NCBI GenBank assembly: GCA_021234155.1
Contig: JAJEKV010000005.1
Span: forward strand, 18,088,089 to 18,152,088
From: Isoetes taiwanensis
Taxonomy: Eukaryota > Streptophyta > Lycopodiopsida > Isoetales > Isoetaceae
Direction of reading: 5' to 3'
Length of the DNA stretch: 64,000 bases
The translations under genes were made by a program, and so were the position numbers. The notes under the pieces were generated by a model. That model saw only the letters and a program-made list of their open reading frames with translations, did not search any database and was not told the DNA's origin. Positions within the stretch are counted from its first letter, which is position 1. Each line of letters starts with the position of its first letter. Below are positions 1 through 64,000 of this stretch, in pieces.

Positions 1-470
1 TTTGACAATATGCCTGTCAGGTCAGGGATGTGGTCTTATGGAATGTGCTAATAATATCAAGTTATGCGGTCTTATGGAATGTGCTAATAATATCAAGTTA
101 TGCTGAAAATGGGCTGGGACTAGAAGCTCTGAAATGCTATAGAGATATGCAATTAAATGGGATAGCCCCAAATGCTATAACATTTTCTAGCTCACTCAAG
201 ACATGTAGCAATGATTTTTCCCTTGAAATGGGTCGAGAAATACATTTAAAAATTGCGGGGGAGGGATTGGGTGACATCTCTGACAATATGTGAATTGTGG
301 CTCTCTTGCAGGGGCACAAGAAGTTTTCAACAAGCGCAGTATTCCAAATTTGGTGTCATGGAATACACTAATTACGGGATATATCGACTGTGGGCTTTGT
401 TGGAAAGCATTAAAATGTTATCAACAGATGGAACTTAGGGGGATAACTGGAGATGCCATTACTGTTCCTG
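1..470 (+). pseudogene. PPR protein fragment (broken)
   Basis: Pentatricopeptide repeats are helical-hairpin motifs that bind organellar RNA. Two consecutive repeats are readable: VLWNVLISSYAENG-like followed by EALKCYRDMQLNGIAPNAIT, then SLAGAQEVF, LVSWNTLITGYIDCG and KALKCYQQMELRGI. The frame is broken three ways. A 5-bp duplication (gtcag) at 16-25 shifts it. A perfect 36-bp in-frame tandem duplication covers 32-103. Near 285-293 the expected NTLVDMYA-like segment is lost, and the frame moves from position-30 phase to position-290 phase. After about 470 similarity stops. The wording of the repeats is typical of PLS-type PPR proteins of ferns, which is a family inference. No E or DYW domain is visible. 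It is a fragment lying in transposon-rich DNA, not a working gene. Confidence 0.85.
32..103 (+). repeat. 36-bp perfect tandem duplication
   Basis: Positions 32-67 and 68-103 are identical. The duplication adds 12 codons (VLWNVLIISSYA twice) inside the PPR relic and keeps the frame. Confidence 0.95.
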
Positions 471-479
471 TCAGTGTGA

Positions 480-1440
480 ACTGGGAAATTCATTTTGTAC
501 TGGTATTTCAATTTGCTAATTGCTTTTTACGTGCATTTATAATTCTATTTTATTACGAGCCACTTTTACAAGGGTGGATGTGGAATTACTGGTATGCCTG
601 GCCTGCCAGCTTCTGTCTTCTATCCCTCTGCCCCACACCAGTGTTGGGGAATGTTTTTGATCTTAATAGGAAAAATTCCTACTACTTTTGAGGGCATTCG
701 AAATTTACAAATTCTAATCGGAAGCTTCCTTCAACCAGAAAATTTCGAATTTGATAAACTAAAATTAAGTTTTATATTGAGCCCTTTCTGTGATATAACA
801 AAGCATGTAATATGCAGAAACAAGAAAAAAGGGTTGTATTCTTGTTTAAGGCACAATAGAGATAGACGAGATTCTGATCTTTGACATACAAGAGTTGCAT
901 ATAAGAGCAAACAAAATCTATCTTGTATTCTCAACTGTGCTCTTTCTTTCATGACATTATTTTCTTTCATCCTACAAACGAGGATTTAATTGATCGGCCA
1001 TAGCTTTGTGGTTGTGATGCTTAAGAAATAACACACATATAAATGCCGCCCCCTTTCTGCAAGGCGGCAAGAATCTGAAATCACTCAAAAATTGTGCGGG
1101 ATGGGTTCCGTTGGGTTTCCATGCCATCGATAACTATTAATGTTGGATTTGTACACCCTCATCTCTCGGGGGAACTTCCCAGTCTTTGCCCCACATCGAT
1201 AAACTAATGGAAAACATACCCCAATTATTAAATCTTTGCCCTTATTTTCTTTTCCTTACCACACCCACTATTATATCATAGGTGGTTCATTATTTCTTTA
1301 CTGCAATACTTCTTCCATGTCGAGCACCAAAGATTTCTTCAAGCCAATTCTCATAAAGTCATGGTATCAAGTATTCTATTGTCTTGATGTAGCAATTTGA
1401 ATTGATTGTCAAGACTTTGAACTATCATTTAAGCCACTTC
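480..1440. other. no gene recognised
   Basis: AT-rich sequence with short open frames only. No domain, RNA gene or clear repeat was recognised. At 1,443-1,470 there are inverted CCCTCC/GGAGGG runs that could form a small hairpin. Confidence 0.5.
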
Positions 1441-1487
1441 ACCCTCCGGCCATGGAGGGCAACCCTCCGTGCGCAGCACCTTGTTTT

Positions 1488-1760
1488 TTAAATATAACTA
1501 CCATTAACATTAATTAATACAAACCATTGCATTCCACACTTAAAAATAAAATTCCCCCTTAAACCCCCTTTGCTTTGGGTGCATATTCACACGGGGGCTG
1601 ACGTAGGGCATCGAGAGCTGTTGGATGAGCATATATGCCTTTTATTCCTCGATATAGACCGTACATAGAGATCCTTGTTTGTGGGGTATGCCTGTACAAG
1701 TTTTGGTATACTGTATAACACAGTTTGCGAAATACGATAAGATTTGAGATAATGTACTAT
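1488..1760 (-). repeat. partial MITE copy
   Basis: It begins with the terminal-repeat sequence (ataactaccattaacattaa, then the AAATTCCCCCTTAAACCCCC core and TTTGGGTGCATATTCACACG). It then continues in the opposite orientation to the complete copy at 11,343-11,778, for example TTGTTTGTGGGGTATGC. The second terminal repeat is missing, and the copy passes straight into the Helitron 3' tail. Confidence 0.75.
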
Positions 1761-1769
1761 ATGGTGTTG

Positions 1770-2695
<926 letters not shown>

Positions 2696-2721
2696 GGGTT
2701 GTTGTCTTTCTCTGCATGTGT

Positions 2722-2885
2722 TTGTGCATGAATCTGCGCATGCGTATGCATGTGCATGTGCACATGCATGTGCATGTGTGTGCATGTTTATGTGCATGTG
2801 CATGTATATGCATGTGCATGTGTATTGTGCAAGTGCAAGTGCAAGTGCATGTGCATGTGTGCATGTGTGCATATGCATGTGTACT
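2722..2885. repeat. TGCATG/TGTGCA-rich satellite
   Basis: Degenerate tandem TGCATG and TGTGCATG units; a diverged copy is at 14,757-14,905 in the same relative place. Long Cys/His/Met open frames on both strands here come from the repeat and are not genes. Confidence 0.95.
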
Positions 2886-3370
2886 TGCCCTCTTGGTGGA
2901 TTTTACTATCACGAGATGGATTTTGCTCACACTTACAAAGGTATTTGTTTTTAATGTTTCTTGATTAGCATAATGTTGGTTTCGATTCTACAATGTAGTG
3001 GTGCAAAAGCCCCTTTTGTTTCCTTCCTAAGATTTTCTTTGCAGATTCAAGTTTAGGCCCCCGCTTGCTTCCAACTCTTGGATATTCACGGCTGCGGATT
3101 GCTCATAGCGACCGACCTTTAGCTTCAATCAACAAACGGATTCTTATGCACACAACAAAGCGGATTATTCCGCCCTTTTCCATGTCCGCCTTGGATCGGT
3201 CAAGCGGTGGCCACAAGAATGCATTTATATTGTAGGTTTGGAACTTTAATCGAACCATAAGGTGAATCATGCATTACCTTTAAGCTAGAGATGGAGCATC
3301 CAAAATCATATGGATTGATAAACAATGGTGTCATTGTGAAAGAGAAATAGTTGTAGCGGAAGTAACAATA
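2886..3370. repeat. Helitron internal repeat, copy 1
   Basis: Non-coding sequence closely matching 14,906-15,417, including the GGTGCAAAAGCCCCTTTTG and CTTGGATATTC stretches. No gene is seen. Confidence 0.8.
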
Positions 3371-3480
3371 TGTAGCATAATAACAGGGGGTTTTCTGGTT
3401 TGAATTCTAAAATTTTTGTCACACGGGAGGGGGGGGGAGGTGACGTCCCTAAGGACCGGAAGGGGCCAAATTTTTTTTTT
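3371..3480 (+). mobile_element. Helitron-like 5' terminus (TGTAGCATAATAACAGGGG)
   Basis: An exact family terminus preceded by AACAATA, the same context as 15,418. It is followed by a G-rich run and by GGACCGGAAGGGGCC plus an A3T11 tract, a degraded form of the GGCCCCGAAGGGGCC hairpin that precedes other MITE copies. Confidence 0.55.
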
Positions 3481-3535
3481 TGCAACACAAACCATTAATA
3501 TCCAACATATAAAAATTAAATCCCCCAACACATAA

Positions 3536-3942
3536 CAACCAACACATAACAACCATTGACATTAACAACCAACACATAACTACCATTGACATTAATTAAC
3601 ACAACCATTGGGTCCAACACATTTAAATTAAAATCCCCCTTAAACCCCCTTTGGTTTGGGTGCATATTCACACGGGGGTGACGTAGGGCAGCGAGAGCCC
3701 TCATAATGTATTTTGCACGTACGAAATTAACATCATATAGTATTCCGCTTGAAATCTTATAGTATTTTGCGAATCTTGTTATACAGTATAGCAAATTTTA
3801 TACTTGCATACCCCACAAACGAGGAACTTTACGTACGGTATAGATTAAGGAATAAGGGGTGAATATGCCTATCCAACAGCTCTCGTTGCTCGGAGTCACC
3901 CCCTGTGTGAATATGCACCCAAACCAAAGGGGGTTTAAGGGG
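3536..3942 (+). mobile_element. MITE, right terminal repeat truncated
   Basis: Same element as 11,343-11,778: left terminal repeat, CACACGGGGGTGACGTAGGG, then an AT-rich core with CATACCCCACAAACGAGG, then the start of the right repeat. It stops at TTTAAGGGG, where GAGACGGTTGC begins. The identical break occurs at 15,978, so both copies descend from one truncated copy. Confidence 0.85.
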
Positions 3943-6024
3943 GAGACGGTTGCAACACAAGAGCTAGTTACAGCACTTGTGAAGCTCATACCGCTGTAGG
4001 AGATGTCGAGTACTCTCACAACACTGGCTCAAAATACTAAAAGCGGTGTAGTCTCCTTTATTGCATTGGTGGCCTAACTTGCTATGGCACCACTCTGTAC
4101 TCTTTTCTTGTACGGATGCAATAGAGCAATATCTTGAAGTGCCCCTATAATTAAGGGCATAATTGGTTGCCAATAATACAATGGCACCATGACTACTAAA
4201 GCTGTGTATTTGGCTTTAAGGCCTTGTGACGGATTTTACCTATGGTCCTATGTGGATTTAGGTAAATGTGGCCACATTGTGTAAAGGCCACAAAAAAATA
4301 TATTTTGGTAGATATAAGCAATATGCTTATGCTACTTGGAAGCGACATATTGCTTTTTAAAGATGTTGGTCTGCAAAAGACCTTCGAAAATAGTTAACAA
4401 TGGGAAGTATTGCAAGAAATACCAAACCTTGTACCTTAGGGTCTTGAAAAATTGTTTTGCTTAGTATTTCTAAAGCAAACATCATTTGACTAATTGTTGT
4501 ACCCAAAATATATGCACATGGGTTTTTGATTTTAAACACGAGTGCAACTATAGCTTTGTGGGGATATTTTGCAACAATTGTTGGGGCCAGGATTAAACCT
4601 TATCTGAGGTTGTTCGGTGGATCCTATGCACAATCTGGCAAGGATTTGAAAATGGCGCACAATTTAATTGTGGAAAACAATATTGGCAATTGTGGCAACC
4701 TAGTATACTTGAGATGCAATTAGATTGCATTAGAAAATCCTATATAAGGTGACATTTGTGTGGGAAAACTTGGTAGCCTATGCTATATTTTACCCCTGAA
4801 GCTGACATTTTTTGTTAAATGATATTATCAAATCCATTTGCATCTGGGGCTTTGCCCATCACACTTTGGTGCCACACATTTACATATTTGGCTTGATTTG
4901 CAAGGTAACCTTAGGGCAAATGATATTTTGGCACGGGTAGCTGGTGAAACAATTTAGCCAATACTATCTGAGAAAACAAGTTGCTTATTTGAAAGGAGCA
5001 ATCATAATCAGGTTGGACTTTATTTAGTCTCCTAATACAGTTTTTGGCTCACGATTTCTATAGTCTAGCCATAAAAGGTTCCATGTCTTTTGTTTGCACT
5101 AATGCATTCATCTGAGGTTAGGAACAGAACTGAATTTGTCTCTCTATAAAAGGAAGACCATGCCTTTTAGTATTTATTTAAAGGGGAGATGGTTTTTAAG
5201 ATGTATGAGTGATTATGATTCGCTTGTACATTATAACACTTACATCTTAAATTTTGAAAGCCTCTTTTGTCATTCTACTAAAGTAGCTTATTTTATTTGC
5301 ATAAGCGTGATTGAAGAAAGCCGTGAAAGCTTTTCGTTAAAACTATTTTTATAACGATATGATTATCATGTATACTCTATAATAAAGAATACATTTGCAA
5401 TTGATAATGATATTATCAGGTCCTGCAAATAATCGAGCAGACTTTGGCTCTCGTATTTGCATAATGGAGCTTCAAAACTTAGTTGGACTGCCCTCTTTTC
5501 AAGACATTGTCTAAGGCTTAAACTTAGGCGGTATTTGCAATTTTGAAACTAGAAATCATTATAATTTGGATGCACTATGTTTATACTTGGAATGCACCAT
5601 GTTAGTTGTATAAGTAGCATATCCGATTGCAGCTTATTGGATGTGGAAAAATCATTTACGTTATAATTCCATTTCTCTTTCTCGATTAATGGTTTCTCAG
5701 GGCAAAAGGATACAATTGGTGATCAGTGATAAACTGAGAGACCCAATGTACCTTTTGGCCCTTGCATCGTTACCGGGATTACTGCTAACGTTTGCATGTT
5801 TGGCTGCAGGTACGGGTTCTCTCCTCCAATTGTCTCTCCTTTGCTTTCAGGGAAGCTGTTGACGAAAAAAAGAATGGAATATTTGCACATGAGCTGGAAA
5901 CATGAACACTAGGATTATGATCGGCTTGGATAAGTATAATACCATACTTTCTGGTAAAGAATGAAATGTAAAACTATTTTTTATTTCTACTACACTTTTT
6001 GCTTTGTAAAGATACACTTTCAAA
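3943..6024. repeat. repeat body R, copy 1
   Basis: A non-coding body shared with 15,979-18,837 and 46,968-49,243. Relative to those copies it lacks about 780 bp at position ~4,935, corresponding to 16,967-17,757. It holds no recognisable protein domain. Short open frames such as 5,641-5,862 are not conserved between copies. Confidence 0.85.
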
Positions 6025-6026
6025 TA

Positions 6027-6170
6027 TCTAGCATTATAACAGGGGGTTGTTTTTTCTGTTTTTGTACTGTTTTCTCTAAGGTTTTCATATGATTTGGTGG
6101 CCGTATTCATCCAGGTGTACTAAATAGTATTTCTAGAGTGCACCCTTTTATTAGCCGTTGATTTTAGAAA
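6027..6170 (+). mobile_element. Helitron 5' end (TCTAGCATTATAACAGGGG)
   Basis: A canonical-looking terminus: flanking A, then TC, an AT-rich stretch and a G run. The family subterminal sequence follows. The element runs to the right and carries the RING-ligase exons. Confidence 0.7.
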
Positions 6171-6607
6171 AAGGGGCAAATCGTGTGGTGGAGGCTTGTT
6201 TTGTGGTGGGTGAGAATATCCTCCCATTTTTTTTTAGGGTTTTTTCTAGGATTGTGTGGATTAGGGCCATAAGTCTTAGTTGAATGCTGCAGGATGGGAC
6301 CTTTGGGGCCTGTGTTGGACGCCAGAAACTTCTCGAGGCCATGGAACGTTGTTTTCAGCATTGGGTCATGGTGCTTGTAGTGGGTTGTGGTTTTACCGAG
6401 AAGAATAGACTGGTATTTGTATTGGGTCAATTAGTCCGGCAGGCATCACGAAGGGCAAGAAACAGTAGTTATAGGGTTCGCAAATTAATTAGTTCGCAAA
6501 ATATTCCTTCTCTTATTGTTTCTTTGCGACCATGCAGTGGAGAGGAAACTGGGTACTTCGTTGGAAATTTTGAAATTGGAGAACTGGAATCAAGAAGGCA
6601 GGAGACA

Positions 6608-7305
6608 ATGGCAGTTCAAGCACAGTACCCCTCAAATATCCCGGTTGCTGATTTTTGCATCAGGTACGAGAGTTTGAATTCATATTCTTGCGTTGATCTA
6701 ACCCAAATCATTTTTATATTTGATATGCGTGCAAACTACTCTAGAGTTGCATGGGCTGCGAAATCATCAATTGGGTCGTTGCCTAATATGTAATTTGCAA
6801 TGCAACAGGGCTCGGCAGGGCTATGCAAATGGAAACAGGAACCTTATGAATCCGTTTGGACTAGCACCCAATTTGGAGGACATGCAATACCAGTTTCTCA
6901 ACGGGGCTGGCACATCAAACCCGCTTCTCCTCTTCAATCCAAGTATGACAGGCTTTGCACCTCTGTCTTTGTTTTCTTTTGTTTGTGTTCCCTTTTTTTG
7001 TTTGGAAGGCGTTAGGGTGAGATTCATGTCATTTTTTCTGTTGGAACTATACTATGACAAGGCAGTGTTGTTTTGAGATCTGTTGTGAGAGCCATAATCT
7101 GATCATCTCTTATTGCATATCCGGTTCACGTATACGCTCCGATTACACTCTCTGTTCACTAGCGATCCACATTGCTAAATGAAAATGAGCGAGAATTCTT
7201 GTTGAATTTGAATAGCTCCAACAAAATACCACAGGAATTGGATCTTTTCGCACAACATCATCAGTAGCAGCATCATCGCTATCATCATCAACAGCAGCAA
7301 CGTCT
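6608..7305 (+). pseudogene. BOI/S-RNase-binding-type RING ligase, captured exons
   Basis: Members of this plant family are RING E3 ubiquitin ligases with a long Gln-rich N-terminal half and a C-terminal RING finger. Exon 1 (6,608-6,663) reads MAVQAQYPSNIPVADF and ends at a CAG|GTACGAG donor. Exon 2 (about 6,809-6,962, after TTGCAATGCAACAG) reads LMNPFGLAPNLEDMQYQFLN, then GAGTSNPLLLFNPSMTGFAP. A third piece (about 7,227-7,305) reads KIPQELDLFAQHH, followed by a His/Gln-rich run broken by an in-frame TAG. The coiled-coil and RING parts are absent. The exons keep introns, so genomic DNA was captured, most likely by the Helitron starting at 6,027. Family assignment is from remembered N-terminal wording and is moderately sure. 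Confidence 0.55.
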
Positions 7306-7309
7306 GATA

Positions 7310-8360
7310 TCTTGATGGGTGCACCATGAATTCTGAGGCTGAACCATAAATTCTAAGTCTGAATAACAAAGGGCAATAAAATGCCTAGAAGGCGCAATAG
7401 AAACCTTTGCATCTACGAGGTATCTAGGATTCCATTTATATCATTTTCATTCCTCTGTCGGTTTAAAAATTGTAACCCTTGCCTTGGTATATTCGAGGGA
7501 CATGAGGGTGCAATTGTGTGTTCGAGATAGAATGGGTGCAAAGCGCGGTGTTTGAGATAGACTGGGGAAGTGAGACATTTGTTTTGAGAAAATGGGTTGT
7601 GCATAACCCGTGCCAATGTTATCACCCACGATCCATGGAAATGAATGTATTTTAAAATGAATGTATTTTCGTGATTGATGCTGAAAGAAATCCTCTTAAC
7701 ATGCAAGATCAGGGCTTCAACTCTCTAAAATACATTCATATGGACGATAAAATCATATTCTATTCTATTCTATTCTCTAATATCTAGCATTATTACCCGT
7801 TTTTTCCTTTATCTTGCTATTTAATGTAGAACCTGGTACATAATGTTTCTGAGATCTAGTAGGAATACCACATTTTGAAATATTTATTCTTTTTTGGGTG
7901 TTAAACAATCTTCTTTGGTATTTCAGTCTGGCATGCATTGTTTCGATTAATCTGATTTACGCTACCAAATTTATAGGCATTCGTAGACAAATGTCGTGCA
8001 TGTCCTATTGCATTGCTTGCCTTTTTCGTGCTTCATATTCCACTGGTTGGTAATGTTTACTTTGCATACTTGTTATGGTAGTGCAGATATTTCATACTAC
8101 AGTGAATGTTTGATGCTGATTATTAAGCTATGCCATGCATATTCAATATGTTTATAATGATGCTACAGTATTTGCTATGCCATGTAAGTTCAATAAATTG
8201 TGGCAATATGTTGATATCTCTATCGATTCTCTATCGATTCTCACATAATAATCATATGATGAAAATTATGCAAGTGTTTGGTTTGTATTAAATGCTTTTC
8301 TATTTTTTTCGTCAATCTTTACACAATTCCTAAGGCCATTAAAGTTTTCCTCCTTTGTTA
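7310..8360. other. no gene; second Helitron-like terminus at 7,783
   Basis: TCTAGCATTATTACCCG at 7,783 is a variant 5' terminus, preceded by TATTC repeats. A 15-bp tandem repeat (aatgaatgtatttta-like) lies near 7,642-7,670. The rest is AT-rich with no recognisable coding potential. Confidence 0.45.
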
Positions 8361-8361
8361 G

Positions 8362-8925
8362 GGCCCGAAGGGCCAATTTTTTTTTTTAGTATAACTACCA
8401 TTAACATTAATTAATACAAACCATTGCATTCCACACTTAAAAATAAAATTCCCCCTTAAACCCCCTTTGCTTTGGGTGCATATTCACACGGGGGCTGACG
8501 TAGGGCATCGAGAGCTGTTGGATGAGCATATATGCCTTTTATTCCTCGATATAGACCGTACATAGAGATCCTTGTTTGTGGGGTATGCCTGTACAAGTTT
8601 TGGTATCTTGTATAACCACGGTTTATGTAAATCTGATAAGATTTGAGATAATGTACTATATGGTGTTGAAAGGAAATACTTGTTTATGTGAATATAAAGA
8701 ACAGCTTCAGACAAATATTGAACTTATCTAGTATTCTTGTTGGACTCTCATCGGTTTTAGGGCCCGGGTAGTGCCGGGACGTAATTTCTCTAGCCGGTTA
8801 AGTGACCAAGTTAGGAGTATGGACTTGGCTAGATTAGACCCTAGGCAAAGGAAAGTATATATGCTGAAACATCTGTTATCATATTCAAGGATATGAAACT
8901 CTATCCTTTTGAGTCCACCTGAATA
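8362..8925 (+). repeat. hairpin + partial MITE + Helitron tail copy, interrupted
   Basis: GGGCCCGAAGGGCC plus a T11 run at 8,362-8,388 precedes a partial MITE. Its 8,391-8,925 part matches 1,490-2,021 almost base for base. It stops at GAGTCCACCTGAAT where a new Helitron terminus begins. The missing right part of this copy resumes at 11,779. Confidence 0.8.
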
Positions 8926-9070
8926 TGTAGCATAATAACAGGGGGTTTCTTTTGTATTTTTATACTGTTTTTTCCTATGGTTTTGCTATGATTTGGTGAA
9001 TGTATCTCGATGGAGTGTACTAATAAGTATTTCTAGAGTCGCATACATCTTTGCATTGATTTTTGCTCTT
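8926..9070 (+). mobile_element. Helitron 5' end (TGTAGCATAATAACAGGGG)
   Basis: An exact family terminus inserted into the Helitron tail copy that ends at 8,925. The usual subterminal block follows (TACTAATAAGTATTTCTAGA). Confidence 0.65.
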
Positions 9071-9117
9071 TTAATGGTTAGCACCCATGTATTTGTCGAG
9101 ATGTACAAGAAAAATAT

Positions 9118-9560
9118 ATGTACAACCCTCCCTTTGCATCGCGAGTCGAAGGGCATATTTTAGGGTTCGAGGCAAGGCCGACCCCTTCGTGGCTTTTACG
9201 AAAGAGGGCCTCAGCACGTTTCTTCTATTCGGACATGGAAGACGAAGAACAGCAGGAACAGGGGATGTTTCAAGAGAACAGAGCAACGGTGATTTTTTAT
9301 GGGTATTTGTTCTGGTTCCAGAAAGGGCGGTGAAGGAATCGTCATGCCCAACTCGGTATTCTAGCTGGCCGGGAGCCCCTCCTCACAAAAAAAACAAGAA
9401 GATGAAGAGACCCGAAGGCTCTGTGAGAATCTTTTATAGAAATGCCAATGGCAAGTGTAGAGCTTTGGATGCTGTTAGTTGGGTGTTCGGTAAAATGCAG
9501 TGTAAAGAATGTGTATTCACAGCCTATGCCAATTGTCAAAACCCATTTGTACCACGGTGA
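9118..9560 (+). pseudogene. unrecognised captured coding fragment
   Basis: The region is GC-richer than its surroundings and has overlapping open frames. One starts at MEDEEQQEQGMFQEN (9,235). The longest includes KKMKRPEGSVRIFYRNANGK followed by CRALDAVSWVFGKMQC. Base composition and position directly inside a Helitron 5' end suggest a captured exon. I recognise no domain, and the correct frame is uncertain. Confidence 0.35.
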
Positions 9561-9998
9561 TATTTGATGCGATGCCATGCTGAGATGTTAATCCCATGGA
9601 CAACACACATCAGGTTAGAAATTATGTTTGCAGGTTATGTTCATAGGGATGAAGACAGTTATTTAGAAAAATCGAATTGGAAGTTGTGAGGCCAGATAAG
9701 TTCATATTTTTTACAGTGTTTGTTCCAGCCAGCTTATGGCAGTTCGTTTTGGTAGGCACACACGATGATATTTGATGTACGGTGATATTTGATGCGATGC
9801 CATGCGAGATGCTAATCCATGGACAACACACATCGGGTTAGAAATTATTTTTATCAAATCCATGTTTGCGAGGTTATGTTCATAAGGGCGAAAAGGCGGT
9901 TATTTAGAGAAATCAATTGGAAGTTGTGAGGCCGGATAAGTTGATATTTTTTACGGTGTTTGTTCCGGCCCGGCTTATGGCGGTTTCGTTTTAATAGT
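9555..9998. repeat. ~225-bp imperfect tandem duplication
   Basis: Two units begin with GATATTTGATGCGATGCCAT, at about 9,559 and 9,786, and run to TTATGGCAGTTCGTTTT and TTATGGCGGTTTCGTTTT. Most differences are at CAG/CGG or CCAG/CCGG positions. Confidence 0.9.
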
Positions 9999-9999
9999 C

Positions 10000-11215
10000 G
10001 AGCCTCCTTTTTTGGTAACGATGTGTTTTGCCTTGTTTGTGTACTAGCCATTTTAAGTAGATTATCTCTCGTAAGAAGGGCGAAAGAATGCAAATTAGAA
10101 GCGACCATATTGTTCATCTAGTTTTCCATTTCAGAAACACGGTAAGCAATCAGCGCCCAAAGACATTTAGATGGCAGTTTAACCAACAAAAATTCTACTT
10201 ATATGACTTTTAAAACTTGCACTAGAACTTGAAAGGGCGATTCTTGCTTGGGCTGGCTTTCGAATTTTTGCAGCAAAAAGGATTGGATTTTCCGGAAGAT
10301 TGAAGGTATTATTCTCGAGTTTTTTTGTTGTTGTTTATGAAAGGGGAATGCGTTCAAGATGGAGGGAATGGGAGTATCGTCGCTTGATGCAACCCGACCA
10401 CAAGAAGTTAATTGATCGCTTCAAAGTCTGTTTCAATAACGGTTGCTTTCATGAAAAATCTGGAGAGTGATTTCTCTTTGGAGCTTATAGCTTTCCAAAT
10501 TCAAAGCTTTGTCATTAGCCTTCCTTGAAGACCCATGAACTTCGATATCCTTTCTCGACCGTTATGAATTCACACCTTCAAGACCCATGATAACTTCGGC
10601 TACAAGCTTTGCAGCTCAAGTTTGGTTTCCCTCATAAGAGCATTTGTATGGTGAGTTTCTTACAAGGAGTTTGAGCAACTTCAGTTGGCTTGGTTTTCGT
10701 CATTGCCATTACTATTTGAGCTTTGATGTGTGCTCCATTGGTCTTGTGCGACTCGTCCTTTCGAGTAGTCCTTCCACGTTCATAACGTTTAAACATGCAG
10801 GCTATTTATTGTTCACAGATAAGATAATGTGACAAAAAAACTCATTTATATATATCTATCATTACATGTTTGTGTATTGCTGGATAATATTATTATAGGC
10901 ACGCTAGAGGCAACATGCACCATAGGCATGCATACTTCTTTAATGGCCCTTTAGAGTAACCCGGTTCGAGGCAACATCTTTGTAGGCATGCATATTTCTT
11001 TTAATGGGCCTTGGAGTAACCCAGGTTCAATTCAATGAGGCCTTCAGCCTTTAAATAACCATTATATATCATAATAATTTTTATACTTCATATTATTATT
11101 TTTTTTTTTTTTTTTTTATATTGCTACATAATTAGATATATGTTTTACATCCGACATATTATTATTTACAAAATATAACATCAACTCATCCAAGTGTGAA
11201 GTCACGTTGTTTGTT
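10000..11215. other. no gene recognised; short duplications and poly-T
   Basis: Two near-copies of the GGCATGCATACTTCTTTAAT type lie at 10,925 and 10,985. A T20 tract is at about 11,099-11,118. No coding or RNA feature can be supported. Confidence 0.5.
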
Positions 11216-11217
11216 CT

Positions 11218-11340
11218 TAGCCCCGAAGGGGCAAAAAATTTTTTTAACCTATATAACACATATTGCTACATGTTTTAGATGTCTTTTATATTCTCACGTC
11301 TGTTTTTTTTTTTATGGCCCAAGGCCAAAAAATTTTTTAG
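11218..11340. repeat. two GGCCCC-GAA-GGGGCC hairpins with poly-A/T
   Basis: AGCCCCGAAGGGGCAAAAAA plus a T7 run (11,219) and a shorter GGCCCAAGGCC plus A6T6 (11,314). The same module precedes MITE copies at 8,362 and 57,592 and, degraded, at 3,455 and 15,498. Confidence 0.8.
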
Positions 11341-11342
11341 TA

Positions 11343-11778
11343 TAATAACCAACACATAACTACCATTGACATTAATAAATATAACCATTGGATCCAACAC
11401 ATTTAAATTAAAATCCCCTTAAACCCCTTTGGTTTGGGTGCATATTCACACGGGGTGACTTAGGGCAGGGAGAGCCCTCATAATTGTATTTTGCACGCGT
11501 CTGAAATCAACACCATATAGTATTCGGTTGAAATCTTATAGTATTTTGCTAATCTTGTTATATCAGTATAGCAAATCTTGTACTTGCATACCCCACAAAC
11601 GAGGAACTTTACGCACGGTGTAGATTAAGGAATAAGGGGAATATGCCAATCCGGCGATGCCCGAGTGCGGGAATATGCAACCCAAACCAAAGGGGTTTAA
11701 GGGGATTTTAATTTAAATGTGTTGGATCCAATGGTTATATTTATTAATGTCAATGGTAGTTATGTGTTGGTAGTTATG
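11343..11778 (+). mobile_element. complete MITE with ~100-bp terminal inverted repeats
   Basis: The left arm (11,343-11,448) and right arm (11,670-11,778) are near-perfect reverse complements, with outer sequence ACCAACACATAACTACC and inner GGTTTGGGTGCATATTC. The core is ~220 bp and has no open frame. It sits exactly where the Helitron tail copy resumes. No clean target duplication is visible. Partial or whole copies lie at 1,488, 3,536, 8,391, 15,536 and 57,620. Superfamily is not assigned. Confidence 0.9.
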
Positions 11779-12126
11779 TTTTCCATTCGCACTGCTTTAC
11801 TGTTACATTGGCTATTACTGGTTTTGTTACTTACTTCTTTTTGTTATTTCTCGATGCATTGGGAAATTTCAAAAATGACAAGTACTAGCCACAGAATGAT
11901 GACGGATTTCTATGGTTTATGAACATTAAAAATTGGGCTTCTTGAAACCCCGAAAGCAGGACTATAAAGGTATGAATATTTGCCATGTGATTTATCTTTT
12001 AGCTTTTAACATAGTAACGATTTGTGTAACGTAGGGTCCTATGTAATGCTAGGTACCCCCTCGCTACCTAGCAATATCTTGAATTTTCTTTTTAGGACCC
12101 TACTTCTGCGGTGGGAGGTAGGATGC
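11779..12126 (+). mobile_element. Helitron-like 3' tail, copy 2
   Basis: Matches 2,070-2,417, including the terminal hairpin CCTACTTC (12,099-12,106) with GAGGTAGG (12,115-12,122). The (TA)n tract follows directly. Confidence 0.65.
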
Positions 12127-12130
12127 TACA

Positions 12131-13440
<1,310 letters not shown>

Positions 13441-13449
13441 TAACTGGAG

Positions 13450-13532
13450 ATGACTCTTCCGAAACCGCCGTTGATTACCGCGATGTATGCAATCATATTT
13501 TGTTGCATTCTGAGCTCGAAAGCTACAGGTAC
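13450..13532 (+). CDS. possible short exon with signal-like peptide
   Basis: MTLPKPPLITAMYAIIFCCI followed by LSSKATG, then CAG|GTACTGA, which is a good donor. It has a hydrophobic core like a secretion signal. It lies upstream of the SAP-like relic, and whether the two belong together is unknown. Confidence 0.25.
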
Positions 13533-13734
13533 TGATAATGCATTTTTTATTTCATTTCTCTTGAGTAATTCTGGATTATTTCTAGTATATTTCTTGTGGA
13601 TATCTGGTAAGTTTCACTTTATCTGGACGTTCTTGTAATTTCTGCTTTAGCGTATGGGATTAAGGGCTTAAAATCTCCTTAATTGGTTTTAGCAAATAGA
13701 CAGTATAAATAGACTTAGTTTCCCAATTCGAGAA

Positions 13735-14470
13735 GCTTGAGCATGAGTAAGAGTGGCCCACTGTAGGGCCGTTAATAAGGGGCAAACTAGGCCCAAACTT
13801 ATTGAATTCTGGGAGGAGACATGGGATAGAGGGACAAACTAATAACCCAGTAAAGCACGCAGTTAATTGATCTCAAGTGACAAAGATGGATTAGATCCAA
13901 ATAGGGCCAAAGGTGACATGGGTATCTTGAAGTTTGTTCCAAGCCTGAATCCTTGTGGGAATGTCTCCAAAATAGCAGAAACTTCTGGCAGTAATGTGGT
14001 CATTGTGGCTGATTCTAATGTGGAGATTGTAGTCGACTGACAATGAAGAGGGACTCTAGCAATGAAATTCAACCAAATCGTTTGCTCGTAGTATTTATAC
14101 TTAGATGGTCTGAATTATCATAAGAGATTATTACCGCAAACTTTATATCCGGTTACAATGGTACGACAATTTTGATCTGTTTCATAAATTATTTAATTGC
14201 AAGAGGTATGATAGCTTTGGGTTGGCTTTTAAAATTACATTATTAATTTTCAAGATATAAATTTCGTGGGTAAAGGGGAAATGCCAAGAGAGTTCATAGC
14301 TTACACCGCTAGCATTAGTATTTCTTTTACCCTCCTTAGGCTAATAAGTGCTATTTGCCGCAGTAACCGAACTCTCTCCCCTCAAGACTCTTTTTGCATG
14401 GATGTTTGAGGAATGTGCGGTTATGAACTATTCATTAATTTTGTTGATACAATCCATATTGGTAAGTATT
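13735..14470 (+). pseudogene. relic of the SAP-like exon region upstream of the RT gene
   Basis: Homologous to 50,130-50,830. Shared stretches include GGGCAAACTAGGCCCAAACT against GGGCAGACCAGATCTAAACT, GATGGATTAGATCCAAATAG, and the block TGCCAAGAGAGTTCAT to the CAG|GTAACCGAGCTCTC-like boundary (14,358). The SAP-like frame is destroyed here by many insertions, deletions and stops. No reverse transcriptase follows; the copy ends near 14,580 against a Helitron subterminal block. It is an older, truncated copy. Confidence 0.7.
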
Positions 14471-14589
14471 TACTCTTACTTTGCTATTACTGTTGAAGAC
14501 ATATGGACAAAATATTTGGCAATACATTTGGTACTTCCTTTTAATCCTATTTCTCTTGTAACTTTTTTCATATTATGAATCTGAAGTAC

Positions 14590-14700
14590 GCTTTTTCACA
14601 TGGTTTTTCTATGATTTCGTTGTTGTATTTGTTGAGGTGTACTAAATAGTATTTCTAGAGTGCACCCTTTATGGGCCGTTGATTTTTGTTGGTTGGAACA
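14590..14700 (+). mobile_element. Helitron 5' subterminal block lacking its terminus
   Basis: CTTTTTCACATGGTTTTTCT, then TACTAAATAGTATTTCTAGA and GTGCACCC, match 2,581-2,660. The first ~40 bases are replaced by the older element. Confidence 0.65.
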
Positions 14701-14756
14701 ATCCGAGGGTTGTTGTCTTTCTCTGCATGTGTTTGTGCATGAATATCGCCGCGACG

Positions 14757-14905
14757 CGCATGCATTGTGCATGTGCACATGCATGTGCATGTGTGTGCAT
14801 GTTTATGTGCATGTGCATGTATATGCATGTGCATGTATTGTGCAAGTGTAAGTGCTGAAGCGCAAGTGCATGTGCATGTGTGCATGTGTGCATATGCATG
14901 TGTAC
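14757..14905. repeat. TGCATG/TGTGCA-rich satellite, copy 2
   Basis: Same array as 2,722-2,885, diverged by a few units. Confidence 0.95.
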
Positions 14906-15535
14906 TTGCCCTCTTGGATTCTTATTGCCGGAGTGGATTTTACTATCACGAGATGGATTTTTTGCTCACACTTACAAAGGTATTTGTTTTTTAATGTTTC
15001 TTCAGTTAGCATAATGTTGGTTTCCTGATTCTACAATGTAGTGGTGCAAAAGCCCCTTTTGTTTCCTTCCTAAGATTTGCTGCAGATTCAAGTTTAGCCC
15101 CCCTGCTTGCTTCCAACTCTTGGATATTCCCGGGTCTGCGGATTGCTCATAGCAGCCAGCCTTTAGCTTCAATCAACAAACGGATTCTTATGCACAATAA
15201 CAAAGCGGATTATTCCACGCCCTTTTCCATGTCCACGCATGAGATCAAACAAAGGGCCACAAGAATGCATTTTATATTGTAGGTTTGGAACTTTAATCGA
15301 ACCATAAGGTGAATCATGCATTACCTTTAAGCTAGAGATGGAGCATCCAAAATCATATGGATTGATAAACAATGGTGTCATTGTGAAAGAGAAATAGTTG
15401 TAGCCGAAGTAACAATATGTAGCATAATAACAGTGGGATTTTCTCGGTTTGAATTCTAAAATTTTTGTCACACCTGAGGGGGGGGTGACGTCCCTAAGGA
15501 ATAGGAAGGGGCCAAATTTTTTTTGCAACACAAAC
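14906..15535. repeat. Helitron internal repeat, copy 2, with 5' terminus at 15,418
   Basis: Matches 2,886-3,535, including TGTAGCATAATAACAGTGGG at 15,418 and the GGGGCC plus T-run module at 15,508-15,525. Confidence 0.8.
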
Positions 15536-15978
15536 CATTAATATCCAACATATAAAATTAAATCCCCAACACATAACAACCAACACATAACAACCATTGA
15601 CATTAACAACCAACACATAACTACCATTGACATTAATTAACACAACCATTGGGTCCAACACATTTAAATTAAATCCCCCTTAAACCCCTTTGGTTTGGGT
15701 GCATATTTCACGGGGGTGACGTAGGGGCGTGAGAGCCCTCATAATGTATTTTGCACGCGTGCAGAATTAACATCATATAGTATTCGCGGAAATCTTATAG
15801 TATTTTTTAATCTTGTTATACAAGATAGCAAATTTTATACTTGCATACCCCACAAACGAGGAACTTTAGATGACGGTATAGATTAAGGAATAAGGGGTGA
15901 ATATGCCTATCCAACGGCTCTCGTTGTTCTGAGTCACCCCGGTGGTGAATGCACCCAAACCAAAGGGGTTTAAGGGGG
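15536..15978 (+). mobile_element. MITE, right terminal repeat truncated
   Basis: Same structure and same breakpoint (TTTAAGGGG before GAGACGGTTGC) as the copy at 3,536-3,942. Confidence 0.85.
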
Positions 15979-18837
15979 AGACGGTTGCAAACACAAGAGC
16001 TGGATGCGACTTGTGAAGCTCAGTAGGAGAAAGACTTCACAACAGCTCAAAATACTAAAAGCGGTGTAGTCTCCTTTATTGCATTGGTGGCTAACTTGCT
16101 ATGGCACCACTCTGTACTCTTTTCTTGTAAATGGATGCAATAGAGCAATATCTTGAAGTGCCCCTATAATTAAGGGCATAATTGGTTGCCAATAATACAA
16201 TGGCACCATGACTACTAAAAGTGTGTATTTGGCTTTAAGGCCTTGTGGACGGATTTTACCTATGGTCCTATGTGGATTTAGGTAAATGTGGCCATTATTG
16301 TGTAAAGGCCACAAAAAAATATATTTGTGGTAGATATAAGCAATATGCTTATGCTACTTGGACTTGACATATTGCTTTTTTAAAGATGTTGGTACGCAAA
16401 AGACCTTCGAAAATAGTTAACAATGGGAAGTATTGCAAGAAATACCAAACCTTGTACCTTAGGGTCTTGATAAATTGTTTTGCTTAGTATTTCTAAAGCA
16501 AACATCATTTGACTAATTGTTGTAAACCCAAAAATATATGCACATGGGTTTTGATTTTAAACACGAAGTGTGCAACTATAGCTTTATTGGGGATATTTTG
16601 CAACAATTGTTGGGGCCGAGATTAAACCTTATCTGAGGTTGTTCAAAGGGTGGATCCCTATGCACAATCTGGCAAGGATTTGAAAATGGCTATCAATTTA
16701 ATTGTGGAAAACAATATTGGCAATTGTGGCAACCTAGTATACTTGAGATGCAATTAGATTGCATTAGAAAATCCTATATAAAGGTGACATTTGTGTGGAA
16801 AACTTGGTAGCCTATGCTATATTTTACCCACAGAAGGTGACATTTTTGTTAAATGATATTATCAAATCCATTTGCATCCGGGGCTTTGCCCATCACACTT
16901 TGGTGCCACACATTTACATATTTGGCTTGATTTGCAAGGTAACCTTAGGGCAAATGATATTTTGGCTTAGGGCATCTTCGAATTTTGCCTGCAGCTAAAG
17001 TGGGTTGGAATGGTAGCAGCCACGTAAATACATGTCGGGTCTCACAGATGGATCTCGGACAAAAGCAACGCATGTTGATGCTTGAGTTGAGCGACAAAAA
17101 CCCCTGGATCCGGATGATGTAACAACCGAATCTAGTCGGACTTGTGGGGATGCGATTTAGGTGTACCCACAGAGGCCTTTTCGGCCGGGCAAAAAATACT
17201 ATGAAGCCGGGTTTAGTCATTTTCGGCATGATAATAGTTTCATGGTTAGGCATAGAACCGATTTGGCATGCCTTTATCTCGCGGATACATCTTCTACTCA
17301 ATTGCATGGCGGCCGGAGCTACTATGGCCGACATTTGGCTTGTACAAGCCTTAAAGGCATTTCTCGATCATGCCATATTGGCGATTTTTGGGGAACAACC
17401 CTCTTATGAGCTTGGTGGGCTAAGCACGCTTCATGATCCGACTTCAAAGAAAAAGATGTAAGATATACATTTTATTGAAGGTCAACGGGCCGATTTGCTC
17501 TTAGGAGCGCTTATTACCATCAATTTGCTCGTGTTTGGAGCTTTAGGGTAATATTTTTACTCACGGCATAAATAGCTAAAGGGTAATTCATGATCATTTA
17601 CCACCATACTATAAATGCCAGATGGTGACTCTATTATGATTATTACGATACAAACTCCGTGTCTTTACATAGGACCGTACAAATATGATGTTGCTTCATG
17701 GTTTCTTCTTGATCATTGCTAATATAGACCTTGGGATTGAATGGCATGGATTTGGGTAGTCGGTGAAACAATTTAGCCAATACTATCCGAGAAAACAAGT
17801 TGCTTATTTGAAAGGAGCAATCATAATCGAGTTGGACTTTATTTAGTCTCCTAATACGCTTTTTTGGCTCGATTTCTATAGTCTAGCCATAAAAGGTTCC
17901 ATGTCTTTGAGCATCTTGCATTCATACAAAGTTAGAACAACTGAATTTGTCTCTATAAAAGGAAGACCATGCCTTTTAGTATTTATTTAAAGGGGAGATG
18001 GTTTTAAGATGTATGAGTGATTATGATTCGCTTGTACATTATAACACTTACATCTTAAATTTTTGAAAGCCTCTTTTGTCATTCTACTAAAGTAGCTTAT
18101 TTTATTTGCATAAGCTGTGATTCAAGAAAGCCGGAAAGCTTTTCTCGTTAAAACTATTTTTATCACGATATGATTATCATGTATACTCTATAATAAAGAA
18201 TACATTTGCAATTGATAATGATATTATCAGTCCCGCAAATAATCGAAGCGGACTTTGGCTCTCGTATTTGCATAATGGAGCTTCAAAACTTAGTTGACTA
18301 CCCTCTTTTCAAGACATTGTCTAAGGCTTAAACTTAGACAAGATTTGCAATTCTTTGAAACTAGAAATCATTATAGATTTGGATGCACTATGTTTATACT
18401 TGGAATGCACCATGTTAGTTGTATAAGTAGCATATCCGACAAACTTATTGGATGTGGAAAAATCATTTTCGTTATAATTCCATTTCTCTTTCTCGATTAA
18501 TGGTTTCTCGGGGCAAAAGGATACAATTGGTGATCGTGATAAACCGAGACCAATGTACCTTTTGGCCCACTACATCGTCTCACGGGATTACCGCTAACGT
18601 TTGCATGTTTGGTGCAGTACGGGTTCTCTCCTCCAATTGTCTCTCCTTTGCTTTCGGGGAATTTGTTGTAAAAAAAGAATGGAATATTTGCACATGAGCC
18701 TGGAAACATGAACACTAGGATTATGATCGGCTTGGATAAGTATAATACCATACTTTTCGGTAAAGAATGAAATGTAAAACTATTTTTTATTTCTACTACA
18801 CTTTTGCTTTGTAAAGATACACTTTCAATAAAAGTTT
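15979..18837. repeat. repeat body R, copy 2 (longest)
   Basis: Contains the ~780-bp segment (16,967-17,757) that is missing from copy 1. That segment holds a degraded frame on the plus strand (17,144-17,461 and overlapping 17,161-17,409). Part of it is conserved at 48,153-48,464, with SWLGIEP and EQPSYELGGLS readable in both. I do not recognise a domain. It may be an old coding remnant of the element. Confidence 0.8.
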
Positions 18838-19488
18838 GCATGTTGAAAGGAAATACTTGTTTATGTGAATATAAAGAACGACTTGGACAAATATTGAACT
18901 TATCTAGTATTCTTGTTGGACTCATCTGGTTTAGGGCCTGGGTAGTGCGGAGACGTAATTTCTCTACCCGGTTAAGTGACCAAGTTAGGAGTATGGACTT
19001 GGCTAGATTAGACCCTAGGCAAAGGAAAAATATATCTTTGAAACAACATTATCATATTCAAGGATATGAAACTCTATCCTTTTGAGTCCTTTGAATTAAT
19101 TAAACACGATTTACCTATATTGATTTGTTGAACATTATGTTTTCCATTCGCGACCGCTTTACCGTTACATTGGCTATTCTTGGTTTGCTACTTACTTACC
19201 GCTTTGCTATTTCTTGATGCATTGGGAAATTTCAAAAATGACAAAAATTAGCCAGCCGCACGATGACGGATTTCTATGGTTTATGAACATTAAAAATTGG
19301 GCTTCTTGAAACCCGAAAGGGACCATAAAGGTATGAATATCGCCATGTGATTTATCTTTTAGCTTTTAACATAGTAACGATTTATGTGCAACGTAGGGTC
19401 CTAGCAGAATGCTAGGTACCCTGCGCTACCTAGCAATATCTTGAATTTTCTTTTAGGACCCTACTTCCTGCGGTAGGAGGTAGGATGC
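18838..19488 (+). mobile_element. Helitron-like 3' tail, copy 3
   Basis: Continuous with body R and ends in the hairpin CCTACTTC (19,460-19,467) with GAGGTAGG (19,477-19,484), followed by ATGC and a short TA tract. This shows that body R and the tail belong to one element of roughly 4-5 kb. Confidence 0.7.
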
Positions 19489-19511
19489 TATATATATATA
19501 TATAAATATAA

Positions 19512-19532
19512 ATATACAAGTTTTTGTACTAT
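19512..19532. repeat. 21-bp direct repeat, left copy
   Basis: ATATACAAGT, then TTTTGTACTAT. The right copy (25,906-25,926) has one mismatch. The two bracket the 6.4-kb unit between them. Confidence 0.8.
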
Positions 19533-19639
19533 CAATGGGATAAAATAAAGGGAAGATTACGAAAATTCTCCTATCATGTAGCTTCTTTCCTACTTCTTTT
19601 GGCACATGAAGTTTTTTAATCGATCCTACGGTGCATGTT

Positions 19640-20230
19640 CTAATGTGTGCATGTTTCAGTTTGTCTATATTTCAGTTTTCTAAGAATTTACGAAGATTCT
19701 GCTCTTAAATTTTACGAGATTCTATTAGATTCTTGTAAATTCTCTTATATTTTGTGAGATTTCCTTAGATTTTATCAAAATTCCTTTAGATTCCTTTAAA
19801 TTCAATGAAGATACCTACCTTACATTCGATTCTCTCATCTTTAGTTGATTAGTCAAAACTCATCAATTTGCTCCCACGACATTTTAGAACATCCAGCAAA
19901 AAGTTTACATCTTATGAAGATTCCATTAGATTCTAACAAATAATTACTATTTTTAGGAACTTTTCAATATTTAGTATTCTTAGCAACTTCTATTTCTCGA
20001 TCAAAGGCCAATGAAGAACTTAGATTCTCTTATAGGGATATTCCTTTACACCCTATTAGGTTTTTTTGCATTCTCTAATATTTTATAAAAACTCACTTAT
20101 ATTTTTTGTGACATTCTATTAGAATGCCGTAGATTTCAATAAGAAGTTACTATTTTTAAGAAATTTTCAACTTATTCATTTTGGTTAACGAGTCAAAGCT
20201 CATTCTTAAAGTTTGATTCGTTGTATATAT
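19640..20230. repeat. degenerate AGATTCNTNTAAATT-type repeats
   Basis: More than ten loosely spaced units such as TAGATTCTTGTAAATTC and TAGATTCCTTTAAATTC, at intervals of ~25-35 bp. Similar units occur at 26,660-26,870 and 33,590-33,670. No gene is seen. Confidence 0.7.
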
Positions 20231-23200
20231 TTTTTTAGAAGTATCGACATATAGTTACGAAAGTAGTATTGGTTGCATTAATTGTATTAGATGTGTAATG
20301 TTATTTTAAGTCCATCATTATTACAAGTAACATGAGATTAATAATTTATTTGTTGGAGTGTAAGTTATAAGATACAAAGTGTCAAGGTTGGACAATTCTT
20401 AATTCTCGAAGGCACTAGTCAAGGTTTACCAACTAAAGTACATGTATATGCACTTCATATAGAGTAAATAGATCCATATCCTCTTGCACTCAAAAGGAAA
20501 GGAAGGAGAAATACGACTTGCGAAGGGAAGAAGCCACCGCTATACTGCTCCTATGCCAGTGGGGGAATGGAACGAGTAATCTGTATGGTACATCCACCTA
20601 TTTATCGTACAGCAGATATGACTATTATTAGATGTCGCACATTTATCAGTATTACAATCGACAAACTTGAATTTTCATATGCACTAAACTGCATACAAAT
20701 TATAACATACTATGGCATTTTTGATCTACATCATACGCACCTATGGTTCATAACCTCAACCCATTCAACATTGGCTGCAATGTCTCCACAAGTTCAATAA
20801 ACCTAAGGCTGTTTCTGAACCTGTAAATTTAAAAACCATGACTTAGTTGCATATTATTTAATGGCTGCAACTGTGCCTTGCCAACCTGTTTTTCCATAGA
20901 CATGATACAATGTTACTAAGCTTAAAATTATGAAGACAGGGAAATAGATAGTAAATCGCCAAACCGTGTCATGTTTGAACATCTTACATGTGAAAATCCA
21001 GCACCAAGCACAACATTCGCCAAACTGCTTTTTCATCTACATGATACCATTCTATGCCTTATTTAAAAATATAGGTGCACGCATGCATCACAAACCCTTC
21101 GTATATCAAGGTATTTTGCCTAGTACTACCTAATTGTTTGTCCCCACTAGTCAGTCAAAAAACTACATTAAGCTCAATATTTTGCCAACATAACATCACA
21201 TATTTGCAGGCCATGGCTGGGATAAGCAAATGTCATTCTCTCCAATTAACACTAAACCAACGGAATACCTTTCTCCAGCAAAGCCATTGCCTTGCAACCC
21301 AACTGGCATCATTTGATAAAGGACACAGGAGCCTTAATGGAACAAAACCATCGGGCAAGGCATGTTAGTTGCATACTATTTAACGTTAGTTGCATACTAT
21401 TTAACGGGTGTAAATATTGTCTTAGCAAACCTTGTCATGTTTCAGCATCTTAGATATGAGAATCCAGCATTAACCAGAAAACATTCTCACTCTCAGGCAA
21501 AAAAATCGACCAAGAAGGAAAAGTAAAATAACATGTTAAATCCTATAGAGCAAAATAGATAGCACATGACTAAACCGTGTCATGTTTGAATATCTTACAT
21601 GTGAAAAATCCAGCACCAAGCACAACATTTACCAAGCTGCTATACATCTACATCATACCATTCCACACCTTATTTAAAAGCATCCTGCATTAATAAGCTA
21701 TACTTTAGCGTAGCTTCAATATATGCATCTCTGTTACTTTATGCATCTCTGTTACTTGCATGCTAAATAGGCAACACTTTGATCGCACACACTACAATGC
21801 CCTGCAACTGATATGGAAAATGCATGATAGCCTCCTTCCCCACATTAATAAGCTAGAGATTTAGGTTACGTTCAATATTCTGCAATTTGTCCGCCCTTGC
21901 TCCAGCAAAGGTATTCTTTCCATGCATGTAGGTATAATTGTCTAAAATGGCATCAATCTCCTCAAAATAGGAAAAAAGAACTCACATGACGCTGGAAGAA
22001 CGTAGGCACATTCCACTTCGTGTGTATAATTCTAAAGACCAGCAGCATCCTGCATCAAACAAATAATGGATGTAGTCAATACATTTATTCATCATGCAAC
22101 ACCACATGCATGTCTGTTACTTGCATATCAATTTAGACATAAAAAATAGCCCTCATCAGATAAGCTAAAATGTCTAAGCCTAAAATAATTTCACCTGCAG
22201 CAGCGAATCTTACATCATCAGCATGTAAAAAGTATTAGTCTATTAGACCTGACAATGGACGAACATGCATCAATTCCATGCCATTATCGGAACCTTTCTA
22301 CTGGCATGTCAAGAGTACATGAAAGCTTTCTATCCCCAGTAGTGAGTTAAAAAACTACGCACATTTGCATGCCAGGGATAAGCACATGTCATTCCCTCCA
22401 ATTAACAGGGAATCCACGGAATACCTTCCTCCAGCAAAGCTATTACTTTCAAATGCCAGATGCCTTGCAAGCCAGCTGGCATCGTCCAATCAAGGAAGCA
22501 GGAGCTTTAGTAGAATAAATTCAAGGTTGCAAATTGCAAGAATTAAACCTCCGGAAAATGCATCAACCTACAACTTTGCTTACACATATAGGCATACTCT
22601 CAGGGCTGCAAATTAGAAGGACTAAACCATCGAGCATAAATAGATGTATTTTCACCATTACAACTCACACACTTGAATTCTCATATCCACTAAATTACTT
22701 ACATTTTATAATGTGCTACACCACTTTCCATCTACACCACATACGCACCATCATTCACCTCATCATTCACCTCAAGGCAGCTTCTGATCCTGTAAATTCA
22801 CAAATCATGGCATCAGCAAGGCACCTGGAGAAACAAAACTAGAACGAGCCACTTATAACATACAATACCAACTGCTAAATGATCTGCAAGCCATCTAGCA
22901 TGTTCTGATATAGCAAAGAAGAGGCCCAACAGAATCTAGAACATGACTGACATAGCAAGCCAGGGAGGAGAATTAGATCCATATTCTGTGAGGCTTTCAT
23001 AGATAAAACCTCCTGCCGAAGTTCTAACACAAACTATAAGCATGTAAATGGGTTAACTACCTCTTCATAATATCAACAACAGCTGTCTGTCCATCCCAAA
23101 CAAGACAATGCCTATGGTAAAATTGCCATACCTTGCAAGTGCAAGCTCTGTTTTGCCAACAGGAGCATTCATTTGAAAGCTTAAGGAAAGACCTAAAAGT

Positions 23201-24650
23201 AACACTAGGCACACAATTTTCAAATTCCTAATCTTAATATGTCGAATATGACAAAATGCATTTGCTGCTCTAATTTTACAGCAGAGTAATAACAGGGGCC
23301 TAGCTTCAACAAGGAAGCTCCATTTCTAAAACATAAGCATGCATTGCTTACAGAGTAGCCCATAAAAGATGTTAGGTACATCTTTTCCAAATTCATAGTA
23401 CAAATGGGTTCAAATGCAGCAAAACGAATCTCCAGCTTTGATACTTTGCCATGGCAGAGAACTAGAATGTATGAATGGTTAATGTTAGTCTTGCATAAAG
23501 TAGGCAATTTAGATTTTATTTTTGCAAATGGATTTCAAAGCAAATACTTCCAACAAATGCAGCAAACCAAATCTCCAATACTTTGATACTTCGCCATGGC
23601 AGAGAACTAGAAATAAATGAGATCGAAGCTTGCTTATGGCGGTTTATGGAGTAATTACCTGACTGTTTGTATGAACACAATCAACAACTTCTCAGGTGAT
23701 AACATGCCCACCACGACGTAAATCTGTAGTATGAACCATACAAAGCATTTCAACGTCTCAATTGCATATCTTTACAACTCTGAAGACACAGTTGGAGATG
23801 ACTTTTTCGACTCCGGAGCTGGCCACGTAAACCGTAGGGAAGCAAAATCTAGAATTAAATCTCAAGTTTTGAAGCTTTCCTAGGGGTCTACTCCGGTGGC
23901 CAAGTGCAAGTCTGTTGATCCGGTGCAACCCGAAGTACGTCCTGTACGCACCTATGAAGAGCACTCGGGCTTCAAATATCTTCATAATCTCAATCAATTC
24001 AAGGCTGGCCCAAATTTCCTCACAAGCTCAACCAATTCAAGGCTGGTTGTGAATCTGCAAATTTAGAATCATGACATTAGGGGGGCATGTAATTTCTTCC
24101 TGTGTTCATCCTCCTCTATATCAACAGCTGTCCTAAGATGATAAAAAAAGATGCTAGAAAGAATACTTTATTGTGTAATAAACTATGATCACCATAGTAG
24201 CTAATATTCTATGCTGGATATTCATTCAAATATAGCAAAGGCATTTAACAATTATTGCTTTAGCCCGTTTAACAAGATACACAATCAATCAACACAAATA
24301 ACGATGAAGATATATAAAGAACATATGTTCTATTTATATCTTAAAGCAATACTGATGCTAAAACAGATCAACATTTCACAGGGCAATACTTTCTTATTAT
24401 TATCTGATCCTTCAGAGGCATACATATGGCCTGTACGACCTGCTGTAGCCTCAATAATAGCAAACAGACCATATGTGGTCGCTGCCCATACCAGCCGACC
24501 CATTCTAAAATGCTTTATTCCAACCCATTAACAGTATCAACAGTTTTAATTCTAATTCTAAATCTTTTACTTATTTTGCTCATCAAAGTATACCAGTGGA
24601 TCTTCCGGAAAAACCATGCAATAGTGCTTGAAAACTATAGAACCACAATA
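20230..24650. repeat. non-coding region with internal duplications
   Basis: Three pairs of diverged duplicates were read: 20,962-21,068 with 21,572-21,680, 21,233-21,342 with 22,389-22,510, and 23,405-23,470 with 23,550-23,615. Open frames are short and not conserved between the pairs. The region may be introns of a captured minus-strand gene whose exons lie at 24.7-25.6 kb. Confidence 0.55.
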
Positions 24651-24659
24651 GATAGAATC

Positions 24660-25560
24660 TAGAGATAACTACTCTGTTTTGCAAATTTTGTTCTCAGAAA
24701 AATTACCTTCTTAAAAAACTGAAACCCAATCATATATTTGGCAGCATTCAGACTGGCCAAAACCGTCAGTGTGTCGCCTTCAGAGATGCTGCTACTAAAG
24801 CTTTTACAGATTATAAGCTGCAGAAATATGCTGCTGCTACAGATTATAAGCTGCAGAAAATCCTCCGGAGCCCTAAATCCATCTCTGATTTCGCTTTCCA
24901 AAAGCATGCCAGAGATATAATTTCGATTTCTACTGCTCAAAGAAGCACCATCCAGGCAATTTCGGCCCATTTATTGCAAAGTTCGGTCGACTATGGCAGC
25001 TCCATCATGCCGTATCCAAACTTGGTCGAAGCCTGATCAATATAACAGGCCCTTATAACCCTATAACCCTCAACTTTGCAGCCCAGAGGCATCGGATTTA
25101 GCAAATCCTAGGCATCACAATAGAAATTAAGAAAACAAAAAAAGGAAAACTTAAGCTTACATGCACAAGGCGCACACCATCTCTCCAATCGGCCAGTTCA
25201 TAAGCTCGACCCCATTTGCAAAGAGTTCATACTTGATGAAAACATGAGAAGCCCTGCATTTGTCTCGCAAGTCATCATAAGTCTTGATTATCAAGTTTCT
25301 GAAATCTTGCAGGCTTGCGTTTCGTTGAAGCCTCAGAATTCTGATCTGCTCCTTGAACTGGAGCTTTACTCGTCGAAATGAAGCAGGATTGGGAAACATC
25401 TGCATCAAAATGGAATGAGACAAAAGGGCTGCGTGAGAAAAACCCAAATTTTTGAACGCAAATGTACCATAGGTGGAGCTGCAGAAGACGAAGGGCTATC
25501 GACGCCACTATTCTGCCGCATGGAGAACTGGAAAGCCGGAGAACTGGAGTCACCAAGAGC
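24660..25560 (-). pseudogene. possible PB1-domain gene fragment
   Basis: PB1 domains are ubiquitin-like interaction modules with a basic lysine in the first strand and an acidic OPCA loop. On the minus strand the exon within 25,157-25,447 reads RRVKLQFKEQIRILRLQRNA, then SLQDFRNLIIKTYDDLRDKC and VFIKYEL. This fits a PB1 first half (the K of VKLQF, then FIKYEL). A second exon (~24,716-24,800) with SEGDTLTVLASLNAA could hold the D-x-D-like second half. An upstream segment (25,460-25,560) is Ser/Pro/Lys-rich. No partner domain is seen. The order and spacing are compatible, but the family call is uncertain. Confidence 0.35.
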
Positions 25561-25699
25561 TCTCATTCGAGAAGCTCAAGGAAATCGGTGCAACCAAGCA
25601 AAGGCCGGCGACCAAGGCAGAAGAAGAATCGGGTTGAAGGGAGATGCCCCGGCCTGGCCACGTAATTAATTATAATTAATGCCTCATTAAAAATTGCTG

Positions 25700-25928
25700 C
25701 CACCTCAAAATGCCTGAATTAAATGCTCAAGTTCGACGGTCTGGATTAAAAGCCCCAATTTAATTCCTCAAATCCGACGTCACAGATCAAAAGCCCCAAA
25801 TAAAGGGGTCATTTGAGGTGGCTTATTTGGGGGCTTAACGTGGGCCGTCCAGATCTGAGATGGACGGCCAGGATTCCAAGATCTACATTCAATATAATTG
25901 TATGTATATACAAGTATTTGTACTATAA
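25700..25928 (-). mobile_element. Helitron 5' end of the second family (minus strand)
   Basis: Near-palindrome of GGCCGTCCA arms at 25,843-25,869. Repeated GGGGCTTTTNATC motifs lie at 25,745-25,800, and ATACAATTATATT with CTCCTTATAG lies at the outer edge. All are shared with the ends at 46,945 and 60,163. The exact terminus is degraded. The unit runs leftward from here. Confidence 0.5.
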
Positions 25929-25929
25929 G

Positions 25930-28315
25930 GAGGTATACGAAGGCGAATGTACGGATATAAGTTTCTATAAAAATTTTAAGTTTGTCAGTATTCCAGTAAA
26001 GTTTGGGAATATTCTTTAGTATTTTTCGAGAGTTTTGAGAGATATATTAATATTCCCCAAGCTACTAGAGTATTCCTGAAGAGTATTCAAAAAATCATTG
26101 CAAACAACAGCCTCCCTTAAGATCCCCTACAGAACAATGCCAAAGTACGTCCTGCACATTTCAAGCTTCTAGCAGTGCAGAACCTCAACTCAAGGGCTAA
26201 CACCTTTTTACTGAAGGGAGCACATTGTGAATGAAGTTATTGGCAGTATTGTCGCCAAATTTTCAAATTATTTTGCATGTTGTAGTATTGTCACCAAATT
26301 CTCAAATGATTCTGCAAATTGTTCTCAAATTATTCTGCCATATAGATTTATATAATTATCTAGTAGTCAGTTAACAATCTATAACAAGTAATCATTGGTA
26401 ATTCTCAAAATTCTATTTGCTTATATCGAATATCATAATCCACTAATTTATTGCTATCACATGGGTGAATCCAAAAGTGTGTCTTTTAAATTTTACCTTC
26501 TCAAAGTAAAAGTTTTCAATTAAATGCCATTCGATTCCTAAATTCTTTGTTGGAACATTAATCACACCATCTCTCAATCAAAAGATTCTTTAACCATAGA
26601 AGCTCACCATTGTTTATTAGGACTTCTCAATCCATAGAATAAGAATGATCTTTGTCGTCAGACGTGTCATCTTTGGACAATTCCTTGATTCCAAAGGCTA
26701 TCTCCAAATTCCTCTAGATTTCCTAAGACTCTTGAGATTCCCTTCAGATAATTATATAACTAGAAAACAAAGGACGTGTGGCAGGGATTCTTTTAGATTC
26801 CGTAAGATCCCATGTACATTCTTCTAGGTTTTATTACATTCCATCAAGATTCCCCTAGGTTCTCAAACATTTTCGTCTCCCGCACCGTAAAATAAATACA
26901 CATGCCCAAAACTTTAGAAACCCTATGTAATAAATGTACCGTTTCATCGACTAGCCAACTATATTTTGTCAGGCCAAAGAATTTCTTTGTATTATTTTGT
27001 CCAGCCCTTAATTTTTTCGGCAAGACATGTGGCTCAATAGCTTCGGTAATCTTTACGTATATAGGAATGTTGGTTTACCCAACATTCCTGGCATGTCAAC
27101 ATGCCTCCGCGTGTGAAACTATAGTATTTCTTTAAAAAACCCACAACCTTACCACTCCAGAACGTGAAGACATCCTTTTGCAAAGAGGTTGCCACCCTAG
27201 AACACAAAGACATGTTTGTGTAAAGAGATGCCTAGCTGACAGTATCTGATAGCATTTGACGCGTAATATACCTTTGTGTTTTGCAAAGTTTCTTTATCGA
27301 TGTTGGCTATTCTTCGTGTTGTTTCAGTCACCATTTGTCTCAAATTGGTTTACGTTCTCTTTCAAAGTTCAATGATGTATGCATTACTTGTCTAGGTTGA
27401 CTTCTTCAAATTGGGAGTTTACACTGTGGAGCTCATGGCAGTTACCGACTAATTATGCTGCTCAAATAAACCAAGTATGGCAAACATAACCAATGTTCTC
27501 TACCCCATTGATCCATGTCATATTCTTAACCCTTTTTGAATTTTTCCTAGTTATTCTTCCTTATACCTATGTTCTTCCTTGCTCATTTTTTGCAATCACA
27601 TGATGCTTTGCCTAAATCTTTTTTCCTAATGAATTTTATTTCTCCCAAGAGATGTTCTTCATATTTCATATCTTTTGTCCCATTTTCATTCCCCATGTCA
27701 CACCCTTGCAAATGCCCCTAGTCTAACTCTTGTTTGCAATTTACTTTAGTTAAAGTCGAACCCTAAGTAAGAAGCAAGTACCTCTACTACATTAAGAATT
27801 AATTATGGAACCATTTATGGACCATTCTATAAAACATTGCAACTTATCCAAGATTATTTTTTGCACCAAATACCACCCATAGCACATTCACAAATATTCA
27901 ACACCCAATGCTCAACATCCAACATGTAGTTTTTTAGCCACCAAGCTTAACATACATTGAACTCTAGATAGAAAGGCAAACCTTAGCTAAAAAGCAAGCA
28001 CCTCAACTATGTTAATAATCAATTATCGATCAACACTTATCTTATGGGTCCATTGCAACTCTAGTCTTGCAATTCTTAGAACAGAGATCTAACCGATTTC
28101 AATTACACATATCATTTTACACTCATAGACTTAATGACTAAGGTTTAGTAATAATAATATTCCTAGCTACTAGAATATTCCTACAAAAAGGCATCATTTG
28201 TAATTAAGGCTGACGAGATATACGTACATATGGAATAATTACAATTAGCATATTAAACTCTTACTCTATCTCAGTTCCTCTGTTTTTTCCGGGCCACTGT
28301 AACTCTCCAGAGATT
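25930..28315. other. left part of the large minus-strand Helitron; no gene
   Basis: AGATTC-type degenerate repeats occur at 26,660-26,870. A direct repeat (TAATATTCC, then AGCTACTAGAGTATTCCT) at 26,046-26,080 recurs at 28,150-28,180, bracketing ~2.1 kb. No coding feature can be supported. Confidence 0.45.
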
Positions 28316-28319
28316 AACC

Positions 28320-29206
28320 ATGGCGACTGTGTTTCTTGTGGAGGTCAAGTTTGGCGAATTACCGGTGACCAACCTTCATTATTTTTTATATTAATTTAAG
28401 CTCCTTTAGATCATTGATATTTTACACATAGTGCAGGGGGTCGACGGAGTTGCTGTGGCAGTAGATAAACAGATTACTGCTGTTGGTCCCAATCGCAAGA
28501 ACTATCCTATCTTCGCGAGATCAGTGGGCCAAAGAACTTTTTTCGTCCAAGGATGGGATTTCTTCTTGCGGGAAAATAACATAACCGATGGTACTTTGCT
28601 CTTCTGTTTCATGGCAAACCACCGATTTTCGAGCTTGACAAGAAGAACTTGTGATGGGAGCTATTGCGCGCAACCCCTTGGAAATTGGGAAGTTGGGCAG
28701 CCTAGTAATGATCCACCTGCTAATACACATAAAAAATCCGAGCATCATGTTGACACTGATGTGCCGATGCATCCCAATGGTGAGAAGCAAATTCTTCTTA
28801 GCGATGATGAGTTATCAGATGATGAGGAGCCCATATCAAAGAAACCATTTCGTGTTCCCCTCCTTAAAGCAAACTTCAACAGAGGCCTGGTACTCTTCTA
28901 TTACCTCTGGCTCTTGATTACTATAAAGATTTTGAATATTACTGATTTCTTCTTTTTTAGATACTGCGAGAAGAAGACAAATGGCGAAATCCTCCTAGAG
29001 GGTCTACTGTGGTCATTGTCGGGCCTGGTGATCAGAAAGCAGGACTTGCAAGTAAAAAAAGCAGGCATTGTCTGAGCAATGGTTGGAGTGGTTTCAAAAA
29101 ATTGTTTGGCTTGCGACTTGGTGATGTCTTGGAGTTTAAATTACATGAGGATGAACTTCAATGGACTATGAAGATTATGGAGGGTCTTCGCTTTCTGACG
29201 CTTTGA
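28320..29206 (+). CDS. two-domain B3-like protein
   Basis: B3 domains are plant DNA-binding folds. Exon 1 (28,320-28,343) is MATVFLVE with a GAG|GTCAAG donor. Exon 2 (28,437 to about 28,889) gives a first B3-like half with FFVQGWDFFLRENNITDGTL then LFCFMANHRF. An acidic linker follows (LLSDDELSDDEEP), then KPFRVPLLKANFNRG and a CTG|GTACTC donor. Exon 3 (28,962-29,206) gives a second half with GWSGFKKLFGLRLGDVLEFK and then a stop. The W-F-N/L-G-D pattern is the typical B3 core. The gene appears uninterrupted. A paralog with the same exon borders lies on the minus strand at 58,844-59,746. Expression and binding site are unknown. It lies inside the large Helitron, so it may be a captured but intact gene. 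Confidence 0.6.
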
Positions 29207-29439
29207 AAACTCCAACTTAGTTAATATGTCGTGACTTTTTATGTTTACTGAAACTCAAGATGCTCTTTTTTGCTGAGTGCTTTTTTTGTCTGATGAATCT
29301 TTACCTTTTTCACTGTTTTATCTTCTCGAATGTGTAACAGCACTTCTATAAATATAATATATATCGACTACCTTTTTTTCCTCTGTTACATATATTGAAT
29401 TTCATTTTGGATGAATGCCAAAAATCTCTGTTAAGCTCA

Positions 29440-29810
29440 TACTTTGGCCATGGTACAGACAACCATTCATCTTTTATTCTTTTTAAATAATAATATAGTG
29501 TTGCTGAACAGATGTGTCTATGCATTTCGATCACAATGCATGCAAACTAGCATGAAGCGAGCTCGTTTGTTGCATATATTGAGCCTGAATATTGAGTCTG
29601 CTGAATGTCGAAGAAAGACGCTCCAAAAGGAAGACATTCATAGAAACTCCAAATGGTTTACAAATCCACCTCCGAGAAATCTCAAAGAAGCTGCCAAATC
29701 TTTGGAAAAGGTGCAAGTCCCAAACAAAGCAAACTCGGCTAATCCCCAAATATCCACAAATAATGTGATATTAAACGTAAAACTACTTGTAAAAAACAAA
29801 CACACATAAA
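29440..29810 (+). CDS. hypothetical open frame after the B3-like gene
   Basis: 121 codons including KRARLLHILSLNIESAECRR and PPPRNLKEAAKSLEKVQ. I recognise no domain. It could be an exon or chance. Confidence 0.2.
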
Positions 29811-30627
29811 GAGAATAAATACCTTGAAGCAAAAAATGGAGACATACAGGAGTATTTGCCAGAGATGTCTTACTTCAATAAGAATGCTGATTGTAAGGAA
29901 AGAACTATGTATTCTTTTATTAATTGAAGATAGGGGATAGCATCTCATAGATGAGCCGGTCGAAATTAATACCCATTTGTGTGAAGGACCCTTCGTGTTT
30001 TAGCAATTTTTTACCTTAGATTGTGTTGCTAATCTTTGCAAGGCATCACAAGATGCCGCTTTAAAAAAATTAGGCTTGATGCTCTTTGACATATGAAACA
30101 ATTGCAACTTTGTAACTTTGTTTTTCATAAGTTTTCCTATTCTTCTGTTTATGGAGCACTACGTAAGAAACTTCTCAGAAATCTACTTTTGGCAAATTCT
30201 ATTCATTCTTGGTTGCTTCAATCAGTAATAATAAAAGTAATATACTCCATACAAAGTCCAAGCATAAGTATGAAAAATTTGTTGTCATTTTATACTTCAC
30301 TTTACAAAAGAGAAAAATAGACACAATCTATAACAGACATCAAGAACATTATATATTAAAACGGCTATATTTACAGCCTGTTACGTACGATGATACTAAT
30401 TATATATCCGATAGCCAACATCTAGCTACAAAATTCGTTTTTCCAACCTATCTTATTACGTCTGCATGATGTCTCTGCATCCAAAATTTACACCTTTTGC
30501 TCTACAACAGAAGATGAAAACAGAATTAGATTCCTACCCAGTGGCAGTATTCAAGTATTCAGTGGTAGTTTTTTATGTAAATTACCTTATCTATGATCAG
30601 CCAACTGTTGCAGGGGTTCCCATCGAC

Positions 30628-31302
30628 TCAGGGTGGTTCTGTTGCAAAGATGACGATGTGGAAGGCACGGCACTCTCCATTGCTGGTGTGACCCCCTGTG
30701 TAGCATACTAAAATTGTAATGAAACATGAGCTAAGTAGCAAACACAAAATCTGTAGATATCTTCTTACCATAGTTGTGTTTCTTGGTTTGAATAGAAACA
30801 CTTTGATCCATCCCTGAATCCATCCTGCAACTGGTGTGAAGTTGGCAACAGGTGCAAATGATCCACCAGGAAGATATCTGTGGAGCAGGGAATGGATTGT
30901 ACTACCAGGCTGATTTGTGTCGACATCTTCCAATAGAGTGAAGAGCCCATCTGGAAAAACTCGATGAATTGCAAGTGCAGTGAAAATTGCTTCTGCTGTG
31001 CCTTCGATCCATCCAGACCTTATGAAAGCTCTTCCTTCGGTTGTAGGATCTTGTATAGCAATACAAAAAAACTTGGTGCTGTTGGTTGTTAATGCAACTA
31101 CATGAGCTGGAAGTGGGATCCCCATGACAATGGTTTCTGTTGTAATCGACTCGAAATTGGGTTGTCCTGAAACAAATATAGTTTGCTGGACAAACATCTC
31201 AGTGAGACCAGCACCAACTATCGAAGTCTTAAGCTTCCCTTTAGCTATAACAACAAAACACAAATAACTAACAGATAACTGAACGTGGATGGATTCCTCC
31301 AC
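30628..31302 (-). CDS. unrecognised exon of ~220 codons
   Basis: A long open frame in an AT-rich region with non-repetitive residue use: VQQTIFVSGQPNFESITTET, IRSGWIEGTAEAIFTALAIH and HRYLPGGSFAPVANFTPVAG. It probably ends near 30,770 at ATG|GTAAGAAG, a good donor, after FLFKPRNTTM; the remaining codons would be intron. I know no family for it. It lies within the big Helitron and may be captured DNA. Confidence 0.4.
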   Translation of the reverse strand: MEESIHVQLSVSYLCFVVIAKGKLKTSIVGAGLTEMFVQQTIFVSGQPNFESITTETIVMGIPLPAHVVALTTNSTKFFCIAIQDPTTEGRAFIRSGWIEGTAEAIFTALAIHRVFPDGLFTLLEDVDTNQPGSTIHSLLHRYLPGGSFAPVANFTPVAGWIQGWIKVFLFKPRNTTMVRRYLQILCLLLSSCFITILVCYTGGHTSNGECRAFHIVIFATEPP

Positions 31303-31699
31303 TGGTCTCCTCTCAATTTATAACACAACCCAGCTTCAACAGACGCATATCATAAATAATCCCATCTGCCAACTCCCGTAAAATTTTAATTCCTGGAATA
31401 GATATGGTTGCACGTCACGATTCTGCAAGAGATCTTATTTAATTTTAACACTAAATGTTTTATTTAATGATTGGTCAATTTAAAAGAACGCTAAATATAC
31501 TTTTGAATTGATTCAATATATGTTTATATGTACGAAGGATACCCTGAAGTTCGATGAATATTCTGATCTATGTAGTCATCACTCTTGGGATACACATTGA
31601 CACAATATTGTAATGGTATAGCATGTAAGGCTTTAGAACTCAATTTGTGAACATTGACTGCTTCCTACACTACTACAGTTGGAATCATTTTTATTAGAA

Positions 31700-33310
31700 G
31701 CCCAAACTTTGGATTTGGAAGTTAAGGACCCATAATAAGTGTGCATGATAAAGTACCAAGGCTCTAGTTGTTAAACTATCAAGATTGACATGCCAATTGC
31801 ACTATGTAGACTGTCCACCACGACTATGTTGGTCCCAGCACAGAATGTACATCAACTGCTATTGGTGAAGGACGTCACCTATTTCTAGCATGCAGGGTCC
31901 CTTTGGCTTAGATAGGTCAAGTTCAATGTCTCGTGTACATATATGTTTGGACTGGATGCAACAAAAAATATTCAAGCTTGCAAAGTTGCATGTCGTTAAC
32001 CAATAATAATCATTGAATTGATCTACAAAACATAGTTGGCAATGAGAATGACCGATGTCCAGTACTAAGCCTTGCACTTAGCTTCTTGATCGTAACCAAA
32101 TTTTGCGTGAAGATCGAAAAAAATGTCGGTGCTCGATTGTGGGTAGGTGATGTTGACAAAGCTGTAAAAGAAAGAGACGAGGTTGGAAAGCAAGGAGAGG
32201 ATATTAAGGAGATGGAACCTAAGGAAGATGTTAAGGCAGTTCATTTAGCCCGACTCTTTTAGTTTAATTCAAATTTAAGTTCACTTTCTCAATTTTACCT
32301 AAGATAGCTTTGACCTTCAACTTGCTTGATCTCTTTGTTGAGAACTTGATTTGTTGACACTTTTGTAATTGATTGAAGGAATCAATAAACTTTTTTGTAC
32401 ATTGGATCATGGAAAATACCATGGTATCTTCCACATTAAAAGTTGGCATTTTTTCTATCCCAAAAATTCTTGCATACACCAATGGGGCACAGACCATTGT
32501 GTCCAGTACTTTATGACAAAAACTATGGTTCATGAACATATGGGAATAAAATCTAAGGTTAAACATATAAAGGTCTAAAGTCGAGTGTCGAGAAGTACGT
32601 TAGAAGAAGTTAAATTGAATTCAACTGAGTTGCACTATGACCTCATAGTATCCATACCACTGTCAATGTTACCTCTATGTTATCTTTGATAGTTCTAGGT
32701 AGCTCCATCTCTAGTCTCTGCTTCGATATTCTCACCCTAAAACTAACATAATAATTGTACAAAGGTAAAGGAATAACATTAGCCAAAAAAAGAGCTTATA
32801 AGGCATTGTTTAGAAAAATCACTAGATAGTCAATCTTGGACTCTATATGCCCAAACTCTGGATTTGGAAGTTAAGGACCCATAATAAGTGTGCATGACAA
32901 AGTACCAAGGCTCTAGTTGTTAAACTATCAAGATTGACATGTCAATTGCACTATGTAGACTATCCACCACGACTATGTTGGTCCCAGCTGAGAATGTACA
33001 TCAACCTGCTATTGGTCAAGGATGTCACCGTTTTTCTAGCATGCAGGGTCCCTTTGGCTTAGATAGGTCAAGTTCAATGTCTCCTGCACATATACGTTTG
33101 GACTGGATGCAACAAAAAATATTCAAACTTGCAAAATTCCATGTTGTTAACCAATAATAACCATTGAGTTGGTCTACAAAACATAGCTGACAATGAGAAA
33201 GAGTGATGTCCAGTACTAAGCCTTGCATTTAGTTTCTCGATCGTAACCAAATTTTGCGTGGAAATCGAATAAAATGTAGGTGCTTTCGATTGTGGGTAGG
33301 TCATGCCTAA
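31700..33310. repeat. ~460-bp duplication, 1.1 kb apart
   Basis: 31,705-32,155 and 32,848-33,300 share long stretches such as GATTTGGAAGTTAAGGACCC, GTACCAAGGCTCTAGTTGTT and GACTGGATGCAACAAAAAAT. Neither copy has a continuous frame. Between them, 32,160-32,850 shows no gene. Confidence 0.85.
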
Positions 33311-33762
33311 CCATGGTGGGCAAGACTAATTATGACATTTTCAGCAAATATTTATTTTCCTATGAGCACGCTTCAAAAACTTTTTGCAATGTAGTAATAC
33401 AAAGAATAATCCTTTGACTACACTTAGATTTTTTCGATTTCTTAGGTGAATATGTTCTTTGTTATAACTCCTTGAAAAATTCTCTCGTGGTTTTCAACAT
33501 TTGTAATATGAGTGATTGCACTAAGTTCGACCCTCCAAAAACACCCAAACAAGGAAAGATTCCCCTCCATTTCTGAACATTAGACCAAGGTTCCATTACA
33601 TTCTGCAATATTCCATGCAGGTTCTCGTAGTTTTTTGTAGATTCTACGAAGATTCCTCTAAATTCTCCAACCAAGTTGTCTGTCTTTTCTTTATAAGCCG
33701 TGTAGAACGTACGAAATAAATGCCAATGTGAGAGATATGCATTATTAAAGCGGGAAGATCGT

Positions 33763-33935
33763 TGGCGAATGCCTCCCAGGACCTCTGCAATCCTTGTTAC
33801 TGGAGCAAATGGGATTGACACTAAATTGAAACCAAAAACCAATCGATATTGTCTGAGTGACAATTGGGATCTGCTAGTCAAGCACTATTCTCTTAAATTT
33901 AGGGATATACTGGAATTTAGGGATATACTCTTTTT
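33763..33935 (+). pseudogene. fragment of a B3-like second domain
   Basis: RMPPRTSAILVTGANGIDTK, then KPKTNRYCLSDNWDLLVKHY and SLKFRDILEF align with exon 3 of the gene at 28,320 (NPPRGSTVVIVGPGDQKAGL, KKSRHCLSNGWSGFKKLFGL, RLGDVLEF). A duplicated AGGGATATACT segment follows and no exon 2 is found nearby. It is a truncated third member of the family. Confidence 0.6.
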
Positions 33936-34429
33936 GAAGAAGAGTTTAATTTTGTGTACACCTGCATAAATTTTCATGCAGTTTATCTTGAACGTGAATA
34001 AAACTATTGAACCGTTCCTGGTCAAAGTTTATACCACATAAAATAGCACTACTACTGTATAAGAAAGAAAAAATAGGCATTATACCATCTATATGAAACT
34101 AAACTATAACAAAGGGACTCATTACAATCTAGAAAGAACATAGCACTACCATCCTCTGAACCTTACTATCAGAAATCTCAGCAAGGCAAAACATAGTATA
34201 GAATAATCTTTTCTTGTATGAACTTTGCATGTTCTGCCTGAAGAGTCTCCCCGATCCCAATTTCGTATCTGCCAAAATACAACTTATTATATAGATATTC
34301 AAATATAGAACAAAAACAAAGCAACACAAACTTCACAAGCATATTATATTTCATGTAAAACATACCTTGCATAATTTGGAAGTGCTTCGCTTTCATGGAT
34401 GATCTGAGCACTTTTTGGTCGTTGTTCTC

Positions 34430-37205
34430 AGTTCAGGTGAAGACACCATCCTTTTTCTTTAGTTTTATTGTGAGAAATGCTATCACCTCATCCTTTTTCT
34501 TTTGTTTCACTGTGAGAAATACTATCACCCCATCCCTTTTTCTATCCTTTCATTGTCCAAAATGCCATCTTCCCATCCTTTTTCCCTAGTTTCATTGGGA
34601 GAAATACTATCACTCGATTCTTTGCCTTTTGGTTCATTGGTAGGAATGACATGTTCCTGGATTTTAACATTGGTTTGTAGCGCCATTTGTTTGGTAGGAT
34701 GGTATCTTCTAAATCATCCTAATAGTTTCTTCAGAAAAAAAAGCATTTATCTAAACAATTAAATATCACCATTAATTCAATCAGTGCATGTGTACAGTCT
34801 ATCAAATATGAAAGACAATGGTGAAGGAGCCCAACCAGCATTAACTCTCGGAAATGAACAATAAAAAATTGAAGAAGGTGCATTTGTATCCATAAGATCT
34901 GCCTCAAAAGTCTCCCCAATTTGGTATCTGTCAGAATGCAACTTATTATATAGATGTTCAAATATAGAAGAAAGAAAAACAAAGCAAGACAAACTTCACA
35001 AGCATATTATATTTCATGCAAAACGTAGTTTCCATAATTTGCAACCGCCCGATTTCGGATTTTTGACCACGTTTTGCTCATTTGGATCATGAGCTCTATC
35101 TCTCATCAACACACCCAAAGATTCAACGGGCATGCACCGGGAAGAGACTTTTGTTGTCGTTGTTTCTCGATTCAGTGAAGGCGACTTTGTCTCTGTGCTC
35201 CAAACCCATTCTTTTTCTTGATTTCATTGTGAGAAATGCTATCACCTCATCCCTTTTCTTTTGTTTCATTGTGGAAATACTATCACCCCATCCCATTTCT
35301 TGTTTTGATTGTCGGAAATACTATCACCCCATCCTTTTTCTTTGTGTTATAGTTTAATCATCCTAACCGGTTCCATACAATAACGAAGTGTATGTGGCAT
35401 AATTCAGGGCTATGAGAATATAATGTTGTCCAATGCTATTCAATAAGACAGAAATTTGCCAAAAGAAAGGCATCACAAACATTAGGAAATAAAGACACCA
35501 TTAGAACTCTTTTCTTCCCTCACGCAACACACTATAATGGTTCATTGGACCCGGATGCATATATGTCCAAAACATGCACTAACAATGCTTCAAAGACAAA
35601 CGCCATAAAACATGCATTCTAACCCCGCAGTTCCTAGTAGAACAACTAATACAAATATTAATAAAGAATAGGGAAAATCCTTTAAAGCATGGGAGTTACC
35701 TTATCCAAATGTGCTCCCTTGATCAATCCATGAAGATCAACAACAGGTAGACACAATTCTTCAAGATTTTGCTCATCCTTTTCTTTAGTTTCATTGGGAG
35801 AAATGCTATCACCTCATCCTTTTTCTTTTGTTTCATTGTGAGAAATACCATCAGGCCATCCCTTTTTTCTTGTTTCATTGTCCAAAATGCCATCTTCCCA
35901 TCCTTTTCCCTAGTTTCATTGGGAGAAATGCTATCACTCGATTTTTTGCCTTTTGGTTCATTGGTAGCAATGACATGTTCCTGGATTTTAACATTGGTTT
36001 GTAGCGCCATCTGATTGGTAGAATGGTATCTTCTAAATCATCCTAATAGTTTCTTCAGAAAAAAAAACATCTATCTAAACAATTAAATATCACCATTAAT
36101 TCAATCAAGGTGCATGTGTACAAGCCTATCAAATATGAAAGACAATGGTGAAGGTGCATTTGTATCCATAAGATCTGCCTCAAAAGTCTCCCCAATTTGG
36201 TATGTCCGGGGGAATGCAACTTATTATATAGATGTTCAAATATAGAAGAAAGAAAAACAAAGCAAGACAAACTTCACAAGCATATTATATTTCATGCAAA
36301 ACGTAGTTTCCATAATTTGCAAGTGCTTGATTTCCACGGATTTCTTGACCACTTTTGGCTCATTTGGATCATGAGCTCCCTATCTCTATCAACACACCCA
36401 AAGATTCAACGGGCATGTACCGGAAGAGACTTTTTGTTGTCGTTGTTCTCGGTTCAAGTGAAGGCGACCTTGTCTCGTCTTTGCCGATCCATTCTTTTTC
36501 TTTGGATTTCATTGTGAGAAATGCTATCACCTCATCCCTTTTCTTCTGTTTCATTGTGGGAAATACTATCACCCCATCCCCTTTCTTACGTTTGATTGTC
36601 GGAAATACTATCACCCCATCCTTTTTTCTTTGTGTTATAGTTTAATCATCCTAACCGATTTAAGTACCCTTTGTTAATTGAATGATTGTATGTCTCTGAG
36701 TCTATCAAATATGAAACACAATGACAAAGGAGCCCAACCACCATTAACTCTCAAAAATGAACAATAAAAATTTGAAGAAGCTGCATTTATATCCACAATT
36801 TTTTTATTTCATATCCATACAATAATAGAAGTGTATGTGGCATAATTAGGGCTATGAGAATATAATGTTGTCCAATGCTATTCAATAAGACAGGAAATTT
36901 GCCAAAAGGAAGGAAGGAAGGAAGACACCATTAGAACTCTTTCTTCCCTCATGCAACACACTATAATGGTTCGTTGGACCAGATGCATATATGTCCAAAA
37001 CATGCACTAGCAATCTGCTTCAGCACAAACGCCATAAAAACATGCATTCTAACCCTGCAAGCTCCTACTAAAACAATGAATACAAATATTAATAAAGAAT
37101 AGGGAAAATCCTTTAAAGCATGGGAGTTACCTTATCCAAATGTGCTCCCTTGATCAATCCACGAAGATCAACAACAGTTAGACACAATTCTTCAAGATTT
37201 TGCTC
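34430..37205 (-). repeat. 42-bp minisatellite inside a ~1.4-kb tandem duplication
   Basis: Arrays at 34,440-34,650, 35,210-35,345, 35,775-35,990 and 36,490-36,630 are built of ~42-bp units of the form ATCCTTTTTCTTTTGTTTCA, then TTGTGAGAAATRCTATCACC. On the minus strand they encode 14-residue units such as DEVIAFLTMKQKKK. The larger unit (about 34,445-35,768 and 35,775-37,205) also repeats its flanks, for example CTATGAGAATATAATGTTGT at 35,410 and 36,852. Minus frames at 35,723-36,010 and 36,369-36,614 are open across the arrays. Whether they are translated is unknown. Confidence 0.85.
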
Positions 37206-37209
37206 AATC

Positions 37210-38385
37210 TGTGTTAAATTTGGCAACGACATTCTGAATAGATAATCTACAGTACTCAATCTGACATTCCATGGTATTGTATCTCTCTTTGTGATATTAC
37301 AATGAGGTTCTTACAATCTCAAAGCTACATCCCATGCAAAGTAGACCATCTGTTAAAACTACATAAGGTAGAACATCAAAAATCAACGGAGTTCATATTA
37401 CTCAAGCATCATGGCGACGGTTATTGCAAATTGCCCATGCAAACATGTCAAATTTCCAGCAAAGCTATTTACAACAGAAATCACATTATTAAAAGCTAAG
37501 AAAGCATCCCTTCAATACATCAACCTTTTGAATGACTCTGTGATTTATCTATAAATTAACCTTGTACACGGCTGCGAAGAATAAAATGCAACTAAAACTC
37601 CAATGTAGGAAAGAAAAGATAGCATAAAGGTACTGCCATAATGACCTCCAGTTTGAACTGTTGTGGAGTGAAAGATTGATCACAGATAAAGTTGACACTA
37701 GACGAGAACCATTTGCTTCATGTTTTATCATCTACTATTCCAACATCAGTGGTACAAACATGTTTAATCAGAGGGCCTATGAATCTCTTCAGGTTAGGAT
37801 TTGAGCAGGGGCATTTAGCTAGATGACTATCAGTGAAAACATTCCTAGGTCTGTAGAATAAGCTTCTCAAGGTTGACGTATATCTCCACCCGAATGTTGT
37901 AGATCACTATTTATGCCGTACATTGTGAAGAAAACTGCTGAGCACATTTTTAAATGTGCTGGAAAAATCAATGTTGTCCACTTGCTTTGAAAAATCAATG
38001 TTGTCCACTTCCCTGTAAGTTCTAAGCTTTATCTGGTCGACAGTTCATGAAAGCTCCTTCCATTTATTCTGCCATTAACACCCACAAAATGGGATAAATT
38101 TATAATTTGAGAATAATTTGTAGCCTCTGTGGCCATACAAAGTTATAGGTAAAAAAGAGCACGCACTGCATTCACACTACTAGATTGAAACAAGTACTTT
38201 AATAAAGTATGTAATATTACTGCAACTTACTATTGGCAGATAACAGAGTTAATCAGCAACAAAAATATAGAGAAAATTAGGTGTCACAGAACATCCAGCT
38301 TAGACAAACTAGATTTTAAGTATATCCCTGTAACTACCCACATACTCTTCACATGATCTGTTAATTGACATATTATTTTGAGCAA
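37210..38385. other. no gene recognised
   Basis: AT-rich and downstream of the RPA1-like gene. AAAAATCAATGTTGTCCACT occurs twice at 37,965-38,010 as a short tandem repeat. There is no coding evidence. Confidence 0.45.
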
Positions 38386-38389
38386 GAAC

Positions 38390-40400
38390 CATCCTCTGAG
38401 ATCTTTCGCAGCCGTTCACATAGAGATGTACTCTCAGATGCCCAATCAACAGAAGCAATCTCTCGAACAACCATCTTTACTGCTTTATATCCAATCCATT
38501 GTATTCTGACTGCGCTACGCATATCCGAAATATCTTTGTAACCCACGCCGCTTTCTCCAACACATTAAGATACACTGTTCCCCCTTGCTCCCACATTGCA
38601 CAAATAAATATCAGCCCTCAATAAATATAATAGTCACATAAGAATTTTAAGACATTCTTGCCTTATTTCTGATTGCAAATAATTCTTCAGCAGTGTATCC
38701 AAGGAGTTCTTCACCTTGCTCATTAAATATAGTTACATTAACTTCTCCACTTGAATCTGTAATCATTGCCCGGAAAACATATCTGCACGACCCACCGTAT
38801 TTAGATTCCATGGCAGAGATGTAACTTTACTAATGACTCTAATGGTACCTTTTGCAAGTTTCAGTATCTCGTTGGCACTTTTCACACCACAACTTTGAGT
38901 TCCGATCAATTGGCTTCTTTTTGCATGATACACACCCATCGTACCACATAGCTTGCTTGGGATCAATAAAAGTCACAGTTGCTTTCACATTGAAGTACGC
39001 ACTCTGAAGAGCCAAAACCAAAACTCAGCAGCAAGAATCTTGCTAAATAATAGTAACGGCCAATCATAAGCAACAACATACCTCGCCATCTTGAATAGTT
39101 GATGGATTTATTTCTGATAAAAGCACATGGTTTGATAGCAGACCCGTAGACGTATATTTGTGTTGTTTTTCCCGCGATTGATACCTTCCATAACAGTGAG
39201 AAACATGGCAATATATAAGTATCTAGTATTACGTGTTAAAAAATGTCAGTAACTACCATAATCGCAAACTACGTGCAGCTTCCACATCCGGGTTTATGTT
39301 CATTATGCTCTTAGAAGTCGTTGACAGTGATATCCCTGAAACATACAAAACAGAACAATGAAGACATGTAAGCCTTCGCAATGGAACTGCTTCCTACTGC
39401 AGGACCTTCAAAGCTGCTTTCGCCGCGCGGTTTCGTGATCGATTACTATGGGGCTATCACGAATGGTTTGCATCAACATTTTGCATCTTTCATTGCCAAA
39501 GAACCCCACGGGCTTACCTTGACGGTTTGTTCACTACAAACATTCACTTACATTATCTGACATAATAATAACACACCACTGACACATTTAAGATACTCTA
39601 TACCTTTCATCCAGCAATGTGAGCTCCCGTTTGGAACATCCTCATTATTACGTTTCCTCTTGATATTTGTAGCACCCGACATGTCACAAACAATACCAGC
39701 GACATCATCACACATACAAATGTTATCTTGACTATACTTAGAAGCTTACGAGACATGATAACAATCGGTAAAAGTCCCTACCAAGCAATACTCCATTTTT
39801 CACATATGGTTGCGACTCATTTATCCATTACAAAATTTGGCCAGAGTACACCAAACTCCATATGAACATCATCTTCCGTTGACCCTTCCACTGTTGATTG
39901 AACATCAAGGATTATCTGGTAATCATGGTTTAATATTGAAAATTTCTTGTTTGTACGTCGAACTGTTCCCTTAGATATATAGTAAACCTGTAATGTATGA
40001 ACAAAACACAAATATCACAATGTGAAATTTAAAGATCTAATAGAAAATAACAACACTAATCTTACTCCGCCAACTTCCAGTATTCCATAGAATTTCTCTA
40101 CCGCCATGTCAAACATAGTTGCCTGGATTTCATCTCCCTGCAAACATCAACAAGATGCTCATGATTTGTATCGACATTTTCATTAAGGTTCAAGAGCCTT
40201 ACATCACCATCGATAAATCAACGTTGAAAACCTTGCCTCGGCCGCGGCGACTATCAAATGTTCTTACAATACTCTTGATGTTACCCGTACTTTGATCGTC
40301 CAATTAGCAATGTAAGGGAGTAAGCTTGGAAGCGGGGCATATTTTCTACCACTTTCCCCACTAACAGATACAATATCATATCAGCTTACTATATCCATGG
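38390..40400 (-). pseudogene. RPA1-like single-stranded DNA-binding protein of the Helitron
   Basis: Plant Helitrons often carry a copy of the RPA large subunit, which binds the single-stranded DNA made in rolling-circle transfer. Exons in minus order: IANWTIKVRVTSR, then with a shifted frame IVRTFDSRRGRGKVFNVDL (about 40,340-40,210). Next GDEIQATMFDMAVEKFYGIL (about 40,140-40,070), VYYISKGTVRRTNKKFSILN (39,990-39,817), GISLSTTSKSIMNINPDVEA (about 39,340), and the C-terminal OB fold with a zinc ribbon CVSC...WCEKCQRD (39,010-38,850). Last comes RYVFRAMITDSSGEVNVTIF, then NEQGEELLGYTAEEL (about 38,785-38,690). Introns look normal, but at least one frame break lies in the first OB fold. It directly follows the Rep/helicase gene on the same strand. 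Confidence 0.85.
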
Positions 40401-40439
40401 AAATAGTACATCCATATAACTGAACTGTAACTTTAATTA

Positions 40440-43400
40440 TCACTGTAGAAGCTCCCTGTATACCACATTCTTAGTTGTGACAGACGATGTTGGGTTGTTA
40501 TGCAATATTCGCACATCCCTCTACGGCGAATTTCGTGTCAATGCCGTATAAAGTTGACCATGTGCAAACACATCCGTTTCAAAGTCTAAAACAATTTCAT
40601 CTAACGTCAATCAAGACAACTATGGGCGTCGTTGAATATGCAAGCCTCAAAGGTAATTGGCCGGTAGATAGTGAATGGCTAATTTTTCGGTGATGATAGA
40701 AGTCTGCACGAGATATAGGATGTATGTGTTCATCAAGACCGCCATCTAACCCAACCAGACGAACAGTCACATATTTTTCATGCATAGAATGAATGACAAC
40801 TCTTGCATTTCTCACAAGTCCCTTTTCTGCATCTAACAACCGCATGATATGGCATATAGCTCCCTCCTTTAGCTCAAGAACATGCCGGCGGTTGGATGCT
40901 CATAATTATGCTTGAGGAAATCACTTTCCGGCCGATCCCGCATTATGTATAACTTGGTCATTTTCCTAATAGAATCATAACGGAAGTATTTTTTTCCTGC
41001 TCCGGTAAGCGATCAAGAATGGATCTATTGAATTGGTCAACATATACATTTAGTGGAGACAAAAATGCTCGTTTCTCACACATTGCCGGTAATGCCAATA
41101 CACTGGCGGGGAACAAGAAATCCTTGGCTTCGTCCACCGAATTTGTAGTTGGAATAGTGTAAGCGTGACAACATCACTTTCCAGTTCTTACCTATGGACG
41201 TTACACACTCTATAAAGGTCACGGTTCCCGCATACCTAATTGGTTTATCCAACTTGTGAACCGTAAAAGCTCTCCCGTTGACGACGACTTAATAGATGCA
41301 CTTATTGTTGCTTGCCTTCCACATCCCCGCAATAGGAGCAATCGCCTAAAATCCCGGCCGCTATAAAGCACTTTCCCCAAAAGGATAATCATTATTGCAA
41401 ATTTCCGCATAAGAAGAATGTCTACAGATTCTATTACTGACTTTATTCGCCATAGCAAATTCATCCGAGATGATTATTTCCGCCTCTTTAAGCAATCTTT
41501 GCCTTGTTGGACCCTACATCAATCATTGAATGTATAGCAACATTGTCTTCATTTACGGGATCCGAAACAACGAATGGGCGGTTTCCCCACGGGATATAGG
41601 CGACTTGCTAAAAGTCGTTGCCAGAATCAACACAATCCGTTGACGACCTCTAACAGCGGACATATTGCATTTAGTAGAAAAGTCTTGCCGGTCCCTCCTT
41701 TCCCATAAATAAAGATCGGGCCCTTATTCCGGAAGATTGTGTCATTGCTGCAATGTGGTCATACAAATAAGCCCTGATCGCTATTCATTTTTGCTACGCA
41801 TCTCATGTGCCCTCTTGCAAATATTTGCCATGTTCACGATACTTTCGCGGTTCCTCTACCACCAAATCACAACGAATAGTGATCACGGGTAACCAAATCG
41901 ACCCTTTGTTGTTCCATCTTTGAAGCAACACATTCTCCACGCACATCGTCGGTGCTTGTTGTGTTGCAACATTATCCGTTGAATCAATAACAAGATCAGC
42001 TATCAATTCTCCACGAAACCGGATTCCATAGATCCATAGCGGAGCGCCATCAAGTATTAAAGGCAAATAGAAAACGAATTTGCTTATTTGGTGTCCTAAG
42101 AGATGAAACTTGACTTCTTGCATCGTCAACATTGGTTTACGTTATATTACGCAACAAACCCATCGCGATTCTGATTTCTTGATATGTCTCATAAGTATGT
42201 CCATTGTACATCTTTAGTTCTTCCCAGCTTCTTGGCGTTGTATGCGTGAGAAGCCCGGCGCCAAATAGAACGACTCACCACGACGAGGCATCACTAATCT
42301 CATTCTACAAACCAACTCCCTCTTCGTTCGCTTGCGCACAACACATCTAATGACACCTTGCTGCTCAACCTCTAAATATTCACCAGCAACATGTGTTGCT
42401 CGATGCATTGGTAAGAACAAATACTGTTCATAGTAATCTATATATGTGAGCTTTGAGAATTCTGCCACACATGGTCGAAGGAAATACCGCTCAAGTAAGG
42501 ACGCAGTATTCTCTCTCCTATATCGCACACGTCCTCTATCTTGTAAATGAACTGGAAGACATTTTACACCTGGAGATTTTTCCGATACATGATAGCAAAA
42601 CAAACGCCATGCTGCCTCCGTAGACGATATATACCTCGCTGCAACATAATCTTCCATCTCCGGCCGATTTTCTGATTGACCTTCAATTCTGTATTGTACC
42701 TTATCATAACCTTTATAGATGTATGTATCTGGATACATAAACACTTGAACAAGAGCCGCTATGTCCACATTAATATGACAATTAAGCTCTTTCAAAGGAA
42801 AGGCGAATATGAAACAACATACACATCCTCCTCACTCGTCTTCGATATTGAACATATCCCCTTGAATCCACATAGGTTGCTTGACTCATAGGCCGTGGAT
42901 ACTTCCAAGTACACCTGCCATTTACCCGGCGTAGCCAGCGAGTCTTAGATGGATCATGTATTTTCGCACTAAAATGCAAGCTCCTCATCATGAGGCATTT
43001 CGGTGAGATTATATTGTCTATCATTCGCATAGGTATCTCACGTTCGGTTCTCACAATCATATGAACATGCGGAAGTCCCCTCTTCGAAATTCAACTTCGT
43101 GCATCATATCGCAAGTGGCCCAAAATATGACCGAATCAGCTTCTTTAAATGCTGCAAATGAGCATGGAAGACACGCACTACCACGGTTGGAATTTCTGGG
43201 CCGCGGTTTATTCGGCTTTGAGCATTGCCTCTATCTCCAACCAACTGGATTGTAGTCATTGTTATAAATAGTGTAGGGGCGCCCTTTGGCCCTCGCAAGT
43301 GCCAATGCATCAGCCATCTGAATCCGAGCACCATAACCTTGAGCAAGAAAGCGATGGCGGCAACATAACGCGTGATTGACCGGACCCATCATCATCGCCA

Positions 43401-45039
43401 AAGTCATCACTTATATCCGTATTACCTCCTCGTACCACGTTAGTTGCTAGAAAGTTTAGCTTCTCCTCCTCATATCGAGAATACATATCAACCAAATACT
43501 CACAAGTAAGTCGTCCTACTAGAAATCTACTCTCATGTAATAGCGCGATCTATACCACTCAATTTGTGAAAAACCATGCTCATTGAATGGGAACCAACCC
43601 GCCGTCCCATGCGGGAAAAGCGCCGGATCTGCAGAGGCTCATCTTTGTCGATCCAATATGCTCATATAAACTTCCGCGTTCTTCATTATGAAGCCAAAAC
43701 ACATTAACCCTTGGGTTAACCGTTACAATCGTTGTTTCCATGTATGATATCAACCTCATCTTCTACAATCGCACCATTCAACCTTAGCAAAGCAGTTTCA
43801 ACTCGCATATCTCTCATCCGCCTTATAAATTCGCAATATGGATTTATATCACGTAATACACCACCCACTTGCATAACCCATTACCTTTGGAAGCAATTGT
43901 GCATTAGCGGTTGTAATCCTTTCACTTTCATCATATATATACCAATGCAACGGCTGGTGTGGCGCGTGGTCGGCATCACCCGATGGTAGGTTCGCCCCAT
44001 CATGGCAATGGAGGACGGAGATTCCAAGCGAACAAACTCTCCTTGCACACACAATGCAAGGAAACAAAAAGACGATTTAATTTTCGACTATTCTTGCTTA
44101 AACCACTCTCCCCAAAAGGCGTTGAAGAGCAAGCAGAGCAACTTCGGGTAGCCTCGGAAGAATCCGCTCACCATTCTTGCAACAAAACAACTCGTCTCTG
44201 CGACTCTAACAAAGCTTTGTATGGCAAAATCCACGGACCTTATTCCATTGCGATTTGCCTATTGCTACCTACTTACATAATTTTCCATTCTTGACACAGC
44301 CGAGACCAATGCTCGTGGCAGCTGTCACTCTCATTCTATCTCCCCATCTACTCCGGCCTCAGCCTCAATTGGCGGTCCTTCACGGCCACCACCACCGGGT
44401 AGCCAAGCGAGGTCCCATCTCACCACTCCGCCCACCATCTTCCCCATCAATACCCCCTTGCAATTCGCCCTCAATTCCACTACTAGTCCAATCAGCAGGG
44501 CTGATTTAAGCGCCTAACCGTCTGCGATCCCTTGCGGCGGAGCCTCAAAGTAGCCCTGCGCTCCTCGGAAAGGCCAGCCCTCCACCTGCGATGAATTTCA
44601 TTCCGGTTCAATCTCCTCTGTTCCTCAGCTGAATAGTTCTGCGTTGGGTCTATCTCTACTCGCCTCGAATGCTCTGCGGCCGCTGTCACTCTCATTCTAT
44701 CTCCCGCATCTACACCACTATCAGCCTCAATAGCAACAGCAGTCCCTTCCTGGCCACCACCTTCAGTAGCCAACTGAGCTCCCATCTCACTACCCTGCCC
44801 ACCATCTTCCCCATCAACACCCCCTTGCAATTCGCCCTCAATTCCACTACTAGTCCAATCATGAGCTTGATTTGTATTTGCCTAGCTCGACGCCGATCCC
44901 TTACAGCCTGCCTCATAGCAGCCCTGCGCTCCTCGGAAAGGCCAGCCCTCCACCTGCGTTGATATTCATTCCGGTTCAATCTCCTCTGCTCCTCAGCTGA
45001 ATAGTTCTGCGTTGGGTCTATCTCTACTCGCCTCGGCAT
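40440..45039 (-). pseudogene. Helitron Rep/helicase (RepHel), frame-broken
   Basis: RepHel nicks and transfers one strand (HUH relaxase) and unwinds DNA (PIF1-type helicase). Reading minus: an Arg-rich N terminus (MPRRVEIDPTQNYSAEEQRR, 45,039-44,840) partly duplicated to 44,492. Then HWYIYDESERITTANAQLLP (43,965-43,890) and GRLTCEYLVDMYSRYEEEKL (~43,520-43,450). The HUH motif is RRGLPHVHMIVR (43,089-43,040), followed by RPMSQATYVDSRGYVQYRRR. The tyrosine region is DTYIYKGYD (~42,730), then ARYISSTEAAWRLF (~42,630). Helicase: VLILATT (~41,620), ISRGETAHSLF, SGRDFRRLLLLRGCGRQATI (~41,370), KLDKPIRYAG, LKEGAICHIMRLLDAEKGLV (~40,870-40,805), QLPLRLAYSTT, LYTALTR (~40,540), NVVYRELLQ and a stop at 40,440. 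The Walker A region near 41,700 is damaged. Many single-base shifts make it non-functional as read, though some may be assembly errors. Confidence 0.9.
44321..45035 (-). repeat. ~360-bp tandem duplication in the RepHel N-terminal region
   Basis: Units 44,321-44,667 and 44,681-45,035 both end in the codons for RRVEIDPTQNYSAEEQRRLN and share an upstream CCTTGCAATTCGCCCTCAAT stretch. The copies differ by substitutions and small gaps. Confidence 0.9.
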
Positions 45040-46600
45040 CCCAACAAACCATACGTACCACTCCCTCACCAATATTACCAATCTACACAACTGCCCCATT
45101 GAACGTGGAAACACACACAATAGCAAAGTAAAATTAAATAAATCAACACACACTATAGTCACAAGAACCACCAATATAGCATAACAAACAATTTAATATA
45201 ATCTGAAACCAGAAACAAACAAACCTTTCTTTGTGGCTGAACTGAACGGACGCCTGATCTAAACCCTCCATCATAACCTCCAAACTCGGACAACGGACAC
45301 CACAACAAAAGCTATAATCAATGTAAACCAAGTTAACAGACCAGCAACACTACAATCTCGACCATCAAACTCATCCAAGGAATACAAAACATAAAATCAA
45401 AACATTCCCAACCACCATAGCCATCCACACACTAAAATGCTTATGAAATCCTCAGTACACTAAAGAGACCTCAACAATCACTTTTCAAAAGGTTCCAAAT
45501 TTCAATCATAACCCAAATACCTGTCAAAACTCAGAATGTCTAAGGCCAAAACTTTGAATCTCAAAAGTGAGGACAAAACTCACAATTTTCCCATGGTGCC
45601 TTTAGGGACTCCATGACAATAAAGTGTTTCCATGGTGGAACGGACACTCAACAAGCAAAATCGGCATCATCTTTGCCGGCTTTGTTCTCAAAGACGTGCA
45701 AGCACTTTTGGGATGTTTGTTCTTGGAGTAGATGAGGAGGCAGACAAAAAGACATGTCGTACTTAACTGGCTGAGCATGCTGCTGGTTTGTCTCAAAGAC
45801 ATGCAACCACTTTCAGGATGTTTCTTCTTAGAGTAGATGGGGATCTCTTGTAGCATTCGCCGTTTCTGATGGGGATCTCTAGTTGTGGAGCATTCCTATC
45901 ATGTCTAAAAAGGTCAAAACTCAGAATATCTTAAGCCAAAACTTTAAATCTCAAATCTTCACTGCAGTAACAAAACATTCAACATACACTCAACTAGCAA
46001 GAAAATTCAACAATCACAGGACAAAACTCAGAATTTTCTCTACTTGTCCAGAGCCAAATATTAACACCAAAATGAGAGCTTGGCAATTTCCACAATCCCC
46101 ACCAATGCAAGAAGCACATATTCCCTGTTCAATCCTCAGTCACTCTTACCTCCAACAGCAGAATATCTACCCCTCTGAATGCCTATCCCGAAACAGACCA
46201 AAAACCACGGATCACACAATAGCGAAGCTCAAAATCCTCATATACTAACCTGCAGCCTCATATCCACGTGTACCACACACTGCCATCGCCGCACCTCATA
46301 AAGAACTCGCATCTTCAATCCTCCTTCCACTACAGTAGCCCTGTTCCGAACTCCTTTCCCGACCCTATTCCATAGGCATACGTGGACAACAAACCCCATC
46401 GACACAGGACCATTACAACTTCCACAATTTAATTCCCTTATTAATATAAACTACCATCATTTAACCACCTTATCAAGCTAAACGAGCCTATATTAAATCC
46501 CTACATTCCATCATAGAAAACTTCATCTCAAACACGAATCTCACACACCCACCAACCCAAACAATGACACCTCAAATAAAGGTCCCTATATCGGGCTAGA
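45040..46600. other. RepHel leader region; no gene
   Basis: C/A-rich on the plus strand. An imperfect repeat of GACATGCAACCACTTTCAGG and GACGTGCAAGCACTTTTGGG lies at 45,693 and 45,797. It probably holds the promoter and leader of the Helitron gene, but no motif stands out. Confidence 0.4.
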
Positions 46601-46945
46601 TCCAACGGTCAATCTCCCACATTCGGCTATGCACGAATGATTTTTAATGGATTAGAAGCCCAATTCTATCACCTTCCCTGCAACTTCCCATCCAAAATTG
46701 ACGGCCAAGATTTGACCTTCCCTTTTAATCCGACGGCCCATATGAAAAGCCCCAAATAATTTTAATCGACGGTCTAGATAAAATGCCCCAATTTCAAGGG
46801 CCCAGATTAAAAGCCCCAAATAAGGGGGGATGCTTGGGGTGTTACGAGGTGGCACCGTCTGGGCCGTCCATCTCAGAGATGGACGGCCGAGATCAATCTC
46901 TACACCATGTTGGTAGACCTCCAAATAATTGTATATATATAAGGA
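46600..46945 (-). mobile_element. 5' end of the autonomous Helitron
   Basis: On the minus strand the element begins with TCCTTATATATATACAATTA at 46,945, with A as the outside base, as expected for a Helitron (A|TC). About 60 bp inside is a perfect 27-bp palindrome (13-bp arms beginning GGCCGTCCATCTC) at 46,862-46,888. Repeated GGGGCTTTTNATC motifs follow. RepHel and RPA1 run away from this end in the correct orientation. The 3' end was not placed with certainty; it may be near 25,930, giving ~21 kb. Confidence 0.7.
46862..46888. repeat. 27-bp palindrome near the Helitron 5' end
   Basis: Arms GGCCGTCCATCTC and GAGATGGACGGCC around one A. Related palindromes are at 25,843-25,869, 60,260-60,288 and 60,362-60,388. 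Confidence 0.95.
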
Positions 46946-46967
46946 TATAGGTGATATAACAGGTTGG

Positions 46968-49243
46968 AGACGGTTGCAACACAAGAGCTAGTTACAGCAC
47001 TTGTGAAGCTCATACCGCTGTAGGAGATGTCGAGTACTCTCACAACACTGGCTCAAAATACTAAGAGCGGTGTAGTCTCCTTTATTGCATTGGTGGCCTA
47101 ACTTGCTATGGCACCACTCTGTACTCTTTTCTTGTACGGATGCAATAGAGCAATATCTTGAAGTGCCCCTATAATTAAGGGCATAATTGGTTGCCAATAA
47201 TACAATGGCACCATGACTACTAAAGCTGTGTATTTGGCTTTAAGGCCTTGTGACGGATTTTACCTATGGTCCTATGTGGATTTAGGTAAATGTGGCCACA
47301 TTGTGTAAAGGCCACAAAAAAATATTTTTGGTAGATATAAGCAATATGCTTATGCTACTTGGAAGCGACATATTGCTTTTAAAGATGTTGGTCTGCAAAA
47401 GACCTTCGAAAATAGTTAACAATGGGAAGTATTGCAAGAAATACCAAACCTTGTACCTTAGGGTCTTGAAAAATTGTTTTGCTTAGTATTTCTAAAGCAA
47501 ACATCATTTGACTAATTGTTGTACCCAAAATATATGCACATGGGTTTTGATTTTAAACACGAGTGCAACTATAGCTTTGTGGGGATATTTTGCAACAATT
47601 GTTGGGGCCAGGATTAAACCTTATACAGGTTGTTCAGGTGGATCCTATGCACAATCTGGCAAGGATTTGAAAATGGCGCACAATTTAATTGTGGAAAACA
47701 ATATTGGCAATTGTGGCAACCTAGTATACTTGAGATGCAATTAGATTGCATTAGAAAATCCTATATAAGGTGACATTTGTGTGGGAAAACTTGGTAGCCT
47801 ATGCTATATTTTACCCCTGAAGCTGACATTTTTTGTTAAATGATATTATCAAATCCATTTGCATCCGGGGCTTTGCCCATCACACTTTGGTGCCACACAT
47901 TTACATATTTGGCTTGATTTGCAAGGTAACCTTAGGGCAAATGATATTTTGGCTTAGGGCATCTTCGAAATTTTGCACGAGCTAAAGTGGTCATTTGGAA
48001 TGGTAGCGAGCCACGTAAATACATGTCGGGTCTCTCACCGGATGGATCTCGGACAAAAGCAACGCATGTTGATGCTTGAGTTGAGCGGCAAAAACCTATC
48101 GGATCCGCATGTAACAACCGAATCTAGTCGGACTTTTTGGGATGCGATTTAGGTGTGCCCTGAGAGGCCTACGCCACGGCAAAAATACTATGAAGTCGGG
48201 CTTAGTCATTTTCGCATGATAATAGTTTCATGGTTAGGCATAGAACCCGATTTGGCATGCCTTTATCTCGTGATACATCTTCTACTGAATTGCATGGCGG
48301 TTTGGAGCTACTATGGCCGATTTGGTTTTGTACAAGCCTTTAAAGGCATTTCTCTCGACGCCTATATTATGGATTTTTGGGAACAACCCTCTTATGAGCT
48401 TGGTGGGCTAAGTCGCTTCATGATCCGACTTCAAGCAAAAGTTGTAAGATATACATTTTATTGAAGGTCCAATCGCCGATTTGCTCTTAGGCAAGATTAT
48501 TACCATCGATTTGCTCGTGTTGGAGCTTTACAGTAATATTTTTACCGGCATAAATAGCTAAAGGGTAATTCATGATCTGTTACCACCATACTATAACAGT
48601 TAGATGGTGACTCTATTATGATTATTCGATACAAACTCCGTGTCTTTATATACAGGACCGCATAAATATGATCTTTCGCTTCATGGTTTCTTTTCGGATC
48701 ATTGCTAATATAGACCTTGGGATTGAATGGCATGGGATCGGTAGTTGGTGAAACAATTTAGCCAATACTATCCGAGAAAACAAGTTGCTTATTTGAAAGG
48801 AGCAATCATAATCAGGTTGGACTTTATTTAGTCTCCTAATACAGTTTTTTGGCTCTGATTTCTATAGTCTAGCCATAAAAGGTTCCATGTCTTTGAACAA
48901 GCATCGCATTCATACAAAGGTTAGGAACGTAAATCGAATTTGTCTCTCTATAAAAGGAAGACCATGCCTTTTAGTATTTATTTAAAGGGGAGATGGTTTT
49001 TAAGATGTATGAGTGATTATGATTCGCTTGTACATTATAACACTTACATCTTAAATTTTGAAAGCCTCTTTTGTCATTCTACTAAAGTAGCTTATTTTAT
49101 TTGCATAACTGTGATTCAGTAAAGCCCAGGAAAGCTTTTCTCGTTAAAACTATTTTTATACGATATGATTATCATGTATACTCTATAATAAAGAATACAT
49201 TTGCAATTGATAATGATATTATCAGGTCCTGCAAATAATCGAG
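46968..49243. repeat. repeat body R, copy 3
   Basis: Nearly identical to 3,944-5,440 and to 15,980-18,250, and it includes the segment missing from copy 1. It starts at GAGACGGTTGCAACAC without the MITE and stops at GCAAATAATCGAG, where the RT-bearing segment begins. Confidence 0.9.
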
Positions 49244-49283
49244 CCCTAATATCAGGCCCTAATATATCAGGCCCTAATATAAT
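49244..49283. repeat. three CCCTAATAT units at the junction
   Basis: CAGGCCCTAATAT-type units, three in tandem, lie exactly at the border between body R and the RT-bearing segment. They resemble, but are not, the plant telomere repeat CCCTAAA. Confidence 0.8.
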
Positions 49284-49298
49284 CCACTTCAAACTGAT

Positions 49299-49371
49299 GG
49301 GCATAGCATAATGGTTAGACAACGAATTTGGACTTATAATCTATGGACTGGTTTAGTCCATAGAATAGGAC
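49299..49371 (+). ncRNA. tRNA-like sequence (pol III box A and box B)
   Basis: TAGCATAATGGTTAGACA (49,304-49,321) fits a tRNA D-arm/box A. GGACTTATAATC gives an anticodon loop CTTATAA, which would be UAU (Ile). GGTTTAGTCC (49,350-49,359) fits box B. The T-arm is extended into a perfect 9-bp stem, CTATGGACT and AGTCCATAG, around GGTTT. The acceptor stem does not close well. It is best read as a decayed tRNA or the head of a tRNA-derived SINE. Confidence 0.4.
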
Positions 49372-50138
49372 AGATAATATTGGTTTAGGGTCTCTTTTGG
49401 CAGGAGCTTTGGCAACCTTGGGACAAGGCTAATATGAATGGAGCATAAATTGCCTATAGCATTGCAGGTCCAAGTGAGCATCTAATAGTGTAACAAAAAG
49501 GTGGCATACACTTGCCCCAATTTGGTTATATCCTAACCCCTATAGTATTATTTGAGAATTGTAATGATGATTACAATAAGATATGAAGGATAGATATGGT
49601 TATGCAATTTTTTACCCCCTAGCATTTAAATTAGGGATTGGTTAAACTAATACTATGATTACAGGCCAAAGGTTGGTGGTAATTCAAATGTGCAGTTGTA
49701 GCATAGGGTATGTGTCGGGGGATGATAGGATCTAGGATCCCAAATGGATATGGGATTTTTATGGTGTAAATATGGACACAAGGTGTTGGTAACATATACT
49801 CGAAATTTGTTACAATAGTACCTACAAAGTTTTTTTCGCTAACCCTAATGTCAAAAAAAAGTAAACCCTAGCGATGGTGGCGTCTACGACAGCCTTGGGC
49901 TGATAGGTGCTGACGGATCCCTAACAAACCATGGATGACCTTTTGATTGTTTGTTACATGCAAAATATCGACAACTCGGATTGATCGAGACAAAAACAAA
50001 TTTGTTATGATCCTTTTCTTAATCTTCTTGTAATATTTGCTTAGAAACGTGATTGGCTTTGGTTTTCTCATAATATGGTTTAACCTCCATGCTATATAAT
50101 AAGATCGGATCCCTCTTCTATGAACACGATTTTTGGGC

Positions 50139-50490
50139 ATGAGCAAGGCAGGCGGGCGAGGGGGTGTGCAATAAAGGGCAGACCAGATCTAAACTCATTG
50201 AATTCCTTAGAAGAAATGGCTTAGAGCATAGTAGCCCGCAGCCTACTAAGGCTCAACTGTTAGAATTGTGCAGAGCCCATGGATTAGATCCAAATAGGGA
50301 AAAGGGTGATTCTGGAATTATAAAATTCCTCCCTAGTCTGAATGCATGTGGGAATGTCCCTAGATCTGGTAATACATCAAGCGGCAATGTGGAGTTTGTT
50401 GGAAAATTGAAGAAATTGAAGAAATCGATGATGGAGTGCAACCAAATCAAGGTTCCTGCAATTGAATTGTTTAAATCTTTGGTTTCCTAA
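50139..50490 (+). CDS. SAP-like exon upstream of the RT
   Basis: SAP motifs are short helix-turn-helix DNA-binding modules. The likely start is MSKAGGRG at 50,139; a G-run (50,159-50,163) then shifts the frame by one to CNKGQTRSKLIEFLRRNGLE, followed by PTKAQLLELCRAHGLDPN. The L-x3-L-x3-GL and K-x2-LLELC-x3-GL pattern is SAP-like, but only at motif level. The frame ends SLVS and a stop at 50,490. A diverged copy is at 13,735-14,060. Both copies are followed ~280 bp on by a conserved CAG|GTAACCGAGCTCTC boundary (50,761 and 14,358). Joining to the RT exon by splicing is an inference. Confidence 0.45.
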
Positions 50491-51691
50491 TCATTTAATG
50501 TAATATTCAAGGTTATAGAGGGTGTAGTACTACAGTCACGGTATTTGTAGGCATGGGGTTACCATGATTAATACAGTTCTGCATGAATTGCTCATTCGAA
50601 ATTAAGATGTAATGTTATAATCCATAGGCTTTTAACATATGGTAAGAGTATATTTAAGTTAAACTGTGGGTAAAGGGCAGAAATGCCAAGAGAGTTCATT
50701 GCTTACCTGTTAGCAGTAGGATTTTTTACCCTCTTAAGGCTAATTAGTTCTATTTGCTGCAGGTAACCGAGCTCTCTTCTCCTGCATCTAGCTCTGTTTT
50801 TTGCATGGAAGCATGAATGATTGAAGAATGTTTTTATGTACTACTGTATTTATATTGTATACAACGTTTATGGTAAGATTTTGATCCCTTCAAGTATAAT
50901 TATTCAACGGAGTAACTGTATGGTAAACTCTTAATCCTTTTTGTGTATTGGTATTTTGAATATTATGGCTGTTTTTTACTGCTTGGTAAAACATGTTTGG
51001 AGCACCTTGAAGTAATTTATGGTAATATAATTATGGATCTCAGCATTTGGCTGCATGATCTCTTATTTTCTTATTCTGTTTCCATATTTGCTTACTTTTT
51101 GGTTCGTCCAGTGGTTTTTAAATTTGCATGGTGTTTTCCTGTTTAATTTTAAGGCTTTGGGTATTGCCCCTCTTTTTTGATCATGCTGGGATTTAACACA
51201 TCTGTTGCTAGTTTTACAGTTCTCTTCAACAGTTTATTCCAAATTGTTTTACAAGTTATTTTACAAGTTATTTAGCAATTTTATGGTACAGCATATTGCT
51301 TGTTGTGGATGAATTCCTTTTGCTACATTTATTTGAAAAAGTAAACATGTATCAAAGTAGTATGGTCAAGGTTAAATAATTGTATTATTAAATGAGTTGA
51401 GCTGGTCCTTATTTTTAGACTTTTGGTCTAAGGTTAAGCTATTATATGGTTACATGATCTCTAAGGGCTCCCTCTTTAGGGTCCAATAAATTCAGTAGTC
51501 TTATTTAGTTAGGTTAAGGCTATTTGAATGTCTAGTCAAGTAGAGGCTTGGTTAGGCCAGTCTATATATCTCCCCACTTTGGATCACTGGTTTTACTGGT
51601 GAAGTCCTTAGAGATCGATGTAGTCATTTATTTTACTTTACATTATTCTTATCCTAATTTTTATGGTTACTAATATGTATTCTGTTCTTTA

Positions 51692-52070
51692 GGAAGCTAG
51701 AGCTCAGAAAAGTAATACTGGTTTCTTCAAGCAACAAGATTCCAATCAACAAACAAATGCACTTTGTTTGGAGGGGTAGACCAGAGTGGCTTCCTGAGCT
51801 TGCTAAACTTGGTTACATGGGGCGGTATCTTAGCCCCTAATAAAAGTCTGGCGGTTTTGGCATGTGTAAAGTTGGTGGAGGTTCATAATCTGCTAATCTG
51901 TAAGGAATGCAATTTGAATGAAGGAGAAATTTCAGTAGTACTTTTTCTTGGGTTTAACAATATGCTGGGACTTGTGGCAAGTTTCAAGGATGCTGATTAC
52001 GCTAAGTGTCATGAGTTGATTATTGATGCATACAAGAAATTGCCCGATGCACATTTGGTCTGGCGATAAA
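51692..52070 (+). CDS. unrecognised exon(s) between the SAP-like and RT exons
   Basis: After a CTTTAG acceptor: EARAQKSNTGFFKQQDSNQQ, then with a frame change WRGRPEWLPELAKLGYMGRY, NKSLAVLACVKLVEVHNLLI, CKECNLNEGEISV and ADYAKCHELIIDAYKKLPDA. The compact, low-repeat residue composition suggests real coding sequence. No domain is recognised. At least one frame shift lies near 51,830. Confidence 0.4.
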
Positions 52071-52984
52071 AGGATGTGGTTGATCTTCGGCCTTCATCGA
52101 GGGGCTTTAAAGACGAAAAGCGGAGAACAATCTCAAGTTCACTTATACCCCAAAAGGCAAGGTTAGTACTCCCCTCTTGATAAAGTTAGTGAGCGGGGAT
52201 GCATCATTGGATAATTGTCTCGTTTTAGTATGGATGAAGTGGAAAACAATCCGGTTAATGTAATTAATTATCGAGGTTTTAATACCTCCATGTAATGAAG
52301 AGGATAATATCGTAGGTGTTTGAATCTTATGGATTAAAGGAACTAAATCTTTTTTAATTGTGGTGGATTCCCTTTAATGTCAAATAGGAATGTGGAGATA
52401 CATGCTTTGGCGGGCCAAGCAAACTCGTGGGCTAGCAAAATCTCGGTGTGATTGCTCCAATCAAGAAAGGAATCCTTTATTATGCTTGCCTGAATAACTA
52501 ATGAGGAAGTTACTAAAGCTGAAAGAGATGCTATATCTTTCACTAAAAATATCGAGAAAAGATTAATTTGAATCTACCTTTCCCAATTCAAACCACGGAG
52601 AAAAAATGTACTATTGGGACCGCCCTATATATAGGGCAAAAGGGACACATGGCAAAAACCCGATGAACAGAGAATAGACTTTTACTTGAAACGCATTTGA
52701 GGACTTATTGCCCTTTTTCAAGTGTAATTGTGACAATGTTACGGATGAAAAATGTGTTGATAATATCATATGGTTTGACCATATGGTTTGGTTCATGTTT
52801 AATAACTGGAGAAGATTTGGGTGAGCAAAGTTTGCGAGATGAGGTTTGCATATATATGTGAGATGGTTATCTTGATCCAATTAAGAAAGTTGTCATTTCT
52901 TACATTGGATATCGAAAAGTAAGGGATCTCGTTCTTCAAAATGACTCACAAAAGTTAGGCCGAGAATGAAAATTGTAACTTTAA

Positions 52985-53212
52985 ACTGGAATTTGGCAAC
53001 TCTAAGACAGTGGATATTATTGAGAAAACTATCAAGTCCAGGAAGTTTTTAATGGATCATTTCCATGATAATAACAGCTTTGGATATGCTCCTGCAAGGA
53101 AGAGAAACCAGAATTCTAATGCTACTGTCAGTGGTATCCTCAAACCTCCAAAGATCTTGAGAAATCAAGTGGGTACAGAAGTGTTAGCTGCAAATAAAAC
53201 AGGTAACTCTGC
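52985..53212 (+). CDS. probable penultimate exon of the RT gene
   Basis: NSKTVDIIEKTIKSRKFLMD, then HFHDNNSFGYAPARKRNQNS and GILKPPKILRNQVGTEVLAA, ending NKT at AAAACAG|GTAACT, a good plant donor. The next acceptor, TTTTAAACAG, opens the RT exon at 53,481. It is basic and Asn-rich, like a linker. No known domain was identified. Confidence 0.5.
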
Positions 53213-53480
53213 TGGTGCAGACAGCAGCAGTAATATTATGTTTTGAATATAGTATGGTTTACATACTATATACGGCTTATATATTTCTGAATGCTTGACT
53301 GTGCATGCATTGCATGTTGTTCAGGCCTTAGTGCCAATCTATATGGGATCTTTCCCAATTTTTATATGGGAGTTATTCCCCAAATTTTCTTTTTATGGGA
53401 TTTATTCCCAAATTTTGCTACTATATGATATTGAATAAAATATTTTATGTTGCTAAAGCATTGATATTGTTTTAAACAGA

Positions 53481-55471
53481 AAAGAAGAGTTCTTTGCAAC
53501 AGGATTGATGGAAGGATTAAACTACAAGTATTAAAGGAAAAAATTGATAAAAAGTATGTGCATCTTACCTATTTTTCCAAAGTTGTGGATAAAATCAGCT
53601 ATACTAGTGCTTTTAAAAGTGTTATTAGCAGACATCTTGGTAGTATTGGTTATGATGCATGGGAAAACACAACTTTCGGGTGGAGATATATTAGTAATCT
53701 TAAAGATATGTTCTATAAACCCAAAGTGGTCTTTACTAATGATGGTCAGCCAGCTTGTGTATGCTCTATACCAAGGTTGCAGAAATTTGTAGATCCAAGA
53801 ATTGGACATATCCGTACTACGGATATCAATATTATACATTGCAAGGGCTTGAGAAATTGGTTTGCACTTGGGCTAAATTACATCCCTGACTGTCCTTTTA
53901 CTATTACAAAGTATATGGAAGAAATTGAGATTACAATTGAGCAGTTTTTTCATGTGCACAGATTCTCATTCATGATTTTTGATGAACATACTATACAGCA
54001 ATGCAAATTGGATCTGATGAATGAAATAAAATGGTTAGCTAAGTTATTTGTGGAAAGCAATGCACAGATCAGGAAAAAATTCCTTATTGAGGATGAAAGT
54101 GTTATAAAAAATATGGAATGGTTAGTTAATAACCTGTATATTTCAGGGGTTGATAAGGCAGCCAACAATCCAGTGTTTATCTGCCCATTGCATATCAGAA
54201 TGGAAGCTAGTGTCAGACTTAATAGTAATGATTTTTGCAGCAGTACAATCAGTAAAGATCAACTCATTTTACAGGTCCAAACAGAGATTTGCAATCTATT
54301 GGGGGATGGACACATTGGTAGCTTGGAACTCCCGTACCTCCTTGGGATCTTTAAAGCACATAAGTTTGAATATAGATGGATAACAAATGCGCATGATACA
54401 ATTTTTTCCATCACTGCATCTATTGTGGCAGCTGGTTTGAACCTGATACTTGATATATGGCCTTCTATTTGCTTTGAAAGGTGTAGTAAAGCCAATATTT
54501 TCCAAAAAAATAATATTAAAGCTGCATGGGTAGTTAATTCTATATATGATGTTGCATGTAACATTCCAGCAAAAATCAATGATGTCTTTGTGGCAGACAT
54601 TACCAAATGCTATGAAAATATCCCTCTTTATGGGGAGTATGGGATCTGCAATGTGATGGAAAAGGTTAGTTTAATGGCCTGGAGTTTCCAAAGGAAAAGT
54701 CATTCTAGATGTGATATCTGGTACCAAATTCAAAGTAATGGTAAAATTACCATGGAATGGAAGAACAAAGCCCCTGAAAGTAAAGCATGGAAAAAGCTGG
54801 ATAAGGAACTCTTCATTGCACTGAACATATGGCTGCTTAATAATTGCTGGCTTCTTATGCATGATGGTATTTTTAAACAGGTTAAAGGTATTCCTATGGG
54901 GTTTGCTTCAAGCCCAGGATGGTGCAACTTATATTTGGCAGCACTTGAATTGGACTTTATTACTAAGCTTATTAATGAAGGAAGGCTACAAGAAGCTGCT
55001 GCCTTTAAGTTTACGTTCAGGTATATTGATGATTTACTCAGCATTAATAATCCTGCTATTAGAGGATTTCTTGGCCTGTTAAATAAAAATATAGAGCCAA
55101 ATATATATGACTTGGAGCATTTAGTCATCAAAGATGAAACAGTATATTGTAAGAAGGGAGACCTTATTGGTAGGAAAGTTGATTTCCTAAACATGTCTAT
55201 TGAAATTATGGCACATCATACAGGCCTATATAATACTATGAAGTTTGATAAAAGAAATAATCTACCTTTTAAGGTGGCAAGATTCATACATGCTACCAGT
55301 TGCAGGCCATATATTAATGCTTGCAATGTAATTATATCACAAATACAGCCATTGCTTTATGTGCACAACAATCCAATTCGGGCTGCTGCTGATGTGTTGG
55401 AACTTATGAATTGCTTCATCAACAATGGCTTCAGAAAAGATGATGTATGGTTTAAATATCTAGCATTATAA
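53481..55471 (+). CDS. Penelope-like reverse transcriptase with CxC motif
   Basis: A reverse transcriptase of the Penelope-like (PLE) group, relatives of telomerase RT. The exon opens after TTTTAAACAG (53,480) and is open for 663 codons. Counting from codon 53,558: CxC segment CVC at 67-69, followed by DPRIGHIRTTDINIIHCKGL; motif A VADITKCYENIP (Asp347); motif B GIPMGFASSPGWCNLY (444-459); catalytic FRYIDDLL with D491/D492; motif D DFLNMSIE; and the PLE C-terminal KFDKRNNLPFKVARF. All catalytic residues are present and no stop interrupts the frame. The CxC segment before the RT is what is known from PLEs that place their GIY-YIG nuclease at the N terminus (Chlamys/Naiad group). No convincing nuclease is seen here. 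The last residues (LAL and the stop) come from an inserted Helitron end at 55,459, so the true C terminus is lost or displaced. Confidence 0.8.
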
Positions 55472-55615
55472 CAGGGGTTTTTTTTCTGTTTTTGTACTGT
55501 TTTCTCTAAGGTTTTCATATGATTTGGTGGTCGTATTCATCCAGGTGTACTAAATAGTATTTCTAGAGTGCACCCTTTTGTTAGCCGTTGATTTTAGAGA
55601 AGGGGCAAATCCCGT
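55459..55615 (+). mobile_element. Helitron 5' end (TCTAGCATTATAACAGGGG)
   Basis: Preceded by ATA, in line with A|TC insertion, and followed by the family subterminal block (GGTGTACTAAATAGTATTTC, GTGCACCC). It interrupts the RT frame. The matching 3' end is probably at 60,131-60,150. Confidence 0.75.
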
Positions 55616-55804
55616 GGTGGATATCCTCCCATTATTTTTAGGGTTTTTCTGGTTCTAAGCCGGACGGATAAAAGCTAAAAAAGCTTTATGCCAATGACAG
55701 TGATAATTTGCAAAGTCAGCATGGTTGCCCTAAACGGCTATGCTGGCCCCAGGAGGGACGTTAATACCGCGCTTTCCTTGAGCACAGAATTACCGAGTTC
55801 GGCG

Positions 55805-55978
55805 ATGGAGGATTTCGCCGGAGTAGATTGCACCCTTTCGCTCGCAACTGCATCGACGAAGAAAGCTTCAGCTCTACAATTTTACCAGCATTCGATCGAA
55901 TCTTACACACCCCAAAAAAACGACGAGACGTGCTGCAGCGGCATGTCGGAAGCTGGAAATCTGCACATGTTTTTCGTG
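55805..55978 (+). pseudogene. possible HAN-type GATA factor, first-exon fragment
   Basis: Reads MEDFAGVDCTLSLATASTKK, then ASALQFYQHSIESY. The VDCTLSL-x-T-x-STK stretch resembles the conserved HAN motif (VDCTLSLGTPSTR) at the N-terminal side of B-class GATA transcription factors. The GATA zinc finger itself is absent. The exon could end at GTG|GTAAAT (55,978). It lies just inside a Helitron 5' end in the same orientation, as captured exons often do. The call rests on one short motif. Confidence 0.4.
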
Positions 55979-56186
55979 GTAAATCATCTACCATGGATAT
56001 ACTGTTTTGTGTTTGGAGGGTTTAGGGTTTAAGAAATAGGGCTAAGTTGTATATTTTGTGTGTTAATCCAAATGCTGGGCATCTTGAATGCTGGGCTTTC
56101 GATTCCATGCAAATAATAAGTTATGCAGGTAACAAATTTATGCGCTTTCAGTTTCAAATTTCCATCCATGAATGCCCTGCAACCCT

Positions 56187-56970
56187 TTACGGTTTAAATG
56201 GAAGAGCTTTATCAGACCAAATGCGCTGTCTGAAATCCATCAGATTCATGCCAGCTCCATCGGCATAATCAATGTCAGCATAATCTCCAAGCAAGAGAGA
56301 TGCCATAAAAGAACTTACTAAAGATATCCTCTCAGTGATATGGTAAGTTTCTGGTTGTTTCTCAAATATTTTCCTTATCTGGGGACCAGTGAAACCTTCA
56401 TATGCTCTAAATCCTGTGAGTTTGGCAACCTCAAGCGCTCCTCCCAATGCAGCTTCAATGGCTCTACATTGAGCACGGGTGCTGCTATCCATCCATATAG
56501 GTGAGTTATTGACTGAAAATGCATCCTGAAGTTGGTGAACAAGACTATCAGAATGTTTTAATTCCTTGAGGTCTTTCAGAGCGCCTTGCTTCCAATAAAC
56601 ACTCCCATGTTGTTGTCCACTACCTGAAATAGCCCTTATCTTTCTTAGCGGAAAAGATGCTCTCTGTAACTTGTCTAACACAAGCTCTAGAGCTGCCACC
56701 CACATAAGAGGAGGTGCTGTAACTCTGCCTTCACCACAGAGCCCTCTGTCAGCACCCCCTTTTGTGTTGTAATGAGGTAATTCTGTGTCAAAATGTACTG
56801 TTTCTGAGCCATGTATCCTAAGACCGGCATCAATGATAACTGCTTTGAGTGATTTGCCATTAAATCATTTGTTTAAAATCCATGAATACGTGTGCAAGGA
56901 AGAAAGATTTGCTTACTGTGTTGAAGAGTCCAGCCCAAGGAAAAGTGCATCCGATTGGGGACATGATCGA
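56187..56970 (-). pseudogene. xylulose kinase fragment
   Basis: Xylulose kinase (FGGY family) phosphorylates D-xylulose using ATP. On the minus strand exon 1 (about 56,970-56,917) reads DALFLGLDSSTQ and meets GTAAGC. Exon 2 (56,852-56,187) reads SLKAVIIDAGLRIHGSETVH, FDTELPHYNTK, LMWVAALELVLDKL, AISGSGQQHGSVYWKQGALK, SPIWMDSSTRAQCRAIE, AKLTGFRAYEGFTGPQIRKI, ERISLVSSFMASLLLGDYAD and DGAGMNLMDFRQRIWSDKAL, then stops. This is the N-terminal FGGY half, including the substrate-binding GQQHG and the DGAGMNLMD region; the ATP-binding C-terminal half is missing. The donor has one G too few, the acceptor reads AA rather than AG, and no in-frame start is seen. It was captured with its intron, so DNA-based capture is likely. 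Confidence 0.85.
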
Positions 56971-57076
56971 TCCACTAAAACGGAGGTTAATGATTTTATC
57001 TCTTAAAAGAAAGATGTGAGCATTAGCCGCTCGCAAAATCAGGTCTCTAAATTTATATGCTTTTTAGTGATTATAC

Positions 57077-57286
57077 TTACCATTGCAGGGTTCTCTTCTC
57101 GTTATCTTTAGGTCCTTTCCATGTTCTATTGCAGGGGACATTATTTGTACTTTTCAAAGGCTGGTCAGTCCTGCTAATTGAAGCAGAAATGGAAGGTGTA
57201 TTGCCATCATCCACAGGTGCAAGATCCGTATAGTATCTGGTTGTTGTATCTTCTTCTGAAGGAATCGGGCTTGGCAAGTCACTCAT
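57077..57286 (-). CDS. unrecognised exon with good donor
   Basis: MSDLPSPIPSEEDTTTRYYT, then PVDDGNTPSISASISRTDQP and NRTWKGPKDNEKRTLQ, followed by ATG|GTAAGTATAATC. It is acidic and Ser/Thr-rich. It may belong to the captured minus-strand DNA carrying xylulose kinase or to another gene. No domain is known to me. Confidence 0.35.
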   Translation of the reverse strand: MSDLPSPIPSEEDTTTRYYTDLAPVDDGNTPSISASISRTDQPLKSTNNVPCNRTWKGPKDNEKRTLQW

Positions 57287-57591
57287 GAATAGGGCAGAGG
57301 CATATTATATTATAATCCAGCCACTATCACACATGGAAATGCTGGATTAGAAAATTCTATTATCTCATTTATGGTGATTATTTATAATTCTATTGCTCCT
57401 CTTTAGAGAAATTTTACTTTGAATATTTGCAATATCTTTTTCCTACTACCTCCATATGGTTCTAGCTTTGCATATTCTGCCCGACCTAAATTTGGTCAAT
57501 GAGACTAGTGATGGTAGAAACATGCCCTTTATTTCTAGTAAGGTCATTGCAACTACTTAAATTGTCTATATCTACACCCCTACACCATCTT

Positions 57592-58021
57592 TAAGGCCCC
57601 GAAGGGGCCAAAATTTTTTTTAGTTAACACAAACTATTAACATATAACTAACATTATTAACACAAACCATTGCATTTGACACATTTAAATTAAAATCCCC
57701 CTTAAACCCCCTTTGGTTTGGGTGCATATTCACACGGGGGGTTACGTAGGGCAGCGAGAGCCTCAAAAAATGTACAATACATGTACAAAATTAACACCAT
57801 TAAGTACATTGTCTCAAACCTTATAGTATTTTGCAAACCTTAATATACAGTATACAAAAACTTGTACATGCATACCCCACAAACGAGGATCGCTATGTAT
57901 GGTCCAGATCTTGGAATAAAGGGCAAAATATGCCCATCCAAGGCTCGTTCAAGTAACCCCCCGCGGTGAATATGCACCCAAACCAAAGGGGTTTAAGGGG
58001 ATTTTAATTTAAATGTGTCGA
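57592..58021 (+). mobile_element. MITE with GGCCCC hairpin
   Basis: The hairpin GGCCCCGAAGGGGCC with AAAA and T8 at 57,596-57,620 is followed by a MITE copy with both terminal repeats (CATTTAAATTAAAATCCCCC on the left and the complementary GGGGATTTTAATTTAAATG on the right). The outer right end is cut at TGTCG. Confidence 0.85.
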
Positions 58022-58840
58022 TATGATATCGCCAATTGTTATGTTTGAGCTTTTTACAAATCCAAATCAGCATGAGGTTTTGGTCTGCTTATTATGGACT
58101 AGTCTGTGTACTAAGGATCAAGATAATTGGTCTGCTTATTTGGAACGGAATACATAGATATTATATCAGAAGCATCTTCTGGTAATATGGAAGGTTTTTT
58201 GCCAGCATTTTGTAATAGCTGATCACTAGGATGTTATTGACAAAAGATACTAATTTGATATGAGAAATATGTTACATTTTTGTGATTCTTTGGATATATA
58301 GGGTTAGTAGTATGATCATATCTGACTACAATTTGGTTTTTGGTTCATATTAGCCTTATGTTGACTAGTAAAGGTTCAGTGGACCTCAATTATAGTTTGT
58401 TTCAGCCAATGGCTTGCATGGATATAGGTTGAATATAAAACACTTAAGGTGATTCTCTAAGGCAGTAATAGAGGTTATATACATGGTTAATTGGTCTTGA
58501 TTTGATTTAATTTACTTGGCAATGGAATACTTAACATTGAAACCCCATTCTTTATATTTTTTTTGATAAGTCATTCCTTTTGATTCTGTTTTGATTATAT
58601 TTTAAGGATCCTAGGATAGCAGTAACAAATGTATGATGAATAATAAGATAAATCCTGTAGGAGGTATTCCTGTGACAACCAGACTAAATATCAAGATATA
58701 AAGGCAAAGCAAAAAGCATTGATATTATAGATATAAAGTGGATAAAAACAACAAAAGATTAAGCCAATTGTGATAAATAATTGGCTCATGGACAATATCT
58801 TAACATAAGGTAATCATATGTTCCTTTTTTTTGGAAAAAA
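58022..58840. other. no gene recognised
   Basis: AT-rich sequence between the MITE and the B3-like gene. No coding or RNA evidence. Confidence 0.45.
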
Positions 58841-58843
58841 AAG

Positions 58844-59746
58844 CTAAGCCTTGTTCTTCCGAACGCGGTGTAGTGCAGCACCTTTCAGGATCTTCATATC
58901 CCACTCTAGTTTGTTTCCATTATAAGTAAATTCAAGAACATCTCCAAGGGTTAAACCAAACAATTTCTTAAAACTGTTCCAACCCACTCCTAGGCTGACT
59001 ACGCTACTTTTGGCTGAGGGGACTCTTTTGGTTTTCGGTCCAAGAATCACAACGCAGTATATCCCCTTGGTGGACTTCGCCACTTGTTTTCATTCTCTAG
59101 TACCTAGTAATAATAAAAAAATCTCTACTGAGAACCTTAGCACAATGCATGGAATTTAAAAATATAAATATACCAGGCCTCGGTTTATATTGGCTCTGAG
59201 TAGTGCGACACGAAATGGTTTATGAGATGGTGGTTCATCTTCGTCAGAAATGTCATCATCGGATGTATCTAGTTCGCTACATTTGACGGGTTCAGTAGCA
59301 CCATGCTGATTTTTACACACCGCCGATTCTTAGTAGGCTTCTTTGTGGATTGGAACTTCAAGTTGCCGATTACCAATAGGTTTCATAGCGATAGTTTCCA
59401 TCGCAGTCACAGGCGATTAAGCGAGTCCCATGGTTAGACAAACTACATAAAAGTGCGGTCCCTTCTACCATGTTGTTTCCGCCGAAATGACTCCCGGCCT
59501 TGGTGAAGAATGTTGACCACCCACGGTGGCTATATATATGGAATACTCCTTCGATTTGGTCCCATGCCAACAAATATCTCGATCTCGGCGAGCAATACTC
59601 CCTCGGCTTCTGAAAAATCTCGATTACGGTTAAGACTTATATCTCTATAAAGGAAATAGTCATGAAAGAATGTATCGTTTTTTTTTTTTTTTTTGCTCAC
59701 CAAACAAATGACCGAACTTGACATCTACTAAAAACAACATCGCCAT
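58844..59746 (-). pseudogene. two-domain B3-like gene, paralog
   Basis: Same plan as the gene at 28,320. Exon 1 (59,746-59,723) is MAMLFLVD with a GAT|GTCAAGTTCGG donor, almost identical in the intron start. Exon 2 (from about 59,608) reads AEGVLLAEIEIFVGMGPNRR, HRGWSTFFTKAG, NNMVEGTALLCSLSNHGTRL and CDCDGNYRYETYW. An acidic linker DTSDDDISDEDEPPSHKPFR runs to about 59,180. Exon 3 (59,083-58,844) reads VPSAKSSVVSLGVGWNSFKK, LFGLTLGDVLEFTYNGNKLE and WDMKILKG. An extra GC before GTTGTGATTCTT (~59,053) shifts the frame near the start of exon 3, and a shift follows TYW. It lies inside the Helitron that starts at 55,459. Confidence 0.6.
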
Positions 59747-59975
59747 AGCCCGAAAATAGGAAGGAAATATGGACTTGGAATGTTGAAAGGCGGCTTCGGC
59801 CGGGAAATAGCTTATAAAATGAAGATTTATTAGGATTTAATGTAATTATGATATATCTACTCTATTTATTGCTTGTGTAAGGCCTATTTGTAAGGCCTAA
59901 GATGGTACCATCATTGTTAGTAATTAATTGTTGGGTATTATCTTATTCTAAATTTTCTTTATCACTACTAGTTTT

Positions 59976-60150
59976 TTTTAAAAAAACTCCACCATTGGCT
60001 CATATAACCCTCTATAATCTATTCCCTTTGGTTTAGGACCATTTTTAACTTTTAGTTGGCAGGAGGGTCCCTTTGCTAGCAAAGGGATCCTCCAATCCCT
60101 TTTGTTAACATATGGGACCTTATCTGCCTTCCGGTAGGAGGTAGGAATAT
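59976..60150 (+). mobile_element. Helitron-like 3' end with palindrome
   Basis: A 32-bp palindrome at 60,062-60,093 (arms GGAGG-G-TCCCTTTGC and GCAAAGGGA-T-CCTCC). It is followed by CTGCCTTCCGGTAGGAGGTA at 60,124-60,143, a diverged version of the terminal hairpin seen at 2,390, 12,099 and 19,460. AT-rich target sequence comes next. It is the likely end of the element starting at 55,459 (about 4.7 kb). Confidence 0.55.
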
Positions 60151-60162
60151 ATCTCTTATATA

Positions 60163-60803
<641 letters not shown>

Positions 60804-60809
60804 GCTTGG

Positions 60810-62535
60810 TATGTTCATTTTATTAGTTTCTTCTAGTTTGTTTGAACTCCGTTTGATCCATAAAGCGTATGATCCTATGACGTTTTTTGTGAACACGCAT
60901 TTTACTCTTTGTTCTTTGTATTTTGATCAAGAAGTGTATAGCATTGGGATCAATCGGATATGTGAATGCTCATATTTCTTTTGCTTTCTGTTAATTTTTC
61001 CTTTCCATCTTGTTTCTAGTGCATCTGTGTAAGTTTGTGTTATGCCTTTTGTGCTCCAGTCCATCTTATCATCTTTGTATTATTGACTTTTTGGGTTTAC
61101 TTTTATGGTTGCTCATTTAATTAGCTATACCTTCTTTCCGGCTGTGGTTCCCGATTGTGGTATTCTATTGTGATTCGGTTGATCAATGACAGCTTTGAAT
61201 GGAGATGATGTTTCCTTTTGCTTGGTCGTCGGTCTATAGCTTCTTGCAGGGGCATGATAAAAGGTGCTCTTGAAGCTTGAAGTAGGTATATCTGGTTCTG
61301 GGTTTTATGCCGCTGCAAGATCTTTGCGATTGCAAAGCTACAGGAACAATTGACAAATGCACAGAAGATGTAGTAGATAATGTCATTCCCGCCATTGGAG
61401 TTGCTTTGCCTGCTTCTTAAGACTAGGTATTTTAGACTCTTTTGTTTTTCTATGGGATACGTAGAATGTTTGTCTATGCTTTGCAAGTTTGTAAGGTCAA
61501 TGGGCATGATTCGCAAAACAGTGGTGTGGCCTGGTTCACAGACCCCAAAGCAGGGGCCGTGTGGTCTGTGAGGACGCATGAAAAGACAATTTTTTTTTAC
61601 AGACATGTTTCCATCATTACTTTATTACGTTTGATGTCAACTTCTGTGTCTAAAAGCAGTGGTCTAGATTTGCTGCAAATTATTTGCATTTCCAGTAGCA
61701 AATATTCTGATTTTCACAGTTTAGTTTGAGCAAAAATGAGTTCTTTTTTTTGGCAGGATGGAGTATATGTTCAACATGGTAGCTACAGAATGACAAATAG
61801 CTAGGTCTACATTTTAATATTATAGAAGCGCTTCATCAATGTAGGTGAGTTTTTATGCAAAATGTTGATGCAAAATGTATTTGTTGCAGATTCCATCTTG
61901 CTTAAAGAAGCATTATACATCTTCTTGCAGAACTAGAGTTTATGGAGCCTGCTGGAGACAAGAAAATGGCATTCCAGGGAGTGTGAGCAATCTAGAAAAA
62001 AGCATTTTGGCAATCTAGCAGAGCAATTTGCCAATGTCTATTGCTTGGAGCAAATGGTATGTGTCTTTTCTTGCACTGATGATATTTTCATTTACTCTGT
62101 ATTGCAATGATTAGATCAACGTTTCTAATTTGCCTTCTTCTATTTGCATCATCACAAGAATCATGACTAGGCCAATTTCTCCTTTGATCTTCTTGCAGCA
62201 TTTTCAGGGTGGATCACATCATGCATCAAGACTTCTATCATGGATCATTGAATAGTTTTACAGGAACTGCAAGGTACATCAACATTAGACCAGCATTTTT
62301 GTGTTGCAATGCTTTGAATCTCTTGGTCTGTGATACAAATGTGGGATTGTAAATTGAGTGGGATTAAAGTTTTTGATTCATTTGCCTGGTATGTATTTGA
62401 AACCCTTGCAAGGAAATGATTCAGGAACATATAAATCTTCACAGATTTGGCGCAGTGGAAAGATGGCTCACCTGAAAATGCGAAAGCTCATTGGTTGCAG
62501 CATGGCTTCAATCGTTGCACGTAGAGTCGGGGCAA
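60810..62535. other. no gene recognised
   Basis: T-rich DNA after the RPL24 relic, resembling UTR and intron sequence. A possible exon at 61,460-61,600 (VNGHDSQNSGVAWFTDPKAG) is not recognised. Confidence 0.4.
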
Positions 62536-62538
62536 ATA

Positions 62539-63194
62539 AAGGTACTCTGCGTGCTCACAGGAGCTGGCTCTGATTCTGGTGCTGGGGCAGGAATTCAAGC
62601 AGACATGAAGGCATGTGCTGCCCCGTGGCGTCTATTGTTGCACTGCAATAACATCTGTTACCGCTCAGAATACTTTAGGTGTTCATGTATTTTCTCTGTT
62701 TGGTCCTATTAATGCAAAACGTAAGTTTATCCAATGCTGATTCGAAACATTATGGTGCTCATTTATGTAGCTTGTTTGCCATGCCCAGTGGATTTTGTTA
62801 CACGGCAAATGGAATCAGTGCTGAGCGATATATTACCATTGAATGTGGTAACTGCCTGCAAATTAGATTACTGCACATATTTCCAACGCTTATTGAACTG
62901 ATAACTCAGGTCAAAACTGGGATGTTGGCCACGGAGAAAATCATTTGGGGCGTATCTGCCACATTGAGATCTCACAATTTTAGGGTTTGCTCTAGTAACC
63001 TCACCTATCCTATTGTTTTAGAAATATGCTGACCGTATCAAAACTATAACTAATATCCTGTGTAGATTCTTACTACTCTAATGCAGGCGGCAATTTACAT
63101 TTGGATCTTGCGAGACAACTATAATGGTTCATCCAGTCATGGTGGCAGCTAGTGGTGATGTGCTTGCTGGCCCAGCTATCCTCGATGCATTACG
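62539..63194 (+). pseudogene. TH1: TH1/ThiD hydroxymethylpyrimidine kinase exons
   Basis: The ThiD domain phosphorylates HMP and HMP-P for thiamin synthesis; in plants it is fused to thiamin-phosphate synthase in plastid TH1. Exon a (62,539-62,686) reads KVLCVLTGAGSDSGAGAGIQ, ADMKACAA, then after one extra C RGVYCCTAITSVTAQNTLGV, with a CAT|GTATTT donor. A second piece (62,909-62,941) reads VKTGMLATEKI. Exon c (63,087-63,194, after ATGCAG) reads TTIMVHPVMVAASGDVLAGP, AILDALR with an ACG|GTATGTG donor. The order matches ThiD: GSDSGAGAGIQAD substrate motif, AVTAQNT, VKTGM, DPVMV-SGDVLA. The first Asp of DPVMV is His here. Thiamin-phosphate synthase exons are not found before the window ends. 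Whether this is a captured fragment or the start of a true gene is open. Confidence 0.85.
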
Positions 63195-63199
63195 GTATG

Positions 63200-64000
63200 T
63201 GTGTCTGAGTTTCTAACTAAGAAGTCGATGTCATTTTTGCCACTTCTACTTTACTCGTCCTTTTCTTTCTAAAAGTATGCCAAATTTAGTACCCAATTCA
63301 TTATGGGTTATTATAAATCTGGAAAACTTGAAGTTATGTCAAGAATAGTACATTGCAATAAGCTAAGTTGCTGGATAATGTTATGTCATTAGATGTTGTA
63401 AATTTGAAAACTTTTGAGTTATGGCAAGCCATAGCCCATTACAATAAGCTAGTCTCTAGTCTTGCTAAAATATAATGTTATTCAAGTCCTAGCTCGTCAT
63501 TCTCGATCCATGCCATTCAAAACCGCCTCTCTGACATAATGCCAAGTTCTACACTTGTTTGATACAGGTTGAATTTTCTGTGGTGCAATCAATTTGTAAG
63601 GTTAGGATTGGATTTTGCTACTTGCTTAGCCCATCACCAGGTAAATTAATCGTTTTGTCTTCTGTCATAATTTTAGGCTAATCTATAATGCCAGCATAGT
63701 CTTGGTCTCTTTGTGCCGCTGCTTGCATTCATGAGTTCAAACTGTCCATTTCCAAAAGACAGATATATTTAAGGATCTATACAAGACTAAGTGGAGTCTT
63801 AAATATCTTGGCGTTCCAAATGGCCGTTTTTGATACTGCTGAAGATGCTAAAGGTGCATTGATTTGGCTCATAGATTGCAAATCTTTCAAAATTGTTTTT
63901 TTTACATCTATATGTAAGGCATACAATTTTTATTATCTTATGCTAAGTTTGTTGAACTACCTATTTTTATAGGGATCTGCCACTGCAAGAACTGCATTCT
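63200..64000. other. likely further TH1 intron/exon sequence, unresolved
   Basis: Short open pieces such as LYKTKWSLKYLGVPNGRF (~63,777-63,832) could not be matched to ThiD. The window ends here. Confidence 0.35.

Follow-up and report, generated by a model that had tools for sequence, protein, structure and literature searches.

A putative Penelope-like retrotransposon family with conserved intronic RNA folds and TA-joined ends in Isoetes taiwanensis

The closest known systems to the element described here are the endonuclease-deficient Penelope-like elements (EN(-) PLEs), among which Athena elements contain introns. The retention of introns by PLEs despite their RNA-based movement is an open question; a rotifer study of 2013 presents an antisense template as highly compatible with intron retention but could not exclude unspliced sense RNA (PMC3846280). 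For Terminons, one account describes a 3'-terminal RNA fold that exposes a short repeat able to pair with the target, and 3' repeats that pair with exposed telomeric repeats (PMC6431247). As for plants, two papers name Selaginella and conifers as sources of EN(-) PLEs (PMC9033089, PMC12477314), and in the anole Poseidon PLE (PAc), reverse transcription starts internally, within a structured RNA that lies past the start codon (PMC11167929).

We analyzed 64,000 nt of Isoetes taiwanensis (contig JAJEKV010000005.1, 18,088,089-18,152,088, forward strand), referred to as the window, and all coordinates below are window positions (Table 1). We consider it probable that the element copy found there belongs to a multi-copy Penelope-like retrotransposon with no recognizable endonuclease, residing at (TA)n where its edges are readable, which would have three coding exons and would retain its introns by starting in intron 1 on unspliced sense RNA.

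Table 1. Features of the element copy in the window (a slash marks a splice junction)
Feature	Position	Strand	Remarks
Whole element copy	~49,271-~60,145	+	By homology with copies L039/L010, L040/L011 and L041/L012; b3 followed by TA-rich flank marks the 3' end
Exon 1, SAP-like N-terminal module	50,139-50,451	+	Positioned by intact copies; frameshifted in the window; weak donor AG/GTTCCT at its end
b1, conserved RNA fold, intron 1	50,665-50,787	+	Alignment A4, 15/15 copies used
Recursive-splice-like site TTTGCTGCAG/GTAACC within b1	50,750-50,768	+	Junction 50,762/50,763; intact in 14/15 copies
Putative RS-exon	50,763-50,872	+	In-frame stop; strong donor GGTAAG follows at 50,872-50,877
b2, covarying RNA domain, intron 1	51,457-51,615	+	Alignment A5, 15/15 copies used; closed by ATCTCTAAGG and CCTTAGAGAT
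TATATAT, single-stranded joining region of b2	51,563-51,569	+	Putative internal start of reverse transcription
Exon 2, ORF1 domain X	51,693-53,246	+	Acceptor positioned from relatives; frameshifted here; TGA stop 53,244-53,246
Exon 3, reverse transcriptase (RT)	53,480-55,456	+	Frame open, C-terminus cut off
Insert splitting the RT exon	55,457-58,019		Missing from the nearest copies; 2.56 kb
Displaced RT C-terminal codons	58,020-58,075	+	TGA stop 58,073-58,075
b3, 3'-terminal RNA fold	60,058-60,140	+	TA-rich flank after b3

The window copy and its family

The window copy is dead, with frameshifts in exons 1 and 2 and with the RT C-terminus displaced by the insert. It measures ~8.3 kb once the insert is subtracted, and another repeat, ending near 49,244, adjoins its 5' edge. 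The original prediction had ended the element at 55,471, which falls short of the extent given in Table 1, and had called the RT exon uninterrupted; its frame is indeed open, with 668 codons from stop to stop (53,465-55,471), but it is incomplete, relatives being ~25-30 codons longer, and the missing codons were found at ~58,020-58,075, past the insert. An RNase P match at 53,065-53,284 was rejected, its 20.5 bits being below the gathering score of 97.

The motifs reported for the RT were present in the window, namely motif A ADITKCYENIPL, motif B GIPMGFASSPG, motif C YIDD and the KRNNLPFKVARF segment, which we take to be PLE-like, as was CVC followed by GHIRTTDINII upstream of the RT core. 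Both cysteines and GH.RT.D were invariant in the 19 aligned RT sequences, that of the window among them, and the match to RVT_1 was weak in all 19. Searches of NCBIfam and PHROGs gave a weak RT match only, the RT profile had no match in the PDB, a scan of viral_contigs and genome_contigs found no RT relatives, and a comparison with one exon of the TERT of the same genome, run without a positive control, matched nothing. AlphaFold prediction of the window RT alone gave a mean pLDDT of 32.9.

The RT exon represents more than a chance open frame, because it has at least 67 scored matches in the same genome (58-100% identity), 57 of the 67 listed being free of stops. Exon 2 gave 83 scored genome matches, of which 72 were stop-free. 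Values of dN/dS were 0.05-0.19 in 11 of 14 RT pairs (the remaining 3 were saturated and not computable), 0.05-0.11 in 7/7 exon 2 pairs and 0.17-0.21 in 4/4 exon 1 pairs; the family elsewhere in the genome is mostly open and under purifying selection. Direct repeats of the pLTR type were seen in 8 of the 14 stretches examined and not in the other 6, which may be too short; their identity reaches 99.2%, and the repeat in the copy L017 spans 2.49 kb at 98.55% identity. The recent activity or constraint suggested earlier is supported by pLTR identity and by dN/dS well below 1. Furthermore, of three exon 2 places looked at outside the RT list, two (L061 and L062) are adjoined by an RT in pieces, and the third (L063) has no RT within 3 kb.

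Coding exons and classification

The SAP-like stretch predicted upstream was confirmed to be an exon of the same element, its similarity to SAP being weak, and the introns predicted for this Penelope-like element are probably genuine, as judged from conserved splice sites. The acceptor before the RT exon was recovered as predicted, in the form AACAG/AAAAGAAG or CAG/ATCAAAAG, leaving the RT in phase 0 in 15/15 copies examined (window included). The exon 1 donor is also of phase 0, as is the exon 2 acceptor in 13/15 copies, and by phase, exon 1 could be joined to either exon 2 or the RT exon without a change of frame. The exon 2 protein (ORF1 domain X) has ~500-520 aa in intact near copies. In one subclade, exon 2 ends in F-stop in 15/15 unbroken copies, and in 8/8 read a donor-like GTAT follows the stop by 0-8 nt; in the other, TGA is formed across the exon 2 junction in 6/10 copies, and 4/10 close otherwise. 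Since exon 2 closes before or at the junction in all copies read, alternative splicing would be expected, and exon 2 appears, from these frames, to be a separate ORF unfused to the RT. No element-like exon 1-exon 3 junction was present in the genome, and an exon 1-exon 2 junction pattern, a narrow one suiting starts like those of L017, L028 and L030 and not fitting the window subfamily, L031 or L032, gave 0 matches and 0 in the control. Exon 2 had no relatives in a scan of viral_contigs. Profile matches of exon 1 in the PDB, with E values down to 1.2e-5 (designed beta-trefoil proteins) and 2.9e-4 (RBL4), were read as chance. Comparison of the 5' region among 7 copies showed no conserved frame, on which ground a conserved coding exon there was rejected.

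The anatomy is Penelope-like as far as it can be read from the genome, with tandem or partial tandem copies bearing pLTRs (8/14 stretches; L017), conserved splice sites and internal "tail" ends, the last being the PLE signature of internal initiation as seen at the genomic level in the b2-TA ends described below. By Pfam, no known endonuclease domain was found in the aligned exons, which, with two separate ORFs, agrees with an EN(-) PLE; exon 2 could hide an unrecognized nuclease. No hammerhead ribozyme was detected by Rfam in the window or in 10 further loci. Weak miRNA matches in Rfam lay on TA arrays or under the gathering scores.

The RT exon belongs to a multi-copy retrotransposon and not to a host gene. 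A single domesticated host RT gene, as had been offered for a frame open amid decayed DNA and accompanied by introns, is hardly conceivable and is refuted by the dozens of dispersed copies with their pLTRs and TA flanks. The other affiliation put forward, with the N-terminal GIY-YIG group (Naiad/Chlamys), is unsupported, because the aligned exons yielded no GIY-YIG domain. CxC with the GH.RT.D segment ahead of the RT core is typical of the Naiad/Chlamys clade and is seen here, and exon 2 is conserved, precedes the RT and lacks a recognised fold, such that an N-terminal GIY-YIG might have escaped the searches, e.g., by divergence within exon 2. We give this a slim chance: GIY-YIG was found by Pfam in none of 17 exon 2 members, and hhalign of exon 2 against one GIY-YIG protein, run without a positive control, aligned only 17 columns at a probability of 0.5%, on which two results GIY-YIG in exon 2 was rejected; among the matches listed, none of 121 scored GIY-YIG was <85 kb from any of the 67 RT copies; and exon 2 is apparently not fused to the RT. 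A single polyprotein of exon 2 and RT, with exon 1 upstream, would use the GTAAC at 53,212, called a consensus donor in the original prediction, together with the good acceptor of the RT exon; it is very unlikely, as this donor is not conserved among relatives, its phase does not fit that of the RT exon, and exon 2 is closed in both subclades as above. Translation of the RT from an exon 1-2-3 mRNA by termination-reinitiation or a non-AUG start, without exon 2 skipping, would suit the exon 2 stop, which is at the junction or within ~10 nt of it in most copies read, and the near-cognate codons near that stop in some copies. It is nevertheless unlikely, considering that no more than 7 of 19 sequences have Met at any one of the first 100 RT codon positions, that RT conservation starts at the exon's first codon in the 19 aligned sequences, and that a phase-0 donor is available on exon 1.

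Intronic folds and TA junctions

The fold b1 showed modest covariation (7/40 pairs, a level reached by 41/500 shuffles). It encloses a 3' splice site directly abutting a 5' splice site (TTTGCTGCAG/GTAAC) in 14/15 copies, the arrangement that defines a recursive splice site in sequence, and a GGTAAG donor lies 87-126 nt downstream of it in 14/15 copies. The RS-exon was rejected as an ordinary in-frame coding exon, carrying, by our reading, in-frame stops in 13/15 copies (not L014 and L032) and varying in length.

Covariation was strong in b2, with two-sided changes in 29/53 pairs compared with a shuffled mean of 15.8, and 0/500 shuffles reached it. This domain exposes an invariant UAUAU, and at the right end of L017, b2 ("..CAGTCTATATAT") passes into TA-rich DNA. 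The b2-TA searches targeted the b2 5' half only, and not its 3' half joined to TA. With a TA-requiring pattern, the b2 5' half stood upstream by eye in 17/17 fetched matches (L077 diverged), whereas a shorter pattern without the TA demand gave 60 genome matches, comprising 31 that pass into longer TA, 20 in intact b2 and 9 others, and its reversed control gave 9. In six copies, an intact internal b2 is accompanied by a TA-joined terminal b2 7.4-10.5 kb downstream. Ends were seen at UAUAUA/(TA)n, and the junctions read were (TA)n or TA-rich and not telomeric repeat. TA was present at both element edges in several copies; the left edge of L016 is not beside TA, and that of L031 follows the b2 half of another copy. 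The fold b3 covaried in 9/28 pairs (shuffled mean 3.4; 0/500 shuffles reached it) in an alignment that left out L027, near-identical to L018, included L028 by hand and had L016 and L031 outside. Its motif was found in 17/30 copies and not in 13/30, for which the sequence examined may not reach far enough. Two end types need explaining, because the element terminates at b3 and not at b2 in the window copy and, judging from its 3' flank, in L035.

The TA end could stem from microsatellite slippage or recombination instead of priming. Recombination between the internal TATATA and TA microsatellites, in place of reverse-transcription initiation, would fit the TA-rich DNA on both sides and the propensity of microsatellites to recombine. 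We regard this origin of the b2-(TA)n ends as improbable, given that the b2 5' half is joined to TA repeatedly at one point, that several copies have both edges at TA, that the 6 copies above also kept an intact internal b2, and that internal initiation has a precedent in an anole PLE (PMC11167929).

Proposed mechanism and comparison with known systems

The retrotransposon that we favor, one with no recognizable endonuclease, is found at (TA)n microsatellites where its edges are readable. Splicing of exon 1 to exon 2 would produce an ORF1 protein of ~610 aa, and splicing that skips exon 2 and joins exon 1 to exon 3 would produce a SAP-RT protein of ~790 aa. Because reverse transcription seems to begin within intron 1, the template would be sense RNA that has not been spliced; the start would lie at UAUAUAU in the single-stranded joint of b2, or just past b3, where the RNA could anneal to a DNA end of (TA)n. 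Tandem or pLTR-bearing RNA, when copied through, would yield copies with direct repeats of up to ~2.5 kb. If the start signal lies in an intron, RNA that has lost all its introns would serve poorly as a template, and introns would persist. Tail ends lying within intron 1 in sense orientation point to unspliced RNA and to a reason for intron retention. By enclosing the recursive-splice-like site, b1 may switch the RNA between mRNA and template.

A bolder possibility, which we hold only tentatively, is that of a mobile telomerase relative, in which an intronic, telomerase-RNA-like b2 would pair through UAUAUAU with (TA)n ends, so that an endonuclease would be unneeded, and b1 would hide the recursive site behind a pairing partner with the letters of the U1 snRNA 5' end and would decide between mRNA (ORF1 or SAP-RT) and template. 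Endonuclease-free priming of a telomerase-like kind could be tested on this family, in which both the RNA domain and the target (TA repeats) are defined and which also provides a candidate switch, at the RNA level, between splicing and service as a template. The likeness to telomerase RNA and TERT is by analogy only, consisting of a folded RNA in which an unpaired, template-like stretch complements a DNA end; the present system differs in being a mobile element and in having no match to the one own-genome TERT exon compared.

A description of recursive splice sites and RS-exons gives juxtaposed 3' and 5' splice sites and then a short exon with its own donor (PMC6224609). The same arrangement recurs here at the sequence level, but within an intron of a retrotransposon and enclosed by a conserved RNA fold. 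With Naiad/Chlamys, the family shares CxC and the GH...D segment before the RT, but not the N-terminal GIY-YIG, which was not found here. The anole PAc has pLTRs, tails, internal initiation and AT-rich targets in common with it (PMC11167929), but has a GIY-YIG endonuclease and a hammerhead ribozyme and starts inside the ORF, at a site that has no homology to the target, whereas the start here would be intronic and TA-complementary. Compared with the EN(-) PLEs (Athena/Coprina, Terminons), two ORFs without endonuclease and head-to-tail arrays are shared, as would be, with Terminons, a 3'-terminal RNA fold exposing a short repeat able to pair with the target, whereas no hammerhead ribozyme was found here, the target is a (TA)n microsatellite and not a telomeric repeat, the SAP-like exon is phase-compatible with two ORFs, and the start signal would be intronic.

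The window copy and its relatives

The window is located on contig C1056 of the 1.66-Gb genome, and the element was compared with copies picked by score from this one genome, long flanks being read for 14 copies and the window. With the RT protein as the query, 67 scored matches (of 4,620 candidates) were obtained at 58–100% identity, 57 of which were stop-free. A distant RT member gave 65 scored matches of 4,640 candidates (60/65 stop-free), and exon 2 gave 83 of 3,535 (72/83 stop-free). In the window copy, exons 1 and 2 are frameshifted. The intact RT exon of the original prediction was borne out as an open frame, but the RT is split by an insert absent from the nearest copies. The minus-strand frame in the insert presumably resembles part of xylulokinase, and the insert may thus be a transposon that has captured a piece of a gene.

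Positions of the element and other features in the window
Feature	Position	Strand	Remarks
Homology of nearest copies, first block	49,271–55,456		
RT open frame	53,465–55,471		
Insert in RT exon	55,457–58,019		2.56 kb; ends found again elsewhere in the window
225-aa frame in insert	56,187–56,864	−	
Homology of nearest copies, second block	58,018/58,020–59,947		
RNA fold at the 3′ end of the element	60,058–60,140		Followed by TA-rich DNA
Remnants of a second family copy	13,768–14,452	+	Exon 1-like stretch 65% to the copy L019; b1-like block 76%
N-terminal RT fragment of a more distant relative	37,631–37,993	−	42–47% identity to the element's RT family
Other repeat adjoining the 5′ edge of the element	48,000–49,242		90% to 17,010–18,246; part 94% to 4,936–5,438
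(TA)n-TACAAGT..TACTAT repeat	19,516 and 25,910		

Coding exons, splice phases, and classification

In most copies, exon 1 starts with M(S/T)K.GRPEGA.NKG.TR... and ends with QPNQ directly before GT. Five of the eight exon 1 members matched Pfam SAP, in line with the predicted SAP module, but the label "SAP-like" is weak because the best match (E 0.0045) does not reach the curated cut-off. Exon 2, an open frame of about 500–520 aa in intact near copies, had no credible relative in Pfam or PDB, and exon 3 encodes an RT of 683–703 aa in 18 aligned relatives. The dN/dS values were 0.17–0.21 for exon 1 (4/4 pairs), 0.05–0.11 for exon 2 (7/7 pairs), and 0.05–0.19 for the RT (11/14 pairs, with three saturated and several others having a dS of >1).

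The exon 3 acceptor was in phase 0 in 15/15 copies, the exon 2 acceptor in 13/15 (L010 is out of phase, and the window acceptor was not found), and the exon 1 donor in 12/15, in a search that demanded an intact frame. Wherever readable, exon 2 did not read through into exon 3. In one subclade, exon 2 terminated as F-stop in all 15 unbroken copies (L013 and L026 are broken earlier), with a GTAT donor-like site 0–8 nt past the stop in 8/8 copies read and ATAT there in the window. In the other, exon 2 ended in ..TG before GT in 6 of 10 copies (L028, L030, L031, L032, L036, and L037), which gives TGA when joined to A(TC/TT), and that of L033, L034, L035, and L038 closes by other means. RT conservation begins with the first codon of exon 3, and Met was present in at most 7 of 19 sequences at every column of the first 100 RT codons. 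The simplest reading would be alternative splicing, in which exon 1–exon 2 yields ORF1 and exon 1–exon 3 yields SAP-RT.

GIY-YIG was not found in the element exons, and no conserved frame was present in the 5′ region of the 7 copies compared. In the genome, 150 of 263 GIY-YIG candidates were scored, giving at least 121 matches, and none of those listed came closer than 85 kb to one of the 67 RT copies in the list; the predicted N-terminal GIY-YIG was, thus, not upheld. Judged from its sequence, the anatomy is PLE-like, without GIY-YIG. Elsewhere, GIY-YIG domains are present at L047–L050, and those at L047, L049, and L050 adjoin a helicase-like frame, which seems to be Helitron-type. A TERT-like gene (L045) lies on the same contig as the window. 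A second TERT-like locus (L046, C1062:4065477) is AT-richer (GC 0.316 vs 0.381 for L045); one RT copy of the element family maps to C1062, which is perhaps a contaminant contig.

RNA folds in intron 1 and at the 3′ end

The intron 1 fold b2 (15 sequences) has six helices with 96.5% of cells paired. Two-sided changes were found in 29/53 pairs, a number that 0/500 shuffles reached (shuffled mean 15.8); slid versions gave at most 11 pairs, over which the structure is favored as derived from the same alignment. UAUAU was invariant (15/15) within an unpaired 21-column joint. In the 3′ fold b3 (14 sequences), 9/28 pairs had two-sided changes (shuffled mean 3.4, 0/500). The b3 motif was found in 17/30 copies, and the other 13 stretches may be too short or without b3. 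The distance from the RT stop to b3 was about 2 kb in the window (58,076–60,051) and L011 and short in copies such as L015–L018; b3 was not seen in the stretch read for several related copies. Support for b1, the other intron 1 fold (15 sequences, 96.3% paired), is moderate because its two-sided changes (7/40 pairs) were equaled in 41/500 shuffles, though its covariation score was reached in 0/500. Rfam scans gave no match at the places of b1, b2, and b3.

A recursive-splice-like site lies within b1, where TTTGCTGCAG directly precedes GTAAC in 14/15 copies, the exception being L031, which is broken. Another 87–126 nt downstream, 14/15 copies have a GGTAAG donor (GTAAAT in L016), and the stretch up to this donor is otherwise poorly conserved between subclades and, by our reading, has in-frame stops in 13/15. 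The exon 1 donor is weak, with GTAAG, GTATG, or GTGAG in 0/12 found. In the b1 alignment, the fold pairs CAGGUAA with UUACCUG, which shares its letters with the U1 snRNA 5′ end. Hypothetically, this pairing could act as a masking switch on the splice site.

Element ends at TA arrays and the proposed priming

Direct repeats (pLTRs) were present in 8/14 stretches (90.9–99.2% identity), that of L017 being 2.49 kb at 98.55%. TA arrays adjoin the left edges of L010, L017, L028, L032, and L036; the left edge of L011 is preceded by b3-(TA)n of another unit, that of L031 by the b2 half of another copy, and that of L016 is without TA. The right repeat of L017 stops within b2 at CAGTCTATATAT, followed by a TA-rich flank, whereas its internal b2 goes on as CTCCCC. 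Of the genome patterns, which were directed at the b2 5′ half, the one for b2 plus long TA gave 17 matches against 0 in the reversed control, and the b2 5′ half was visible by eye at 17/17 fetched places (L077 is diverged). The right flank continues as (TA)n-TACAAGT..TACTAT at 6/17 (L067, L073, L074, L075, L078, and L080); this repeat recurs, and TA target arrays seem to be part of it. A shorter b2 pattern gave 60 matches against 9 in the reversed control, of which a script classed 31 as continuing into at least 9 nt of TA, 20 as intact, and 9 as other; the "intact" C1051 looks like chance, and the "other" C963 and C1064 look like intact variants. Six copies have an intact internal b2 and a TA-joined terminal b2 7.4–10.5 kb downstream on the same strand.

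The tail is sense-oriented and terminates within intron 1. A genome search for the exon 1–exon 3 junction revealed no element-like case: the pattern matched 5 times (10 times in the reversed control), never with the exon 3 start of the element. The pattern for exon 1–exon 2 gave 0 matches, its spelling being too narrow to take in every subfamily. The sequence evidence suggests that the element is probably a PLE without a recognizable endonuclease that integrates at (TA)n, its template being unspliced sense RNA that would be primed at the b2 UAUAUA, where this meets (TA)n DNA. The b2-(TA)n ends could instead stem from recombination of internal TATATA with TA microsatellites rather than from RT initiation, which we consider unlikely.

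Among the titles listed from the open literature, none was on a TA-targeting PLE, although one may still exist. Selaginella and conifers have EN(−) PLEs (PMC9033089, PMC12477314). An anole PLE has an internal start, downstream of its start codon (PMC11167929), and in Terminons, exposed 3′ repeats can pair with telomeres (PMC6431247).
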